From: Arcobacteraceae bacterium
GTDB lineage: Bacteria > Campylobacterota > Campylobacteria > Campylobacterales > Arcobacteraceae
Direction of reading: 5' to 3'
DNA: 64,000 nt
Assembly (NCBI GenBank): GCA_021107755.1
Contig: JAIOSF010000018.1
Location: 1-64,000 of the forward strand
Shown: positions 1 through 64,000 of the stretch, piece after piece
How positions within the stretch are numbered: the stretch's first letter is position 1
Layout: each line of letters begins with the position of its first letter
Made by a program: the position numbers and the translations under genes
Notes under the pieces: generated by a model
What the model saw: only the letters and a program-made list of their open reading frames with translations
The model's database searches: none
Told to the model about the DNA's origin: nothing

Positions 1-1452
1 GATAATATTTCCTTGTGCATCTGTTGAAACAAGTTTAACAGTAACACTTTCCATATCAGGTTCAACACCATCATTAGGATTATTAGGTGTGTTTGGTTGA
101 CTGTCATCTATAATTGTTGTTACAACTTTATCATCCCCTAAAATAACATTTTCATACGCTGGTGCTTCAGGGTTTGTAATAGTTACATTATAAACTTCAC
201 CATTATCAGCTAAATAGTCATCTAAAGCATCAGCACTAAATACAACTCCAAGAGGTTGATCTATAATGTTAAGTACACTAAAGTCATTTTCACCGTTTGC
301 TATTGTCCCAATTCTTACTGCTGTATCATCTGTAAAAGTTACATCAGCATTTCCAATTGCATTTTCTATGATGTTTCCATCAGGGTCTTTTGCTACAAGT
401 TTATAGTATGCTTTATCACCCTCTGCTACTTGAGACTCCGTAAGAATATTTCCTTGCGAATCTGTAGGAACTATAGAGATTGTTACTGTATCCTCCGCAC
501 CAGCTGGATTATCTGGTACATCATCAGTAATCGTTGTAGTAACACTACTTTGACCGTAATTTACTTGATCAAATCCACCTGTTGTATTTCCAGTGATAGT
601 AACTTGATAATCTTCAGGGTTTTCTTTGATATAGTCATCTACATTGTCTATACTAAATGGTAAAGATGTAGTAGAACCTGCAGGGATAGTTACTTGAATA
701 GTTTCAAGTACTACATCTCCATTTGTTGTTATATCTGTGATGGTAATATCTACTATCATATCTATAAAAGGAGCTTCTGTAACTGTAAGTTGATAAGTAG
801 CTTCTTCTCCTTCATAAACCGCTGTCATACCAGTAATACTAAGTGTAGTTGAAGTATAAAGTGTACCCGGTGGAGGAGTATTTGTTGGTGGTGTATCTTC
901 AGGGTTTTCGGGTCTTGTACCAGTATCATCTGCTCCATCTGGTGAAGCTTCTTGATCTCTATCTTCTGCACCTAAAAATGCAGTATCAGAGGGACCTCCA
1001 CCTGCTGCAGTTGCAGCCATATTATCAAGTAAAGCTTGGAAGTCATCTATTACTGCCCCTGCAGCAACTGTAGAACCATCTAAAGATAAAGCAGCTTTAA
1101 GTGCTTCTACTATCTCACCACTTTCAAACTCTGGATTATTTAAAGCAGTTTCAATTTGCTTATCACCTTCTGCATTTGTCGAAACACCAAAAATAGTATC
1201 AATACTAAAAGGATCCATAGGGTTGTTTTGTTGAATAAGGTTAGCCATATTGTCAAATGTAATATTTATTCTCTCACCTTCATTAGTGATAAAATATACA
1301 TTCATACCCGTATTATCATTAATTAAATTAAAAGTGTAACTTTGAACACCTGTAAAATAAACATGTTCACCTTGTGTAGGTGCGAAATCCATATTCTTTG
1401 TAACTTCTTGTTCTCTTAAGTCACCGTTTGAACTTCTTATAATCATTTTCAT
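1..1452 (-). CDS. Large repeat adhesin, LapA/RTX type, N-terminal 484 residues (partial)
   Basis: Open from an ATG at 1452 to the window edge with no stop, so the C-terminus is missing. The start follows AAGGGG. Residues 1-140 look like a globular retention-module region. Residues 146-154 read AATAAGGGP, containing TAAG, the kind of di-alanine site cut by LapG proteases in LapA-type adhesins. A Pro/Thr/Asp-rich linker (about 155-195) follows. Then come two divergent beta-sandwich repeats of 100-140 residues, each ending in a TTxxDD motif (near residues 309 and 450), resembling Calx-beta or bacterial Ig-like domains. There is no Sec signal peptide, as expected for type I secretion. The adhesin class and LapG site are inference from motif and layout. 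No lapD or lapG homologue is in the window. Confidence 0.8.
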   Translation of the reverse strand, partial: MKMIIRSSNGDLREQEVTKNMDFAPTQGEHVYFTGVQSYTFNLINDNTGMNVYFITNEGERINITFDNMANLIQQNNPMDPFSIDTIFGVSTNAEGDKQIETALNNPEFESGEIVEALKAALSLDGSTVAAGAVIDDFQALLDNMAATAAGGGPSDTAFLGAEDRDQEASPDGADDTGTRPENPEDTPPTNTPPPGTLYTSTTLSITGMTAVYEGEEATYQLTVTEAPFIDMIVDITITDITTNGDVVLETIQVTIPAGSTTSLPFSIDNVDDYIKENPEDYQVTITGNTTGGFDQVNYGQSSVTTTITDDVPDNPAGAEDTVTISIVPTDSQGNILTESQVAEGDKAYYKLVAKDPDGNIIENAIGNADVTFTDDTAVRIGTIANGENDFSVLNIIDQPLGVVFSADALDDYLADNGEVYNVTITNPEAPAYENVILGDDKVVTTIIDDSQPNTPNNPNDGVEPDMESVTVKLVSTDAQGNII

Positions 1453-1590
1453 AGTAAAACCCCTTGATAATTTTATATGCTAATATTCTAGTAGATAAAA
1501 GTTTCTATTTGGTTGCTTTTTTAAGGAATTTTGTAACTTAATTTATTATTATAAAGTGAATAATTTTTAATTATAATTTAATGGAAAGGA

Positions 1591-1621
1591 AAAGTGATAT
1601 AATGAAATTTTATATCACTTT
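1591..1621 (-). terminator. Hairpin terminator behind prs
   Basis: A perfect 12-bp stem (AAAGTGATATAA with TTATATCACTTT) around a 7-nt loop lies just past the prs stop. On the minus strand it is followed by CTTTTCCTTT. It separates prs from the downstream adhesin gene. TATAAT-like boxes for the adhesin lie beyond it (minus strand, about 1570-1575 and 1548-1553). Confidence 0.65.
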
Positions 1622-1635
1622 ATTAAAAGAATTAT

Positions 1636-2571
1636 TTATTCTGTAGTAAAAATATCATTAACTGATTCGTTATTTGATATTCTTCTAATTGTTTCTGCAA
1701 AAATTTTACTTGCTGTTAAAACTGTGATTTTAGAACACTCTTGTTTTAATGGAATTGTATCAGTTACTACAAGCTCATCTAAAGCACCATTTTCAAGTCG
1801 CTCAAAAGCTGGACCACTTAATACACCATGAGTACAACATGCCATCACTGATGTTGCACCTTTCTTTTTAAGAACTTCTGCAGCTTTTACTAAAGTACCT
1901 GCTGTATCAACCATATCATCTACTAATATAACATCTTTTCCAGTTACATCTCCAATGATATTCATAACTTCAGATTCGTTTGCTTTTTCTCTTCTTTTGT
2001 CAACAATTACAAGTTCAAGTCCAAGTTTTTGAGCATAGTTTCTAGCTCGTGCAACACCACCAATATCTGGACTTGCTATGATTGGATTTGGTAGTTTTTT
2101 TTGTTTCAAATAATCTGTAAAAATAATAGAACCATATAAATTATCAACAGGGATATCAAAGAATCCTTGAATTTGAGCTGCATGTAAATCCACAGTAATA
2201 ACTTGGTCAATTCCAGATCGTTCTATCATAGAAGCGACAAGTTTTGCAGAGATTGGAACTCTTGGAGCTGCTTTTCTATCTTGTCTTGCATATCCAAAAT
2301 ATGGTATAACTGCTGTTACACTTCCAGCATTACTTCTTTTGAATGCGTCTGTCATAATGAGAAGTTCCATTAAGTTGTCATTTGTTGGTGCACAGGTTGG
2401 TTGAACTATATATACATCTCTTCCTCTTACACTCTCTGTGATATTTACATTTATCTCACCATCACTAAATTTATTTAGTTGAATCTCACCTAAACTCACT
2501 TTTAAATAGTCAGCAACTTTTTTAGCAAATTCTGGATTTGCAGACCCAGAAAATAATTTGTAACCCTTCAT
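1636..2571 (-). CDS. prs: Ribose-phosphate pyrophosphokinase
   Basis: Makes PRPP from ribose 5-phosphate and ATP for purine, pyrimidine, His, Trp and NAD synthesis in the cytoplasm. The start MKGYKLFSG at 2571 gives 311 residues, normal for the family, and has AAGGGA just upstream; the open frame extends 19 codons further without a good ribosome site. Visible motifs are FSDGE near the N-terminus, YFGYARQDRK, the catalytic VDLHAAQIQGFF region, and the PRPP-binding loop DIGGVARAR followed by VDDMVDTAGT. It is monocistronic, with a hairpin behind it. Confidence 0.97.
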   Translation of the reverse strand: MKGYKLFSGSANPEFAKKVADYLKVSLGEIQLNKFSDGEINVNITESVRGRDVYIVQPTCAPTNDNLMELLIMTDAFKRSNAGSVTAVIPYFGYARQDRKAAPRVPISAKLVASMIERSGIDQVITVDLHAAQIQGFFDIPVDNLYGSIIFTDYLKQKKLPNPIIASPDIGGVARARNYAQKLGLELVIVDKRREKANESEVMNIIGDVTGKDVILVDDMVDTAGTLVKAAEVLKKKGATSVMACCTHGVLSGPAFERLENGALDELVVTDTIPLKQECSKITVLTASKIFAETIRRISNNESVNDIFTTE

Positions 2572-2661
2572 TGTATCGTCCCTTTTTAATCTATATCTAT
2601 ACTGTTTTTGAATTATAGCTAAAACCACTTTAAGGTATCAAGTACTAAGGTATCTATAGTT

Positions 2662-3198
2662 TTAGCTTATATTTACACTTTTGATAAAATTATCATACTT
2701 ATTAAGTGAAGCCTCATTTTTAGACCACTTTTTTAGTTCTTCAAAATTAACATCATTTTTTTGTGCTACCCAAACAGCTTGAGTTAAACTTTGTGGGTCA
2801 TCCCAATGATAATATGCAGCAAGTCTATCCTTGATACAATCAGTTGGTGTAAGAAGTTTCAGTGTGCCATATTTTGTAGTAAGTTGTTCTATTGTTGTTA
2901 CAGGTGCATCACCAACACCTAGTGGACCTGAAGGAAACTCTATATAAAAAGGTGTCCCTTCATATACAAAGTATTTCCCTTCCTCTTTAAAACCTAAAGA
3001 TTCCATTACTGATTTTATTTTAAAAAAAGTATCATTGTATCTATTGATTAAATCTATATCGTATGAGGTATAATCACCTCTACTATATATCTCTACACAA
3101 GAACCACCAGATAATACAACTTCAATATCTTTTTCTTCAAGTTTAGAACACACATAACTTGCAAGTTCTGGCATACTCATATTTTTAATAGATATCAT
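2662..3198 (-). CDS. Nucleotidyltransferase-fold protein, candidate toxin of a regulator/NTase pair
   Basis: 178 residues. The N-terminus shows the minimal nucleotidyltransferase signature: GGS at 31-33 followed by DID at 47-49. This resembles AbiEii and DUF6036-type proteins. The rest is mixed alpha/beta with TPTDCIKDRLAAYYHW near residue 120, often seen in this group. Its start overlaps the stop of the upstream winged-helix gene by four bases, so the two are translationally coupled. Regulator first, transferase second is the same order as AbiEi-AbiEii toxin-antitoxin systems. Substrate and toxicity are not shown by the sequence; a role as a plain metabolic nucleotidyltransferase is possible. 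Confidence 0.7.
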   Translation of the reverse strand: MISIKNMSMPELASYVCSKLEEKDIEVVLSGGSCVEIYSRGDYTSYDIDLINRYNDTFFKIKSVMESLGFKEEGKYFVYEGTPFYIEFPSGPLGVGDAPVTTIEQLTTKYGTLKLLTPTDCIKDRLAAYYHWDDPQSLTQAVWVAQKNDVNFEELKKWSKNEASLNKYDNFIKSVNIS

Positions 3199-3524
3199 AG
3201 AGGTTTCCCTTGTCTTCTGGGTCTTTTTCTACTCATAGTTAGTTTTTCAATAAGTTCAGGTTTGTAAAATGTTCTAGCTTTTAGAAGTAGACTTTGTAAC
3301 TCTTCTAAAAAAGCATATCTTGGATTAAAACTATATACAACAGTTTTACCAACATTTTGACTAACCAGCACACCACCTAGTTCTAACTTTTCTAATTGTT
3401 TTTGTACAGGATCAAGTCCTATTGTATAAAAGTTTTTAATTTGTGTAGCATATCCAGATTCAAATGCTAAGATATATTGTAAAACTTGCTCCCTGCAAAG
3501 ACTTCCAAAGATTGGTTCTAACAT
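3195..3524 (-). CDS. Winged-helix DNA-binding regulator (ArsR/AbiEi-like)
   Basis: 109 residues. The N-terminal 75 residues fit a winged helix: two helices, a recognition helix around YTIGLDPVQKQLEKLELGG, then a beta-wing GVLVSQNVGKTVVYSFNPR. The C-terminus is basic (SRKRPRRQGK). It is first in a two-gene operon with the nucleotidyltransferase at 2662-3198 (ATGA overlap). A perfect 19-nt palindrome lies 33-51 bases upstream of its start, which points to self-repression. The most likely role is the antitoxin or autorepressor of the pair; this is inference. Confidence 0.7.
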   Translation of the reverse strand: MLEPIFGSLCREQVLQYILAFESGYATQIKNFYTIGLDPVQKQLEKLELGGVLVSQNVGKTVVYSFNPRYAFLEELQSLLLKARTFYKPELIEKLTMSRKRPRRQGKPL

Positions 3525-3549
3525 TTTCTTTTCCTTTGATATATAAAGT

Positions 3550-3576
3550 ATGTTTTATAACATATATTATATGTTA
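3550..3576. promoter_or_regulatory. Probable operator of the winged-helix/NTase operon
   Basis: TAACATATATTATATGTTA at 3558-3576 is a perfect palindrome with 9-bp arms around one base. It overlaps a second inverted repeat, ATGTT-TTAT-AACAT, at 3550-3563. Together they give three alternating ATGTT/AACAT half-sites just upstream of the regulator gene start (3524). Confidence 0.6.
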
Positions 3577-3634
3577 ATATCTTTTAAATGTCAAGTTTAA
3601 AAAAACAGTTCTAGTTATCTATAAGCTATTTTTT

Positions 3635-3642
3635 GATAAAAT
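3635..3642 (+). promoter_or_regulatory. Extended -10 box for tig
   Basis: GATAAAAT preceded by a T-run (TTTTTT) sits 35-42 bases before the tig start. Campylobacterota housekeeping promoters commonly show a TAWAAT box with a T-rich upstream region rather than a clear -35. The same string GATAAAAT recurs before purE. Confidence 0.5.
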
Positions 3643-3676
3643 CAGCCCAAATTATTAAATATGGAGTTCAAACATA

Positions 3677-4978
3677 ATGGAATTTAATGCAAAGAAAATA
3701 GACGAAGCAAACGCAGTTATAACTGCAACACTACAAGCAGCAACAATAGATGAAAGCTTAACAAAGATAGCTAAACAAGCGGCTAAAACACTTGATGTAC
3801 AAGGATTTAGAAAAGGTAAAGTACCTGTTGCAGTTGTAAAAAGCAGATATGCTGAAAAATTACAGCAAGATGCTGAGGGTGAAGCTTTAAGAGCAGTTTT
3901 AAATGAAGCATTAGCAGAGTTAAAAATAGCAAATAGTGATTTAATTGGTGAGCCAGCAATAACAAAGTTTGATAAAAAAGAAAATGGTGATGTGGAAGTT
4001 GAGATTCAAATATCTTCTAGACCACAGTTTGATTTAGGTGACTATAAAGCACTATTACCAGAGATTAAAACAAAAAAAGTAACTGCTAAAGAGATTGATG
4101 AGAAGTTAAATGAGATGGCAGCACACTCTGCTCCATTAGAAAAAATCAAAAGAAAAAGAATGGTGAAAGATGGTGACTTTGCTGTTATTGATTTTGAAGG
4201 TTTCAAAGATGGTGTACCATTTGAAGGTGGAAAAGCTGATGGTCATACATTAGAGATCGGTTCAGGTTCATTTATCCCAGGATTTGAAGAGCAAGTTATC
4301 GGTATGAAATATGAGGAAGAGAAAGAGATCACTGTAACTTTCCCAGAGCAATACCAAGCTGCAAATTTAGCAGGTGCTGAAGTTGTATTTAAAGTAAAAT
4401 TACATGAGATTCAAGAAAAAGCTGCACCTGTAATTGATGATGAGTTTGCTAAAAAAGTATTACCTCAAGAAGAGGGTGCAAATGTTGAAATGTTAAAAGA
4501 GAAAATGAAAGAACAAATCAAAGCAGATAAAACAGCTAAATACTACAACGAAGAGTTAAAACCAGAATATCTTGAAGCACTTGTAGAAAAAGTTGACTTT
4601 GCAGTTCCAACAGCAGTATTAGAGCAAGAGATTAGCCAAGTTCTAAACAACCAAGTAAGAACAATGAGTGATGCAGAGATAAAAGAACTTCAAGAAAACA
4701 AAGATAAAATTGAAGAGATGAGAAAAGAAGCAACTCCAGAAGCTACAAAAAGTGTTAAAGCTACATTTATTATTGATGCTTTAGCAAAAGCAGAAAAAGT
4801 AGAAGTTAGTGATCAAGAAGTTACACAAACATTATACTATGAAGCGATGATGCAAGGTCAAGATGGTCAAGCTTTAATCAAACAATACCAAGAAGCAGGG
4901 TACTTACCAGCTATTAAAATGTCAATGATTGAGCAAAAAGTTATTACTAAACTTTTAGATGAGAAAGCAGGAAAATAA
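3677..4978 (+). CDS. tig: Trigger factor, ribosome-associated chaperone
   Basis: 433 residues, the usual length. The ribosome-docking signature GFRKGKVP lies at residues 43-50. An FKBP-type peptidyl-prolyl isomerase domain follows at about 155-245 ([14 protein letters not shown], then [13 protein letters not shown]), and the helical chaperone arms complete the protein. It binds L23 at the tunnel exit and shields nascent chains. It heads a four-gene operon: its stop overlaps the clpP start by one base, then def and greA. The pairing of trigger factor with ClpP and deformylase links nascent-chain folding, trimming and degradation. Confidence 0.98.
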
Positions 4979-5562
4979 TGTCTTATATACCAGTTGTTGT
5001 TGAACAAACAGGAAGAGGAGAGAGAAGTTATGATATCTACTCTCGTCTTTTAAAAGATAGAATTATTATGCTAAGTGGTGAAGTAAACGATCAAGTTGCA
5101 TCAACTATTGTGGCACAACTTCTATTTTTAGAAGCGGAAGATCCAGAAAAAGATATCTACCTTTATATAAACTCTCCAGGTGGAGTGGTAACTGCGGGTA
5201 TGTCTATGTTTGATACAATGAACTATATTAAACCAGATATTTGTACTATTTGTATCGGACAAGCTGCTTCTATGGGTGCTTTTTTATTAAGTGCTGGGGC
5301 AAAAGGGAAAAGATACTCTCTTCCACACAGTAGAATTATGATACATCAACCATTAGGTGGAGCACAAGGTCAAGCTACAGATATAGCTATCCAAGCAAAA
5401 GAGATTTTACGAATGAAAGATGAGTTAAATCAACTTTTAGCAGACCATACAGGTCAAGATGTAGAAAAAGTAGCAAAAGATACAGATAGAGATAATTTTA
5501 TGTCAGCACAAGAAGCTTGTGACTACGGAATAGTAGATAAAGTAATAGCTAGACACGAATAG
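4978..5562 (+). CDS. clpP: ATP-dependent Clp protease proteolytic subunit
   Basis: 194 residues. The serine-protease triad is visible as Ser98 (GQAASMGAF), His123 ([16 protein letters not shown]) and Asp172 ([13 protein letters not shown]). The protein forms the barrel-shaped peptidase that works with ClpX, whose gene is in the window at 38073-39311 but not linked. The start overlaps the tig stop (TAATG), with AGGA just upstream inside tig. Transcription is most likely from the tig promoter. Confidence 0.98.
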
Positions 5563-5571
5563 AGAGTTTTT

Positions 5572-6111
5572 ATGGTTAGAGAGATTATAACATACCCAAA
5601 TCCAATATTGAGAAAAAAATCAAAAGATGTGGAGGTTTTCGATGAAAATCTTCATACTTTGCTAAATGATATGAATGACACGATGATGAGTGCTGGAGGT
5701 GTTGGTCTAGCTGCTATACAAGTAGGGATAGATTTAAATGTTTTAATTATCAATATCCCTATTGATAACGAAGGTGAACTTGATGATGGGATGCAAAAGC
5801 CAGAGAATTTAATCGAGGCTATCAATCCTGTTATTACTCACAAAGATGGTGAACTTGTTTTTAATGAAGGGTGTTTAAGTGTACCGGGATTTCATGCAGA
5901 GGTAAAGCGAGCTGAACATGTGATAGTAGAATACTACAATAGAGATGGTGAAAAACAAACAATGGAAGCGGAAGACTTTTTAGCTGTTGCATGGCAACAT
6001 GAGATGGAACACCTAAGTGGTCATGTTTTTATCGAACATTTATCTTTTTTAAAACGGAAAAAGTTTGAAAAAGAGTGGAAAAGAGAACTCAAAGAGAAAG
6101 GTAAAAAATAA
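5572..6111 (+). CDS. def: Peptide deformylase
   Basis: Removes the formyl group from the starting methionine of new proteins. All three metal-site motifs are present: GVGLAAIQ at 43-50, EGCLS with metal ligand Cys101, and QHEMEHLSG with His143, Glu144 and His147 (HEMEH where HExDH is more usual). 179 residues is typical of type 1 enzymes. It lies nine bases behind clpP and overlaps greA by one base, so it is a member of the tig operon. Confidence 0.97.
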   Translation: MVREIITYPNPILRKKSKDVEVFDENLHTLLNDMNDTMMSAGGVGLAAIQVGIDLNVLIINIPIDNEGELDDGMQKPENLIEAINPVITHKDGELVFNEGCLSVPGFHAEVKRAEHVIVEYYNRDGEKQTMEAEDFLAVAWQHEMEHLSGHVFIEHLSFLKRKKFEKEWKRELKEKGKK

Positions 6112-6599
6112 TGCAAAAAGAACCAATGAGAAGTATAGATTATGATATCCTTACAAAAACTCTTAGTGATATGAAACTAATTGAGAGACCACAAATATTA
6201 GTAGCTATAGAAGAAGCAAGACAACTTGGTGACTTAAAAGAAAATGCAGAATACCATGCAGCAAAAGAAGATCAAGCAAATATAAACAAAAAAATAGCAG
6301 AACTAGAAGACCTTATTACAAGAGTTGTGATAATAGACCCATCAACACTAGCTCACGATAAGATAAGCTTTGGTTCAACTATATCTCTTATAGATGTAGC
6401 TACTGATGAAGAGATAACATACACGATAGTTTCTTCAGCACACAGCAATCCAGATGAGGGAAAAATATCTTTTCACTCTCCACTAGCAAAACAACTTTTA
6501 GGGAAAAGTGTAGGGGATGAGTGTATAGCACAACTTCCAGGTGGAAAAAAAGAGTTTGAGATAGAAGAAGTGTATTATGATGAGGATAGATTGTGTTAG
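6111..6599 (+). CDS. greA: Transcription elongation factor GreA
   Basis: 162 residues. An N-terminal coiled coil holds LGDLKENAEYHAAKEDQ, which carries the acidic tip that reaches the RNA polymerase active site and stimulates cleavage of backtracked RNA. A C-terminal FKBP-like globular domain follows (SFGSTISLIDVATDEE, SPLAKQLLGKSVGDE). The start overlaps the def stop by one base. Met6 is an alternative start. It is the last gene of the tig operon; only a weak 5-bp hairpin (6602-6618) is seen behind it. Confidence 0.96.
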   Translation: MQKEPMRSIDYDILTKTLSDMKLIERPQILVAIEEARQLGDLKENAEYHAAKEDQANINKKIAELEDLITRVVIIDPSTLAHDKISFGSTISLIDVATDEEITYTIVSSAHSNPDEGKISFHSPLAKQLLGKSVGDECIAQLPGGKKEFEIEEVYYDEDRLC

Positions 6600-6660
6600 A
6601 TTCTACTGTTACGGTAGATAAAAAGTACTAAGAAAGCTATTAGCTTCTATAAAGGTGAGA

Positions 6661-7269
6661 ATGTTGAGTAAAACATTAAATTATTATTCAGCAAACGCAC
6701 CATTACTTACTGAACGATATGAACTTGCCGATGTTCAAGAAATCCAAAATTTATTATTAAAAACATTCACGAAAAAAAGTAAACTTTTAGAAATTGGTTG
6801 TGGCTCAGGAAGAGATGCTTTTTTTATGTTTTCTAATGGGTATAATATTACTGCTGTGGATGGTTCTGAAATAATGATTTCAGAATCTAAAAAAATTCAT
6901 CCTGAATTATCAAATAATTTATTTCATAAAATTTTACCAAATGATTTAAATTTTGATATAAAATTTGATGGAGTTTATACTATTGCTACATTGATGCACT
7001 TAGATAAAAATGATATTGAAAAAACTATTCTAAGTATATATGATTTATTAAATCAAAGTGGAAAGTTTTTAATGTCAGTATCTTTATCTAGAGATGATAT
7101 CAATGAAAATGGATTTGATGAAAAAGGTAGATTCTTTCTAATTTTAGAACAAAAAGAATGGTTAAATATGTGTAAAGATGTTGGATTTAAAATACTTAAA
7201 ACTAAAATCAATAAAGATGGTTTAAATAGAGATGGTATCACATGGTTGATTTTAATTTTAGAAAAATAA
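6661..7269 (+). CDS. Class I SAM-dependent methyltransferase
   Basis: 202 residues from the ATG at 6661, which has AAAGGTGAG immediately upstream; a GTG six bases earlier lies inside that ribosome site. Motif I, LLEIGCGSGRD (43-51), binds S-adenosylmethionine and an acidic motif II (AVDGSE) follows. The region GVYTIATLMHLDKNDIEKTI matches the TehB/Methyltransf_25 type. There is no NPPY/DPPY or PC motif, so it does not look like a classical DNA methylase. It ends 15 bases before the HNH nuclease gene and is probably co-transcribed with it. Base composition is lower in GC than the preceding tig operon. Substrate unknown. Confidence 0.8.
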   Translation: MLSKTLNYYSANAPLLTERYELADVQEIQNLLLKTFTKKSKLLEIGCGSGRDAFFMFSNGYNITAVDGSEIMISESKKIHPELSNNLFHKILPNDLNFDIKFDGVYTIATLMHLDKNDIEKTILSIYDLLNQSGKFLMSVSLSRDDINENGFDEKGRFFLILEQKEWLNMCKDVGFKILKTKINKDGLNRDGITWLILILEK

Positions 7270-7284
7270 TGTTAAAGTGATTAT

Positions 7285-8247
7285 ATGAAACAAGATTTAG
7301 AACAATTATTTTTACATATAATTACGAAAGGTAAAAAAGACAATACTTATAAGTTTGCATTAGGAAAATTTTTATTAGAGATTGCTTTTAATTGTACAAT
7401 TATAAAAGAAATAAAAATTTCATATGATGATATTGCGGAAGCTTTTTTAAAGTATTATTGGTTTCAAGAGTGTAAATATAAAATTAAACAAGATTTTAAA
7501 CAAAATTCCCAACCTCAAGTCATTTCAATTATTCAAAACTATTGTGGTACTGAATATATTGCAGATAGTTTTGATATGTATTTTCAAAAACACGATTTTA
7601 AAAATAATATCATTCAAGAGATTAAACAAAAATGTTTATATGATGTAATTCCAAGATTTCAACCAGACGAATCAAATTTATTTTATAAACACCATCATGA
7701 AAAAAGTTTAAAAAAATATAAAATTCCAAAGCAAGAAAAAAGATATATTATTTTTAATGAAAAAGCAGTAGCTTATTTTAAAACTAATTATGAACTTTTT
7801 CATAAAGCACTTATTTTAGAATGGGCTAAATTTTTGGAAAAAACAAATTTTACTCCAAAATTAATAGCAAAGATTGAGAATCTTGGCAAAACTAAAAGAA
7901 GCTCTCTCCTAAAATATAAGAAAATACTACTTTCAATAGATAAATCAAATAAATGTTTTTATTGTGGTTCTAATTTAGATAATAATATTCATGTAGATCA
8001 TTTTATTCCATGGAGTTATGTTTATGATGATGAGATATGGAATTTAGTATTAAGTTGTTCAAGTTGTAATTTAAAAAAGAGTGACTACCTACCTAGTAAA
8101 GATTGTTTAGAAAAAATAAAATTAAGAAATTTTAAATACAATTTTCTACAAGTAAATAAAGATATTGATGAATATTATCATAATTGTAAGAAATCTGGGT
8201 TTTTAGAATACTCTAGTAATTGTAAGCCAATTATCACGGTAGTATAG
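7285..8247 (+). CDS. HNH endonuclease with a family-specific N-terminal region
   Basis: 320 residues. The HNH site is complete: zinc cysteines CFYC (224/227) and CSSC (258/261), HVDHFIPW with His236, Asp238 and His239, and Asn253 in IWNLVLSC. The 210-residue N-terminal part begins with LEQLFLHI...NTYKFALGKFLLEI, a helical, lysine-rich module I associate only loosely with standalone HNH nucleases. The gene is very AT-rich. It follows the methyltransferase by 15 bases and converges on a small XRE gene. A restriction or anti-phage role is plausible; a homing-type nuclease is possible. No methylase of restriction type is present beside it. Confidence 0.8.
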   Translation: MKQDLEQLFLHIITKGKKDNTYKFALGKFLLEIAFNCTIIKEIKISYDDIAEAFLKYYWFQECKYKIKQDFKQNSQPQVISIIQNYCGTEYIADSFDMYFQKHDFKNNIIQEIKQKCLYDVIPRFQPDESNLFYKHHHEKSLKKYKIPKQEKRYIIFNEKAVAYFKTNYELFHKALILEWAKFLEKTNFTPKLIAKIENLGKTKRSSLLKYKKILLSIDKSNKCFYCGSNLDNNIHVDHFIPWSYVYDDEIWNLVLSCSSCNLKKSDYLPSKDCLEKIKLRNFKYNFLQVNKDIDEYYHNCKKSGFLEYSSNCKPIITVV

Positions 8248-8256
8248 ATAATTATA

Positions 8257-8502
8257 TTATTTAAAAAACTCATTCATATTACATTCTAAAACTAAAGAGA
8301 TAAGATATAAATGTTTTAAATTAAAATGTTGTTTTTTTAGATAAAGTTCTGATTGAGAAACTAAACCAACAGATTTAAAGCCTAATGCTTGTGATAATTG
8401 AAGTTGGGTAAGCCCTTTTTCTTCTCTTAATCTTTTTACATTTTTCCCAATATTTATATAAAATTCATCAACTATATTTTCATCTAAATTTTCTATATTC
8501 AC
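8257..8502 (-). CDS. XRE-family helix-turn-helix regulator
   Basis: 81 residues, almost all one Cro/CI-type domain: IGKNVKRLREEKGLTQLQLSQALGF gives helices 1-3, and the C-terminus LYLISLVLECNMNEFF closes the fold. The recognition region (KSVGLVSQSEL) is slightly irregular. It is transcribed away from the gene at 8603, and the 100-base gap between them carries two copies of the same 12-bp palindrome, one at each gene start. It most likely represses both genes. It could also be the controller of the neighbouring HNH pair. Confidence 0.8.
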   Translation of the reverse strand: MNIENLDENIVDEFYINIGKNVKRLREEKGLTQLQLSQALGFKSVGLVSQSELYLKKQHFNLKHLYLISLVLECNMNEFFK

Positions 8503-8517
8503 AATAATCCTAATTAC

Positions 8518-8586
8518 TAGTAGTTACTACTTAAGTTTTTTCTAATTTTATAGTTATATAATCTCTTTATCAACTAGTAATTACTA
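8518..8586. promoter_or_regulatory. Divergent promoter region with two identical palindromic operators
   Basis: TAGTAGTTACTA at 8518-8529 and TAGTAATTACTA at 8575-8586 are perfect TAGTA-NN-TACTA palindromes 57 bases apart. A plus-strand TATAAT (8557-8562) lies just before the second. A minus-strand TATAAAAT (8552-8545) lies just before the first. Each operator sits where the start site of its gene is expected, a layout suited to repression of both promoters by the XRE protein. Confidence 0.65.
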
Positions 8587-8602
8587 TGTAAAAGGATAAA
8601 CT

Positions 8603-9079
8603 TTGCTTTCAAAACTCAAAATACTAAAAAAGAAAATAGATAAAAACATAGTAGAACTAGAAAAAATATCTCCTCATAGTAGAGATGTATCAGATGCTAT
8701 ATCAATACTTATCCAAAAAAATGCAAGCGATACGATGGTCAAGATATGGATGAATGGCGTTTTAGAATTAACAAAAGATGTAGAAATAGCACTCAAAATT
8801 GTTGAAAAAAAAGAAAAAGTTACATTAGAAAAAAACAACTATTTAATTTACTCAACTAAAAACTATAACAATATAAATCCAAAAGAAAAACTAAAAAAGC
8901 TACAAACACTTATAATAATAGATATAGAAAAATTGATGATAAAATATCCCTATACACTACTGATATATGAAGCAATAGAAGAACTAATCCGTATGGATGC
9001 TTCAGAGAGTTTGATACAATTATGGCTAAATAGTATAGATGATTTTGTAGCACTACTAGATACAAAAAGCGGTATATGA
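8603..9079 (+). CDS. Unknown protein with an internal duplication, XRE-controlled
   Basis: 158 residues, starting at TTG with AAAGGAT seven bases upstream; no ATG is available before residue 45. Residues about 29-56 (VSDAISILIQKNASDTMVKI) and 121-148 (IYEAIEELIRMDASESLIQL) align without gaps at an offset of 92, sharing the pattern AI..LI...AS....W..N. Each copy is preceded by a lysine-rich helix. The protein is all-alpha by eye, with no signal peptide or membrane segment. I do not recognise the family. Its promoter shares the TAGTA-NN-TACTA operator with the adjacent XRE gene, so the pair may be a two-component module. Confidence 0.65.
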   Translation: MLSKLKILKKKIDKNIVELEKISPHSRDVSDAISILIQKNASDTMVKIWMNGVLELTKDVEIALKIVEKKEKVTLEKNNYLIYSTKNYNNINPKEKLKKLQTLIIIDIEKLMIKYPYTLLIYEAIEELIRMDASESLIQLWLNSIDDFVALLDTKSGI

Positions 9080-9132
9080 TTTAAGTTACAAATGCTTAAC
9101 TTTAGCAAATGATAGAAAAGATAAAATATTCG

Positions 9133-9183
9133 TATCATAAATGATATGTATTTATTGCTTTTTCATATCATTTGTACTATAAT
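9133..9183 (+). promoter_or_regulatory. fic promoter with clustered ATGATA/TATCAT sites
   Basis: A TATAAT box at 9178-9183 precedes the fic gene. Directly upstream is TATCAT-AA-ATGATA (9133-9146), a perfect palindrome. A perfect 10-bp inverted repeat AAATGATATG (9139-9148) with CATATCATTT (9164-9173) overlaps it. A further AAATGATA is at 9107. These are probable operator sites. Confidence 0.5.
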
Positions 9184-9210
9184 AACTAAAATATAACATA
9201 AAGAATAACT

Positions 9211-10338
9211 ATGAAAAGATGGATATGGGAGCATGATGAGTACCCCAATTTTACTTACGATATAAAAAAACTAACTCCACTAATAGAGAAAGTATCACAA
9301 GAACAAGGTTATCTAATAGCAATGACAAAAGTTATGAATCAAGATAATATTGATTTAACACAATTAGATGCATTGATGAGTGAAGCTATCAGTACAAGTG
9401 CAATTGAGGGTGAAATACTAAATAGAGATAGTGTAAAAGCTTCAATTAAAAGAAAACTTGGATTTGCAGATGTAGAGCTTAGTAAAATTGATAGAGATAC
9501 AGATTATTTAATTGAAGTATTAATTGATGCAAATAGTAACTATGATGACGACTTAACAAATAAGCGATTATTTGGTTGGCACAATGCACTTTTCCCAAAA
9601 GGCTATAGTGGTTTAATAAAAATAAATGTTACATCCTTTAGAGGTGAAGAGACTATGGAAATAGTATCAGGTGGTGCAGGAAAAGAAAAAACATATTATA
9701 TCGCACCACCTAGAGAAAAGTTAGAAGATGAGATGGCTGAATTTTTACGATGGTTTAATAATACAGATGCAAGTTTAATAAAAGCAGCTATATCTCACCT
9801 TTGGTTTGTGATAATACATCCATTTGATGATGGTAACGGCAGAATCACAAGAGCTATAGCAGATTTAGTTTTATCTAAAATAGAAAATTCAAAAATCTCA
9901 AAATTATACTCAATGTCTAGTGCAATTAATGCTGATAGAAAAGGTTATTATAGAGCATTAGAATATACTACAGGATATATCCAAAAAGAGGATGGCTTTT
10001 TGGATATTACATTATGGTGTGAATGGTTTTTATCAACTTTACATACAGCATTAGTAGATACAAAACAGAAGTTAACTTACATCATAGATAAAACAAATTT
10101 TTGGGATAAGCACAAACATAGTAATCTAAATGCAAGACAAACAAAAGTATTAAATAAAATATTAGATATAGGCGTTGATAACTTTCAAGGAGACTTAAGT
10201 AAAAAAAAATATATCACTATAGCCGATACTACATCAGCAACGGCATCTAGAGATATTAAAGAGCTATTAGATTTAGGTTGTATAAAACAAGTAGAGGGAA
10301 CAATAGGGAAAAATACAAGATATAGAGTTTGTGTTTAA
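9211..10338 (+). CDS. Fic-domain protein with N-terminal inhibitory motif and C-terminal winged helix
   Basis: 375 residues. The catalytic motif HPFDDGNGRITR (203-214) is canonical for transfer of AMP from ATP to a hydroxyl side chain. An N-terminal helix carries TSAIEG (62-67), matching the (S/T)xxxE(G/N) inhibitory motif of class II Fic proteins, where Glu66 would block ATP. The extreme N-terminus (WIWEHDEYPNF) is of the DUF4172 type. The C-terminal 80 residues (about 300-375) form a winged helix (ITIADTTSATASRDIKELLDLGCI). That domain plus the palindromes before the gene suggests self-regulation. Target unknown. It is monocistronic and closes the accessory island. Confidence 0.92.
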   Translation: MKRWIWEHDEYPNFTYDIKKLTPLIEKVSQEQGYLIAMTKVMNQDNIDLTQLDALMSEAISTSAIEGEILNRDSVKASIKRKLGFADVELSKIDRDTDYLIEVLIDANSNYDDDLTNKRLFGWHNALFPKGYSGLIKINVTSFRGEETMEIVSGGAGKEKTYYIAPPREKLEDEMAEFLRWFNNTDASLIKAAISHLWFVIIHPFDDGNGRITRAIADLVLSKIENSKISKLYSMSSAINADRKGYYRALEYTTGYIQKEDGFLDITLWCEWFLSTLHTALVDTKQKLTYIIDKTNFWDKHKHSNLNARQTKVLNKILDIGVDNFQGDLSKKKYITIADTTSATASRDIKELLDLGCIKQVEGTIGKNTRYRVCV

Positions 10339-10415
10339 AAGAGACATAGCTAAAAAGCAGTATATAATTCACTTTTCTATATAATGACAAAAATCAAAGA
10401 AACTCGAGGAAAACA

Positions 10416-11426
10416 ATGAAAACAAATGTTTCAATAGTTGGAGCTACTGGATATACTGGGCTTGAACTTGTAAAAATATTACATACACATCCACAATTTA
10501 ATCTTACATATATAGCAAATAGTGAGGGTGATACTACTATAGATGCACTTCATCCATGTTTGACAAATGTTATCTCTATGGATGTACAAAAAGCAGACCC
10601 AAAAGATATTGCAGAGGTTTCTGAACTTTGTTTTCTAGCACTTCCTCATAAAACATCCATGTCATTTGCTAAAGAACTCATTGCCCTTGGGGTTAAAGTT
10701 GTAGATTTAAGTGCTGATTATCGACTTGAGCTTGAAACTTATGAGAAACATTATTGTCCTCATGAAGATAAAGAAAATTTGCCAAATGCTGTGTATGGAT
10801 TGCCAGAGTTTTATGAATCTGAGATAAAAAAAGCAAACCTAGTAGCAAACCCAGGATGTTATCCTACTGCTACACTTTTGGCACTCTTACCATTTGTAGA
10901 GTTTATAGATGAGAGTTCAAATGTTTTCATAGATGCAAAAAGTGGTGTAAGTGGTGCGGGAAAGAAACTAAGCGAAACTACACACTTCGTAACGATAAAT
11001 GACAATATCTTCGCATACAACCCATTTAAACATCGACATATGCCAGAGATTATCGAAAAAGCAAAATTACTTAAGAACAAAGAGTTAAAAGTAAGTTTTG
11101 TACCACATCTTATTGCTGCAACTCGTGGGATGCTTGTGAGTGTATATACAACAATAGATGAAAATATAGATGCAAAAGCTATATTAAAAGATTTCTATGA
11201 GAAAAGTGAATTTGTACGGATAAAAGAAACACCAGTAGATATCAAATCAACTGCTGGTACAAACTTTTGTGATATTTTTGTAGAGCAAAATGGTGATGCA
11301 CTTTTTATAAATAGTAGTATTGATAATCTGCTTCGAGGTGCATCATCTCAAGCAGTGGTAAATGCAAATCTTATGTGTGGACTTGAAGCAGGAACAGGAA
11401 TCAATAAAATAGCTTATGTGCCTTAG
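10416..11426 (+). CDS. argC: N-acetyl-gamma-glutamyl-phosphate reductase
   Basis: 336 residues. Third step of arginine synthesis: NADPH-dependent reduction of N-acetylglutamyl phosphate to the semialdehyde. The N-terminus VSIVGATGYTGLELVKIL is the NADP-binding Rossmann motif, and Cys148 in ANPGCYPTA is the catalytic thiol. HRHMPEI and PHLIAATRGM are family motifs of the C-terminal half. It has AGGA before the ATG and stands alone, directly followed by the structured repeat at 11434. Confidence 0.97.
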   Translation: MKTNVSIVGATGYTGLELVKILHTHPQFNLTYIANSEGDTTIDALHPCLTNVISMDVQKADPKDIAEVSELCFLALPHKTSMSFAKELIALGVKVVDLSADYRLELETYEKHYCPHEDKENLPNAVYGLPEFYESEIKKANLVANPGCYPTATLLALLPFVEFIDESSNVFIDAKSGVSGAGKKLSETTHFVTINDNIFAYNPFKHRHMPEIIEKAKLLKNKELKVSFVPHLIAATRGMLVSVYTTIDENIDAKAILKDFYEKSEFVRIKETPVDIKSTAGTNFCDIFVEQNGDALFINSSIDNLLRGASSQAVVNANLMCGLEAGTGINKIAYVP

Positions 11427-11433
11427 CATTGTA

Positions 11434-11612
11434 TAATCCACTACTGATTTTTTTAAGATTAACAAAAAAATTACGCGTGGCTTGAAGATGCATAGCCAGT
11501 GACTCAATGGATTTTATTACTGAAAATTTATAAAAAGCAATTAACTGCTAAAGCTATTTTATAAATCAAGACTTCGTCGTGTCTTTAATCTTAAAAAATC
11601 AGTAGTGGATTA
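11434..11612 (+). ncRNA. Structured element, copy 1 (long stem with conserved core and pseudoknot)
   Basis: Arms 11434-11462 and 11585-11612 pair over 28 bp with one bulged T. The core holds AAAAAAATTACGCGTG, CTTGAAGAT and CCAGTG, then TTAACTGCTAAAGCTATTTT, all shared with the copy at 26778. A hairpin 11526-11538/11553-11566 has a loop whose ACTGCTA (11544-11550) can pair with TAGCCAGT (11493-11500, one bulge), forming a pseudoknot. Copy 1 also has an extra AAGAC/GTCTT hairpin near the 3' arm. It starts eight bases past the argC stop and ends 21 bases before recN. Which strand is transcribed is unknown; it could also act as DNA. Type is inferred. Confidence 0.6.
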
Positions 11613-11633
11613 TGCTTAGCTTTAGAATACAAA

Positions 11634-13163
11634 CTACTGTAAAAGTTGTTTAGAAAACTCTAAAGCCTCAGTAGTGATATTTTCCCCACTTATCATTCTT
11701 GCAATCTCATTGATTCTTTCCTCTTTGTTTAAAGGTTTTACACAAGAGATATTGTTCTCTTTTTTTACTAAGAAATGTTGGTGAGCTGTAGCACTTAGTT
11801 GTGGTTGGTGTGAGATAGCAAATATCTGATAGTTTTGTGAAAGTTTATTTAAAACTTGTGCAATACTTGCAGACTCTTTTCCACTTAAATTTGCATCTAT
11901 CTCATCTAAAAATAGTATCCCATTTGTATCTATCTCGTAGTGACTTCTGGCAGTTAGAAGAGCAAGACGAAGACGATTGAACTCACCACTACTTATTTTA
12001 TCTAGTTTTGTATTGTTAAGTGTAAATTCTATAGTATCAATACCACTTGTATCTAAACCTTTAGTTTCCATATTTATTTGAAGATTTTCAAGATATAAAA
12101 ACTTTAGGTATTCATTTATTTTTGATTCTAGAAGTGGTAAGTTCTCTTTTCTTTTTGTTGAAACAGTTTTAGCTAAAGTATCTAGTTCAAGAGATAACTT
12201 TTTGATATTTTTTTCTAAAATAGCTTTCTCAAAAGAGATATTTTCATACCCTTCTAGTTCTTTTTCTTTCTCTTTTTTATACTCTAAAGCCTCTTTTACC
12301 CCACCAAACTTTTTATTTAAAGAAGAGAGTTCCTCTATTCGTGTTAGGATTTGTTCTATATCCATATCTTCGCTTGAAGCAATTCTGTCATAAAACTTTT
12401 CAAAGATATTATTTACTTCATTGATAGCTTCATCAAAAAAGGTACTATCTTCATCTATTAGATGTAAAGCACTTGATATTTTGTGAGTATTGTTTAAATA
12501 TGGTTGTATCTCACTTAGAACTTCATCTACTTTATCTTTTTTTGAAAGGTTGTCTTTGATATGTTTAAGCTCTTCATACTCGTCCTCTTTTGGATCAAGT
12601 TTTACAATTTTCTCTATCTCGAATTTTGTATATTCTATTAAATCATCAAGTTCTTTTTCATCATTTTGTATTTTTGTAAACTTCTTTTGTAAAGTATGAT
12701 ATTCCTCATATTTTGTTTGAAATTCATCTAAAATTGTTCTGTAAGAACTGTCATTTAAAGAGGTTAAAAAATCCAAAAATGCAATAATCTTATCACTATC
12801 AAAATCACTTGTATCTTTTAGGTGAAGATGTTTTGAAAAAGTTGTTGTGAAATCTTTGAGATTTTTCTTTGAGATGATTTGATTATTTAAAAAATATCTT
12901 GTCTTTGTAGAGGTGTTTTGTTTGATGATAATATCATCTTCATCTTCTATCCCATATCCCTCATCTTCAATTTTTAAATCTTCAAGTAATACTTCACTTA
13001 ATTCAGCTTTTGAATCAGTTGCACCAAATAAAGCTAAAATTGAACTCATCAAAACTGATTTTCCAGCACCACTAGGTCCTGTAAATACTACTAAACCTTT
13101 TTGAAACTCTAACTCTATTTGTTCAAATGACAAATAGTTTTCTAAGTAAAATCTACTAATCAA
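11634..13163 (-). CDS. recN: DNA repair ATPase RecN
   Basis: SMC-like protein of double-strand-break repair. Walker A FTGPSGAGKS lies near the N-terminus, a long coiled-coil middle (about residues 140-340) follows, and then the ABC signature KISSGEFNRLRLALL and Walker B GILFLDEIDANLSG. About 509 residues, shorter than E. coli RecN (553), mostly in the coiled coil. I place the start at TTG 13163 (MISRFYLENYLSF), which overlaps the nadK stop as TTGA and follows GGGGTG; a TTG twelve bases earlier is also open. It is the last gene of the rnhA-nadK-recN operon. Confidence 0.95.
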   Translation of the reverse strand: MISRFYLENYLSFEQIELEFQKGLVVFTGPSGAGKSVLMSSILALFGATDSKAELSEVLLEDLKIEDEGYGIEDEDDIIIKQNTSTKTRYFLNNQIISKKNLKDFTTTFSKHLHLKDTSDFDSDKIIAFLDFLTSLNDSSYRTILDEFQTKYEEYHTLQKKFTKIQNDEKELDDLIEYTKFEIEKIVKLDPKEDEYEELKHIKDNLSKKDKVDEVLSEIQPYLNNTHKISSALHLIDEDSTFFDEAINEVNNIFEKFYDRIASSEDMDIEQILTRIEELSSLNKKFGGVKEALEYKKEKEKELEGYENISFEKAILEKNIKKLSLELDTLAKTVSTKRKENLPLLESKINEYLKFLYLENLQINMETKGLDTSGIDTIEFTLNNTKLDKISSGEFNRLRLALLTARSHYEIDTNGILFLDEIDANLSGKESASIAQVLNKLSQNYQIFAISHQPQLSATAHQHFLVKKENNISCVKPLNKEERINEIARMISGENITTEALEFSKQLLQ

Positions 13164-14032
13164 TTTGCACCCCAATGTAATTTTTTATTTAATACATCAA
13201 AATAGTTTCTCTCACTTCTGTGTATGAGTTGTGCTTTTGAAGAGGCTATCTCTATAATGATGATATCATTTGGTTTTAACTCATAAGTATCATGACCATC
13301 TACGATTGCTATAGCACTTTGGTTATGTCTATTTTTAAATGATATTTTAAAATCTGCTGGTAAAACCAATGGTCTTTGAGTTAAAGAGTGTGGAGATATA
13401 GGTGTTACTATAAAAGCATCAGTAAGTGGATAAAGAACAGGTCCATTGCAAGAAAGATTATATGCAGTTGATCCAGTTGGTGTTGATATAATTACTCCAT
13501 CTCCTGTGTATTTGTTAAATAATCTTTCATTAACAAATGCCTCTAGTGTTATCATTCCAGTAACAGTTTCTCTTGAGATAACCACATCATTAAAAGCAAC
13601 TACTTCTTCCCCATTGATTGTTGCTTTTATCATCATACGATGATCTATTCTGTATTTGTCTTGTATGAACTTTTCGAGAAATGCCGCTATCTCATTTGGC
13701 ATAATATCAGTTAAAAATCCTAATGTACCAAGATTGATACCCATAACAGCTTTTTGATGATGGAAACCTCTTCTTGCAACAGAGATAAGTGTACCATCTC
13801 CACCCAAAGTCACTAAAAAATCACTTTGTTTACAAAGGGTATTAAATTCTATACCAGTCTTTAAGTTCAGCTCATTTGCACTATTTTCCTCAAGGAGAAC
13901 AGCAATATCAAAACTTTCAAATATTTTCTTAATATCTAAATAGATATCTTTTATATCTGCACAGTTTGGTTTTAAAATAAATCCAGCAACTGATTTGTTT
14001 TTTAAAAGTTTATTATTTCGTATTATATTCAT
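13160..14032 (-). CDS. nadK: NAD kinase
   Basis: 290 residues. Phosphorylates NAD to NADP with ATP or polyphosphate. The signature LVTLGGDGTLISVAR with the GGDG motif is present, as are GVIISTPTGSTAYNLSCNGP and the downstream SLTQRPLVLP. Cytoplasmic. Its ATG overlaps the rnhA stop (ATGA) and its stop overlaps the recN start, so the three genes are tightly coupled. Confidence 0.97.
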   Translation of the reverse strand: MNIIRNNKLLKNKSVAGFILKPNCADIKDIYLDIKKIFESFDIAVLLEENSANELNLKTGIEFNTLCKQSDFLVTLGGDGTLISVARRGFHHQKAVMGINLGTLGFLTDIMPNEIAAFLEKFIQDKYRIDHRMMIKATINGEEVVAFNDVVISRETVTGMITLEAFVNERLFNKYTGDGVIISTPTGSTAYNLSCNGPVLYPLTDAFIVTPISPHSLTQRPLVLPADFKISFKNRHNQSAIAIVDGHDTYELKPNDIIIIEIASSKAQLIHRSERNYFDVLNKKLHWGAN

Positions 14033-14466
14033 CGTAATCTCTCTGCTTCATCTCTTGCAAGTATATCACATCTTTCATTTTGTGGATGACCTGCGTGACC
14101 TTTGACCCAGTTTGCTTTTATAGTATGTTTTTTTGATACATCTAGATACTCTTGCCAAAGTTCTTGGTTTTTTACAGGTTTTTTCCCTGCTGTTTTCCAA
14201 TTATTTCTTACCCAGTTTACTAGCCACTCTTCTATAGCTTGTACCACATATTTACTATCACTATAAATTTGTACAATGCAAGGTTCTTTTAAAGCTTTTA
14301 AACCTTCAATTACCCCTTGAAGTTCCATCTGGTTATTGGTTGTGTTTGGGTTACCACCACTGAGTTCTTTTTCATGACCATTAAATTCTAGTATTGTTCC
14401 CCAACCACCAGGTCCGGGATTTCCTAAACTTGAACCATCACTATAAAGAGTTATATTTTTTGCCAT
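14029..14466 (-). CDS. rnhA: Ribonuclease HI
   Basis: 145 residues. Cuts the RNA strand of RNA:DNA hybrids, in primer removal and R-loop resolution. The metal-binding acidic set is visible: Asp10 (YSDGSSLGNPGPGG), Glu48 (NNQMELQG), Asp70 (IYSDSKYV) and Asp134 (ERCDILARDEA), with His124 in KGHAGHPQNE. It has a complete basic-protrusion region (WVRNNWKTAGKKPVKN). It lies seven bases behind the TPR protein gene and overlaps nadK. Confidence 0.97.
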   Translation of the reverse strand: MAKNITLYSDGSSLGNPGPGGWGTILEFNGHEKELSGGNPNTTNNQMELQGVIEGLKALKEPCIVQIYSDSKYVVQAIEEWLVNWVRNNWKTAGKKPVKNQELWQEYLDVSKKHTIKANWVKGHAGHPQNERCDILARDEAERLR

Positions 14467-14473
14467 ATTTTTC

Positions 14474-15526
14474 CTAAACTAAACTGTTTAAGTTTATTGT
14501 TGGTTTTCCCAATTTTGGTTCAACTACAAGTGAAAACAGATCACTACAGTGTGGACATCTAGCTTCAAAAATAGGGTGTGTTTTTTTACATTTTCTACAT
14601 ATAAATTCAAAGTTTAAATCAAGTTGAGCTTTAACAGGGGAATGTTTTACTGCAATAAGAGCATTGAGTTCAAAGTATTCACTTTGTTTTGCTTCATCAA
14701 GGATATATCCTTTTGCACTATAAATCTCTTTTAAAATATCTGACTGGTTTACTTTTTCCCAATCTATATCTTCAAAATCTAAATACCATAAATAATCAAT
14801 AATTTTCATAGCGTCAAATTCTTCTATATTATTCCAAAAAAGTTCTTTATTAAATTTTATAAGGTAATTTGCTACCACTCTTTCAAGATTATTATCAACA
14901 ATAAAGTTGTTGAAAAGTTGTGTAGATTTTGTTTCAAAACTCAAAATTGGATCATCAATAATTGTTAATATGTTTAGATAGGTTCTCTCTTTAATTGTAT
15001 CTTCATCTAACTCTTCTAAAGCATCTAAAACTTCATTTGCTCTATTATACTCATTAAGATTTTGAAAAATAAGGAGAAGATGTTTTAAAGCAATCTTATT
15101 TCTAGGACTAAATTTTAATATTTTTAAATAGATATCTTTACTTCTTTGTAGTAAACCGCTTTTAAAATAAGCATTCCCAAGTAACTCTAGTAGTTCCTCT
15201 TTTTTTACAGGTTCTTTTACATGCTCTAGTAGAGCTAAATATACTGAGATCGCTTTATTGTGTTTCCCTTCATATATAAAAGTTGAAGCTAAAAGTATAA
15301 TAGAGTCAAAAGGGAGATTGTATGTAGAGTAAAGATGTGTGTAGTCTTCCTCTTTTAAAGTACCTAGCTCAAATCGTTGTAAAAGTTTTCTATACTCTTT
15401 TCGTGATTGTTTCTCTTTATAAATATTAAGTGAATAGGTTAAAAATGATGCTATAAATACAATAGTAAATATAACAATAACACCAATTAAAGGGTCTCTA
15501 TAGTCTAATATCTCTAGTTCTAGCAT
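14474..15526 (-). CDS. Membrane-anchored TPR protein with C-terminal rubredoxin-like zinc site (LapB-like)
   Basis: 350 residues. One N-terminal membrane segment (about 14-31, VIVIFTIVFIASFLTYSL), then cytoplasmic TPR-like helical repeats (about 60-200). The C-terminus has a four-cysteine site CRKC...CPHC near 310-330. This order (anchor, TPRs, rubredoxin-type metal domain) is that of LapB/YciM, which regulates LPS synthesis with FtsH in E. coli. Sequence identity cannot be judged here, so the LapB role is inference. It is joined to the gene at 15526 (one-base overlap) and to rnhA. Confidence 0.7.
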   Translation of the reverse strand: MLELEILDYRDPLIGVIVIFTIVFIASFLTYSLNIYKEKQSRKEYRKLLQRFELGTLKEEDYTHLYSTYNLPFDSIILLASTFIYEGKHNKAISVYLALLEHVKEPVKKEELLELLGNAYFKSGLLQRSKDIYLKILKFSPRNKIALKHLLLIFQNLNEYNRANEVLDALEELDEDTIKERTYLNILTIIDDPILSFETKSTQLFNNFIVDNNLERVVANYLIKFNKELFWNNIEEFDAMKIIDYLWYLDFEDIDWEKVNQSDILKEIYSAKGYILDEAKQSEYFELNALIAVKHSPVKAQLDLNFEFICRKCKKTHPIFEARCPHCSDLFSLVVEPKLGKPTINLNSLV

Positions 15527-16038
15527 TATTTAAACCTATAATTGTTAAGTTTAAAAATAGTATCTTCAGCTATTTGTAGCATTTTAATATTTAGTTGTTT
15601 ATATTGTACATCATCAATATTTAATAGTAATTTATCATAAATTTCACTATAAGGATAGATATTAAAGTAGAGAAATTCTTTATCGTCTTCAGTGATACTT
15701 AACTCCGCAAACCATGTAGAAAGAAGAGCAAAACAAAGCATAGCAGGATTAAAAACATCACCTTTTTCAAATCTTTTTGATAGGTTTTTACTTAAAAATT
15801 CGTAAGTTTTAATAATAATTGCAATTCTTGTAACTCTTGTATTTCTTGTGTAGTAGTCATTGGGTTGTATCACTACATTTATAGCTTTATGGAGTTGTTT
15901 TATTTGTTCATCTATAAAAGTTTTTGTATTTTGGGATATATTAAACATATTGTCATCACTTTTTTCATAAGAGAAGATTAACTCTCTACAAAATAGTAAT
16001 AACGCTTCAGATTTAACTTTTGATGAATTGATAATCAT
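15526..16038 (-). CDS. Conserved-looking hypothetical protein
   Basis: 170 residues, not recognised. Soluble, mostly helical by eye, with no signal peptide, membrane segment or cysteine motif. It overlaps the start of the TPR gene by one base and starts four bases after the stop of the upstream 105-residue gene, so it belongs to the same minus-strand operon (exchanger, small protein, this gene, TPR, rnhA, nadK, recN). Tight packing with housekeeping genes argues that it is a real gene. Confidence 0.7.
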   Translation of the reverse strand: MIINSSKVKSEALLLFCRELIFSYEKSDDNMFNISQNTKTFIDEQIKQLHKAINVVIQPNDYYTRNTRVTRIAIIIKTYEFLSKNLSKRFEKGDVFNPAMLCFALLSTWFAELSITEDDKEFLYFNIYPYSEIYDKLLLNIDDVQYKQLNIKMLQIAEDTIFKLNNYRFK

Positions 16039-16042
16039 GGGT

Positions 16043-16360
16043 TTAGTAAAATAACCTAATTAAAAAAGTAACAAACTCTTTATCAACATTTTTATCACTG
16101 ATAGTTTCATTGTCTTGAGATGATTTTTCAATCAACATAGACATTTGATCAACGAGGTATTTCATATCAGTACTACCCAATTTATTTATATTTGCCACAA
16201 GTTTTTGTTTCACTTCAAAAGAGTCTAAATCCTCTTTTTGTGCAATGCCAAAAGCCATGTTATCCAATGTAGTCATTACATGTGATGGGAGAGTATTGAA
16301 ATTTGGCTCACTACTTTGAGAAGCTGCTAGTTGTTGTTGTAAAAGTTGTTCGTGTAACAT
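16043..16360 (-). CDS. Small hypothetical protein
   Basis: 105 residues, not recognised. It begins with a glutamine-rich stretch (LHEQLLQQQLAASQSS), and the rest is predicted helical and acidic. No signal or membrane segment. AAGGAG lies eight bases before the ATG. It lies 17 bases behind the exchanger gene and four before the next hypothetical gene. Confidence 0.65.
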   Translation of the reverse strand: MLHEQLLQQQLAASQSSEPNFNTLPSHVMTTLDNMAFGIAQKEDLDSFEVKQKLVANINKLGSTDMKYLVDQMSMLIEKSSQDNETISDKNVDKEFVTFLIRLFY

Positions 16361-16377
16361 AATAAGTTCTCCTTAAT

Positions 16378-17295
16378 TTAGAAACTATTTGATATAACAA
16401 GTATTAATACTGTCATCATAACAATACCAGCACTTTTATTATACAATTTATTTGCTGTAATAAATACTAACATTACTGATACTATAAGTGCTGCTAGTAT
16501 ATCAAAAAAGTTCGCTGATAAATCTACATTTAATGGATTTACTATTGAACTAAGTCCTAATACCATTGTAAAGTTTGCCACATTACTTCCTATAATTGCT
16601 CCAATTGCCATATCTGCATTGTTATTTCTTGCTGCTTGGATACTTACAACGAGTTCAGGTAAACTTGTACCAAAAGCAACTAAAAATAATCCAATAATCC
16701 ATTCACTTATACCAAATTCTCTAGCAATATTTCCAGCACTATCAATAGCAAAGTCAGCTCCACCTACAACAAAAATAAAACCAACTGTTAAAAGTGCAAT
16801 TGTTTTGCCCCAAGCAAATTTTTCTTTTGTTAAATCTTCATCAATCTCTTCAACTTGGTTACTTTGGATAAGAAATAATAGATATGCACCCATTAACATA
16901 ACAAATAAAAAACCATCAAGTTGACTTAGCTTTCCATCGATTCCCATAAGAATAAATATTAAAATAGGGAATAGTGACCAAGATGAGTCTTTTGCAAAAA
17001 GGTCTCTTTTAGGCTCTATTTTTTTGGCTATTAAAAATACTGCACCTAACACAAGTGAGATATTAAATATAGTACTTCCTATAACATTTGCAACAGCTAT
17101 ATCACCGCTCCCTTTGATTGAAGCACTCATACTAACTGCCATCTCTGGTAAACTAGTCCCAAGAGCTATCAAAGTAGCCCCAATTACAAATGGGGAAATA
17201 TTAAAATGTAATGCTATTTTTTCACTTTGTTCTATGATAAAATCAGCACCATAAATTAATGCACCCATTGCGACTATAAATATTAGTATATCCAC
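16378..17295 (-). CDS. Sodium/calcium exchanger family membrane protein (YrbG-like)
   Basis: 305 residues with ten hydrophobic segments in two inverted halves. Each half carries the CaCA alpha-repeat signature: IGATLIALGTSLPEMAVSMS (about 40-59) and GLFLVAFGTSLPELVVSIQA (about 203-222), plus GDIAVANVIGSTIFNISLVL and ADMAIGAIIGSNVANFTMVL. The conserved acidic residues in GTSLPE bind the cation. It exchanges Ca2+ or another cation for Na+ or H+ at the inner membrane; specificity is not readable. Its start abuts the ybeY stop. Confidence 0.93.
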   Translation of the reverse strand: MDILIFIVAMGALIYGADFIIEQSEKIALHFNISPFVIGATLIALGTSLPEMAVSMSASIKGSGDIAVANVIGSTIFNISLVLGAVFLIAKKIEPKRDLFAKDSSWSLFPILIFILMGIDGKLSQLDGFLFVMLMGAYLLFLIQSNQVEEIDEDLTKEKFAWGKTIALLTVGFIFVVGGADFAIDSAGNIAREFGISEWIIGLFLVAFGTSLPELVVSIQAARNNNADMAIGAIIGSNVANFTMVLGLSSIVNPLNVDLSANFFDILAALIVSVMLVFITANKLYNKSAGIVMMTVLILVISNSF

Positions 17296-17718
17296 TTAAC
17301 TGTTCCTTATTATTAAACTATCTGGAAGATTAAATTGTTTGATTAACTCTTCCTCTTTTTTTCTGTGTTCCCCATTATCAACTTCATGGTCATACCCAAC
17401 TAAATGAAGCAATCCATGGATAAAAAGTAAAGCTAACTCATCTTCAAAACTGTGATTATACTCTTTTGATTTTTGCTCTACAAAATCAACTGATATTACA
17501 ATTGAACCTAGTGGAGTATTGGGCATATTTTCATATGGAAAACTCAATACATCTGTAGGCTTATCAACCCCTCTTGTGGTTAAATTTATCTCATGAATCT
17601 CTTCATTGTTTGTAAGGATAAATTCTATCTCATCATCTGATATAGTTTTTGCTATATCATTTAAAAAATCAATCCCAACATCATACTTGGAGTTGTTTTC
17701 AAAGACTATATTGAACAC
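17296..17718 (-). CDS. ybeY: rRNA maturation endoribonuclease YbeY
   Basis: 140 residues. The metal site HGLLHLVGYDHE (three histidines) is complete, preceded by RGVDKPTDVLSFPYE and GSIVISVDFV, both family motifs. It acts in 16S rRNA 3' end maturation and ribosome quality control. The start overlaps the end of the upstream 91-residue gene by 13 bases, and the stop abuts the exchanger gene. Confidence 0.95.
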   Translation of the reverse strand: MFNIVFENNSKYDVGIDFLNDIAKTISDDEIEFILTNNEEIHEINLTTRGVDKPTDVLSFPYENMPNTPLGSIVISVDFVEQKSKEYNHSFEDELALLFIHGLLHLVGYDHEVDNGEHRKKEEELIKQFNLPDSLIIRNS

Positions 17719-17981
17719 TTACTAATGCCTAGTTCATGCATTAATGCTTCACAAAATTCGCCAGCTTCTCTTCCCATCCCCTCACACTCAAATTCTATAG
17801 AGAAGTTTCCAGCTGTATCGTTGATAGCTCTTCTTATTACACTAGGAAAAAGTTGCATCTTTTTCTCAATAACTCCAATGGCAGCTTGAATTTTCTTTTT
17901 ACTTTCATCGTTGTTATACTCAACACTCATTCTCATGTATCCCTCTTCCATCTTCACATCTGCACACATATCTCTTGACAT
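17706..17981 (-). CDS. Small hypothetical protein
   Basis: 91 residues, not recognised. It has a good ribosome site (AAAGGAAAA) before ATG 17981. The middle is a helical, lysine-rich stretch (SKKKIQAAIGVIEKKMQLFP), and the C-terminus FCEALMHELGISKCSI ends with a Cys. It overlaps ybeY by 13 bases and lies 15 bases after the globin-like gene, so it is probably co-transcribed with both. Confidence 0.6.
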   Translation of the reverse strand: MSRDMCADVKMEEGYMRMSVEYNNDESKKKIQAAIGVIEKKMQLFPSVIRRAINDTAGNFSIEFECEGMGREAGEFCEALMHELGISKCSI

Positions 17982-17996
17982 AGTTTTTCCTTTTAT

Positions 17997-18506
17997 CTAT
18001 TTTTTATCATGACCAAATGGACAACCCATCTTTGTATTTGCTTTATCTTCTAAAGTTTCTCTATCATTTTCATAATTTACTATATGTTTTGAAAAAGTCT
18101 CTAACCAGTTCCAATATGATTGGATATGTTGATGTTCTACTTTATCTTCTATTGGTCTTAAAACCTCTTCCCAACAACCTAGCCATTCGATTCTTGCTTT
18201 GTTTGGGATTGAGAACATCTCATGTGTTTTGATTTGATCAAAGTCACCACCATATTTTGAAATATATCTCTCATCTCCTCCACATATCATTATAAAATAA
18301 GAACCATTTCTTTTTTTTATCAGTGCCAACTCTTCTGCATCATCAGGAAAATAATGTGCTATATCACTCTCCACTACTATCTCATAAAAAGCGTTTACCA
18401 TCTTTTGAAATCCATCTGGTGTTAATTGCTCTAAAAATTCTTTATTTGGATTTATAACTTCTGGGCGTTCCCCCATTATTGCATTTGTATAATAATAATC
18501 TACCAT
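17997..18506 (-). CDS. Truncated haemoglobin-like protein
   Basis: 169 residues. The segment CGGDERYISKYGGDFDQIKTHEMFSIPNKARIEWLGCW (about 75-112) matches the E-to-F region of truncated globins, with His95 a candidate proximal haem ligand and Trp108 and Trp112 typical. Longer than the 120-130 residues of most truncated globins, with N- and C-terminal extensions; the tail MGCPFGHDK may bind something else. A likely role is oxygen or nitric oxide handling. It heads the operon leading into ybeY. The fold assignment is by eye. Confidence 0.7.
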   Translation of the reverse strand: MVDYYYTNAIMGERPEVINPNKEFLEQLTPDGFQKMVNAFYEIVVESDIAHYFPDDAEELALIKKRNGSYFIMICGGDERYISKYGGDFDQIKTHEMFSIPNKARIEWLGCWEEVLRPIEDKVEHQHIQSYWNWLETFSKHIVNYENDRETLEDKANTKMGCPFGHDKK

Positions 18507-18610
18507 TTTTTCCCTCTATAAAATTTTGTTCAAATGAAAGTTATTTTATCTAAAGTGTACTAAAAAAGCTCTAACATATTTCACATCCATTTATTTTTTC
18601 TATATTATGT

Positions 18611-18616
18611 TATAAT
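18611..18616 (+). promoter_or_regulatory. -10 box for the OmpA-like gene
   Basis: TATAAT in TTATGTTATAATAG lies 49 bases before the ATG at 18665, with AAAGGAAG as ribosome site at 18653-18660. It gives a short 5' leader of about 40 bases. Confidence 0.55.
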
Positions 18617-18664
18617 AGTAGTACAATTTCGTTAAGCGATTTAATTTGAAATAAAGGAAGAAAC

Positions 18665-19378
18665 ATGAAAAAAATAATATTAAGTTTAAGTGTAGCGACA
18701 CTTTTATTAACAACTAATTTACAAGCAAAAGAGTGTCCAACTACTTGTGATAGAATACTATTTGGAACTGTTGGTGTACTACAAGGTATTTTTATTGGTG
18801 GTCCAGTTGGAGCATTTTGGGGATTAGGTACAGCTATTTTTGCTGATAACTATGAAGGAGATACTTGTAAAGAGAAGCCAACTGAAACTACTGAAGTTCA
18901 GTCGTTAGTTGAAAACAATGCAAAAGATGAGCAAAATAGTGCAAAGATGACAGAGCAAGTTGAAGAAAAAAGTATAGTAGAGGAAAAATCTGTAAGTGTT
19001 GATGATAGATTGGATAGCATTTCTGAAAATAGTACAAGTAAGATGAAAGTTAAAGGTTATGTATTTATCCCTAGTATTGTTAATTTTGAATATGATTCAT
19101 ATAAAGTGCCAACTATTCCTCAAAAGTTAGCAGAGTTAAAAAATGATGGCATTACATCTATAACAATTGACGGTCATACAGATTCTGTAGGGAGTGATGA
19201 GTACAACTTTGCCTTAGGATTAAAAAGAGCAAATGCAGTAAAAAATATTTTGCTTTCTCAAGGTATTGAAAGTGGAAAATTGTCAACAGTTTCATATGGT
19301 GAATCAAATCCTATCTCAGATAAAGATTTTGAAAATAGACGAGTGGATTTGAATATCAAATATTCTGTTTCGAAATAA
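18665..19378 (+). CDS. OmpA-family peptidoglycan-associated envelope protein
   Basis: 237 residues. A Sec signal peptide (MKKIILSLSVATLLLTTNLQA, cut before KEC) is followed by a two-Cys segment and a glycine-rich hydrophobic segment (about 32-60) with two Gly-Gly-Pro/Gly motifs, like glycine-zipper domains. An acidic low-complexity linker (about 70-115) follows. The C-terminal OmpA domain (about 130-235) contains TIDGHTDSVGSDEYNFALGL and ends NRRVDLNI, the residues that bind diaminopimelate. It has its own promoter, and a tiny ORF with a strong ribosome site follows. Confidence 0.9.
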   Translation: MKKIILSLSVATLLLTTNLQAKECPTTCDRILFGTVGVLQGIFIGGPVGAFWGLGTAIFADNYEGDTCKEKPTETTEVQSLVENNAKDEQNSAKMTEQVEEKSIVEEKSVSVDDRLDSISENSTSKMKVKGYVFIPSIVNFEYDSYKVPTIPQKLAELKNDGITSITIDGHTDSVGSDEYNFALGLKRANAVKNILLSQGIESGKLSTVSYGESNPISDKDFENRRVDLNIKYSVSK

Positions 19379-19402
19379 AAAAATAGAAGAAAGGAGGGCT
19401 AT

Positions 19403-19489
19403 ATGTACTATAGTTCTCTTGTAATAGTATTTAAATTATTTTTTGTAGGCTATTACATTATACTAAAAAAGCTTTTAGTCATTTTGTAA
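19403..19489 (+). CDS. Small hydrophobic peptide (28 residues) with a near-perfect ribosome site
   Basis: ATG 19403 is preceded by AAAGGAGGGCTAT, close to the ideal Shine-Dalgarno. The frame runs 28 codons to TAA 19487. The product is almost entirely hydrophobic and aromatic (Tyr, Phe, Leu, Ile, Val) with three lysines, two of them adjacent near the C-terminus: one membrane helix. It starts 24 bases behind the OmpA-like gene and its last codons overlap the convergent RhuM-type gene. It could be a small membrane protein, or a type I toxin-like peptide; the latter is speculation. Confidence 0.45.
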   Translation: MYYSSLVIVFKLFFVGYYIILKKLLVIL

Positions 19490-20338
19490 TTGTTGCAAAA
19501 ATAGTTTCATATCAGTTTGTATTTTACTAAAAGCAAAAACTTTATTGCCTAAATCTTTTAAACTAGCCCCAATATGATACAGTTCTTTTTTATCAAGAAC
19601 TAAAAATCTATCGTGAAAATTTTTATTTGTTTTTATTTCTAAATTGTTGTACTGCTTATTGTATTTTTCAACATCCAGTTTTAATTTTTTTGTGATCTCT
19701 TTGGTATAAATAGAGACTTTAATATTGTGATTTTCTGAAAGTAGAGTTAATACTGTTTCATCTATATAGTTATCAACTAAAACTATTTCATTTTTTGCAC
19801 TTTTGATAAGCTCTAATACAAAAACATAAGCATCAAATATCTCTCCATTATAGAGAATACCTTGTTTAACTTTTATACTTTTATCTTCTAATTTTGTTGA
19901 AATATTTTTAAACTGATTTTTTAATATTTGTACATCATTTTCCAAAGATACAAATCTCTCATTTGTAATTTTATCACTATTTATTACATATCCATTCTCT
20001 ACATAACTTTTCAATACTTTTGTAGCCCATTGTCTAAACCTTGTAGCTTTTAGAGAGTTTACTCGATAACCTACAGATATAATTACATCAAGATTGTAAT
20101 GTTCTACATCTCTTTTAACTTTTCTTTTACCCTCTTGTTGAACTATCAAGAAAAACTTGACAGTTGAATCTTTACTAAGTTCTTTATCTTGAAATATTTT
20201 ATTTATATGTAAACTTATATTTTGTTTTGTAACATCAAATAATTCAGCTAATTGTTTTTGATTAAGCCAAATAGTCTCATCACTTACTGATATATCTAAT
20301 TCTAATTCTCCATCATTATAAAATACTATATTTGACAT
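19475..20338 (-). CDS. RhuM-family protein with C-terminal PLD-like region
   Basis: 287 residues. The N-terminal half (1-130) matches RhuM-type proteins: IWLNQKQLAELFDVTKQNISLHI is a helix-turn-helix, followed by RDVEHYNLDVIISVGYRVNSLKATRFRQWA. A coiled linker (about 135-170) leads to a second domain (175-285) with EIVLVDNYIDETVLTLL and FHDRFLVLDKKELYHIGASL, a phospholipase-D-like pattern (HDR where HxK is usual). Such proteins occur as single genes, often near mobile or defence loci; the function is not established. Good ribosome site AAAGGA. Confidence 0.8.
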   Translation of the reverse strand: MSNIVFYNDGELELDISVSDETIWLNQKQLAELFDVTKQNISLHINKIFQDKELSKDSTVKFFLIVQQEGKRKVKRDVEHYNLDVIISVGYRVNSLKATRFRQWATKVLKSYVENGYVINSDKITNERFVSLENDVQILKNQFKNISTKLEDKSIKVKQGILYNGEIFDAYVFVLELIKSAKNEIVLVDNYIDETVLTLLSENHNIKVSIYTKEITKKLKLDVEKYNKQYNNLEIKTNKNFHDRFLVLDKKELYHIGASLKDLGNKVFAFSKIQTDMKLFLQQLQND

Positions 20339-20364
20339 GGTCTAGTCCTTTATATTTTTTTACA

Positions 20365-21714
20365 CTAAAAAAGCTCCAACATCTTTACAACTTCATCTAC
20401 TACAAAACATTTCAAATCGGTTTTTATAGTTGGTTTCTCAGAGATGATTGCTTTTTTTATACCTTGAGAACTTGCTTCTTTAAGACGAGTCTCCATACTA
20501 TATACATCTTTTATCTCACCTGTTAAACTAACCTCTCCTATAAACACAGATTCTTTTGAGATAGGACGGTTTCTAAAACTACTAATAATTGCAGCAATCA
20601 CAGCCAAGTCACACGAACTCTCTTTTACTTTTATACCACCACTAATATTTATAAATACATCGTAAGAGTTTAGAGGTAGATCAAGTTTTTTTTCTAAAAG
20701 TGCTAGAAGCATATTGAGACGATTTGTGTCAAACCCTGTGGCACTTCGTTTAGGATTTGGATAGGTTGATTCTGTAACTAATGCTTGAACTTCTAGTATT
20801 AAAGCACGACTTCCCTCAACTGCAACTGTAAGGCAACTACCACTTTGATTTTTTCTTGAATCAAAAAATCTTCTGTTGATATCTTTTGCACTTTCAAGTC
20901 CATTTTGTGTCATCTCAAAAATACCAATTTCACTAGTAGATCCAAAACGATTTTTAAATCCTCTTAACATCCGTATCTCTTTGCTACTTTCCCCCTCAAA
21001 ATATAAAACAGTATCAACCATATGTTCTAGCACTCGTGGTCCTGCAATACTTCCATCTTTTGTAATATGTCCAATAATAAACATCGCAATACTAGCTTCT
21101 TTAGCTTTTCGCATAAGCTCAAATGTTATCTCTCTTACCTGTGAAACACTTCCTGGGGCTGAAGTAAGTTTATCACTATAGATTGTTTGGATTGAATCTA
21201 TAACTGCTATTTCATAATCTTGTCGGATAAGTTCATCTTGTATAGCCTCTAGGGATATTTCAGAGAGTAAAAATAGATTATCTTCATTTGCATCAAGTCT
21301 CGTTGCACGCATTTTAATTTGTCCACCAGATTCTTCCCCACTCACATATAAAACTTTTTTACCAGTTTTAGCTAAATTTCCTGCTATTTTTAGTAGAAGT
21401 GTAGATTTTCCAACACCGGGACTTCCCCCTATAAGGGTAAGACTTCCTGGGACTACTCCTCCTCCTAAAACTAAATCAAACTCTTCATTATTAGTAGAAA
21501 ATCTAGTGACATTGTCTTGTTCTATTTGAGTAATAGGTATAGCTTTTGATGGTTCATTTGAAAGTTTTGAGATCTGTTTTACAACTTCCATCTGTGAGGC
21601 ACTGAGTTCTATAAAACTATCCCAACCACCACAACTAGGACATTTTCCTAACCATTTTGCACTTTGTTCTCCACAGTGTTGACATTCAAAAGTAGAAGAT
21701 TTTTTCTTTGCCAT
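20365..21714 (-). CDS. radA: DNA repair protein RadA
   Basis: 449 residues. The N-terminal zinc finger CQHCGEQSAKWLGKCPSCG is followed by a RecA-like ATPase (Walker A GGSPGVGKSTLLL), the RadA-specific KNRFGS motif (LRGFKNRFGSTSEIG) and a C-terminal Lon-type fold (ISGGIKVKESSCDLAVIAAI). It drives branch migration of recombination intermediates. Monocistronic on the minus strand, 26 bases before the RhuM-type gene. Confidence 0.97.
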   Translation of the reverse strand: MAKKKSSTFECQHCGEQSAKWLGKCPSCGGWDSFIELSASQMEVVKQISKLSNEPSKAIPITQIEQDNVTRFSTNNEEFDLVLGGGVVPGSLTLIGGSPGVGKSTLLLKIAGNLAKTGKKVLYVSGEESGGQIKMRATRLDANEDNLFLLSEISLEAIQDELIRQDYEIAVIDSIQTIYSDKLTSAPGSVSQVREITFELMRKAKEASIAMFIIGHITKDGSIAGPRVLEHMVDTVLYFEGESSKEIRMLRGFKNRFGSTSEIGIFEMTQNGLESAKDINRRFFDSRKNQSGSCLTVAVEGSRALILEVQALVTESTYPNPKRSATGFDTNRLNMLLALLEKKLDLPLNSYDVFINISGGIKVKESSCDLAVIAAIISSFRNRPISKESVFIGEVSLTGEIKDVYSMETRLKEASSQGIKKAIISEKPTIKTDLKCFVVDEVVKMLELF

Positions 21715-21789
21715 ATTTTAATATCCTTAATATCATATAGTGCAATTATAGTTAAAAGATATTAATAATTAAAAAAATATGTCATTTTG

Positions 21790-22818
21790 TTAATCTTTTT
21801 TTTCTTCTGGGGAAGTAAGATTTAATTTAGACCATTTAAATTCCAAATAAGGGGTTATGATATTATGAGATTTTTTATAAGATAAAAAGTCCTCTTTTTG
21901 GGTAATTTGATGAATGATATTTTCCATATTCTTTAGGTTTTCCACCTCTAGTTCCTCTTCTAGTTCTGTATGGTATTTAAGTAGAGTGTCAAAAGCAAAA
22001 TTATATTCAAAACCAAGTTTTCGTTTTTTATTTAAAACTTTTTTTATAAAAATCCAGTTTGAAAATATCACTTCCCAAGCTCTTTTTTGTTCACTGGTAA
22101 TACATAAAGAGAAAATAATTTGTTTCCATTTATAAAGTCCAAAATAAGCTTGATGATTACTCCATAACTCTTCAATCCACCAATCTTCAAATTTTGGTAG
22201 CCCCTTAAATTCTGGAAGTTCTTCCTCTTTTATAATATCTTTTATATTTGATATCAATACAGAAAGATGTAAAACCAATACAGGGATATGTGTATTTAAA
22301 ACACCAAGTTTACTAATATCCTCTTTTGATACATTTTTTAAAAGTTTTGCAAAATCCTCTTTAATCTCCTCAAGCTCATCATCAAGCTCATCGTGTATTC
22401 GTAAATCTAACTTAATAGTAGTTTCTGCAATTGAAAAAAGATCATCATCTTCAAGATTTATATCAGCAGGAAGTTCATCTACAATCATCATAGCTTCAAG
22501 TTTTTGGTCATTATCTCTTGAAATATCTCGTTTGAGTCTTATTTTTTGATATTTAAAATAGTTTTTCCGTTTTATAGCCTCTTTTAGTCGCTCCTCTTTC
22601 TCTATCTCTTGAATATCATGTTTCATGAGTTCATTAAGAATCATTTGGTTTTTTTCTAAAGCTTCTTGTGATTTTTCAATTCCATTTTCTGTTGAAGCTA
22701 CTCCCATAATTGAGAGTTTTGATTTACCAGAATTGTGATCATCAAGTTGCTGTTGGAGGATTTTAATTCTTTTTTGATTTTGTTTTATTAAATCTTGGAC
22801 TGCTATTATTGCATTCAT
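21790..22818 (-). CDS. Unknown helical protein, tandem paralogue B
   Basis: 342 residues. It aligns end to end with the product of the adjacent gene 22820-23884. Shared blocks are KLEAMMIVDELP (about 108-119) and KFEDWWIEELWSNHQAYFGL with YKW behind it (about 211-233), plus a common ending before a charged tail. The N-terminal 100 residues are predicted coiled coil, rich in Lys and Glu; the tryptophan-rich middle looks globular. No membrane segment, signal or catalytic motif is recognised. It lies one base behind its paralogue, so they are co-transcribed and may form a hetero-oligomer. Confidence 0.75.
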   Translation of the reverse strand: MNAIIAVQDLIKQNQKRIKILQQQLDDHNSGKSKLSIMGVASTENGIEKSQEALEKNQMILNELMKHDIQEIEKEERLKEAIKRKNYFKYQKIRLKRDISRDNDQKLEAMMIVDELPADINLEDDDLFSIAETTIKLDLRIHDELDDELEEIKEDFAKLLKNVSKEDISKLGVLNTHIPVLVLHLSVLISNIKDIIKEEELPEFKGLPKFEDWWIEELWSNHQAYFGLYKWKQIIFSLCITSEQKRAWEVIFSNWIFIKKVLNKKRKLGFEYNFAFDTLLKYHTELEEELEVENLKNMENIIHQITQKEDFLSYKKSHNIITPYLEFKWSKLNLTSPEEKKD

Positions 22819-22819
22819 A

Positions 22820-23884
22820 TTAAGATTTTTTACCTTTTACATCTTTATAATCAATTTTTTCTCTTTTAAATTTTGTATATTTTGTTATAAGTTCATGTTC
22901 ATTCGGAGATGCCATTTTTGTAAAATCTTCTTTATTAGTTAAATAGTTTATCAACTTTTCCATAGACTCTAAACTTGTTGTTGCTAACTCCTCTTCTAAA
23001 CCACTATAGTTTCGTATAAGGGTATCAAAAGCATAGTTATATTCAAATGCTAATGCACCTTTAGATGTGATTTGTTTTTTTATATTTACCCAGTTCGCAA
23101 AAATAACTTCCCATGCTCTTTGTTGATCAGATGATTGACATAAGGAAGAGATGATAGTTTTCCATTTATATAATCCAAAATAAGCCTGATGATTTATCCA
23201 TAACTCTTTAATCCACCAATCCTCAAATTTAGGAAAACCTGAAAATAACTCTTTGTTTTTCTCATTAGATTTATCCTCACCATTATGGTCTTCTTCTAAA
23301 TTGGCTTTAATATTTTCAACAAGAGTATGAAAGTGTAAAACTACTACAGGGATTTGAAAATTAAGAAGAGCAAGTTCATCTAGCTGTTCCCCTTTTAAAT
23401 CTTTTATAAGTTCTTCAAATTCTCCCCGTATTTCAGCAAAAGTTTCATGGATTTGCTCATGAAGAGATAGATGCATTTTTAGAGATTGTTCAGCTACTCT
23501 AAATAGATCGGCATCATCAAAACCTAAATCATCAGGCAGCTCATCTATAATAAGCATAGCTTCTAGTTTTTCATCATTTGATCTTAATTTATCTCTTTTT
23601 AATCGTACTTTTTGGTAGTGAAGATAGTTTTTCCTTTCGATCGCTTCTTTTATTTTTTCTTGTTTTTCTAGCTCTTTAATATCTTTTTTTAAAAGCTCAG
23701 CTAACATTGCTCTATTTTTTTCAAGACGATTAGTTCTGTCTTCAATATTAGTTTCAGTTGATGCTTTTACTAAAGGAGATAACCTCGTAGTTCCAGATTC
23801 ATGGTCCGATAGTTGTTTTTTAGCAAGTTTTAGATGAACTTCATCATCTTTAATCATCTCTTCTAAGGCAATTAGTGCTTTCAT
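22820..23884 (-). CDS. Unknown helical protein, tandem paralogue A
   Basis: 354 residues. Paralogue of the next gene, with KLEAMLIIDELP, KFEDWWIKELWINHQAYFGL and AFEYNYAFDTLIRNYSGLEEEL. It differs mainly by a short acidic insertion (EEDHNGEDKSNEKNKE, about 208-223). The N-terminal third is coiled coil and the protein appears cytoplasmic. Not recognised. Upstream is a 128-base AT-rich gap; trmA on the other side is transcribed in the same direction. Confidence 0.75.
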   Translation of the reverse strand: MKALIALEEMIKDDEVHLKLAKKQLSDHESGTTRLSPLVKASTETNIEDRTNRLEKNRAMLAELLKKDIKELEKQEKIKEAIERKNYLHYQKVRLKRDKLRSNDEKLEAMLIIDELPDDLGFDDADLFRVAEQSLKMHLSLHEQIHETFAEIRGEFEELIKDLKGEQLDELALLNFQIPVVVLHFHTLVENIKANLEEDHNGEDKSNEKNKELFSGFPKFEDWWIKELWINHQAYFGLYKWKTIISSLCQSSDQQRAWEVIFANWVNIKKQITSKGALAFEYNYAFDTLIRNYSGLEEELATTSLESMEKLINYLTNKEDFTKMASPNEHELITKYTKFKREKIDYKDVKGKKS

Positions 23885-24012
23885 ATCATAACCTTGTTGT
23901 ATAAGTTGTAATCAAACTAATAAATAATTTTTACATCATTAATATAATATGGTTTAATTATAGTTAAAATTGATTTAATAATATCTTAATAAAAACTTAA
24001 TAATCAATAGTC

Positions 24013-25137
24013 TTAAAAAAGTCTCTTTAAAATAGCCCCTGATTCTATATGATTTGAATAAGCAAACTGGTCAAAGAGTGCAAATTTTTCTATAGTATGC
24101 GTTTTTGTTAAAGCTTCTAAATCTCTATGAAGAGTTTGTGGATTACAAGAGATATAAATAATTTGTTCGAAATTTTGTGCTAGTTTTGTTGTGGTGACAT
24201 CTAGTCCAGCTCTTGGAGGATCTAAAAACAAAGTACTGAATTTATAACTATCCAAATCAATATTTTTCAATCTTGTAAATTCACGCACTTTATTTTTTGC
24301 TTCAACAAATTCTTCACTTGACATTCTAATAAATTCTATATTATTAATATTATTAAGTTCGCAGTTTGTTTTTGCAGATTTTATAGAAGTTTTACTAATC
24401 TCAGTTGCTAACACTTTGTTGAATTTTTTTGATAATGGAATAGTGAAATTTCCACCACCACAATACAACTCACACAAATCGTCATACGCATCAATATTAT
24501 CTAAAACCCACGAAATCATTTGTGTATTGACATTTTGATTTGGTTGAGTAAAACCACCCTCGCTATAACGGAAATAAAATTTTTCATTGCTTATTGTAAG
24601 TGTCTCATCTATAAAATCATCACTTAAAATAACTTTTTGTTTTCTACTTCTCCCTATAATTTTGATATTAAGTTTCTCTTGTAGTTTTTTAGCTTCATTT
24701 GACCATAACTCATCTAATTTTTTGTGATAGATAAGAGTTACTAAAATATTATTTGTAGTTGAGCTTAAAAATTCACAAGTAAATAATTTATGATTGAGTA
24801 TCTCATTAGTTTGAATTTGCTCAAGAAGTTTTGGCATTATGTTTGCTATAGGAACACTAACCATACTACAGGAATCTATTGGTAAGGGTTTTTTATCAAT
24901 GTCATTCATAGCGTAAGAGAATTCTACAGTATCATCTGTTTCATATGTTCTCCAAACTCTAAATTCAGCTCTATTCCTAAAAGAACCATCATCACTTTTA
25001 ATAATATCTATATCATTGTTCCAAAAATTTTTAAATCGTTCTTTTTCAATATCTATTTTATTGCTTAATTGTTCTTCATAAGTTTGACCACCTAAAGTAC
25101 AACTACCACAAATTCCAAAATAATTACAATCCATCAT
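24013..25137 (-). CDS. trmA: tRNA (uracil-5-)-methyltransferase
   Basis: 374 residues from ATG 25137, which has AAGG six bases upstream; the frame is open 14 codons further. Makes ribothymidine at tRNA position 54. SAM motif LCELYCGGGNFTIPL, then FLDPPRAGLD, and the nucleophile Cys in YISCNPQTLHRDLEAL. The N-terminus MDCNYFGICGSC has three cysteines typical of the Campylobacterota type. The Suv3-like helicase diverges from its promoter region. Confidence 0.93.
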   Translation of the reverse strand: MMDCNYFGICGSCTLGGQTYEEQLSNKIDIEKERFKNFWNNDIDIIKSDDGSFRNRAEFRVWRTYETDDTVEFSYAMNDIDKKPLPIDSCSMVSVPIANIMPKLLEQIQTNEILNHKLFTCEFLSSTTNNILVTLIYHKKLDELWSNEAKKLQEKLNIKIIGRSRKQKVILSDDFIDETLTISNEKFYFRYSEGGFTQPNQNVNTQMISWVLDNIDAYDDLCELYCGGGNFTIPLSKKFNKVLATEISKTSIKSAKTNCELNNINNIEFIRMSSEEFVEAKNKVREFTRLKNIDLDSYKFSTLFLDPPRAGLDVTTTKLAQNFEQIIYISCNPQTLHRDLEALTKTHTIEKFALFDQFAYSNHIESGAILKRLF

Positions 25138-25201
25138 TAACCTTATATACTTAATTAGTGTGGTATTATATCCAATCAAATTTAAGATTTAAGGTAGATA
25201 T

Positions 25202-26773
25202 TTGAAGCAGTCATTTCAAGAACAACTTAACCAACTTTTAAACTGTGATTTAAAATCACTTTATCCTCTAGCTAGAGAATTAAATAGAAAATTATATTTT
25301 TTTGTAGGACCTACAAATAGTGGGAAAACATATAGTGCAATGAAAGAGTTAATAGATGCAGATAGTGGAACATATCTAGCACCTTTACGACTTTTAGCAC
25401 TTGAAAATTACGAATTTTTAAAAGAGCAAAATATAGCAGCTTCTTTAATGACCGGTGAAGAGGAGATATTTGATGAAGATGCTGGACATATCTGTTCCAC
25501 TATTGAGATGCTTAATTTTAATCTAGAAGTTGATGTATCTGTTATAGATGAAGTACAAATGCTTGATGATGAGGATAGGGGTTGGGCATGGGTAAATGCA
25601 ATACTTGGCTCACCTGCTAGAAAAGTGATCATGACAGGAAGTGTTAATGCACTAGAGATTGTAAAAAAAATAGCAATTTATTTGGGAGAAGAGCTAGAGG
25701 TTGTAAAATTTAAAAGGATAAATCCACTCAAAGTGGATACTCATCAAACTGTTTTAAGAGATATAAAAAAAGCAACAGCACTTATAGCTTTTAGTAGAAA
25801 AGATGTTTTAGCACTTAAAGCAAAACTAAGTAAGTTTCATACAGTTTCTGTATTATATGGAAATTTATCTCCTGAGGTGAGAAGAGAAGAAGCAAAAAGA
25901 TTTAGAGAAGGTCAAAGTGATATTTTAATAGCAACAGATGCTATTGCTATGGGTTTAAATCTTCCTATTAAACATCTTTTGTTTACGACAGATACAAAAT
26001 TTGATGGGGTAGAAAAGCGAAAACTTACCCCAAATGAGGTGATACAAATAGCTGGTCGAGCTGGAAGATACGGACACCATGAAGTTGGACATATAGGGGC
26101 TACTAGTAAATCTGTGTTAAATCATATATCAGAGATGTTTACAAGTCCTATGAGTACTATAAAACCACCGGTAAAAGTAAAAGCAACTCAATTACAAGTA
26201 GAAGAGTTATCTGTACATCTTGGAACTAAAAATTTAACAAAAATATTGCAATATTTTTCTAAACATATGAAATATGATGGACCTTTTGTAGCAACAAATA
26301 TCAAAACAATGATTGAGTTAGCTACTATCCTTGATCCAAAAGGTGAATTAACTCTCGATCAAAAATACCATTTAAGTTCAGCACCTATAAATACAAGATC
26401 CCCTTTAATAAAAAATGGATACTTAAAATATGTAAATGCAGTATTGAATCATAAAGTTATCAAATATAAATCAAGTTCAAAAACAACAGGAATTGCTAAA
26501 ACTCAGTTGGAACTATTGCAAGCAGAAGATGAGGTAAAAAAAATCTCATTATATCTTTGGTTGTCCTATAAGTTTCCAGAGATTTTTCCAGATAAAACAA
26601 AAGCTCAAATTGCAAGAGTAGAGATAAATAACTTTTGTGAAAATTCACTAAAGTCAAATAAATCACTTACCCCTATACAAAGAGATACAAGAAATAATCC
26701 ACGAAAAAGATTTGAAAAAAAAGATGATAAACATACGAATTATAGAAAAAGAAGAGATTCAAGACGACATTGA
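25202..26773 (+). CDS. Suv3-like DExH RNA helicase
   Basis: 523 residues from TTG 25202, with AAGG about eight bases upstream and no nearby ATG. Motif I is FFVGPTNSGKTYSAMKEL. Motif II DEVQ lies in VSVIDEVQMLDDEDRGWAW and motif III is MTGS. Motifs V-VI are IATDAIAMGLNLP and IQIAGRAGRYG. The pattern APLRLLALENYEFL is characteristic of Suv3, the mitochondrial and bacterial RNA helicase that partners with RNA degradation enzymes. The C-terminal tail is very basic (KRFEKKDDK...YRKRRDSRRH). It is directly followed by the structured repeat at 26778. Confidence 0.88.
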   Translation: MKQSFQEQLNQLLNCDLKSLYPLARELNRKLYFFVGPTNSGKTYSAMKELIDADSGTYLAPLRLLALENYEFLKEQNIAASLMTGEEEIFDEDAGHICSTIEMLNFNLEVDVSVIDEVQMLDDEDRGWAWVNAILGSPARKVIMTGSVNALEIVKKIAIYLGEELEVVKFKRINPLKVDTHQTVLRDIKKATALIAFSRKDVLALKAKLSKFHTVSVLYGNLSPEVRREEAKRFREGQSDILIATDAIAMGLNLPIKHLLFTTDTKFDGVEKRKLTPNEVIQIAGRAGRYGHHEVGHIGATSKSVLNHISEMFTSPMSTIKPPVKVKATQLQVEELSVHLGTKNLTKILQYFSKHMKYDGPFVATNIKTMIELATILDPKGELTLDQKYHLSSAPINTRSPLIKNGYLKYVNAVLNHKVIKYKSSSKTTGIAKTQLELLQAEDEVKKISLYLWLSYKFPEIFPDKTKAQIARVEINNFCENSLKSNKSLTPIQRDTRNNPRKRFEKKDDKHTNYRKRRDSRRH

Positions 26774-26777
26774 AAGT

Positions 26778-26947
26778 AGCATAACTCAGTATTAAGTTTT
26801 AATTAAGATTAATAAAAAAATTACGCGTGACTTGAAGATAAATAACCAGTGTATTAAGGCACTAGATTTTCATAGAACAATAAAAAGAGATTAACTGTTA
26901 AAGCTATTTTCTTTAATCTTAATTAAAACTTAATACTGAGTTATGCT
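26778..26947 (+). ncRNA. Structured element, copy 2 (35-bp perfect stem with conserved core and pseudoknot)
   Basis: Arms 26778-26812 and 26913-26947 are perfect inverted repeats of 35 bp enclosing 100 bases. The core shares AAAAAAATTACGCGTG, CTTGAAGAT, AACCAGTG and TTAACTGTTAAAGCTATTTT with copy 1 at 11434. TAACCAGT (26843-26850, one bulge) can pair with ACTGTTA (26894-26900) in the loop of hairpin 26882-26887/26904-26910. It starts four bases past the helicase stop. There is no T-run behind the stem, so it is not a normal terminator. The 26774-27018 gap is otherwise only the glmU promoter region. Confidence 0.65.
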
Positions 26948-27018
26948 TAATGAAATAATCATTAAATAGTTTTATGGTATAATAAATACTATACTAAAAA
27001 ATCAAAGAGATACATACT

Positions 27019-28341
27019 ATGGATAATAACCTATCAATTATAATATTAGCTGCTGGTGCTGGCACTCGGATGAAATCATCACTTCCTAAAGTTTTACATA
27101 AAATTTCTGGGAAAGAGATGCTCTATTATTCTATCAAAGAAGCGAAAAAACTAAGTGATGATATTCATGTAGTTTTATATCATCAATCACAGCTTGTTCA
27201 AGAAAGTATGGAAAAATACTTTTCAGATATTACATTTCATATTCAAGACCATGAAAACTATCCAGGAACTGGAGGTGCAGTGATGGGAATAACTCCAAAG
27301 AATGAAAAAGTTTTAGTGCTCAATGGTGATATGCCTTTAATAGAAGCTACTGAATTACGGCAACTAACAACACTGAATGAAAAAGAACTCAAAGATGAGA
27401 AACTAACTATGTCTATTTTAGAGCTTGATGATGCAAGTGGTTATGGTAGAGTTGTTATAGATAAAGAAAATGTAGTAAAAATCATAGAACAAAAAGATTG
27501 TAGTAGTTATGAGTTAGATATAAAAACTGCAAATGCTGGAATCTACTGTTTTGATACTCAATTTTTACTTGAAAACTTACCAAAACTTTCAAATGAAAAT
27601 GAGCAAAAAGAGTACTATATAACTGATCTAGTAGAGATAGCAGTTCAAAGTGGAACTAAGGTGCGACCAATAGTAGTTAAAGAAGAAAATTTTAAAGGTG
27701 TAAATAGTAAATTTGATTTAGCCACAGCAGAGGTGATACACCAACATAGGATAAAAGAGAACTTCTTAAAAGAGGGTGTTATTATGAGATTGCCTGATAC
27801 TATTTATATAGAAGAGGGAGTTTCAATTGAAGGTGAAAGTATTATTGAAAATGGTGTAACACTTCTTGGAAATAGTAAGATAGTAAATTCTCATATTAAA
27901 ACAAATAGTGTAGTTGAAGATAGTATCTTAGAAAATAGTGATATAGGACCAATGGCAAGAATACGACCACTAAGTATATTAAAAGATACACATATTGGAA
28001 ATTTTGTTGAGGTGAAAAAATCAACTTTAACTGGAGTAAAAGCAGGGCACTTAAGTTATCTAGGAGATAGTACGATAGATGTTGGCTCAAATATTGGAGC
28101 AGGAACAATCACTTGTAACTATGATGGGATAAATAAATATAGAACAATTATTGGAAAAAATGTTTTTGTTGGTTCAGATACCCAACTTGTAGCACCTGTA
28201 ACAATTGAGGATGATGTGATGATAGCAGCAGGTAGTACAATCACTTCAGATATAAAATCTGGTGATTTAGCATTGAGTCGTACAAAACAAAAAACAATAA
28301 CAGGATTTTTTTATAAATTTTTCAATAAAGAGAAAAAGTAA
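27019..28341 (+). CDS. glmU: Bifunctional UDP-GlcNAc pyrophosphorylase / GlcN-1-P acetyltransferase
   Basis: 440 residues. Makes UDP-GlcNAc for peptidoglycan and LPS. The N-terminal uridyltransferase starts LAAGAGTRMKSSLPKVLHKI, with NGDMPL later. The C-terminal left-handed beta helix runs from about residue 250, with the acetyltransferase motif GAGTITCNYDGINKYRT. Transcription probably starts in the AT-rich gap after the structured element (a GGTATAAT string near 26974). It overlaps coaBC by one base. Confidence 0.97.
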   Translation: MDNNLSIIILAAGAGTRMKSSLPKVLHKISGKEMLYYSIKEAKKLSDDIHVVLYHQSQLVQESMEKYFSDITFHIQDHENYPGTGGAVMGITPKNEKVLVLNGDMPLIEATELRQLTTLNEKELKDEKLTMSILELDDASGYGRVVIDKENVVKIIEQKDCSSYELDIKTANAGIYCFDTQFLLENLPKLSNENEQKEYYITDLVEIAVQSGTKVRPIVVKEENFKGVNSKFDLATAEVIHQHRIKENFLKEGVIMRLPDTIYIEEGVSIEGESIIENGVTLLGNSKIVNSHIKTNSVVEDSILENSDIGPMARIRPLSILKDTHIGNFVEVKKSTLTGVKAGHLSYLGDSTIDVGSNIGAGTITCNYDGINKYRTIIGKNVFVGSDTQLVAPVTIEDDVMIAAGSTITSDIKSGDLALSRTKQKTITGFFYKFFNKEKK

Positions 28342-29609
28342 TGCAACTATTAAAAAATAAAAATATACTTGTAGCAGTAACTGGTAGTATTGCAGTTTAT
28401 AAATCGTTAGAGCTTATAAGGCTTTATATAAAAGCTGGTGCAAATGTAAAAGTGATTATGACAGAAGCTTCGAAAAAATTTATCAACCCTTTAACTTTTG
28501 AAACTGTTTCTCAAAATAAAGTTTTAGATGAAAGTAGTGAAGATTGGAGTTGTGACACGGTAAATAATCATATTGCAATTGGAAAGTGGGCAAATATTTT
28601 TGTAATAGCACCAGCAACGGCAAACACTATTAATAAACTTTCAAATGGGATTGCTGATAATTTACTACTACAAACAGCTTTGGCATATCCTAGAGTAAAG
28701 CTTCTTTGTCCTGCAGCAAATACAAATATGATGCACAATCCATTAACAAAAGCTAGTTTAAAAATGTTAAAACTTTGTAATTTTAAAGTTATAAACTCAG
28801 TAACAAAAGAGTTGGCTTGTCAAGATGTTGGTGATGGGGCAATGGCAGAAGTTGAAGATATATTTCATCAAACAGCTCAAGAGTTACTAAAAGATAATTA
28901 TTGGCTTGATAGAAAAGTTGTCCTTAATGGTGGTGGGACAATTGAAAAAATAGATGATGTACGATATTTGAGTAATTTTAGTAGTGGAAAGATGGCTACA
29001 AGTTTAGCTACTGCTTTATATTACAAAGGGGCAGATGTTTGTTTAGTAACTACCTCAGATATAGAGGTTCCAAATCAGATACATACGATAAAAGTGCAAA
29101 GCACTCAAGAGATGTTAGAGTTTGTAAATGATAGTTTAAAAGTAGCCAAAAAAGGAAAAATGTCAAGTGCAACACTCATGGATAATAGCACAATGGAACT
29201 TATTCAGAAAAAGCCTTACTTTTTTGGAGTTGCTGCTGTGAGTGATTATCTCCCAAAATATCCACAAGATGGAAAAGTAAAAAAAGAAGATATAGGTGAT
29301 AGCTGGAATTTGGAATTAAAAAAGAATATTGATTTGTTAGAAAATATTGATAAAAATGGGATATATTCAATAGGTTTTAAAGCTGAGATGGATAAAGAAA
29401 ATGCGCTACAAAATGGAAAAAACATGCTTCTCAATAAAAATGTTGATGGAGTTTGTTTAAATATTTTAGATGAGACTAATCAGTTTGGAAGTGATACAAA
29501 CTCTATAGATATTATAACAAAAAACAATATTATAAAACTAACTACAGCATCTAAATTAGAAGTTTCAATAACTCTTTTAGAAAGTTTAAAAGGTGAATTT
29601 AGTGAATAA
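28341..29609 (+). CDS. coaBC: Bifunctional phosphopantothenoylcysteine decarboxylase/synthetase
   Basis: 422 residues, coenzyme A synthesis. The N-terminal CoaC flavoprotein has GSIAVYKSLELIRLYIKAGA, PATANTINKLSNGIADNLL and CPAANTNMMHNP. The C-terminal CoaB domain starts around NGGGTIEKIDDVRYLSNFSSGKM and includes AAVSDYLPKY. The start overlaps glmU by one base; the stop overlaps uppS. Confidence 0.96.
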   Translation: MQLLKNKNILVAVTGSIAVYKSLELIRLYIKAGANVKVIMTEASKKFINPLTFETVSQNKVLDESSEDWSCDTVNNHIAIGKWANIFVIAPATANTINKLSNGIADNLLLQTALAYPRVKLLCPAANTNMMHNPLTKASLKMLKLCNFKVINSVTKELACQDVGDGAMAEVEDIFHQTAQELLKDNYWLDRKVVLNGGGTIEKIDDVRYLSNFSSGKMATSLATALYYKGADVCLVTTSDIEVPNQIHTIKVQSTQEMLEFVNDSLKVAKKGKMSSATLMDNSTMELIQKKPYFFGVAAVSDYLPKYPQDGKVKKEDIGDSWNLELKKNIDLLENIDKNGIYSIGFKAEMDKENALQNGKNMLLNKNVDGVCLNILDETNQFGSDTNSIDIITKNNIIKLTTASKLEVSITLLESLKGEFSE

Positions 29610-30288
29610 TCCACATATACCAGAACATATTGCAATTATTATGGATGGTAATGGAAGATGGGCAAAAGAGAGAGGGCTTAAAAGAACAGCTGGGCATGAA
29701 GAGGGTGCAAAAGTTGTAAGAGAGATTACAATACATTGTACAAAAGTGGGTATAAAATATCTTACTTTGTATGCTTTTAGTACAGAGAACTGGTCTCGAC
29801 CGAAATTAGAAGTTGAGTTTTTGATGAAACTTTTAGAAAAGTATTTTAAAAGTGAATTACCAATATATCTAGAAAACAATGTGCAATTTAAGGCAATAGG
29901 TGACTTAACAAAGTTTTCTAAAAAACTACAAAATACCATAAGAGATGTTGAGGAAAAAACAAAAAACTGTACAGGACTTACTCAAGTTTTAGCACTAAAT
30001 TATGGTAGTAGAGATGAGATTACACGAGCTGTAAAAAAAGTAGTTGAAAAGAATTTAGAGATAAATGAAATAAATATTAATCAAAACCTTGATACAGCAA
30101 ATATACCTGATGTTGATCTTCTTATTCGTACAAGTGGCGAGATAAGAATATCAAATTATCTTTTATGGCAAAGTGCGTATGCTGAGATGTTTTTTACACC
30201 AACATACTGGCCTGAGTTTAGCTGTAATGAGCTTGATGATATAATTTCAGACTTTCATAAAAGAGAGAGAAGATTTGGAGGTATTTAA
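29602..30288 (+). CDS. uppS: Undecaprenyl diphosphate synthase
   Basis: About 228 residues from GTG 29602, which follows AAAAGGTG by eight bases; an in-frame GTG at 29593 lies inside that ribosome site. Makes the C55 lipid carrier for wall and LPS precursors by cis-prenyl transfer. IIMDGNGRWAKERGL holds the catalytic Asp; YAFSTENWSRP and DLLIRTSGEIRISNYLLWQ are family motifs. It overlaps coaBC by eight bases. Confidence 0.95.
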   Translation: MNNPHIPEHIAIIMDGNGRWAKERGLKRTAGHEEGAKVVREITIHCTKVGIKYLTLYAFSTENWSRPKLEVEFLMKLLEKYFKSELPIYLENNVQFKAIGDLTKFSKKLQNTIRDVEEKTKNCTGLTQVLALNYGSRDEITRAVKKVVEKNLEINEININQNLDTANIPDVDLLIRTSGEIRISNYLLWQSAYAEMFFTPTYWPEFSCNELDDIISDFHKRERRFGGI

Positions 30289-31072
30289 TATAGTTATTGT
30301 GGCAATTGGTGCTCTTATTATTGGGAGCTTTTTAGCTATGTTAGTTTATAGATTACCTTTGGGTATATCCTTACTAAATCCTAAAAGATCTATGTGTCCT
30401 CAATGTCAATATCAAATACAATGGTATGAAAATATACCTATCTTTTCTTATTTGTTTTTAAAAGGGGAATGTTCCCATTGTAAAACAAAAATTTCTATAA
30501 CTTATACTATTATTGAATTGAGCACACTTATTGTGACACTTTTTTTATTTATTAAGGTTGGATTGAATTATCAATTTTTTATTCTTTTAGTTTTATTTTA
30601 TAGTTTGATAGTTCTATCATTTATTGATTTGAAGTATAAGGCAGTCCCTGATTATTTACTTGTAATATCATTAAGTATTGCAATAGGTTATATACTTTTG
30701 TTCAATACTGAAAATATAGTTACACTATTTATTTTTGCAGGTGCTATTGTTGTTTTAGAGATGTTTGTAACTTTTTACATACAAAATATAAAAGCAAAAA
30801 TAGTTGAGGATGAAAGCTTAAAAGAACAAAAGTCCTTAGGTGAGGGTGATATCCCTATTTTTGCAATAATTGGAGGGATACTTGGTGTAAAGTTAGGGAT
30901 ATTAGCTATATTTTTATCAGCTATTTTAGCTATAATTCCATCACTTGTAAATATTATAAAGAAAAAAGAGAGTGAAACTCCATTTATACCTTTTTTATCT
31001 TTAGGATTTTTAATAGTGTTTTTAGGTGAGTTTTATATTTTAGATATATTTAATATGGTTAATGGAAAGTAG
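30275..31072 (+). CDS. Type IV prepilin peptidase family membrane protein
   Basis: 265 residues. An N-terminal segment (IGALIIGSFLAMLVYRLP) is followed by the four-Cys cytoplasmic loop CPQC...CSHC (about 40-70), then six or so membrane helices. The two catalytic aspartates are FIDLKYKAVPD and GEGDIPIF (GxGD). It cleaves and methylates type IV pilin-like signal peptides. No pilin is in the window. The start is uncertain: TTG 30275 overlaps uppS by 14 bases, but the strongest ribosome site, GGAGG at 30277-30281, lies inside it and points to a non-ATG codon near 30290-30299. Confidence 0.88.
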   Translation: MEVFNIVIVAIGALIIGSFLAMLVYRLPLGISLLNPKRSMCPQCQYQIQWYENIPIFSYLFLKGECSHCKTKISITYTIIELSTLIVTLFLFIKVGLNYQFFILLVLFYSLIVLSFIDLKYKAVPDYLLVISLSIAIGYILLFNTENIVTLFIFAGAIVVLEMFVTFYIQNIKAKIVEDESLKEQKSLGEGDIPIFAIIGGILGVKLGILAIFLSAILAIIPSLVNIIKKKESETPFIPFLSLGFLIVFLGEFYILDIFNMVNGK

Positions 31073-31078
31073 GTTAGT

Positions 31079-32083
31079 ATGAATAGTGTATTAAAAAAGT
31101 ATTTAAATAAAACATACTCAGATACATTCTTTCCTATTTTTTTAACTCTTTATACGATAACTTCAATTATCTTTTTAGTAAAAATTGCATCACTTACTTC
31201 GGTGATACAGATTAATTTCTTTGAACTATTAGAGTTGTATTCGTATAATATTGCAACTATTTTATTTTATACTATACCTATTTCATTATTTATATCATTA
31301 GGGTTATCTTTAGCAAAGTTATCAAGTGAGTATGAGTTAATAGTAATTACAAGTTTTGGCTTAACACCTTTAAAAATACTAAGGATGTTTTTACCCTTAT
31401 TGATCCTTAGTTCTCTTTTAATACTTATTATTTCTTTAACTTTGGTACCAAAATCTATTTTTTTGAAAGAAACTTTTTTAGTCAATAAAAAGACTGAAGC
31501 TCAGTTTAATATAAAAGCAAATGAGTATGGTCAGCAATTTGGGAAGTGGCTTATTTATGTTGAAAAAGAGAAAAATGGACTCTATGAAGATATCGTTTTA
31601 TATCAACAAAATAAGGAAGAAGATGTTTTTATAATTGCTAAATATGCAAATTTAAATAATATGGGAACATCTTTAAACTTGAGTTTAAATGATGGAAAAG
31701 TTGTAAAAGTTGGAGAGAAAGTTAGTCAAATTGATTTTAAAAGAATGGTTTTAAATAATGAATTAGAACAAACAAAAGATATCCAAAATTTTGATGACTT
31801 GATTAATTATTGGGAAGATAAAGATGAAAAACTAGCATTTAATATTTTATCATCACTTTTCCCTTTAATTTCTGCTTTTTTTATTATCTATATTGGTTAT
31901 TTTAATCCTAGATATAATAAAAACTATAGCACTGTAATAGGGATAAGTACGACAATTATTTTTGTAGTTTTGACAAAAGAATTAACAAATGCTTTTCAAT
32001 TGGAGGCTTTATATTATTTCCCAATTTTGTGGCTTATAGTTGGATATATATTTTACAGATATAAGATAAAGCGATATTACTAA
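31079..32083 (+). CDS. LptF/LptG family LPS export permease
   Basis: 334 residues. Membrane helices lie at both ends (about 15-130 and 255-330) around a periplasmic beta-rich domain (about 140-245, AQFNIKANEYGQQFGKWLIYVEKEKNG), the usual LptF/G layout. Together with LptB and a second permease it would extract LPS from the inner membrane. Which of F or G it is cannot be decided. It starts six bases after the prepilin peptidase and ends three before truA. Confidence 0.88.
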   Translation: MNSVLKKYLNKTYSDTFFPIFLTLYTITSIIFLVKIASLTSVIQINFFELLELYSYNIATILFYTIPISLFISLGLSLAKLSSEYELIVITSFGLTPLKILRMFLPLLILSSLLILIISLTLVPKSIFLKETFLVNKKTEAQFNIKANEYGQQFGKWLIYVEKEKNGLYEDIVLYQQNKEEDVFIIAKYANLNNMGTSLNLSLNDGKVVKVGEKVSQIDFKRMVLNNELEQTKDIQNFDDLINYWEDKDEKLAFNILSSLFPLISAFFIIYIGYFNPRYNKNYSTVIGISTTIIFVVLTKELTNAFQLEALYYFPILWLIVGYIFYRYKIKRYY

Positions 32084-32086
32084 TAA

Positions 32087-32809
32087 ATGAAAATAAAATT
32101 TACAGTAAGTTATGATGGCTCATTGTATTATGGTTCTCAAATACAACCTAATCATGTAACAATCCAATCTAAAGTTGAAGAGGTATTTAAATTACTTAAT
32201 ATAGATACTTCGTTAGAATTTAGTGGAAGAACAGATAGAGGTGTACACGCATTTAGACAAGTTATATCATGTGTTTTACCTGATTTTTGGAGTGATTTAG
32301 TAAAGTTTAAAATGGCACTTAATAAGATGTTACCAAATTCTATATATGTTAGAAATGTATCTTATGTAAATGATGATTTTCATGCAAGATTTAGCGCAAA
32401 AAAAAGAGAATACAGATATATTGTTACAACAAAAGAACTTACCCCATTTAATCAAAATTATGTAGAGTATTATGAAAGTATCAATATAGAAAAGATAAGA
32501 GATGCTCTGAAAATTTTAAAAGGTGTACATGATTTTGAATACTTTAGTAAAACTGGCAGTGAACCAGCTTCAACAGTGCGAGAGATTTACGATATAAAGT
32601 TTTATAAATATAAAGAGTTATATATTTTCAGATTTAAGGCTAATTCTTATTTAAGAAGCCAAATACGAATGATGGTTGATTTTATTATGAAAATATCAAG
32701 TGGTAAGTTAACTATTGAAGATTTAAAAAAACAGCTTAATAAAGAGAAGTTGATATCTTGGACTCTAGCTAGCCCAAATGGGCTGTATTTGAGTAAGATT
32801 AGTTACTAG
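32087..32809 (+). CDS. truA: tRNA pseudouridine(38-40) synthase
   Basis: 240 residues. The catalytic Asp50 is in FSGRTDRGVHAFRQV. The N-terminus FTVSYDGSLYYGSQIQP and RANSYLRSQIRMMV-like FKANSYLRSQIRMMVDFI are conserved. It modifies anticodon-stem uridines. It is the last gene of the glmU run and its stop overlaps the convergent thioredoxin-fold gene by 11 bases. Confidence 0.96.
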   Translation: MKIKFTVSYDGSLYYGSQIQPNHVTIQSKVEEVFKLLNIDTSLEFSGRTDRGVHAFRQVISCVLPDFWSDLVKFKMALNKMLPNSIYVRNVSYVNDDFHARFSAKKREYRYIVTTKELTPFNQNYVEYYESINIEKIRDALKILKGVHDFEYFSKTGSEPASTVREIYDIKFYKYKELYIFRFKANSYLRSQIRMMVDFIMKISSGKLTIEDLKKQLNKEKLISWTLASPNGLYLSKISY

Positions 32810-33206
32810 GTCTAGATACTCTTCCTAAAAAAGATTTTTTATTTTTATATCCTCTTAAACTATAAAGTAGCTCTTGCGTTTTAGGGTCAATAACATAAGT
32901 TGTAGGTGTCCCCTCAGGTAAAAATTTTGCTGGTACATCTTCTATATCCATACTTAAACTTAAATCCACTGTAACAAATATGAAGTTTTTATTTATATAC
33001 TCTATAACTTCATTATCTGAAAGTGTATCTGCTTCCATTTTTCGACACCATGGACAAAATGGGCTATGTGCAAAAAGCATCACTGGTTTATTTTGTTCAA
33101 CACCTTTTTCTAGTGCATCTGCATAAGAATTTGCATGGATAATTTCAGTTCCATTAAGTGCAACAATACTTATTAATATTAAAAGAATTTTTGTAAATAT
33201 TTTCAT
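32799..33206 (-). CDS. Exported thioredoxin-fold protein (CPWC)
   Basis: 135 residues from ATG 33206, preceded by AAAGG; the open frame extends 16 codons into hemC. A signal peptide (MKIFTKILLILISIVALNG) is followed by a thioredoxin domain with HSPFCPWCRKM and TPTTYVIDP (cis-Pro). It is of the SoxW or thioredoxin_7 type and likely a periplasmic thiol reductase. One base separates it from the hemC stop. Confidence 0.85.
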   Translation of the reverse strand: MKIFTKILLILISIVALNGTEIIHANSYADALEKGVEQNKPVMLFAHSPFCPWCRKMEADTLSDNEVIEYINKNFIFVTVDLSLSMDIEDVPAKFLPEGTPTTYVIDPKTQELLYSLRGYKNKKSFLGRVSRPSN

Positions 33207-33207
33207 T

Positions 33208-34179
33208 TTATAACCTTTGTGGCATTTCATCTTTAAATGCCAGTTTTTCTGCATTTTGTAATATCTCTATAGCACCATCTTCAATCATTTTGTTCGCTAA
33301 ATCAGACCCTAATGTTTCACAATCATTTAAAGTTTTGCAAAGAGATTCATGTAAGATATTTGTCCCATCTGGATAACCAATCATCGCTTGTAAAGTAATA
33401 TTATCACCACTAATGGTTGCATTACATGCAACGGGTGCAGAACATCCAGCACCTATTTTTGATATAAAATCTCTCTCAGCTTTTGTACAGATAAAAGTTG
33501 GAGTATCATTAACACTCATAGCTATCTCTTTGAGTTTTTCATCTCCTGAAAGTATTTCTATACCCAATGATGCTTGCCCCATAGGAGGTATCATCATATC
33601 TAAAGGTAACTTTTGTGTATGTGGAATATCTTTTAATAAATCAAGTCTATCTAACCCAATCCAAGCCAAGATAATAGCATCATATTGACCCTCAGAGAGT
33701 TTTCTCAGTCGAGTGTTTACATTTCCTCGTAAATCTTTTACTGTTAAATCAGGTCTTTTATTTAAAAGCTGCATTCTTCTTCTTAAACTTGTAGTTCCTA
33801 CAATAGCGCCCTTTGGTAATTCATCAACAGTTTTATATTTGTGAGATAAAAATACATCACTTTGGTCTTCTCTTTTTGTAATTGCTACTAACTCTAGACC
33901 ATCTGGGATATAAGTTGGTACATCTTTTAAACTATGAACAGCTAGATTTGCATTACCTGCAATCATCTCATCTTCAAGCTCTTTAGTAAAGTGTCCTTTT
34001 CCACCAATGAGTGCTAAAGGACGATCTAGTATTTTATCACCTCGACTTACTATTTTATTAATCTCAACTGTAATATCTGGATAGCTTTTTTCTAATCTAT
34101 CTTTTATATGGTATGCTTGCCAAAGTGCTAAATCACTAGCTCTTGTTGCTATTACTATTTTTTCCAATTTTTCTCCCAT
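33208..34179 (-). CDS. hemC: Porphobilinogen deaminase
   Basis: 323 residues. Joins four porphobilinogens to hydroxymethylbilane in haem synthesis. The N-terminus IATRASDLALWQA, HSLKDVPT and GAGCSAPVACNA (the Cys that holds the dipyrromethane cofactor) are all present. Start ambiguity: ATG 34179 has a weak ribosome site, while TTG 34167 has GGAG five bases before it. It follows the thiol-protein gene by three bases. Confidence 0.96.
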   Translation of the reverse strand: MGEKLEKIVIATRASDLALWQAYHIKDRLEKSYPDITVEINKIVSRGDKILDRPLALIGGKGHFTKELEDEMIAGNANLAVHSLKDVPTYIPDGLELVAITKREDQSDVFLSHKYKTVDELPKGAIVGTTSLRRRMQLLNKRPDLTVKDLRGNVNTRLRKLSEGQYDAIILAWIGLDRLDLLKDIPHTQKLPLDMMIPPMGQASLGIEILSGDEKLKEIAMSVNDTPTFICTKAERDFISKIGAGCSAPVACNATISGDNITLQAMIGYPDGTNILHESLCKTLNDCETLGSDLANKMIEDGAIEILQNAEKLAFKDEMPQRL

Positions 34180-34182
34180 GGC

Positions 34183-35040
34183 CTATTTTAAATATTTTTC
34201 AAATTGTGATCTTGTGTAATCGTACTCTCCATCAAAAAACAGAGTTGGAGTTCCTGATACAAATGCATCTTCAGACATTTTAATATCATCTTGTATCATT
34301 TTTTCTAGTTTAGGATTATTTATCTGTTCCATTGTTATATTTGTACCAAACTCTTTATTAAAAAATCCTAATACTTTTTTTTCATCTTTCTCTTCATATG
34401 CATCAAATTTATATTTTTCTGAAAAATTAGCTTTATAGATTCTATAGTCTACATTTTTAATCCCTTGCTCTTTAGCTAGTATAGAGGCTTTTGATAGTAC
34501 TTTTGCTGTTGGATGCATATCGAGTGGAAGATGATAATAGTATACAGCTATATTTTGTGGATTATCAATGATATTTTTTAATACATAGGGGATCTCATCT
34601 ACACAGATTGGACATAAAGGATCACTAAATATTACAAGTGAATGTTTTGCATCAATATTTCCCTCTATAAAATGTTTTTTACTGAAAAATTCTTTTCCTA
34701 ATGTTGGATACATAACAGTTTTAAATGATCTTTTATTTTCTAAGTTTATTAAGTCCATAGTAACATTTTTACCATCACTAAAAAGTGTATCTTTTTGAGA
34801 AAGCTTTTTGTTTTGTACCTCAAATTCTAAATTAAAAGTATACCCTACCCAACCATCTTGATTTAGATCTTTTTTTAATACTAAATCAACATTTTGAAGG
34901 TTTCCTCCAACTCTTTGTAATGACTTAGCAACTCTTTGCTTTTCAAATTTTATAAGTTTTTTTTCTAAATTACTATTGGCAACTCCACTAGTGCTTAATA
35001 GTATTGTTATCATCAATAATTTCAACATCGATAATTTCAT
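34183..35040 (-). CDS. Exported DsbC/DsbG-like thiol-disulfide protein (CPIC)
   Basis: 285 residues from ATG 35040, which has AAGGAG upstream; the frame is open 41 more codons but these read into fxsA. A signal peptide (MKLSMLKLLMITILLSTSGVANS) and an N-terminal dimerisation-like region (about 25-125) precede a thioredoxin fold with SDPLCPICVDEIP and SGTPTLFFDG (cis-Pro). It is probably a periplasmic disulfide isomerase or oxidase. It overlaps the end of fxsA by 53 bases and leads into hemC. Confidence 0.85.
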   Translation of the reverse strand: MKLSMLKLLMITILLSTSGVANSNLEKKLIKFEKQRVAKSLQRVGGNLQNVDLVLKKDLNQDGWVGYTFNLEFEVQNKKLSQKDTLFSDGKNVTMDLINLENKRSFKTVMYPTLGKEFFSKKHFIEGNIDAKHSLVIFSDPLCPICVDEIPYVLKNIIDNPQNIAVYYYHLPLDMHPTAKVLSKASILAKEQGIKNVDYRIYKANFSEKYKFDAYEEKDEKKVLGFFNKEFGTNITMEQINNPKLEKMIQDDIKMSEDAFVSGTPTLFFDGEYDYTRSQFEKYLK

Positions 35041-35458
35041 CGTCTCTCCTTTTATTATTTTGTTTGTTATTTGTTTGTGTATATTCAAAACTTGTTGAAT
35101 ATGTAGCGTTATTACTACTATTAGGTTTTTTAAACTCAAATATTTTACTAAACAGTGATACAAATAATCCTAGTTGTAAAAGTATCCCAATTATATCTGT
35201 AAAAAAACCTGGAATAATAAGTAAAAATGCACCAATAGCTTTTGCTACATTTGTTTTAATAAACTCTTCTTGAGTTATTTGTCCAGTTCGTGCTTTTTGA
35301 ACATTTTCACTTAAAGAATATTTGAAGTTCTTTAAAATAATCATACCTATAATTGCAGAAAATAAGATTTCAACAAAAGTAAGTAGTCCTCCAATTGAAG
35401 CTGCTATGGAAGAAGAGATCATAACTTCTAAAAATAGGTAAATTAAAAAATATAACAA
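34988..35458 (-). CDS. fxsA: FxsA-like inner membrane protein
   Basis: 156 residues. Three or four membrane segments, with ISSSIAASIGGLLTFVEILFSAIIG and the conserved GAFLLIIPGFFTDIIGILL. The C-terminal tail is polar and charged (NNKQNNKRRDDEIIDVEIID). In E. coli FxsA counters F-plasmid exclusion of phage T7; its normal role is unclear. Its last 53 bases overlap the thiol-protein gene in another frame. Confidence 0.88.
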   Translation of the reverse strand: MLYFLIYLFLEVMISSSIAASIGGLLTFVEILFSAIIGMIILKNFKYSLSENVQKARTGQITQEEFIKTNVAKAIGAFLLIIPGFFTDIIGILLQLGLFVSLFSKIFEFKKPNSSNNATYSTSFEYTQTNNKQNNKRRDDEIIDVEIIDDNNTIKH

Positions 35459-35516
35459 ATATTCCCCTTGTATGTTTCGTTGATTATAATAAATTAAGGG
35501 TAAGTAAACACTTAAT

Positions 35517-35909
35517 TTATAAATCGTTTTGTATAGATTTTTCTAAGTGATATAATTTATAGCGAATATCTTTAAAATTTTCTGATGTTTTTATATCGAT
35601 TAGTTTTCCAAACTCTTCTAAAACTCTTGAACTTTCTTGTGCTCTTTTAAAATTTGCAATAAGAATGGAGTGTAAATCTGTTCTATTTTGTTCTGAAGGT
35701 GTAGATTTTTTTAAAACATCATTTTGTATATCTCTTGAATCAAGAAGTTCTTCATATAATGATATTCTGGCTTTGTGTCGTAACTCTTTTAATTGTGAAG
35801 AGATTTCTTTGTCATTGAAAATATATCTATATATATCCTCAATGACTCTAATGCCTTCTCTAAGGCGATTTAAATTTGCATCTAAAAGTCGTAAACTTTC
35901 TTTAGTCAT
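35517..35909 (-). CDS. Standalone N-terminal domain of thiamine phosphate synthase type
   Basis: 130 residues from ATG 35909, overlapping the last codons of the Bax-inhibitor-like gene (GATGACTAA); the frame is open further upstream but only through that gene. The signature LRLLDANLNRLREGIRVIEDIYRYIF matches the helical domain fused in front of ThiE in cyanobacteria and some others. No ThiE barrel follows. Its role in thiamine synthesis is unproven. Confidence 0.8.
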   Translation of the reverse strand: MTKESLRLLDANLNRLREGIRVIEDIYRYIFNDKEISSQLKELRHKARISLYEELLDSRDIQNDVLKKSTPSEQNRTDLHSILIANFKRAQESSRVLEEFGKLIDIKTSENFKDIRYKLYHLEKSIQNDL

Positions 35910-36630
35910 CACTGTTGTTAAATGCAGCAAATATTTGAAGTAAAGAGATAAATAGGTTAAAAAAGTCCAAATAAAGTGCAATTGCAGCTTCAATAGGAGT
36001 TGAGAAACCACCCTTGATGATTTGTTGTGTATCATAGAGTATAAAGGCACTAAATAACAAAGCACCAACCATAGCAATACCTAGTTGTAATATTGGTGAA
36101 CCTATAAAAATATTACTAATAGAACCAACTATCAAAATAATAAGAGCTATAAAAAGCATTTTACCCATATTTGAGTAATCTTTTTTAGTTGTAAGTGCAA
36201 ACATAGATATACCACCAAAAGCAACTGATGTCATTAAAAATGCTTGTGCTACAACTGAAGCACCATTTGGCATATTAAATACACTACTTAAAAGAGGTGT
36301 AATTGTTAACCCACTTACAAATGTAAAACCAAATAAAACTGCAAGGTTAATTCCTGGCTTATCTTTTACTGCATAAAGTCCAAAAAGTAATGCAAACTCT
36401 AAGATAACTAATCCCCAGTACCAACTTGAAATTGTACTAACCATATCAAGTCCAATATATGCCCCAGCAGTTGCAGCTAAAAGTGAACTAGCAAAAAGTT
36501 GATATGTACTTTTTAAAAAAGCCATTAAGTTAGCTGGAGCGCTTGCTTGTTCTTGTGATGATGAATAAGCATTTTCTTCTTTTGTATAAGAAGAGTCACT
36601 ACCATTTGTCAAATAATCTCTGTTGTACAT
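35902..36630 (-). CDS. Bax inhibitor-1 / YccA family membrane protein
   Basis: 242 residues with about seven membrane helices after a polar N-terminal stretch (SYTKEENAYSSSQEQ). FGFTFVSGLTITPLL and ILYDTQQIIKGG are characteristic of the family; aspartates in the last helices form the proposed calcium/proton gate. In bacteria the family is linked to proton-gated calcium leak and to FtsH modulation. It diverges from fabZ. Confidence 0.93.
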   Translation of the reverse strand: MYNRDYLTNGSDSSYTKEENAYSSSQEQASAPANLMAFLKSTYQLFASSLLAATAGAYIGLDMVSTISSWYWGLVILEFALLFGLYAVKDKPGINLAVLFGFTFVSGLTITPLLSSVFNMPNGASVVAQAFLMTSVAFGGISMFALTTKKDYSNMGKMLFIALIILIVGSISNIFIGSPILQLGIAMVGALLFSAFILYDTQQIIKGGFSTPIEAAIALYLDFFNLFISLLQIFAAFNNSDD

Positions 36631-36780
36631 TATAAATATCCTTTGTATTTTAATATTTGAATGTGATTCTAATATGTTTATATTAAATTTCTCTTTAAAG
36701 ATAGATACTAATGAGAAATTAAAACAACAAACTAAAAAATTTTCTTTTAAAAGTTATAGTAAATATAAACATTAATTAGT

Positions 36781-36786
36781 TATAAT
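36781..36786 (+). promoter_or_regulatory. -10 box for the fabZ operon
   Basis: TATAAT in TTAGTTATAATAAAACC lies 55 bases before fabZ, with AGGAGA as ribosome site at 36831-36836. The 36631-36840 gap otherwise holds only AT-rich sequence between divergent genes. Confidence 0.5.
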
Positions 36787-36840
36787 AAAACCTAAAATTA
36801 GATTTGTAAAGTATATATAGATCATTAAATAGGAGATATA

Positions 36841-37284
36841 ATGTTAGATGTTGTAGAGATACAAAAGATACTACCTCATAGATATCCTTTTCTTTTAGTT
36901 GATAAGGTAACTAGTATGGAGCTAGAAAAAAATATAGTAGCATATAAAAATGTATCAATAAGTGAGCCAGTGTTTCAAGGACATTTTCCAGGACACCCTA
37001 TATATCCAGGTGTGATGATTTTAGAAGGTATGGCACAAGCAGGTGGTATACTAGCGCTTAAAAGTTCAGGGCTAACTGATGAAGAATTAAAATCAAAAGT
37101 TATATATTTTATGAGTATAGATAAAGCAAAATTTAGAAGTCCAGTAAAACCTGGAGATAAATTAGAGTATAGAATAGAGATAATTAAATTAAGAAAAAAT
37201 CTAATAGTTCTTGATGGAAAAGCTTTCGTAGATGATAAGCTAGTTAGTGAAGCTGAACTTAAAGCAATGGTAGTTGATAAATAA
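36841..37284 (+). CDS. fabZ: (3R)-hydroxyacyl-ACP dehydratase
   Basis: 147 residues. The catalytic His48 and Glu62 lie in [20 protein letters not shown], and the N-terminal [13 protein letters not shown] is conserved. It works in fatty acid elongation on acyl-ACP. Its stop overlaps the lpxA start by one base, coupling phospholipid and lipid A supply. Confidence 0.97.
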
Positions 37285-38066
37285 TGGAAAACATCCATAA
37301 AACAGCTATTATAGAAGATGGAGCTGTTATAGCTGATGATGTAATAATTGGAGCATATAGTATAATTGGTCCAAAAGTTACAATCGGTTCTGGTACAACA
37401 ATTGCAAGTCATTGTGTAATTGAAGGGAAAACAACAATAGGGAAAAACAATACTATTTTTTCCCATGCAGCACTTGGGACTATTCCTCAAGATTTAAAGT
37501 TTGCAGGGGAAGATGTTGAGTTAATTATTGGTGATAATAATAAAATAAGAGAGTTTACTTTATTTAATCCTGGAACTAAAGGTGGTGGAGCTGTTACTAA
37601 AATAGGTAATGGAAATTTATTTATGGGATATACTCATGTAGCTCATGATTGTATTATAGGTGATAATTGTATCTTTGCAAATGTAGCAACACTTGCTGGA
37701 CATGTAGAAGTTGAAGATAATGTTGTAGTGGGTGGACTATCTGCTATTCATCAATTTTGTAAATTAGGAACACAGTCTATGATAGGTGGTGGTTCAATTG
37801 TGGTTCAAGATATTCCACCATTTTGTAATACAGAGGGAAATCGTGCAACAATTAGAGGTTTAAATCTTACAGGACTTAGAAGAAGACTTGATAATAGAGC
37901 AGATATAGATGAAATAAAAAAAGCCTATAGAAAGCTTTTTGAATCAGGAAATCCTTTGAATGATAGCGCAAAAGAGTTAATAGAAAATAGTACAAATGAA
38001 TATGTAATAAAACTAGCACAGTTTATAGCAAATACAAAAAGAGGAATACCTTTTACAAGGAAATAA
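37284..38066 (+). CDS. lpxA: UDP-GlcNAc acyltransferase
   Basis: 260 residues. First step of lipid A synthesis, transfer of a hydroxyacyl chain from ACP to UDP-GlcNAc. The first 190 residues are left-handed beta-helix hexapeptide repeats; the catalytic His is in GYTHVAHDCIIGDNC. The C-terminal helical part (RRLDNRADIDEIKKAYRKLF) is typical. It overlaps fabZ by one base and lies six bases before clpX. Confidence 0.97.
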   Translation: MENIHKTAIIEDGAVIADDVIIGAYSIIGPKVTIGSGTTIASHCVIEGKTTIGKNNTIFSHAALGTIPQDLKFAGEDVELIIGDNNKIREFTLFNPGTKGGGAVTKIGNGNLFMGYTHVAHDCIIGDNCIFANVATLAGHVEVEDNVVVGGLSAIHQFCKLGTQSMIGGGSIVVQDIPPFCNTEGNRATIRGLNLTGLRRRLDNRADIDEIKKAYRKLFESGNPLNDSAKELIENSTNEYVIKLAQFIANTKRGIPFTRK

Positions 38067-38072
38067 TAGAAT

Positions 38073-39311
38073 ATGAAAAAAGAAAAAATGAAATGCGATT
38101 TTTGTGGAGTTGAAGATAGTGAAAAAAATCCTCTAATATCTGGGGAAAATGCAACTATTTGTCAAACTTGTGCAAAATCTGCTTATGAGATAATTCAAAA
38201 GCACAAAAGTGAACATGAAGAGGGTGAAGTTGTTGAACTTGCTGAAGATATTGTTCAAAAAATATTGACACCTAAAGAGTTAAAAGCTATTTTAGATGAT
38301 TATGTAATTGGGCAAGATAAAGCAAAAAAAGTTTTAAGTGTTGCTGTTTACAATCATTACAAGAGAATATTTATGCAAGAGATTAGTGATGATATTACAG
38401 AACTTACAAAGTCAAATGTATTACTTATAGGACCAACAGGAAGTGGAAAAACACTTTTAGCTCAAACAATAGCAAAATATTTAGATGTTCCACTAGCAAT
38501 TGCAGATGCTACTAGTTTAACAGAAGCTGGATATGTTGGTGATGATGTTGAAAATGTTGTAACTAGACTGATTCAAGCAGCAGATGGTGATATCAAAAAA
38601 GCTGAGCAAGGTATTATTTTTATTGATGAGATTGATAAAATTGCTAGAATGTCTGAGAATAGAAGTATTACTAGAGATGTGAGTGGTGAAGGTGTTCAAC
38701 AGGCACTACTTAAAATTGTTGAGGGAAGCTTAGTAAATGTTCCACCAAAAGGTGGAAGAAAACATCCAGGGCAAGATGCAGTACAACTTGATACAACAAA
38801 TGTATTATTTATATGTGGTGGTGCTTTTGATGGGATGAAAGATATTATAGCTAAAAGACAAGGTGGAAATATCCTTGGATTTAATCAAGATAAAAAAACA
38901 AAACAAGAGCAAGATAATATTATGGAACTTATTGAAGCTGATGACTTAGTAAAATATGGTTTAATACCTGAACTTATTGGTCGTCTTCACATGACAGCAG
39001 TTCTTCAAGAGATTGATGAAGATGCGATGATGCATATATTAAAGGAACCAAAAAATTCTTTAGTAAAACAGTATACAAAATTATTTAAAATAGATGGTGT
39101 AAACTTAGAGTTTGAAGAGGACTCTTTAAAAGAGATAGCAAAAGCAGCTAAAATGCGAAAAACAGGTGCTAGAGGATTGCGATCTATTTTAGAAGATATT
39201 ATGCTTGATGTGATGTATGAATTACCTGAGTATAAAGGTAAAACAGTAACAATTACAAAAGATGTGGTAAATAAAACAGAACTACCAAAAGTAGCAGATG
39301 CGGTTGCGTAA
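38073..39311 (+). CDS. clpX: ATP-dependent Clp protease ATPase subunit
   Basis: 412 residues. The N-terminal zinc finger has CDFC and CQTC. Walker A is [13 protein letters not shown] and Walker [14 protein letters not shown]; the pore loop GYVGDDVE and the ClpP-docking IGF-type loop, here ILGFNQ, follow. It unfolds substrates for ClpP (4978-5562). It sits between lipid A and cell-shape genes. Confidence 0.97.
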
Positions 39312-39363
39312 GCAAACTTTCAGCTTGCGAAAAGTAGCTTAAATATAATAAAGGGTAAATAGA

Positions 39364-40395
39364 ATGATTTTTGACAAATTTATTGGTTGGTTTTCAAATG
39401 ATATGGCGATTGACTTAGGTACAGCAAATACATTAGTATCTGTAAAAGGTAAAGGTATAATTATAAATGAACCATCAGTAGTTGCAGTACAACATGATAG
39501 ATATGGTAGAGATAGAATACTTGCAGTAGGTAAAGAAGCAAAACAGATGATAGGGAAAACACCTGTAAATATACAAGCTGTTAGACCTATGAAAGATGGG
39601 GTTATCGCAGATTTTGAGATGACAGAGAGAATGATTCGATATTTTATTGAAAAAGCACACAAAAGAAAATCTTTTTTAAGACCAAGAATTATTATCTGTA
39701 TTCCTCATGGAATTACACAAGTTGAAAGAAAAGCTGTTAAAGAGTCAGCTTTAAGTGCAGGGGCAAGAGAAGTATTTCTTGTAGAGGAACCAATGGCAGC
39801 TGCTATTGGTGCAGGGATTCCTGTAAGTAGTCCTGATGGATATGTAGTAGTTGATATTGGTGGTGGTACAACAGAGATTGGTGTTACCTCTTTAGGTGGA
39901 TTAGTATTAAGTAAATCTATAAAAGTAGCTGGTGATAGATTTGATAAAGCCATTATAGATTATGTGAGACAAAACTTTAATCTTTATATTGGAGAGCGAA
40001 CTGCTGAAAGTATAAAATTAGAAATAGGAACAGCAGTTAAACAGGCTAAAGATACAACAATTAAAGTAAAAGGGAGAGATAGTTCAGGACTTCTTACAAC
40101 TATTGACCTTACAAGTGAAGGTGTACGAGCTGCTTTACATGAACCATTAAAAGAGATCTCATTAGCAGTAAGACAAGTTCTTGAAGAGATGCCACCTGAT
40201 TTAGCTGGAGATGTTGTTGATAATGGTGTTGTTTTGACAGGTGGTGGAGCATTGATTCGAGGATTAGATAAATATCTTATGAATGATATTAAACTTCCTG
40301 TACGAGTTGCTGATGAACCACTTCTTGCTGTTGCCTATGGTACTAGCAAAACTTTAGATGAGGAATCTTTACTTAGACTAATATCTAATGAGTAA
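39364..40395 (+). CDS. mreB: Rod-shape determining actin homologue
   Basis: 343 residues. The actin-fold phosphate loops are DLGTANTLVSVKGKG and VDIGGGTTEIGV; VVLTGGGALIRGLDKYL is the adenosine motif. It forms membrane-bound filaments that guide wall synthesis. It overlaps mreC by eight bases. Confidence 0.98.
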   Translation: MIFDKFIGWFSNDMAIDLGTANTLVSVKGKGIIINEPSVVAVQHDRYGRDRILAVGKEAKQMIGKTPVNIQAVRPMKDGVIADFEMTERMIRYFIEKAHKRKSFLRPRIIICIPHGITQVERKAVKESALSAGAREVFLVEEPMAAAIGAGIPVSSPDGYVVVDIGGGTTEIGVTSLGGLVLSKSIKVAGDRFDKAIIDYVRQNFNLYIGERTAESIKLEIGTAVKQAKDTTIKVKGRDSSGLLTTIDLTSEGVRAALHEPLKEISLAVRQVLEEMPPDLAGDVVDNGVVLTGGGALIRGLDKYLMNDIKLPVRVADEPLLAVAYGTSKTLDEESLLRLISNE

Positions 40396-41164
40396 AAAGT
40401 TTATTCTCTTTATAATAGCTTTAATTATACTAGTATCTTATCTTTTTAGTTTTGAAAAGGTACTGGTAAATAAAATATATATGCTTAATAGCTCAATTAG
40501 CTCAGCATATATAAAGTTATTCATTTTTTCAACAGAAACTATCAATAAATATTTTAATCAACTAGATTATATTGATCAACTTAAAAAATCCAATGAGATG
40601 AATCTTCAGTATAAATCTATGTATGAGAAAAAAGTTCAAGAGATAGTTGAATTAAATAAAAATTTGAATTTGAGTTTAGATAAAGAGGTACAGTATGAAA
40701 AAGTTAAAGTTCTATCATATTATAGTTTTGATAATCACTCAAAAGTTCTTATAGACAAAAACAATATTGTACCAGATAAAATATATCCACTTATTACACT
40801 TGATGGTTTTAGTGCAGGTATAGTTTTAACAAAAAATGAAAAATCAGTTGCTTATTTAAATGAAAATAAAAAATGTAATTACACAGTTTTTATAGGAAAA
40901 AATGATACTCCTGGAATTACCTCTGGGGCAAATGATGATGGAAATATAATTATAAAATATGTACCAATTTGGAAAGAGATACAAATGGGTAATGAGGTAA
41001 TTACAAGTAGTATGGATTCTATTTTCCCATATGGAGTTAAAGTTGGGACTGTAGTAGATATTCAAGTATTTGAAAATACAAAAGAGGTTTTAGTAAAACC
41101 TTATGCAAAAACATTAGGGATGCGAAACTTTTTTATAACACACGATACAAACTCTAGTATCTAG
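40388..41164 (+). CDS. mreC: Rod-shape determining protein
   Basis: 258 residues. One N-terminal membrane helix (FILFIIALIILVSYLF), a coiled coil (about 60-105) and two beta-barrel domains with PLITLDGFSAGIV and MDSIFPYGVKVGTVVDIQV. It is a periplasmic scaffold between MreB and the wall synthases. No mreD follows; the 3' end overlaps convergent ribE by 11 bases. Confidence 0.95.
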   Translation: MSKKFILFIIALIILVSYLFSFEKVLVNKIYMLNSSISSAYIKLFIFSTETINKYFNQLDYIDQLKKSNEMNLQYKSMYEKKVQEIVELNKNLNLSLDKEVQYEKVKVLSYYSFDNHSKVLIDKNNIVPDKIYPLITLDGFSAGIVLTKNEKSVAYLNENKKCNYTVFIGKNDTPGITSGANDDGNIIIKYVPIWKEIQMGNEVITSSMDSIFPYGVKVGTVVDIQVFENTKEVLVKPYAKTLGMRNFFITHDTNSSI

Positions 41165-41777
41165 AGATTATACCATCCACATCATCCCAAGATAATGTCT
41201 CATTATCATCTTTTTTAAAAAGATTATAAACATATCTAGCAAACATGTCAGTTTCTATATTTACCTTACTATTTATAGTATATTGTTCAAAAAGTGTGTT
41301 ATTGATAGTATGCGGTATGATAGTGAGTCTAAAACTATTATTCTTCTTACTATCAACATCATTTACTGTTAAACTTACTCCATCAACAGTAATAGAACCT
41401 TTAGGGATAATATATTTAATAAATTGTTTTGGAATTTGTATGAAAAAATCTGTAGAGTTACCATTGTTTATGATATTTGTAATTGTACCCAAACAATCAA
41501 CATGACCCTGAACAATGTGCCCCTCAAATCTATCCCCCATCATCATGGCAGGTTCCATATGAACTTTATCTTTATAGTTTTCCATCGCTAATATATTTTG
41601 TGATTCAGGAGATAGTTCTACACTAAAACCATCTGCATAAAGTTCAATTACTGTAAGACATGCACCATTTATAGCAATACTATCACCAATTTTTGGCTTA
41701 TATGTTGCCATTAAAGTTAAAATATTATTATTGAAGCTAACTACGCTAGCCATCTCTCTTATTAATCCTGTAAACAT
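41154..41777 (-). CDS. ribE: Riboflavin synthase alpha chain
   Basis: 207 residues. Two lumazine-binding repeats, starting MFTGLIREMASV and, near residue 90, GHIVQGHVDCLG. SPESQNIL and GSITVDGVSLTVNDVD are typical. It converts two lumazines to riboflavin. Monocistronic; no FMN riboswitch is seen in the short leader. Confidence 0.96.
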   Translation of the reverse strand: MFTGLIREMASVVSFNNNILTLMATYKPKIGDSIAINGACLTVIELYADGFSVELSPESQNILAMENYKDKVHMEPAMMMGDRFEGHIVQGHVDCLGTITNIINNGNSTDFFIQIPKQFIKYIIPKGSITVDGVSLTVNDVDSKKNNSFRLTIIPHTINNTLFEQYTINSKVNIETDMFARYVYNLFKKDDNETLSWDDVDGIISRY

Positions 41778-41843
41778 AAGATATTATAACATAATAATAA
41801 TTTTGATTGGGTATAATAAAAAACGATTAAGGAGTTACTACTT

Positions 41844-42221
41844 GTGTTAATTTTAAAAAAATTTATATTTATTGCGACAATATTACTTTTAACAGCTTGT
41901 GCAACAAAACAGCCTATAATAACATCTAGTCATACAATTTTGATTAAAACTCCACAAATGAAATTTTATGATAAAGGTTTTATCTCTCAATATGAAGATT
42001 ATATCCATTTGCAGATTTTTCAAGTTGGTAATGTAGTTTTAGATTTGAAAATATATGAAGATACAGTTTGTCAATCAACACTGAAATGTATTTCAGCAAA
42101 AGAGTTTAATAAAAAATATCTTCACAACTCCTATAAAGATGATTTTTTGTATAATCTTTTCTCACAAAAAAAGATATATTTTAAAGATACAATCAATAAT
42201 ATTTTAATAAAGGTTAAATAA
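41844..42221 (+). CDS. Small lipoprotein of unknown function
   Basis: 125 residues from GTG 41844, nine bases behind AAGGAG. Signal peptide with lipobox LLLTAC (Cys19), so a membrane-anchored lipoprotein. The mature part is beta-rich by eye with a conserved-looking pair of cysteines (CQSTLKC). Function unknown. It overlaps the nfo start by one base. Confidence 0.75.
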
Positions 42222-43108
42222 TGAATAAATTTGTAGGTGCTCATGTAAGTACAAGTGGTGGTGTTCAAAATGCACCATTAAATGCAACAGCAATAGGAGC
42301 AAAAGCTTTTGCTTTGTTTACTAAGAATCAAAAAAGATGGGATGCAAAACCTTTTGATACTAAAACACTTGATGCATGGTTTAAAAATCTTGAAGAATCA
42401 GGTATCTTACCAAAACATATTTTGCCACATGATAGCTATTTAATTAACTTAGGAAACCCAGATGAGGAAAAATTAGAAAAATCAAGAAATGCTTTTATAG
42501 ACGAGTTAGAAAGATGTGATATTTTAGGACTTGATAGATTAAATTTTCATCCAGGAAGTCATTTGCAAAAGTTTGGGAAAAAAGATCCAGAGTATGATGA
42601 AAAATTACAATATGCTGAATTAGAGTGTTTAGGGTTAATTGCAGATTCAATCAACTTTGCATTAGATAAAACAAAAAATGTAAAAGCAGTAATTGAAAAT
42701 ACAGCAGGGCAGGGGACAAATCTTGGATATAAGTTTGAACACTTAGAGTATATTATAGATAGAGTTGAAGATAAATCAAGAATTGGGGTATGTATAGATA
42801 CTTGTCATATGTTCACTGCAGGTTATGATATAAGAACAAAAGAGGCATATGATAAAACTTGGAAAGAGTTTGATAAAGTAGTAGGAAGAGAGTTTTTAAT
42901 GGGGATGCATATAAATGATTCTAAGCCACCATTAGGAAGTCGAGTTGATAGACATCATAGTTTAGGTGAGGGTGAAATCGGTTGGGATGCTTTTGAATAT
43001 ATTATGAATGATGAGCGAATGGATGACATTCCATTAATCCTTGAAACAATAGATGAAACAATTTGGGATAAAGAGATTAGAGATTTATATAATCTCTTAA
43101 AAAAATAG
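42221..43108 (+). CDS. nfo: Endonuclease IV (AP endonuclease)
   Basis: 295 residues. Cuts at abasic sites in base excision repair. A TIM barrel with three-zinc ligands in [46 protein letters not shown] and [22 protein letters not shown]. Full length. A strong hairpin lies just past the stop. Confidence 0.97.
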
Positions 43109-43128
43109 AAACAAAAGTTTCTATTTTT
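43101..43128. terminator. Bidirectional terminator between nfo and accA
   Basis: A perfect 12-bp stem (AAAAATAGAAAC with GTTTCTATTTTT) around AAAA gives a T-run on both strands, serving the two convergent genes. Confidence 0.8.
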
Positions 43129-43140
43129 ATTTTATAAATA

Positions 43141-44073
43141 TTAAGAGAAACTTCCTAAAGACATAAGTCTATCATATCTTTTTTGATCTCGTTCCTCTTT
43201 AGAGAGTTTTTGAACTTCTGCAACACTATCAATGAAATAATCACCAAGAACTTTTATAGCTTCCTCTTTATTTCTATGAGCACCTATTAACGGTTCATTG
43301 ATTACATCATCAATTAAATTATATTCTTTTAAATCTGTTGAAGTTATTTTAAGAGCTTTTGTAGCAGTTTCTACCATCGCTTGGTCTTTCCATAAAATAC
43401 TTGCACAACCCTCAGGAGAAATAACAGAATAGACACTGTATCTCATCATAGCTAATCTATCTCCAATAGAGATAGCTAATGCTCCACCACTTCCCCCTTC
43501 ACCAATAACAACTGACACTATTGTAGTATCTAAGTCACTTAGTTCAAAAAGGTTTCTAGCTATTGCTTCACTTTGAGATCTCTCTTCAGCCCCAATACCA
43601 GGGTATGCACCTGGAGTATCTACTAAAAATAAAATCGGTAAATTAAATTTTTCAGCCAATTTAGCAGCTCGGAGGGCCTTTCTATAACCTTCCGGATTTG
43701 GCATACCAAAATTTCTTTTGATTTTATTTTTTACACCTCGTCCTTTTTGTTCACCGATAACAACACATTTTACATCACCGATATTTCCAAGGAAACATAC
43801 AATAGCTTGGTCATCAGCTAAGTGTCTATCTCCATGTATCTCGTAAGAATTTGTCATTAGCCCTTTAATATAATCAAGAGCATAAGGTCTATCTGCATGT
43901 CTTGCTAGTTTTAGTTTTTGAAAATCTGATAGGTTTGAATATGTTTTTTCTACCTCTTCTTGAAGTTTTTTTTCTAGAATAGATACAGCATATTCATCTG
44001 CCTTTGTTTTAGCAACAATAATATCATCTTCTATTTTTTTTATACCCTCTTCGAAGTCTAAATAAGTTGCCAT
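43141..44073 (-). CDS. accA: Acetyl-CoA carboxylase carboxyltransferase alpha subunit
   Basis: 310 residues. Transfers carboxyl from biotin to acetyl-CoA to give malonyl-CoA. [23 protein letters not shown] and [13 protein letters not shown] are the acyl-CoA/biotin site signatures. It lies eight bases behind fabF in a fatty acid gene cluster. Confidence 0.97.
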
Positions 44074-44081
44074 AAATTCAC

Positions 44082-45335
44082 CTACTTTGTGTATTTTTTC
44101 ATAATTACAACGCCATTTGTTCCACCAAATCCAAATGAGTTACTCATAACTACATTTAATTCTGCTTTTCTAGATACATTTGGTACATAATCTAAGTCAC
44201 AATTCTCATCAGACTCTATTTGATTGATTGTTGGAGGGATGATTCCCTCCTCCATAGCTTTGATAGCAATAATAGCTTCTAAAGCACCAGCTGCACCTAA
44301 ACAATGTCCTATTTGACCTTTTGTTGAAGTTACTGGTGGACAATTATCTTTCCCATTAAATAACTCTTTTAAAGCAGCTGTTTCATTTTTATCATTAACA
44401 GGTGTACTTGTACCATGTGCATTTACATAGTCAATTTTAAGTTCTCCACCATTATTTTTCTTAGCCATAGCATAGGCTGCTTTCATGGCTCTTAGTGGTC
44501 CATCCATTGTTGGAGTTGTAATATGGTTTGCATCACCACTTTCACCATAACCTATAACTTCAGCATAGATTTTTGCACCTCTTGCCGTTGCAGATTCTAA
44601 AGTTTCAAGCACCAATGCACCAGCACCTTCACCCATAACAAAACCATCTCTGTTTTTATCAAATGGTCTTGAAGCAGTTTTTGGGTCATTATTTCTTGTA
44701 CTTAAAGCTTTCATTGAAGCAAATCCACCAACTCCTGCACCACATACGGCACTTTCAGCTCCAACAACTAACATCTTATCTGCACCGCCTAGTGCAATTG
44801 TTTTATAAGCATCAGAGATAGCGTGAGTTCCAGCAGCACAAGCAGTAACTGCTGAGATATTTGGTCCTTTTAGGTTATGCTGAATTGTGATAAATCCACC
44901 TAACATATTTACTAAAGCTGATGGGATAAAAAATGGTGATATTTTTCCAGGTCCTCTTGTGTCACATATAACTGAGTTTTTTTCAATATTTGTCAATCCA
45001 CCAATCCCTGAAGCTGCTACAATACCAAATCTTTCAGAGATATCATCACTTACTTTATTATCAGTAACAATTACAGCATCTTCCATAGCTTCTTGTGCAG
45101 CATGGATTCCAAGATGGATAAATCTATCTGCTTTTTTTGCCTCTTTTTTCCCCATTATAGCTGTTGGGTCAAAATTTTTAACTTCTCCTGCAATTTGTGC
45201 AGTAAAGTTTTCTGGGTCAAATAATGTTATCCTATCAATCCCAGTTTGTCCCTCTACGATTGCTTTAAAAGATTCTTCAACATTATGTCCTAATGAATTT
45301 ATCATCCCAATACCAGTTACTACAACTCTTTGCAT
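44082..45335 (-). CDS. fabF: Beta-ketoacyl-ACP synthase II
   Basis: 417 residues. The catalytic Cys166 is in [10 protein letters not shown]; the His pair is in [11 protein letters not shown] and [13 protein letters not shown]. It condenses malonyl-ACP with acyl-ACP in chain elongation. It is downstream of acpP, separated by a hairpin that may reduce read-through. Confidence 0.97.
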
Positions 45336-45425
45336 ATTTATATCTCCATACTATATTTATTTATATTTATAAACTAAAAAAAACTTATTTTTAAGAATAA
45401 AACTTTATTTAACTTATAGAAAAGA

Positions 45426-45451
45426 CCCTAAGTAACAAATGTTACCTAAGG
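45426..45451 (-). terminator. Hairpin behind acpP
   Basis: On the minus strand CCTTAGGTAAC pairs with GTTACTTAGGG (with G-U pairs) and is followed by TCTTTTC. It probably lets acpP be expressed above fabF. Confidence 0.6.
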
Positions 45452-45465
45452 CGAAAAGAAAGGAC

Positions 45466-45690
45466 CTACTTGTGGTCTTCTATATATTTGATTGCATCTG
45501 CAACTGTTAATATTTTCTCAGCATCTTCATCTGGAATTTCAATGTCAAATTCCTCTTCTAGAGCCATTACTAACTCAACTACATCTAGTGAATCTGCACC
45601 TAAATCCTCAATAAATCTTGAATCTTCTTTAACTTCGTCTGCATTACAATCTAGTTGTTCAACAACAACTTCTTTTACTTTTTCTAACAT
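45466..45690 (-). CDS. acpP: Acyl carrier protein
   Basis: 74 residues. Ser34 in [10 protein letters not shown] is the phosphopantetheine attachment site. Very acidic, as usual. AAAGGAAA lies before the ATG. It is placed between fabG and fabF. Confidence 0.98.
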
Positions 45691-45770
45691 TAAATTTCCT
45701 TTTTGAATTAATTTTCATCAATATTGTAACATATTTTATTTGAAAAATTTCTTTTCCCTATAAAAATAGG

Positions 45771-46514
45771 TTACACATATAGTCCACCATTTACTTTTAG
45801 TATCTCACCTGTTATATAACTAGAATGATCACTTAAAAGAAATGCAACAGCATCTGCTACCTCTTTAGCTTCTCCAAATCTTTTAAGAGGTATATTTTTA
45901 GTGTATTCATCTTTTACCTCTTGTTTAAGTTCATCAGTCATATCTGTTCTTATAAATCCTGGAGTTACAGCATTAAACCTAATAGTACGAGCAGCTCCCT
46001 CTTTTGCAAAAGCTTTTGTCATAGTATTAACACCACCTTTTGAAGCTGAGTAGTTAGTTTGTCCGGGATTTCCCATCTCACCAACAATTGATGAGATATT
46101 TACAACAGCACCAAACTTTTTCTTTGACATAGCTTTTAGTGCATCTCTACAACCTATAAATGTTGATTTTAAATTTGCGTTAATAACATCATCGAAATCT
46201 TCAACTGACATTCGTAGTGCCAGCTTATCTTTTGTAATACCTGCATTATTTACAAGGTAAGATATTGCGCCATCAGCTTCAACAATTGTTTTAATCATAT
46301 CAGCCCAATCAGCTTCAACTGAAACATCACCTTTTATAACAGCGGCAGTTCCACCATTTGCTTCAATCTCTGTTTTTACAGCATCAGCAAGTTCTGGTTT
46401 ACTTCTATAGTTTATCCATACTTTTAAACCATAAGTTGCTAGCTCTTTTGCAACTTGGGCTCCGATACCTTTACTTGCACCTGTTATTAGTACATTAGTT
46501 CCGCTAAATTTCAT
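45771..46514 (-). CDS. fabG: 3-oxoacyl-ACP reductase
   Basis: 247 residues. Short-chain dehydrogenase with TGASKGIG (NADPH loop), NNAG, and the catalytic Ser142, Tyr155 and Lys159 (ISSIVGEMGNPGQTNYSASKG). It reduces 3-oxoacyl-ACP. It heads the fabG-acpP-fabF-accA run. Confidence 0.96.
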   Translation of the reverse strand: MKFSGTNVLITGASKGIGAQVAKELATYGLKVWINYRSKPELADAVKTEIEANGGTAAVIKGDVSVEADWADMIKTIVEADGAISYLVNNAGITKDKLALRMSVEDFDDVINANLKSTFIGCRDALKAMSKKKFGAVVNISSIVGEMGNPGQTNYSASKGGVNTMTKAFAKEGAARTIRFNAVTPGFIRTDMTDELKQEVKDEYTKNIPLKRFGEAKEVADAVAFLLSDHSSYITGEILKVNGGLYV

Positions 46515-46590
46515 ATACTGTTTCCTTCATTTTAGATTGTTTTGCGTATTTTAGCTAGTTTTTGATAAATAGTAAGAAATTGCTTTTATT

Positions 46591-47463
46591 TTAGTCAATA
46601 TATCTTTTTGTTAAATCAGAATAGTTTTCAATTCTTCTATCTCTTAAAAATGGCCACCATCTTCTTACATTTTCACTTCTTTGTAAATCAACTTCACAGT
46701 AAATTATCTCTTCATTTTGATGATTCGCATGGGCTAAATATTCCCCTTGCGGTCCAAATACAAAAGAATTTCCCCAAAATTGTGTTCCTGCTAACACTCC
46801 ACTATCATCAGCTTCAAATCCTACACGATTAACTGTAGCTACTGGTATCCCATTTGCTACACTATGTCCTCTTTGAACAGCTATCCAAGCATTTAATTGT
46901 CTTTGTTTCTCATCTTCTTCATCAGCTTCGAACCAGCCAATAGCTGTAGGATAGATAAGCATATCTGCTCCTTTGAGTGCCATAAGTCTTGCAGCTTCAG
47001 GATACCATTGATCCCAACAAACTAGAACACCCAGTTTCCCTACACTTGTTTGTATTGGTTCAAATCCTAAATCTCCAGGGGTAAAATAAAACTTTTCATA
47101 AAATCCTGGATCATCAGGGATATGCATTTTTCTATATTTTCCTGCAACTGTTCCATCTTTTTCAAAGACAACTGCTGTGTTGTGATAAAGTCCGGCAGCT
47201 CTTTTTTCAAAAAGTGAAGTTACCAATACTACACTATTTTGTGAAGCAATATTTCCCCAAAATTGTATATCATCTTCCCAAGAGTTTGCTAAGTCAAAAA
47301 CATCTACATTTTCATTTTGACAAAAATAATGTGTTTGATGTAACTCTTGTAATATTACTAACTGAGTTCCATTTTTACTAGCTTCTTGGATTTTTGAAAC
47401 AGTAACTTTTATTGTTTCCTCTTTTGTTCCATAATATTCTTGTTGAATTAATGCTATTTTCAT
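46591..47463 (-). CDS. aguB: N-carbamoylputrescine amidohydrolase
   Basis: 290 residues, nitrilase family. The triad is Glu40 (LQELHQTHYFC), Lys112 (YRKMHIPDD) and Cys149 (LVCWDQWYPEAARLMAL). It hydrolyses N-carbamoylputrescine to putrescine, CO2 and ammonia. It is one base downstream of aguA, which makes its substrate. Confidence 0.93.
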   Translation of the reverse strand: MKIALIQQEYYGTKEETIKVTVSKIQEASKNGTQLVILQELHQTHYFCQNENVDVFDLANSWEDDIQFWGNIASQNSVVLVTSLFEKRAAGLYHNTAVVFEKDGTVAGKYRKMHIPDDPGFYEKFYFTPGDLGFEPIQTSVGKLGVLVCWDQWYPEAARLMALKGADMLIYPTAIGWFEADEEDEKQRQLNAWIAVQRGHSVANGIPVATVNRVGFEADDSGVLAGTQFWGNSFVFGPQGEYLAHANHQNEEIIYCEVDLQRSENVRRWWPFLRDRRIENYSDLTKRYID

Positions 47464-47464
47464 A

Positions 47465-48466
47465 CTAATCCTTTAATTTAGGGTATTGCATAGTTACACA
47501 ATGCAAACTTCCATGCTGTCTTATAAGTGTACTGCAATCAGTCCCTATAATATCTCTTTTTGGAAATGATTTTTTAAATATTTTTAAAACCGCTTCATCA
47601 TTTTTGTCTTGATATGTTGGTACTAAAACTGCACCATTGATGATAAGAAAATTAGCATAGGTTGCAGGGAGTCTATCCTCTCCATCATACTTTGGTTCAA
47701 TCCAAGGAAGAGCAATAAGGTTAAAAGGTTTTCCATTTAATTGTTTAAAGCTTTTTAGCTCCTCTTCCATATGTTTTAAATCTTCATAGTGACTATCTTC
47801 TACATCATCACAAGTTTGGTACATGATGGTGTCTTTATCTATAAATCTAGCCAAAGTATCTATATGACTATCTGTATCATCACCCTCTAAAGCTCCACTA
47901 GTAAGCCACAAAACTTTTTTTGCACCAAGATATTGGATAAGTTTTTTTTCTATTTGTTTTTGGGTGAGTTTTGGATTTCTATTTTTTTCTAATAAGCAAG
48001 TAGTGGTGGTCATAATAATATCTGCACCATTACTCTCAATAGCACCACCTTCTAGTACAAGTGGAATCGCTTTATGGGAATATCCTTTGAAAATACCTTT
48101 GAGTTTTAGTTTTCTTGTGATTTGATTGTCTTTTTCATATGCAAACTTTTTTCCCCAAGCATTGAAGGTAAAATCTTCGATAAGATATTTCCCTTCATGT
48201 TCTATAGTTATACCACCAAAATCTCTACTCCAAGTATCATCACTATCCAAAGTTATAAAAGTAAGATTATTTTTCTTTGGAAATCTTTTTCTTATCTGCT
48301 CTAAGTTTTTAGATATTATAAGTACTTTTTGGTATTTTTGAATTGCTTTAGCTATAGAGACAAAAGTATCTATTGCTTCATCAAGATATTCACGCCAATC
48401 TGTATTTTCATGTGGAAATACTAGTTGTACAAATTCTTGTTGCTCCCACTCTGCTGGTAATCTCAT
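47465..48466 (-). CDS. aguA: Agmatine deiminase
   Basis: 333 residues, guanidino-group modifying family. The catalytic Cys323 is in HGSLHCVTMQYP; WSRDFGG, EGGAIESNG and GDDTDSHID are the substrate and catalytic loops. It converts agmatine to N-carbamoylputrescine. Operon with aguB and the upstream hypothetical gene. Confidence 0.95.
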   Translation of the reverse strand: MRLPAEWEQQEFVQLVFPHENTDWREYLDEAIDTFVSIAKAIQKYQKVLIISKNLEQIRKRFPKKNNLTFITLDSDDTWSRDFGGITIEHEGKYLIEDFTFNAWGKKFAYEKDNQITRKLKLKGIFKGYSHKAIPLVLEGGAIESNGADIIMTTTTCLLEKNRNPKLTQKQIEKKLIQYLGAKKVLWLTSGALEGDDTDSHIDTLARFIDKDTIMYQTCDDVEDSHYEDLKHMEEELKSFKQLNGKPFNLIALPWIEPKYDGEDRLPATYANFLIINGAVLVPTYQDKNDEAVLKIFKKSFPKRDIIGTDCSTLIRQHGSLHCVTMQYPKLKD

Positions 48467-48467
48467 T

Positions 48468-49013
48468 TTAGTGTTGCCCTTTTAAAAAGTTTTTAGGTCC
48501 GTCTGATCCTGAACTACCCATTGTTGCTTTTGCTTTTTGTTTTTGTTCTTCTCTCATTTTTTGTTTTTGCAGTACTTTTTGTAATCTTGCTTTTCTCTCT
48601 TCATTTTTTCTTTGAATTTCCGTTTGAGTATATTTTCTTGTCTGGGCTGGTATTGCTTTTTGGATAGCATCTAAATCATTGAGATTTGATAGTATCGAAA
48701 AGAGTTCACGAGGATTTCTTACTTTGAAAATATAAGTATCATTTTTAAGCTTATCATAAAAATCCATCTCAAAATCTTTTTCAAGGGAGATAATTGCCCC
48801 TATTGCATTAAATTTGATCTCAATTTTATCACTAATAGCAAAGATATTACCTCTTTGTGAAGTATAATAGGTTTCATCACTTTTTGCTTTATAGATATTA
48901 TCTCTATCAAAATACTTTTCATAACATATTATCTTATTGGCACTCTTATCTTTAAAACAATAATCACCATACAATGATGATATAAGAATAATTATAAATA
49001 AAGTGATCTTCAT
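48468..49013 (-). CDS. Exported hypothetical protein with basic tail
   Basis: 181 residues, not recognised. Signal peptide (MKITLFIIILISSLYG) and a mature part with two nearby cysteines (CFKDKSANKIICYEKYF). The C-terminal region is a long Lys/Arg/Gln-rich helix (about 135-165) ending in a glycine-rich tail. It lies one base before aguA. Periplasmic by inference. Confidence 0.65.
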   Translation of the reverse strand: MKITLFIIILISSLYGDYCFKDKSANKIICYEKYFDRDNIYKAKSDETYYTSQRGNIFAISDKIEIKFNAIGAIISLEKDFEMDFYDKLKNDTYIFKVRNPRELFSILSNLNDLDAIQKAIPAQTRKYTQTEIQRKNEERKARLQKVLQKQKMREEQKQKAKATMGSSGSDGPKNFLKGQH

Positions 49014-49055
49014 AAAATACCCTTCTTAGTTAGGAGATAGATAGTGTAAATACGA

Positions 49056-49601
49056 TTAGATGTTTTTATAAGCTAATCGTTTTACTCTTATAGCTAACAA
49101 ATAAAATATTGGTGTGTCTAAAAGTGCTAGAGTAAGTTTCACTAAATAATCTCCAATGATTAACTTTACAATAACATCAAATGGAAGTATAAAACTAAAT
49201 GCTAACATGAAAAATAGAACTGTATCAAAAAATGATGATATCATAGTACTCGCATTATTTCTTAACCACCATTGAGCAGTAAATTTTTCTTTTAAAATAT
49301 GAAAGATTTTTACATCCATTTGTTGTACAACAAAAAATGTAAAAATAGATGCAAATGCAATTCTCCAATCCGCTATAATAATAGTTGGGATAACAGCCAA
49401 TAAAATACCAATTTTTACAACACTTAAAACATCTTCTTTTGAATATTTTTCACTTAAGATATCTGTTAATAAAAATGTAAAAGGAAATAGCAATGCCCCA
49501 TAAGTTAACCAATCATTTATTGGAAACTGTACTGTATAGTTTGCTATTATAATAAGTAAAGCAAAAATAATTGCCGATGAATATTGTATTTTTTTAGTCA
49601 T
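49056..49601 (-). CDS. Queuosine precursor transporter family protein (YhhQ/VUT)
   Basis: 181 residues with about six membrane helices. LLFPFTFLLTDILSEKYSKEDV and the later DTVLFFMLAF are typical of the YhhQ family, which imports preQ0/preQ1. The window also has queC for de novo preQ0 synthesis. The 49602-49717 leader has a pair of near-identical 18-base direct repeats. Confidence 0.8.
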   Translation of the reverse strand: MTKKIQYSSAIIFALLIIIANYTVQFPINDWLTYGALLFPFTFLLTDILSEKYSKEDVLSVVKIGILLAVIPTIIIADWRIAFASIFTFFVVQQMDVKIFHILKEKFTAQWWLRNNASTMISSFFDTVLFFMLAFSFILPFDVIVKLIIGDYLVKLTLALLDTPIFYLLAIRVKRLAYKNI

Positions 49602-49717
49602 GTTTTATTAAACCTAGTTTTTAATTTAGCTATTAGTATATCTAATTTAAGTTTAAAACATAATATTAGTATAAATAGCTAATAGTAGATATAATTAAAA
49701 TTTGTACTATTTAAATT

Positions 49718-50032
49718 ATGAAACAAATAGAACATTTTAAACAACTCATCAAAGAGCAAAAATATTATGAAGCCCATGAAGTATTAGAAGATATTTGGTT
49801 TCCTATTAGACATAGTAAAAGTGACTGTAGTCTTGTGCTAAAAGGCTTTATAAATGGAGCAGTTTCTTTAGAGCTTAAAAAAAGAGACAAACTAATACAA
49901 AGTAAAAATGTTTATAACACTTATTTAAAATATATAACAAATGAGAGAATTAAAATCACAAATAATAAAGAACAATTTCAAAGTCTAAAGAGTTTTATGG
50001 ATAAAGAACTTGAAGAAATATTTAAAAGCTAG
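49718..50032 (+). CDS. DUF309 family protein
   Basis: 104 residues, all helical. YYEAHEVLEDIWFP is the DUF309 signature (His/Glu pair), followed by KGFINGAVSLEL. Function unknown for the family. The 3' end overlaps the convergent thioredoxin gene by 11 bases. Confidence 0.85.
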   Translation: MKQIEHFKQLIKEQKYYEAHEVLEDIWFPIRHSKSDCSLVLKGFINGAVSLELKKRDKLIQSKNVYNTYLKYITNERIKITNNKEQFQSLKSFMDKELEEIFKS

Positions 50033-50507
50033 CCCAAATCATTCTCAAATATAGCCCAATAGTTGATGTATAACCAACTTCACTAAAAACTAAATTTTTA
50101 TTTTTATCATAGATAAAAGTTGTTGGATAGACAGAGATATGAAACTTTGTTGCATACTGCTTATCAAAGTCATCTATCACTTTAAAATCAAGATGTTTTT
50201 TTTCTAAATAGCTTTGAATCTCCTCTTTTGAAGCAGAATCAACAGCAATAGTTATCACTTCAAAATTTTCTGAAATGGTTTGTATATTTGAAGCTTCAAC
50301 ACTACAAATAGGACACCAAGTTGCCCAAAAATGTATCAATAGAGGTTTCTCTTTTTTAATAGAGTAAGAGCTACCATCAAGTAATGTAACAGAAGTGAGT
50401 TCTAACCTATTTTTGTTTAAATCTGTAGATTTATAATAACTAACAATATTAGCTAAGATAGTTAGAATTATAACAAAGCTAACTATCTCTTTGAGATATT
50501 TTTTCAA
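50022..50507 (-). CDS. TlpA-like membrane-anchored thioredoxin
   Basis: 161 residues. An N-terminal anchor (IVSFVIILTILANIVSYY) then a thioredoxin fold with HFWATWCPICSVEA (CPIC) and VYPTTFIYDK (cis-Pro). Periplasmic, and a likely thiol reductant for cytochrome c or envelope proteins. It follows uraA with no gap. Confidence 0.88.
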   Translation of the reverse strand: MKKYLKEIVSFVIILTILANIVSYYKSTDLNKNRLELTSVTLLDGSSYSIKKEKPLLIHFWATWCPICSVEASNIQTISENFEVITIAVDSASKEEIQSYLEKKHLDFKVIDDFDKQYATKFHISVYPTTFIYDKNKNLVFSEVGYTSTIGLYLRMIWASF

Positions 50508-51755
50508 CTATTTCTCAATCTCTTTTGTTGGTTGAGGTAGAATAATATTTAATAAAATACCAATCACAGCACCAAGTCCAATTCCAGAAAAAGAAACAGC
50601 ACCAAAGTTAAAAGTCATACCTCCAATAGCAAAAACTAAAATCATAGAAACAATTACCATATTTCTAGTACAAGTTAAATCAACTTGCTCTTTTACTAAA
50701 GTTCCAAGTCCAATAGAAGCAATAAGTCCAAAAAGTAAAAGTAAAATACCACCCATTACTGGAACTGGAATAGTTGCTAAAACTCCACCAATTTTTCCAA
50801 CAAAAGCCAAAACAATAGCAAAAATAGCAGCCCATGTCATAATAGCTGGATTGAAAGCTTTTGTAATAGAAACTGCACCTGTAACTTCAGAATAAGTAGT
50901 ATTAGGTGGCCCTCCAAAAAGTGAAGCTAAGGATGTGGCAATACCATCACCTAAAAGGGTATTTTTAAGTCCTGGTTTTTTTAAATAATCTCTTTTCGTT
51001 ACATTTGAAATAGCAAGCATATCTCCTATATGTTCAATAGCAGGGGCAATTGCAATAGGGAGTATAAAAATAATAGCTTCCCAACTAAATGTAGGAGTTA
51101 CAAAGTTTGGAACAGCAAACCAAGCACTTTTTTCAATAGAGCTAAAGTCAACAATACCATAGGCTAAAGCTACCAAATATCCAGCTATGATACCAAAAAT
51201 AATAGGGATAAGTTTAAATATACCTTTGCCCACAAGTGAAGCAAAAACAGTTACAACTAAAGCAATCATTGAGATGACAAGTGCTTTATCAATTGATACA
51301 AGTTGTATTGCACCATCTCCTGTTTTTCCCATAGCCATATTCACAGCAACTGGTGCTAAAATAAGTCCAATAGAGATAATAACAGGACCAACAACAACAG
51401 CAGGAAGATATTTGTGGATAATATCACTCCCTTTAAATCTGATAATAAAACTAAGTATTATATAGAAAAAACCAGCCGCTATAAGACCAGACATAGTTGC
51501 AGCAATTCCCCAAGTGGCAACACCATAAGATATAGGTGCAATAAAAGCAAAAGAGGAGGCTAAAAATATAGGTGGTACAGCTTTCCTATTGATAAATTGA
51601 AAAGCCAAAGTACCAATACCTGCAGTGAACAATGCAACACTAGGATCAAGTCCTGTTAAAATTGGTACAAGTACTAATGCTCCAAATGCTACAAATAAAA
51701 ACTGTAACCCAATAATAGAATCTTTCATCCTAAATTTATACTCTGTCTTTTCCAT
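50508..51755 (-). CDS. uraA: Uracil permease
   Basis: 415 residues, NCS2 family, about 14 membrane segments. APAIEHIGDMLAISNVTKRD and GDGIATSLASLFGGPPNTTYSEVTGAV carry the substrate and proton residues. It imports uracil with protons. It diverges from upp, which uses the imported base. Confidence 0.93.
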   Translation of the reverse strand: MEKTEYKFRMKDSIIGLQFLFVAFGALVLVPILTGLDPSVALFTAGIGTLAFQFINRKAVPPIFLASSFAFIAPISYGVATWGIAATMSGLIAAGFFYIILSFIIRFKGSDIIHKYLPAVVVGPVIISIGLILAPVAVNMAMGKTGDGAIQLVSIDKALVISMIALVVTVFASLVGKGIFKLIPIIFGIIAGYLVALAYGIVDFSSIEKSAWFAVPNFVTPTFSWEAIIFILPIAIAPAIEHIGDMLAISNVTKRDYLKKPGLKNTLLGDGIATSLASLFGGPPNTTYSEVTGAVSITKAFNPAIMTWAAIFAIVLAFVGKIGGVLATIPVPVMGGILLLLFGLIASIGLGTLVKEQVDLTCTRNMVIVSMILVFAIGGMTFNFGAVSFSGIGLGAVIGILLNIILPQPTKEIEK

Positions 51756-51849
51756 TTTTGCCCTTTTTAATTTTTTTAATAATATCTTTATTTATGTAAA
51801 TATACTGTTAAGTTGTGTTACAATTAGGGAAAATTTATGAGGATTATCT

Positions 51850-52473
51850 ATGTATAAAGAGAGCACAAATGTAGTAGTAAAACATTTAGTAAATAGATTA
51901 AGAGATATTACAACAACATCAAACGAATTTCGGCTAACCATTGAAGAGATTGCAAGAATTATTGCTTCAGAAGCCTTGAATAATTATCCAACAGCTACAA
52001 AAGAAATTGAAACTTGGCAAGGTTCTTTAGATGTAGAGATGATAGATGTTCAAAAGTTAGTTTTGGTTCCAATATTGAGAGCAGGGGAGCCTATGCTTAC
52101 AGGAATTTTAAGAACTTTACCATATGCAAGAAGTGGATTTTTAGCTATGAAAAGAGATGAACAAACTGCACAAAGTAAACTTTTTTATGAAAATATACCT
52201 AATCTTGAAGATAAAACAGTTTTACTATTAGACCCTATGGTAGCAACTGGTGGTTCACTTATCGATGGTATAGAGTATCTTAAATCAAAAGGGGCAAAAA
52301 AGATAGTATCTTTAAATATTTTAGGTTCACAAGAGGGGGTTGCTGTGGTTCAAAAAGCATTCCCTGATGTGGATATTTTTATAGCACAGATTGACCCGAC
52401 ACTAGATGAAAATAAATATATAAGACCAGGGTTAGGGGATGCAGGAGATAGAGCCTTTAATACAAATGATTAA
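51850..52473 (+). CDS. upp: Uracil phosphoribosyltransferase
   Basis: 207 residues. Makes UMP from uracil and PRPP. LLLDPMVATGGSLIDGIEYL is the PRPP-binding motif and the C-terminal YIRPGLGDAGDRAF binds uracil. With uraA it forms a divergent salvage pair, and prs supplies PRPP. Confidence 0.97.
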   Translation: MYKESTNVVVKHLVNRLRDITTTSNEFRLTIEEIARIIASEALNNYPTATKEIETWQGSLDVEMIDVQKLVLVPILRAGEPMLTGILRTLPYARSGFLAMKRDEQTAQSKLFYENIPNLEDKTVLLLDPMVATGGSLIDGIEYLKSKGAKKIVSLNILGSQEGVAVVQKAFPDVDIFIAQIDPTLDENKYIRPGLGDAGDRAFNTND

Positions 52474-52486
52474 TTGAAATATTATT

Positions 52487-52629
52487 GCCTTCGCTGGTGC
52501 TAAAGCACATCAGCTTTGGTTTCGAAGCTCTTATGCTTGCACTCTCTTAGAGAAAAAAGCAAAGCAGTTTGCTTTGCTTAAATGGTACAGCCTTCATTGG
52601 TGCTAAAGCACATCAATTACGGTTCCAAA
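52487..52629. repeat. Two copies of a ~40-base hairpin repeat
   Basis: Copies at 52487-52526 and 52590-52629 match at 32 of 40 positions, spacing 103. Each holds GGTGCTAAAGCACATC. The base of the hairpin is GCTG...CAGC in copy 1 and ATTG...CAAT in copy 2, two compensatory changes that keep pairing. They lie between the convergent ends of upp and queC. Confidence 0.6.
52557..52579 (-). terminator. Terminator for queC (minus strand)
   Basis: A 9-bp stem AAGCAAAGC with GCTTTGCTT, loop AGTTT. On the minus strand it is followed by a T-run (TTTTTTCTCT). Confidence 0.6.
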
Positions 52630-52632
52630 CCT

Positions 52633-52658
52633 AAAAGAGTGAAACTGTTCACTCTTTT
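52633..52658 (+). terminator. Terminator for upp
   Basis: A perfect 11-bp stem AAAAGAGTGAA with TTCACTCTTTT, loop ACTG, with its T-run on the plus strand. It overlaps the queC stop codon. Confidence 0.65.
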
Positions 52659-53331
52659 ATACGGTTTTCACATACTCTATTTTATCATTAGTTCCAGCTT
52701 CCTTAAAACCTTTTAGTCGTAAACGGCAACTATCACATACTCCACAAGCTTTATCTTCGTTTTTATAACAACTCCAAGTATATTCCAAAGGTACATTTAG
52801 CTCTAGTGCTTTTGATACAATTTGTGCTTTAGTCATATGTACAAGGGGTGTGATTATCTCTAAGTTTGTTTCTTTTTTTGTCCCTTGATTCATAGCCTTT
52901 TGCATCTTATTTATAAAGGTATCTGTACAATCTGGATATCCACTGCTATCCTCTTGTACCACACCTATATAAAGTGCGGTTGCTTCATGTTTCTCAGCAA
53001 TCGCTGTAGCAATACTCAAAAAAATACCATTTCTAAAGGGTACATAAGTGATTGGAACACCAGCTTCAATTCCACCAATAGGTACATCAATAGAACTATC
53101 TGTTAAAGCATTTGCTCCAATTTGTGTAAAAAATGGGATATCAATCTCATACTTCTCTTGTACATCAAGTGTATTACAAATATTTCTAAAAGATTCTAAT
53201 TCTTTATGTTCTGTTCTTTGCCCATAATTAAAATGAATTGCAATAATTTCATAGCCTTCATTTTTAGCAATATATGAAGAGAGTGTTGAGTCCATACCTC
53301 CACTTAAAATACAAATTGCTTTTTTAGCCAT
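52657..53331 (-). CDS. queC: 7-cyano-7-deazaguanine synthase
   Basis: 224 residues. Makes preQ0 for queuosine. The P-loop-like [14 protein letters not shown] is the PP-loop ATPase motif, and the zinc site is [18 protein letters not shown]. It lies 14 bases behind moeA in the same direction. Confidence 0.96.
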
Positions 53332-53345
53332 ATACTATGTTACCT

Positions 53346-54563
53346 TTAGTTAAAAAAATCTTTTTGAATATCTGTGTAAAATTTCCAATTAATTGGGATA
53401 ACTTTTACACTATCATCTTTGAGTAATCCTGTAAGATTTTTATTCAGTATTATCATACTATTACACTTATGCAAAACACCAACCATACCAGGAAATCTTT
53501 TTTTAGAGGGGATAAAATAGTCTCCATCAAACCAACCAGGAATTATAGTTGTTCTCCCTTTTTTATTTTTTAAATCTTCACTTATTTTTGTAGTGATGTA
53601 GTTATGAAATATATCTTTGCTTCCAGAAAGTTTTTGAATAATGATAGTTCCAAACACTTCAAATATCAAAGCAGCAGCAAGAGGATTCCCAGGAAGATTA
53701 AGAATATAAGTATTACCAAGTTTTCCAAAAATAGTTGGTTTTCCAGGTTTAATACTAATTCCATTAAACAATATATCCATCTCAAATTGTTCAAATGCTT
53801 CTTGTGTAAAATCAGCCTCTCCAACACTTATTCCCCCAGTTGTAATAATAAAATCTGCATGTAAAGAGTTCTCAATCATTTGTTGTAAAGATTCAATACT
53901 ATCTTGTGCCATACCTGCAAAACTCACATCACAACCAAGTTCTTTGACCCTTGAAAGAAGTGTAGGGGTATTTGAATTAAAAATTTGATAATCCTCGATT
54001 TTTTCATAATGAAGTTTTAACTCTTCACCACTTGTAAATACACTTACTTTTGGTTTTCTATAAACTTTTACATGGGTAATCCCTTGTGATGCTAAAATAG
54101 TAATAGCAGAAAAATTAATTTCGTCACCATCACTTATGATTTTTTCATCTTTTTGTATATCTTCACCTAAAAATCGTATATGTTGATTTTTTTCTATCCC
54201 TCTTGGTAATCTAATATGGTTTTCATCTATTATCTCTACAAGTTCAAAAGGTATAATAGCTTCTATACTTGATGGAACTCTAGCTCCTGTCATAATCTTA
54301 ATACATTGTGTTGGTTCTATTTGAGTCTCTTTAGGTGAACCTGCAAAGATATCATCACATACTTTTACAATTTCACCCTCATCACATAGTTTTACTCCAT
54401 ATCCATCCATTGCAGAGTTATCAAAAGTTGGGAGAGAGTATTTAGCGTAGATATCTTGAGCAATGACTTGTTTATTACTATTTTCTATAGGTACTATCTC
54501 ATAAGAGATTTTTGTTATATTTGATTTTATAATTCGCAAAGCTTCTTTAATACATATACCCAT
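53346..54563 (-). CDS. moeA: Molybdopterin molybdenumtransferase
   Basis: 405 residues. Inserts molybdate into adenylylated molybdopterin. PTFDNSAMDGYGV, MTGARVPSSIEAIIPFE, TTGGISVGEADFT and LPGNPLAAALIFE are the family motifs. AAGGAA precedes the ATG. Confidence 0.96.
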   Translation of the reverse strand: MGICIKEALRIIKSNITKISYEIVPIENSNKQVIAQDIYAKYSLPTFDNSAMDGYGVKLCDEGEIVKVCDDIFAGSPKETQIEPTQCIKIMTGARVPSSIEAIIPFELVEIIDENHIRLPRGIEKNQHIRFLGEDIQKDEKIISDGDEINFSAITILASQGITHVKVYRKPKVSVFTSGEELKLHYEKIEDYQIFNSNTPTLLSRVKELGCDVSFAGMAQDSIESLQQMIENSLHADFIITTGGISVGEADFTQEAFEQFEMDILFNGISIKPGKPTIFGKLGNTYILNLPGNPLAAALIFEVFGTIIIQKLSGSKDIFHNYITTKISEDLKNKKGRTTIIPGWFDGDYFIPSKKRFPGMVGVLHKCNSMIILNKNLTGLLKDDSVKVIPINWKFYTDIQKDFFN

Positions 54564-54625
54564 AATATTATTCCTTAATTTTTATATGATATAATAGCGA
54601 AAATTTTCATATAGGTATATTATAA

Positions 54626-55030
54626 ATGGATTTCGTATCAATTTCAATCACAACACATGTTTACTCAATAGTCGCTTTAATGCTAATAATGGTATTTAAT
54701 TTTTATAGTGTTATGAGGATGAAAAACTTTGTAGACTTAACAAAAAGATTGCGATTAATGACACCAATATATCATATGGCAAATGCCTTTGTGGTATATA
54801 CAGGTGCTATAGTTGCTGCATATTCACAAGATTTGAGTATTACAGTAATACTTATGATTGCAACCTCAATTTTTGTAATGGTTTTAGAGATAAAAAGGTA
54901 TAAAAAAATGCGAGTTATTAAAACAACACAAATAGCAAAACAACAAGAGTTTGTAATGTTTGCTAAAAAGATTTATAATCTAGAGATACTAGCAATACTT
55001 TTTACCTATACAATCTCAAAAATATTTTAA
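54626..55030 (+). CDS. Hypothetical four-helix membrane protein
   Basis: 134 residues with membrane segments at about 12-28, 50-65, 70-88 and 115-132. The conserved-looking loop MRMKNFVDLTKRLRLMTP is basic and probably cytoplasmic. Not recognised beyond an inner membrane protein. One base separates it from rsmE. Confidence 0.75.
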   Translation: MDFVSISITTHVYSIVALMLIMVFNFYSVMRMKNFVDLTKRLRLMTPIYHMANAFVVYTGAIVAAYSQDLSITVILMIATSIFVMVLEIKRYKKMRVIKTTQIAKQQEFVMFAKKIYNLEILAILFTYTISKIF

Positions 55031-55031
55031 T

Positions 55032-55703
55032 ATGCAATTTACCTATTCTATTGATGCTTCACAACCTCTTTTAACAATAGAAGCAGAACTTCATAAGTAT
55101 CTTTTTAAAGTAAGAAGACATAGTATTGAAGATGATTTATACTTTCGAAATCTAAAAGATAAAAACCTTTATAGATACAAAGTAGAGAATATAGATAGGA
55201 GAAAAACGACCCTTAAACTTATCGATTATGAAGAGGTAGTTATTGAACCTAAAAAAGAGTTACATATAGGTTGGTGCATCATTGACTCAAAATCAGTTGA
55301 GAAATATATAGCATCACTCAATGAAATAGGGGTTACTAAAATCACTTTTATATCTTGTAAATATTCACAAAAACAGTATAAACCAAACTTTGAAAAACTA
55401 GAAAAATTGCTTATTAACTCTTCAAGTCAATGTGGTAGAAGTAGTATCATTGAACTAGAGGTTAGCGAAAGTTTAGAGAAGTTTTTAGAAAAAAATCCTG
55501 ATAGTTTTATGTTTAATTTTTCAGATAATAATATCAATGATAAAAAAAATGATATAGATACAATAGTTTTAGGGTGTGAAGGTGGTTTTTCAAAAGATGA
55601 GGTGTTGAAATTTCAAGAAGATAAAATTGTAGGAATTGATTCAAATTTAATTTTACGAAGTGAAACAGCAGTTGTTACTATAGCTTCTATTGTGATGAGT
55701 TAA
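55032..55703 (+). CDS. rsmE: 16S rRNA (uracil1498-N3)-methyltransferase
   Basis: 223 residues, SPOUT family. An N-terminal PUA-like domain is followed by a knot domain with VLGCEGGFSKDEV and LRSETAVVTIASIV, the SAM-binding trefoil loops. Co-transcribed with the upstream membrane protein. It ends one base before the convergent phosphatase. Confidence 0.94.
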   Translation: MQFTYSIDASQPLLTIEAELHKYLFKVRRHSIEDDLYFRNLKDKNLYRYKVENIDRRKTTLKLIDYEEVVIEPKKELHIGWCIIDSKSVEKYIASLNEIGVTKITFISCKYSQKQYKPNFEKLEKLLINSSSQCGRSSIIELEVSESLEKFLEKNPDSFMFNFSDNNINDKKNDIDTIVLGCEGGFSKDEVLKFQEDKIVGIDSNLILRSETAVVTIASIVMS

Positions 55704-55704
55704 A

Positions 55705-56442
55705 TTACTTTTTACTCCAATATATCATCTCCCATTTCCCATCAAATGTTTCTACGATTGCAGAGCAAGATTCTACCCAATCTCCACAATTAATATAATG
55801 AATATCATTTATAGTGCGTATTTCAGCTTTATGAATATGACCACAGATAACTCCATCATAGTTGTTCTTTTTTGCATAAGTTGATAAGATATTTTCATAA
55901 TCATTGATAAAACTTACAGATTTTTTTACATTGTCTTTTACAAATTTTGATAAAGACCATTTTGTTTTGATTTTAAAAAGTTTAAATACTTTCATCAAGA
56001 CTAAATTTAGGTGAAGTATTAAATCATATCCATAATCTCCTAGAACCGCTAACCATTTTTTAGTCATAGTTACCATATCAAAAAAATCACCATGAGTGAT
56101 TAAATACTTTTTCCCGTCCAAAGCTTTATAGGTCATCTCATTTGTTACCTCTAAAGAATCTCCCAAAATCAAAGGGACAAATGGTCGTATGAACTCATCA
56201 TGATTTCCAGTTATAAAATGAACTTTTGTCCCTTTTTTAGCAATTTTCAATATTCTTTGTACTACATTTGAGTGGGATTGGTACCATTTAAATTTTCTTC
56301 TTATTGCCCAACCATCAATAATATCTCCTACTAAAAAAAGATTTTCTGATTCAGTGTTTTTTAAAAAATTGAGTAATAAATCTGCTTGGGAAAATTTTGT
56401 TCCAAGATGTACATCTGATATAAAAATTGATTTGTATTTCAT
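55705..56442 (-). CDS. LpxH-like metallophosphoesterase
   Basis: 245 residues. Metal-site motifs DVHLG, GDIIDGW, GNHDE, THGDFFD and GHIHKAE are all present, the pattern of UDP-2,3-diacylglucosamine diphosphatase-type enzymes (COG2908). It may serve lipid A synthesis, but the longer subfamily has also been linked to other lipids. It diverges from a GT4 glycosyltransferase, a pairing that suggests a glycolipid role. Confidence 0.85.
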   Translation of the reverse strand: MKYKSIFISDVHLGTKFSQADLLLNFLKNTESENLFLVGDIIDGWAIRRKFKWYQSHSNVVQRILKIAKKGTKVHFITGNHDEFIRPFVPLILGDSLEVTNEMTYKALDGKKYLITHGDFFDMVTMTKKWLAVLGDYGYDLILHLNLVLMKVFKLFKIKTKWSLSKFVKDNVKKSVSFINDYENILSTYAKKNNYDGVICGHIHKAEIRTINDIHYINCGDWVESCSAIVETFDGKWEMIYWSKK

Positions 56443-56524
56443 GAAGGTAGTATAGTCTCTCTTGGTTTCACAATAGTTACAAAGCTATAATTAAATTGTA
56501 ACAATATTTTAATACACTATATGT

Positions 56525-57700
56525 ATGAATAATAAAGATATTAAAATTTGTTTATTTACAGATACTTTTTGTGATGCAAATGGGGTTTCAAGATTTTTAC
56601 AAGATATGGCAAAAGAGTCTTTATCTTCAAAAGTAGAGTTAAATATTATTACATCTACAGTAAAAAATTATTGCCCGAAGTTGGATAATGTTTTTATACT
56701 AAAACCATTTTTTAGAATAAAAATGCCATTTTATAAAGAGTTGGATTTGGTTTTTCCTCCAATTAGGCAAATGGTAAAAAAAGTAAAAGAGTTACAACCA
56801 GATGTAATACATATCTCAACCCCTGGATTTATAGGTATTGTTGGAACTCTTATTGCTTTAAAACATAAAATACCAGTTATAGGTACATATCATACAGACT
56901 TTCCTATGTATATTTATTCTAATACTCAATTAAAACTAGCAAAAAATATTACAACTTTATTTATGAAAATATTTTATAAAAAGTTTACAGCACTAGTAAC
57001 CCGTTCTCAAGAGTATATTGGGGTGATAAATGAAGATATTAGTATCGAAAAAGAGAAAATATTTTTTTTACAACCGGGGACAAATATAAAAACTTTTTCT
57101 CCAAAGTATTATAATAATAATCTTTGGGAAAACTACAATATCTCACAAAACAGTACAAAATTCTTATATGTAGGTCGTTTAACAAAAGAGAAAAATTTGG
57201 ATTATCTTTTTGAAATTTGGAAACTATTTTACAATCAAAGCAAAAAAAAAGATAGCTATTTATGTTTGGCTGGAAGTGGTGAGTTAGAAAACTATAAAGA
57301 TTCTTTGAAAAAGTATAATGTAGTATTTTTAGGACATAAAGAAAAAGAGGAGTTATCTTCCTTATATGCTAGTTCTACAGTATTTGTATTTCCTTCAACT
57401 ACCGATACTCTTGGACAAGTTGTATTGGAATCATTAGCTTCATCAACTCCTGTAATTGTAACAAACAAAGGAGGACCTTGTGGTATTGTAAATAATTCAA
57501 AGGAACAGGTTGGTTTTGTACTAGATATTGAAGAAAAAAAGAGTTGGATTAAGCTTTTTAAAAAATTTGAAAATGGTAAATTGAATCAGGAGTTATTACG
57601 GAAGAATAGTTATATCTATTCAAAAAACTTTTCCATAACCAAAACATTTGAGAGTTTTATAGATATACATACTAAAAACATAACTATAAAAAAAGGGTAA
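56525..57700 (+). CDS. GT4-family glycosyltransferase
   Basis: 391 residues, GT-B fold. The N-terminal domain has FCDANGVSRFLQDMA and IHISTPGFIGIVG...GTYHTDFPMYI. The C-terminal domain has LYVGRLTKEKNLDYL and SSTVFVFPSTTDTLGQVVLESLASS, with the EX7E-type nucleotide-sugar motif. It resembles mannosyl/galactosyl transferases acting on membrane lipids. Acceptor unknown. A strong terminator covers its stop. Confidence 0.88.
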   Translation: MNNKDIKICLFTDTFCDANGVSRFLQDMAKESLSSKVELNIITSTVKNYCPKLDNVFILKPFFRIKMPFYKELDLVFPPIRQMVKKVKELQPDVIHISTPGFIGIVGTLIALKHKIPVIGTYHTDFPMYIYSNTQLKLAKNITTLFMKIFYKKFTALVTRSQEYIGVINEDISIEKEKIFFLQPGTNIKTFSPKYYNNNLWENYNISQNSTKFLYVGRLTKEKNLDYLFEIWKLFYNQSKKKDSYLCLAGSGELENYKDSLKKYNVVFLGHKEKEELSSLYASSTVFVFPSTTDTLGQVVLESLASSTPVIVTNKGGPCGIVNNSKEQVGFVLDIEEKKSWIKLFKKFENGKLNQELLRKNSYIYSKNFSITKTFESFIDIHTKNITIKKG

Positions 57701-57720
57701 GCAATTTGCTTACCCTTTTT
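57690..57720. terminator. Bidirectional terminator
   Basis: A perfect 15-bp inverted repeat, AAAAAGGGTAAGCAA with TTGCTTACCCTTTTT, overlaps the glycosyltransferase stop and serves the convergent cytochrome gene. Confidence 0.85.
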
Positions 57721-57737
57721 AGATTGTCTAAAACTGA

Positions 57738-58133
57738 TTACCAGCTTCTTATAAGACCATGACATCTAGAACATGCATTCATCATATCAGCATATCCCTC
57801 AGCAGCTTTTGTATATGCTTTATCATCAAGATTTAACTCAATGATTGTAGCATCAGCTGTGATTCTTTTTGAAGCATTAACTGCGACATTTGTCATATGT
57901 TTTTTATCATCTGGTAATGCAGCTTTAATTAAAGTCTCAGAAGAGAACATAGTGTTCCCTTTTTTGATTTGTACTAAACCTTCTCTTACCATTTTTTCAT
58001 TGTTATTGATAAATCCAAATTGAACTTGCTCAATACCTTGTTGCATAATATTCATAGATTTAGTCATCGCATCATTTGCAGATGCGAAGCTTACACTAAG
58101 AATTCCAGCTATTAAAATTTTTGTTAATTTCAT
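57738..58133 (-). CDS. Cytochrome c'-like protein
   Basis: 131 residues. Signal peptide (MKLTKILIAGILSVSFASA), a helical body and one haem site CSRCH near the C-terminus (about 123-127), the position typical of cytochrome c' four-helix bundles. Periplasmic. It lies 13 bases behind the bc1 operon and may be co-transcribed, possibly as an electron acceptor or NO-binding protein. Confidence 0.8.
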   Translation of the reverse strand: MKLTKILIAGILSVSFASANDAMTKSMNIMQQGIEQVQFGFINNNEKMVREGLVQIKKGNTMFSSETLIKAALPDDKKHMTNVAVNASKRITADATIIELNLDDKAYTKAAEGYADMMNACSRCHGLIRSW

Positions 58134-58146
58134 TTTTTATCCTTTC

Positions 58147-59019
58147 TTAGTGAACTTCTCGCCAAATTTTAGCTTTCCATAACCATGCAAATATTGCAAA
58201 AATTACAAGATATCCTAAAAATGGTCCAGCAAGTGATTCTCTCTCTGGTTTTTTACTATCTCCAACTTCTGTCATATATGCTATAACTTGATCTTCTGCT
58301 GCTTTAGTTAAACCAACTCTTGGCATTGCTGTACCTTCAAGATGTTTTTGTGGATTATTTATAAATTCATGTAAATATCCAACACCTCTACTTCTAATAT
58401 ATTGAGAAAGATCCGGAGGAACTACACCCATATATGTTTTGATGTTTTCATCTGGAGTTTTAGCTGCCATTGAACCACCATAAAAATCACCATATTTAAT
58501 AGAGTGACATCTTTGACACGCATCAACAAAAACTTCTTTATTTGACATAGTTTTTGGAGCAATTGATTTTAAATATGCAACAATATCTGCTATCTCATTT
58601 GGTTGCATCCAACCATAACCTGGCATAGGATGAACTTTTCCATCAACATACTTATGTTCAGTTTTAGTTGCTTTTATAGGATCTTTTATAAATGCAGCTA
58701 AAAAGTTTTCATCATAAATATGACCAGCTGTACCTAAATCAGGTGGTACAACACCATAAGATGCTGCAGCGCTAGCATTATCCATAATTGCTGGGAAACC
58801 AGCCTTTTCAATTGAGTGACAAGCTGTACAGTTTGCAGCTACTAGTTCTGCACCTTTTGTTGCATCACCAGTTGCACCGTTTAGACCATCAACATCGCTA
58901 AATGTATATTCTGGAGCTTCAACATGTGGATGTAACTTAGAGTGAGCAAATGGCTCAACTCCCCAGTATAATGCACCCGAAAAAAACACAACTACTGCTA
59001 ATATTTTTAATTCTCTCAT
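58147..59019 (-). CDS. petC: Di-haem cytochrome c subunit of the bc1 complex
   Basis: 290 residues. An N-terminal membrane segment (ILAVVVFFSGALYWGVEPF), two haem motifs CTACHS (about 61-65) and CQRCHS (about 168-172), and a C-terminal anchor (FLGYLVIFAIFAWLWKAKIW). The two-haem, double-anchor form is the Campylobacterota type of cytochrome c1. Its start overlaps the petB stop. Confidence 0.94.
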   Translation of the reverse strand: MRELKILAVVVFFSGALYWGVEPFAHSKLHPHVEAPEYTFSDVDGLNGATGDATKGAELVAANCTACHSIEKAGFPAIMDNASAAASYGVVPPDLGTAGHIYDENFLAAFIKDPIKATKTEHKYVDGKVHPMPGYGWMQPNEIADIVAYLKSIAPKTMSNKEVFVDACQRCHSIKYGDFYGGSMAAKTPDENIKTYMGVVPPDLSQYIRSRGVGYLHEFINNPQKHLEGTAMPRVGLTKAAEDQVIAYMTEVGDSKKPERESLAGPFLGYLVIFAIFAWLWKAKIWREVH

Positions 59020-60269
59020 TATAGTGCTCCTCTTGCTTTTGCATCAGCTTTTGTAATAAACGGTAATGAAACCCATAGAAGTAAGAATAAAGCTGTTGCA
59101 TAGAATCCTACCCAAGCATTTGCACCTGTTGGAGGTAATTTACCATAAACAGAAAGTACAAGTAAATCTACAATCATTATCCAGAACCAGATCATAAATC
59201 TAGGTCTTTTATGTGCAGGAAGTATATCTGGATCTTTATCTAAAAATGGGAAAACAACAAAAATAATTTGCGCTAAACCAAATATCATAAGACCAATATC
59301 ACCAGCTTTCATACCAAACATATCGAAAAATGGTCCTCTTAATGTTTCATATGACCATAAGAAATACCACTCAGGATAAATATGTGCAGGTGTAACCATA
59401 GGATTTGCAGGGTCAAAGTTAACAGGATCCATTGCAAAGTTATAGTTAAAGAATACTAAATAAAAATAGAATATTAAGAATAAACCTAGAACTGCAAAAT
59501 CTTTAGATAAGAATACAGGCCAAAATGGAATAACTTTTGATTCTTTTTTGTTTCCAGCTAAATATTTTTCAGCTTCAGCATCATAATCAATATCATCAGA
59601 CTCTTGGTTATTAACATGTGGAATTCTTAATGTATAAAAGTGAACAACAATAAGTTTGATAATCACTAATGGTAATAAGAAAACATGTAACATAAAGAAT
59701 CTAGTAAGTGTTGCATCATTAACAGCAAATCCACCTCTAATCCATTCAACTAATCCCCAAGCTTCTAAAGATCCACCAGCAAATAAGTTAGTAATAACTG
59801 CAGCTGCCCAGTATGACATTTGTCCCCAAGGTAACATATATCCAGAGAAACCAGCAGCACTAAATGTTACGAATAATAACATACCACTAATCCAGATCAT
59901 CTCTCTACCTTTTTTATAAGAACCGTAGTAGATACCTGTGAACATATGTATATATATGATTAAGAATATAACAGAGGCTGCAACACCATGCATATGTCTA
60001 AATAACCAACCATAAGCAACCTCTTGCATAATTGTATAGTTAACACTATCAAAAGCTAGTGCTGTATCTGGTTTGTAGTACATCATTAAGAAAATACCAC
60101 TAATAACTAAAATACCGAATGTAGTTGCAAGAACAACACCCATAGCCCATAAGAAGTTAATATCTTTAGGAATCCAATATTCAGTCATCATAACTCTCCA
60201 GAATCCTTTAGCGTTCATTCGCTTATCAAATCCCTCAGCTGTAAATAATGATTCATTAATTTTTGCCAT
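59019..60269 (-). CDS. petB: Cytochrome b of the bc1 complex
   Basis: 416 residues, about eight membrane helices. The haem histidines lie in LFRHMHGVAASVIF and FMLHVFLLPLVIIKLIVVHFY, the quinol-site motif is PEWYFLWSYE, and SAAGFSGYMLPWGQMSYWAA lies in the third helix. It moves electrons from menaquinol to Rieske and across the membrane. It lies ten bases behind petA. Confidence 0.97.
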   Translation of the reverse strand: MAKINESLFTAEGFDKRMNAKGFWRVMMTEYWIPKDINFLWAMGVVLATTFGILVISGIFLMMYYKPDTALAFDSVNYTIMQEVAYGWLFRHMHGVAASVIFLIIYIHMFTGIYYGSYKKGREMIWISGMLLFVTFSAAGFSGYMLPWGQMSYWAAAVITNLFAGGSLEAWGLVEWIRGGFAVNDATLTRFFMLHVFLLPLVIIKLIVVHFYTLRIPHVNNQESDDIDYDAEAEKYLAGNKKESKVIPFWPVFLSKDFAVLGLFLIFYFYLVFFNYNFAMDPVNFDPANPMVTPAHIYPEWYFLWSYETLRGPFFDMFGMKAGDIGLMIFGLAQIIFVVFPFLDKDPDILPAHKRPRFMIWFWIMIVDLLVLSVYGKLPPTGANAWVGFYATALFLLLWVSLPFITKADAKARGAL

Positions 60270-60279
60270 ATTTTACCCC

Positions 60280-60783
60280 TTACGCTCTAGCAGCCATCAT
60301 AGCTTTTGATTCAGCACCATCTTCTCCAAGAGTAAGAACAGTACCTTCAACCTTAAATGGCGGAATTACAAGTGGCTTAGGTGGAGGTCCAAATGTTTGT
60401 TGACCATTTGCATTAAACTCTCCACCGTGACATGCACATTTCCACATATCTTTTTTCCATGCTGGAATACAACCAAGGTGTGTACAAAGACCAATTGCTA
60501 TTGTGTATCTTTTATCACCAATCACTAAATCACCGTCAAATTTTTCCATATCTGCTGTTTTTTCTAAAACAAAGATAGGCTTTCCTCTCCATGTGTGTAC
60601 TTGTGGTTTTCCTGGTTCAAGTCCAATACTAGCAAGGTCTATAGTAGTAAAACCTGCTGCTAATACTGAAGGAAGTGGATCCCACGCTTGTTTCATACCA
60701 ACAAGCGATGCAACCCCACCAACTGCAGCTACTGCTGCAAATGAATACCCAAGAAAATCCCGTCTAGATGTTTCTTTAGACAT
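60280..60783 (-). CDS. petA: Rieske iron-sulfur subunit of the bc1 complex
   Basis: 167 residues. A twin-arginine signal-anchor (TSRRDFLGYSF) precedes the 2Fe-2S ligands CTHLGC and CACHGGEF (Cys/His in each) and the Pro loop FGPPPKPL. It takes electrons from quinol to cytochrome c1. First gene of petABC. Confidence 0.97.
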   Translation of the reverse strand: MSKETSRRDFLGYSFAAVAAVGGVASLVGMKQAWDPLPSVLAAGFTTIDLASIGLEPGKPQVHTWRGKPIFVLEKTADMEKFDGDLVIGDKRYTIAIGLCTHLGCIPAWKKDMWKCACHGGEFNANGQQTFGPPPKPLVIPPFKVEGTVLTLGEDGAESKAMMAARA

Positions 60784-60967
60784 ATTTTTTCCTTTTGTTA
60801 GATTTAAAATCTCATAAGTATAATATCATTTTACTTAAAATGTTTTGACTTGTAGTAGAAATTAAGTCAAATTAAAGCAAGTATTACCAAAAGTAATAAA
60901 GAAATGCTTATAATTATTATTATGAAATGTTTATATATTCCTTTGAGTTGCTCTAAAGTAAATTTTC

Positions 60968-60975
60968 GATAAAAT
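60968..60975 (+). promoter_or_regulatory. Extended -10 box for purE
   Basis: GATAAAAT preceded by AATTTTC lies 28 bases before the purE ATG (61003), matching the tig promoter string. The rest of the 60784-61002 gap includes an 8-bp inverted repeat (60844-60851 with 60864-60871). Confidence 0.45.
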
Positions 60976-61002
60976 CTCAAAAATTAAAAGTAAGGATTTA
61001 AA

Positions 61003-61497
61003 ATGGATTTTGTATCAATTATTATGGGAAGTAAATCAGATTATGAGATTATGCAAAACTGTTCAAATGTTTTAGAACAGTTTAATGTAAAATATGAGCT
61101 GATAATATCTTCAGCACACAGAAGTCCCCAAAGAACAAAAGATTATATTAAATCAGCAGAAGAAAAAGGTGCAAAAGTATTTATAGCAGCTGCTGGTATG
61201 GCAGCTCACCTTGCAGGGGCATTAGCTGCTGGGACTACAAAACCAGTTATTGGTGTACCTATGAAAGGTGGAGCTATGGATGGTATGGATGCTATGCTTT
61301 CAACTGTTCAAATGCCATCTGGAATGCCAGTTGCAACTGTAGCTTTAGGAAAAGCAGGAGCTGTGAATGCAGCATATTTAGCTATGCAAATTTTAGCAAT
61401 CACAGATAAAGAACTCGCTGTAAAACTTTTAGAAGATAGAATCATAAAAGAAAAAGCAGTTGTAAACGACTCTAAAGAGGTTGAAGTTTTAATATAA
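61003..61497 (+). CDS. purE: N5-carboxyaminoimidazole ribonucleotide mutase
   Basis: 164 residues, purine synthesis. The active-site strings IIMGSKSDYEIM, SAHRSPQRT and AAGMAAHLAGALAAGTTKPVIGVP are complete, class I type. AAGGAT lies before the ATG. A 9-bp hairpin follows. Confidence 0.97.
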   Translation: MDFVSIIMGSKSDYEIMQNCSNVLEQFNVKYELIISSAHRSPQRTKDYIKSAEEKGAKVFIAAAGMAAHLAGALAAGTTKPVIGVPMKGGAMDGMDAMLSTVQMPSGMPVATVALGKAGAVNAAYLAMQILAITDKELAVKLLEDRIIKEKAVVNDSKEVEVLI

Positions 61498-61504
61498 AAC
61501 CAAT

Positions 61505-61535
61505 TCACTACACATAGCAATAGCAAGTGTAGTGA
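61505..61535 (+). terminator. Hairpin between purE and glyQ
   Basis: TCACTACAC and GTGTAGTGA pair over 9 bp around 13 bases. The following sequence (GGTAAAATATC) has no T-run, so it may be an attenuator or RNA-stability hairpin rather than a strong terminator. Confidence 0.4.
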
Positions 61536-61585
61536 GGTAAAATATCTTAAATCAAAAAAACAAACAAAGTATTGGGAACAAATAG

Positions 61586-62467
61586 ATGATAACATTTTCA
61601 CAACTCCTTTTAAAATTACAAGAATTTTGGGCAAATCAAGGGTGTAATATAGTACAACCTTACGATATCCCAGCAGGTGCGGGTACTTTTCACCCTGCAA
61701 CACTATTACGGAGTCTTGATAGTAAACCTTGGTCTGTAGCATATGTAGCACCGAGTAGAAGACCAACAGACGGAAGATATGGTGAAAATCCAAATCGTCT
61801 AGGAAGCTATTATCAGTTTCAAGCACTTATCAAACCAAGTCCAGAAAATATACAAGATTTGTATCTACAATCTTTAGAGTATCTTGGACTTGACTTAAGT
61901 AAGCATGATATAAGATTTGTAGAGGATAACTGGGAGTCTCCAACACTTGGTGCCTGGGGACTTGGTTGGGAAGTTTGGCTTGATGGTATGGAGGTAACAC
62001 AATTTACCTACTTCCAACAAGTTGGAGGAATCGCATGTGATCCAGTTGCTGTTGAGATAACTTATGGAACAGAGAGACTTGCTATGTATTTACAAGGTGT
62101 TGATACTGTTTTTGATATTGTTTGGAATGAAAATAAATACGGAAAAACAACATATAAAGATATCCATCTTGAAGGTGAAATAGAGTTTAGTAAATATAAC
62201 TTCGAGATTGCTAATACTGAGATGCTTTTTCAACATTTTGATGATGCATTTGATGAGTGTAAAAGATGTTTAGAAGCACAACTTCCACTTCCTGCATATG
62301 ATCAATGTATGATAGCATCCCATGCTTTTAATACACTTGATGCTAGAAAAGCTATTAGTGTGACAAGTAGACAAAACTATATCTTAAAAGTAAGAGAATT
62401 ATCACTAGGTTGTGCAGCTATGTATAAAGAACAAGAACCAGAACGATTAAAAAGATTAGGATACTAA
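61586..62467 (+). CDS. glyQ: Glycyl-tRNA synthetase alpha subunit
   Basis: 293 residues of the alpha2beta2 bacterial type. [20 protein letters not shown], the motif near [16 protein letters not shown], and [15 protein letters not shown] bind Gly-AMP. The beta subunit is not adjacent. It is followed four bases later by a Nif3-like gene. Confidence 0.97.
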
Positions 62468-62470
62468 AAA

Positions 62471-63205
62471 GTGCAAATAAAAGATATTTACAACTATTTA
62501 AATGATTTAAGCCCTTTTGAGCTTCAAGAGAAGTGGGATAATAGTGGTTTAATAGTTGGAAATATGGAAGATAAGTTTGAAAATATCTATATCTCTTTAG
62601 ATTTAGATTTAGAGATGATTGAAAATATTGAACCAAAGAGTTTGATTATCACACATCATCCACTTATTTTTAGTCCAATTAAAACAGTGAATGATGATAG
62701 ATATGCAACAAAACTTCTAAAAATTTTGATAAAAAAAGATATTGCACTTATATCAATGCATACAAATATTGATAAAACACATTTAAATAGTTATGTAGGA
62801 AATGATATTTTAGGTTTGAACTTTGAAAAGAGTGATGACTTTGTACTTACTACAAAAGTTGATATGAGTTTTGAAGAACTTCAAGAGTACATAAAAAAGA
62901 AGTTAGGAATAACAACTTTAAAAGTAACAGATTCTACAAAAAAGATAAAAACTTTATCTTTAACAACAGGTTCTGGTATGAGTTTATTGCCATATATAAA
63001 AACAGATTGTTTTTTAACTGGTGATATAAAATATCATGAAGCAATGGAGGCAAAAGCCTTAGGTATCAGTCTTATTGATATTGGACATTTTGAGAGTGAG
63101 ATACATTTTTGTACACTTTTAGAAGGTTTAATTCAAGACTATTTGAAAAAAAATAATAAAACAGCTATAATAGTAGCTTCACAAAATCCATTTGAATATA
63201 AATAA
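62471..63205 (+). CDS. Nif3-like dinuclear metal centre protein
   Basis: 244 residues from GTG 62471. SLIITHHPLIFSPIK (His pair), SMHTNIDKTHLNSYVG and the C-terminal DIGHFESE supply the two-metal ligands of the Nif3/YbgI family. Linked in some bacteria to GTP cyclohydrolase-like activity; the role here is open. Confidence 0.92.
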   Translation: MQIKDIYNYLNDLSPFELQEKWDNSGLIVGNMEDKFENIYISLDLDLEMIENIEPKSLIITHHPLIFSPIKTVNDDRYATKLLKILIKKDIALISMHTNIDKTHLNSYVGNDILGLNFEKSDDFVLTTKVDMSFEELQEYIKKKLGITTLKVTDSTKKIKTLSLTTGSGMSLLPYIKTDCFLTGDIKYHEAMEAKALGISLIDIGHFESEIHFCTLLEGLIQDYLKKNNKTAIIVASQNPFEYK

Positions 63206-63217
63206 AGAGGAATTACA

Positions 63218-63934
63218 TTGAATAAACATTTAGAACAATTAGTTAAATTATCACAATTTGATAAAGATATTGTAAATTTTGATCCACAAATCAAAAAAGA
63301 ACAAGAGAAATTAAAAGTATTTACAGAAACAGTAGATAAACTTAACAGTGATGTTGAAAAACTTTATACAATCATTGATGAGACAAAAAATAAAAGAATT
63401 AAAAATGATATTCACTTAAAAGAGTTATCTGATAAATTATCAGAGATTGAAGGTAAACATAAACTTGCTAAAAATGAAAAAGAGGTAAAAGCTTTACAAC
63501 TTGAAGAAGAGATAGCAAAAGAGCAAGTAAACTTTGCAAATGAAGAGATAGTAAGACTTGATAGTTTAATTACATCTAAAAACGAAGAGTTAGAAGCTAT
63601 TAAAGCTGAACTAGTACAAGAGGAAGAGTCAGTTAAAGAGTTAAAAGATTTAATTGATGCAAATATTGCAAAACTTGAATCAGAAAGAAATAAAGTATAT
63701 GAAGAAAAATCAGTACTTGTAGGGACAGTTGATTCTAAAGTTCTTGCATTCTATGAAAAGATTAGAAGATGGGCAGCAGAAAGTGCTGTTGTTCCTGTTA
63801 AAAAACAAGCATGTTATGGTTGTAATATGAAAATAAATGATAGATTTTATTCTGAGTTTATTGTAAGTGATGAGATTATGACTTGTCCTCATTGTGGTAG
63901 AATTATTTATAAGGATGATTCTGCTGAGGCATAA
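63218..63934 (+). CDS. Coiled-coil protein with C4 zinc ribbon (CdsZ/DUF164 type)
   Basis: 238 residues from TTG 63218, with AGAGGAA upstream. Residues 10-170 form a long coiled coil. The C-terminus has a zinc ribbon CYGCNMKIN...CPHCGRIIY. Related to a Helicobacter and Chlamydia family; the role is unsettled. It is the last gene of the purE-glyQ-nif3 run. Confidence 0.88.
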   Translation: MNKHLEQLVKLSQFDKDIVNFDPQIKKEQEKLKVFTETVDKLNSDVEKLYTIIDETKNKRIKNDIHLKELSDKLSEIEGKHKLAKNEKEVKALQLEEEIAKEQVNFANEEIVRLDSLITSKNEELEAIKAELVQEEESVKELKDLIDANIAKLESERNKVYEEKSVLVGTVDSKVLAFYEKIRRWAAESAVVPVKKQACYGCNMKINDRFYSEFIVSDEIMTCPHCGRIIYKDDSAEA

Positions 63935-63936
63935 GT

Positions 63937-63956
63937 GTATGGACATCAGTCCATAC
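63937..63956 (+). terminator. Hairpin behind the zinc-ribbon gene
   Basis: GTATGGAC and GTCCATAC pair perfectly (8 bp) around ATCA three bases past the stop. No T-run follows, so termination strength is uncertain; the window ends 44 bases later. Confidence 0.4.
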
Positions 63957-64000
63957 CTTGAATTGAGTCAATAATGTTTAAATATCTTTATTACTTATTG

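Follow-up and report, generated by a model that had tools for sequence, protein, structure and literature searches.

A probable MITE-like palindromic element with matched but divergent arms in an Arcobacteraceae bacterium

The window, a stretch of 64,000 nucleotides from an Arcobacteraceae genome, contains two copies of a palindromic repeat of about 170 bp, which is probably a MITE-like, non-autonomous DNA transposable element whose arms are matched by arm-to-arm copying. The preliminary description had started from these two copies and proposed a covariance-model search of the genome. This search, combined with BLAST over the whole assembly, recovered 13 full copies and one coreless remnant. 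The full copies are 169-194 bp long, typically about 170 bp, lack coding capacity and have a GC content of 22-29% (about 26%). Shortly beyond the window, the same contig carries a third copy (C12:76291-76457).

Structure and distribution of the element

The two window copies, E13 and E01, comprise the following features:

11434 to 11612, + strand: full element copy E13 (covariance model match, E 8e-21)
11434 to 11463, + strand: left arm of E13, with TTAAGATTAA at its inner end and extra bases in its outer part
11561 to 11582 (limits approximate), + strand: 22-nt insert ATAAATCAAGACTTCGTCGTGT of E13, otherwise present only in E12 on contig C28
11584 to 11612, + strand: right arm of E13
26778 to 26947, + strand: full element copy E01 (covariance model match, E 5e-27)
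26778 to 26812, + strand: left arm of E01, 35 nt, perfect
26813 to 26912, + strand: core of E01, with a conserved 5' block AAAAAAATTACGCGTGACTTGAAGAT, a variable middle and a conserved 3' block TTAACTGTTAAAGCTATTTTCT
26913 to 26947, + strand: right arm of E01

Alignment confirmed the coordinates and the shared blocks of these copies, which had been described as homologous with a common core. E01 is closed by a perfect 35-bp stem, as originally described, while the stem of E13, first reported as 28 bp, measures about 30 bp; a single base bulges out of it, and its left arm has an insertion in the outer part. The two copies are the top-ranked long inverted repeats of the window, and their RNA folding z-scores are -7.4 (E13) and -9.3 (E01), with none of 200 shuffled sequences equally stable. 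A short, near-perfect, terminator-like palindrome is also present in the window at 57683-57727, where the ORF at 56525-57700 ends.

Across the family, the arms form long terminal inverted repeats of about 36 bp. From the outside inwards, a weakly conserved tip (TAGC.CAAT) is followed by about 10 variable positions and a conserved inner arm, TTCAGTTTTAnTTAAGATTAA, giving an overall end pattern of TAGC..CAATCC..TTCAGTTTTA. Inside the inner arm, two conserved core blocks, one 5' and one 3', enclose a variable stretch of about 40 nt, and the matching arm follows the 3' block. Sequence conservation is found in the inner ~20 bp of the arm and the adjoining core blocks, and many copies carry a terminal TA. 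The ends of the core are conserved in sequence. Base pairing within the core was considered but is not supported, its consensus fold being 0 kcal/mol.

The 22-nt insert near the 3' end is common to E12 (locus L012) and E13, whose cores are not closest relatives; it may represent an ancestral form or an exchange between copies. It holds a small hairpin, AAGAC..GTCTT. The remnant (G000:C8:138927-138970; about 7928-7971 of locus L060) retains both outer arms and has lost the core and one inner arm, apparently by deletion between short A-runs.

Among the genomes searched, the element is restricted to this one. No relative was detected in 103 genomes of the family or in 396 genomes drawn from the phylum, two sets that overlap in part, and the two large model searches were run with stricter filters that can miss weak matches. 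The first reading of the two copies had recognised no family, and comparison with Rfam likewise gave no match. BLAST against phages and plasmids returned short chance matches or none, and no relative of the element. Five hits from a pattern scan of GTDB genomes proved unrelated on individual inspection, and viral scans yielded one unrelated sequence, in two contigs, and nothing else. The element is absent from the three phylum loci that matched at E 0.02-0.05; one of these (L079, from another genome of the order) is a different structure, a mid-locus intergenic long hairpin of GTCATTAGTCATTA-like repeats. The element constitutes a repeat family without a match in the collections searched.

Target duplication, empty sites and genomic context

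A 9-bp direct repeat flanks the copies at one fixed register, where left and right flanks agree at 75 of 117 positions, compared with an expectation of 36.3 derived from mismatched flank pairs; shifted 9-base registers reach match sums of only 40-49. The scores per copy are 4, 9, 7, 6, 7, 9, 2, 8, 3, 5, 4, 7 and 4. Two copies thus have a complete duplication (9/9), four score 7-8/9 and one scores 6/9, and the other six show no clear duplication. Among mismatched flank pairs, a score of 7 occurred only once in 156.

The preliminary description had also suggested comparison with empty sites. Three congeners were compared, all of them incomplete (61-85%), and both window sites are found without the element. 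G002 keeps the helicase and glmU neighbours, and the space between them is shorter by about 178 bp; in G003 the argC-recN spacing is 77 bp as opposed to 214 bp here. Alignments confirm that the element is absent at both sites, with flanks too divergent for a base-exact join. Together, the 9-bp target duplication and the empty congener sites make it very likely that this is a mobile DNA element. We also considered the outer arms as a pre-existing palindromic target; this reading was rejected because the 9-bp duplication falls outside the arms and the genome has no empty palindromes of that type. A Fic-like protein gene lies upstream of argC (window 9211-10335, + strand), its match to protein adenylyltransferase Fic falling below the curated cut-off.

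The copies are intergenic and their orientations are mixed. Three lie between convergent genes. Another three are placed within co-directional gene pairs, downstream of a gene and in the same sense as it, and the remainder are mostly upstream of divergent genes, with one antisense. The proposed start just past a stop codon holds for E13 and E01, which begin 2-7 nt past one in the same orientation (the distance varying with the end definition), but it does not extend to the family, since a same-strand gene precedes only 6 of the 13 copies. These six (L001, L004, L007, L008, L009 and L013) all start 2-13 nt past its stop codon. Such adjacency could reflect a target preference, or insertions that leave downstream promoters intact may have been the ones to survive. 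A terminator reading was rejected, given the missing T-run and the non-uniform orientation.

Origin of the matched arms

The two-copy observation that pairing persists despite substitutions and length changes in the arms extends to all 13 copies. In the 36-pair terminal stem, 96.3% of cells are paired, with the indel-bearing copies, E13 above all, imperfectly registered in the affected columns. Changes on both sides occur at 17 pairs, with 57 double-change cells compared to 17.2 after shuffling. The covariation score is 0.371, against 0.134 for shuffled stems and at most 0.06 when the arms are slid. Among the nine copies free of indels, divergence between copies is 32% in the outer 15 pairs and 7% in the inner 20, compared with 8% and 1%, respectively, within a copy. 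Arm length also varies among copies, yet both arms match within a copy, as in E09 and E11. E02 and E06 both have perfect 9-bp duplications and already differ strongly from each other in both arms, which indicates that the matched divergence predates those insertions.

We propose that transposition of the element duplicates 9 bp of target, through a transposase that was most likely supplied in trans and may have been lost from this genome. This enzyme plausibly recognises the inner ~20 bp together with the neighbouring core blocks, while the outer ~15 bp drift in sequence and retain their complementarity. In the favoured mechanism, a hairpin extruded at the replication fork would allow one arm to template the other (quasipalindrome correction), so that a single mutation would be transferred to the opposite arm. 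Template switching has been documented to perfect quasipalindromes in E. coli, and correction of this kind is an established mechanism in bacteria (PMC7202029). Neither a transposase nor an autonomous parent with matching ends was found in searches of the genome, for which two transposase models were used, DDE_Tnp_1 (no match) and Transposase_mut (none above cut-off), and the inner end has no further genomic copy besides the elements and the remnant. A point against the MITE account is that the outer arm is most variable where a DNA transposase normally needs conserved tips.

Paired changes in the stem comprise 83 transitions and 109 transversions, and changes in the unpaired core 397 and 501, counts that are pairwise and non-independent. 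The two ratios are close to each other, a result that fits arm-to-arm copying better than RNA compensation in single steps. Copying predicts an ordinary mutation spectrum, whereas stepwise compensation predicts an excess of transitions via G-U pairs, which is not seen. On this basis, we lean somewhat towards copying as the mechanism. In the indel-free copies just 7 of 315 cells hold a G-U pair, and one-sided changes give G-U rather than A-C by 7 to 3 (p=0.17), a lean that speaks against arm copying by slightly favouring selection on + strand RNA or ssDNA.

The same mobile element might instead have the complementarity of its ends kept by selection on a folded single strand, RNA or an ssDNA hairpin, a possibility to which we give appreciable but clearly lesser weight. 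The fold would be recognised by the transposition machinery, or would protect or process a transcript. Every copy pairs very well, even the four that lack a recognisable flanking duplication, which is consistent with such selection, as are the one-sided lean towards G-U and the arm differences between E02 and E06, which place matched arms in transposing lineages. Selection is disfavoured by the scarcity of G-U pairs and by transversion-type double changes as frequent as in unpaired sequence. In addition, a fixed 9-bp duplication is, to our knowledge, not expected from known single-strand (Y1) transposases. More speculatively, and with little confidence, we consider a transposable element that needs a folded long hairpin whatever its outer sequence, makes a 9-bp duplication and prefers sites directly behind stop codons in sense, acting as a portable 3'-end structure.

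The preliminary description had taken the compensatory changes as a sign of selection on structure. Covariation of the stem is strongly confirmed, but a structured RNA family is unsupported, since the core has no conserved fold and orientation to genes is not uniform. Of its two readings, the alternative of gene conversion between arms now looks likelier than the main one. A new family of cis-regulatory or small RNAs, dispersed over the genome as a 3'-end hairpin or terminator-like structure, is improbable. The strong folding and the stop-codon adjacency of all six copies behind a same-strand gene would fit it; the placement of other copies between divergent genes or antisense, the lack of a conserved core fold and of a T-run, the absence from both window sites in congeners and the lack of an Rfam match do not. 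A reverse-transcriptase-linked element, such as a retron or group II intron relic, is very unlikely: the complementary ends recall the a1/a2 ends of retrons in outline only, a search with positive controls found no reverse transcriptase in the genome, Rfam gave no match, and a 9-bp duplication is present.

These results carry a caution: paralogous copies can show strong covariation in a stem, a pattern usually taken as proof of a structured RNA, when they are mobile palindromes whose arms evolve in concert. The 13 natural palindromes allow arm copying and selection on structure to be compared directly.

Relation to known repeat families

Bacterial MITEs are shorter than 200 bp, A+T-rich, intergenic and non-coding, with terminal inverted repeats, target duplication and the ability to form stem-loops (PMC2229807, PMC10969869). 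The element shares all of these features, being a short, non-coding, multicopy and A+T-rich intergenic sequence with inverted repeats and a target duplication that 6-7 of 13 copies show clearly; many copies also carry the terminal TA that is frequent among MITEs. It differs in that its outer terminal repeat varies between copies while matching within each, its conserved sequence is subterminal, its duplication is 9 bp, and a parent IS is not among the matches found. For most bacterial MITE families, the link to an autonomous transposon is unknown (PMC2229807).

Compared by description only, the element resembles several other families. Correia/NEMIS elements have a TA duplication, as opposed to 9 bp here, and belong to another host group. 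They share its length class and terminal inverted repeats, and in Neisseria they give rise to hairpin transcripts (PMC2229807). ERIC/RU and YPAL of enterobacteria and the Rickettsia palindromic elements are dispersed, mostly intergenic palindromic repeats (PMC2229807), similar to the element in dispersal and palindromy and again from other host groups. YPAL duplications range from 3 to 26 bp (PMC2229807), whereas that of the element is fixed at 9 bp.
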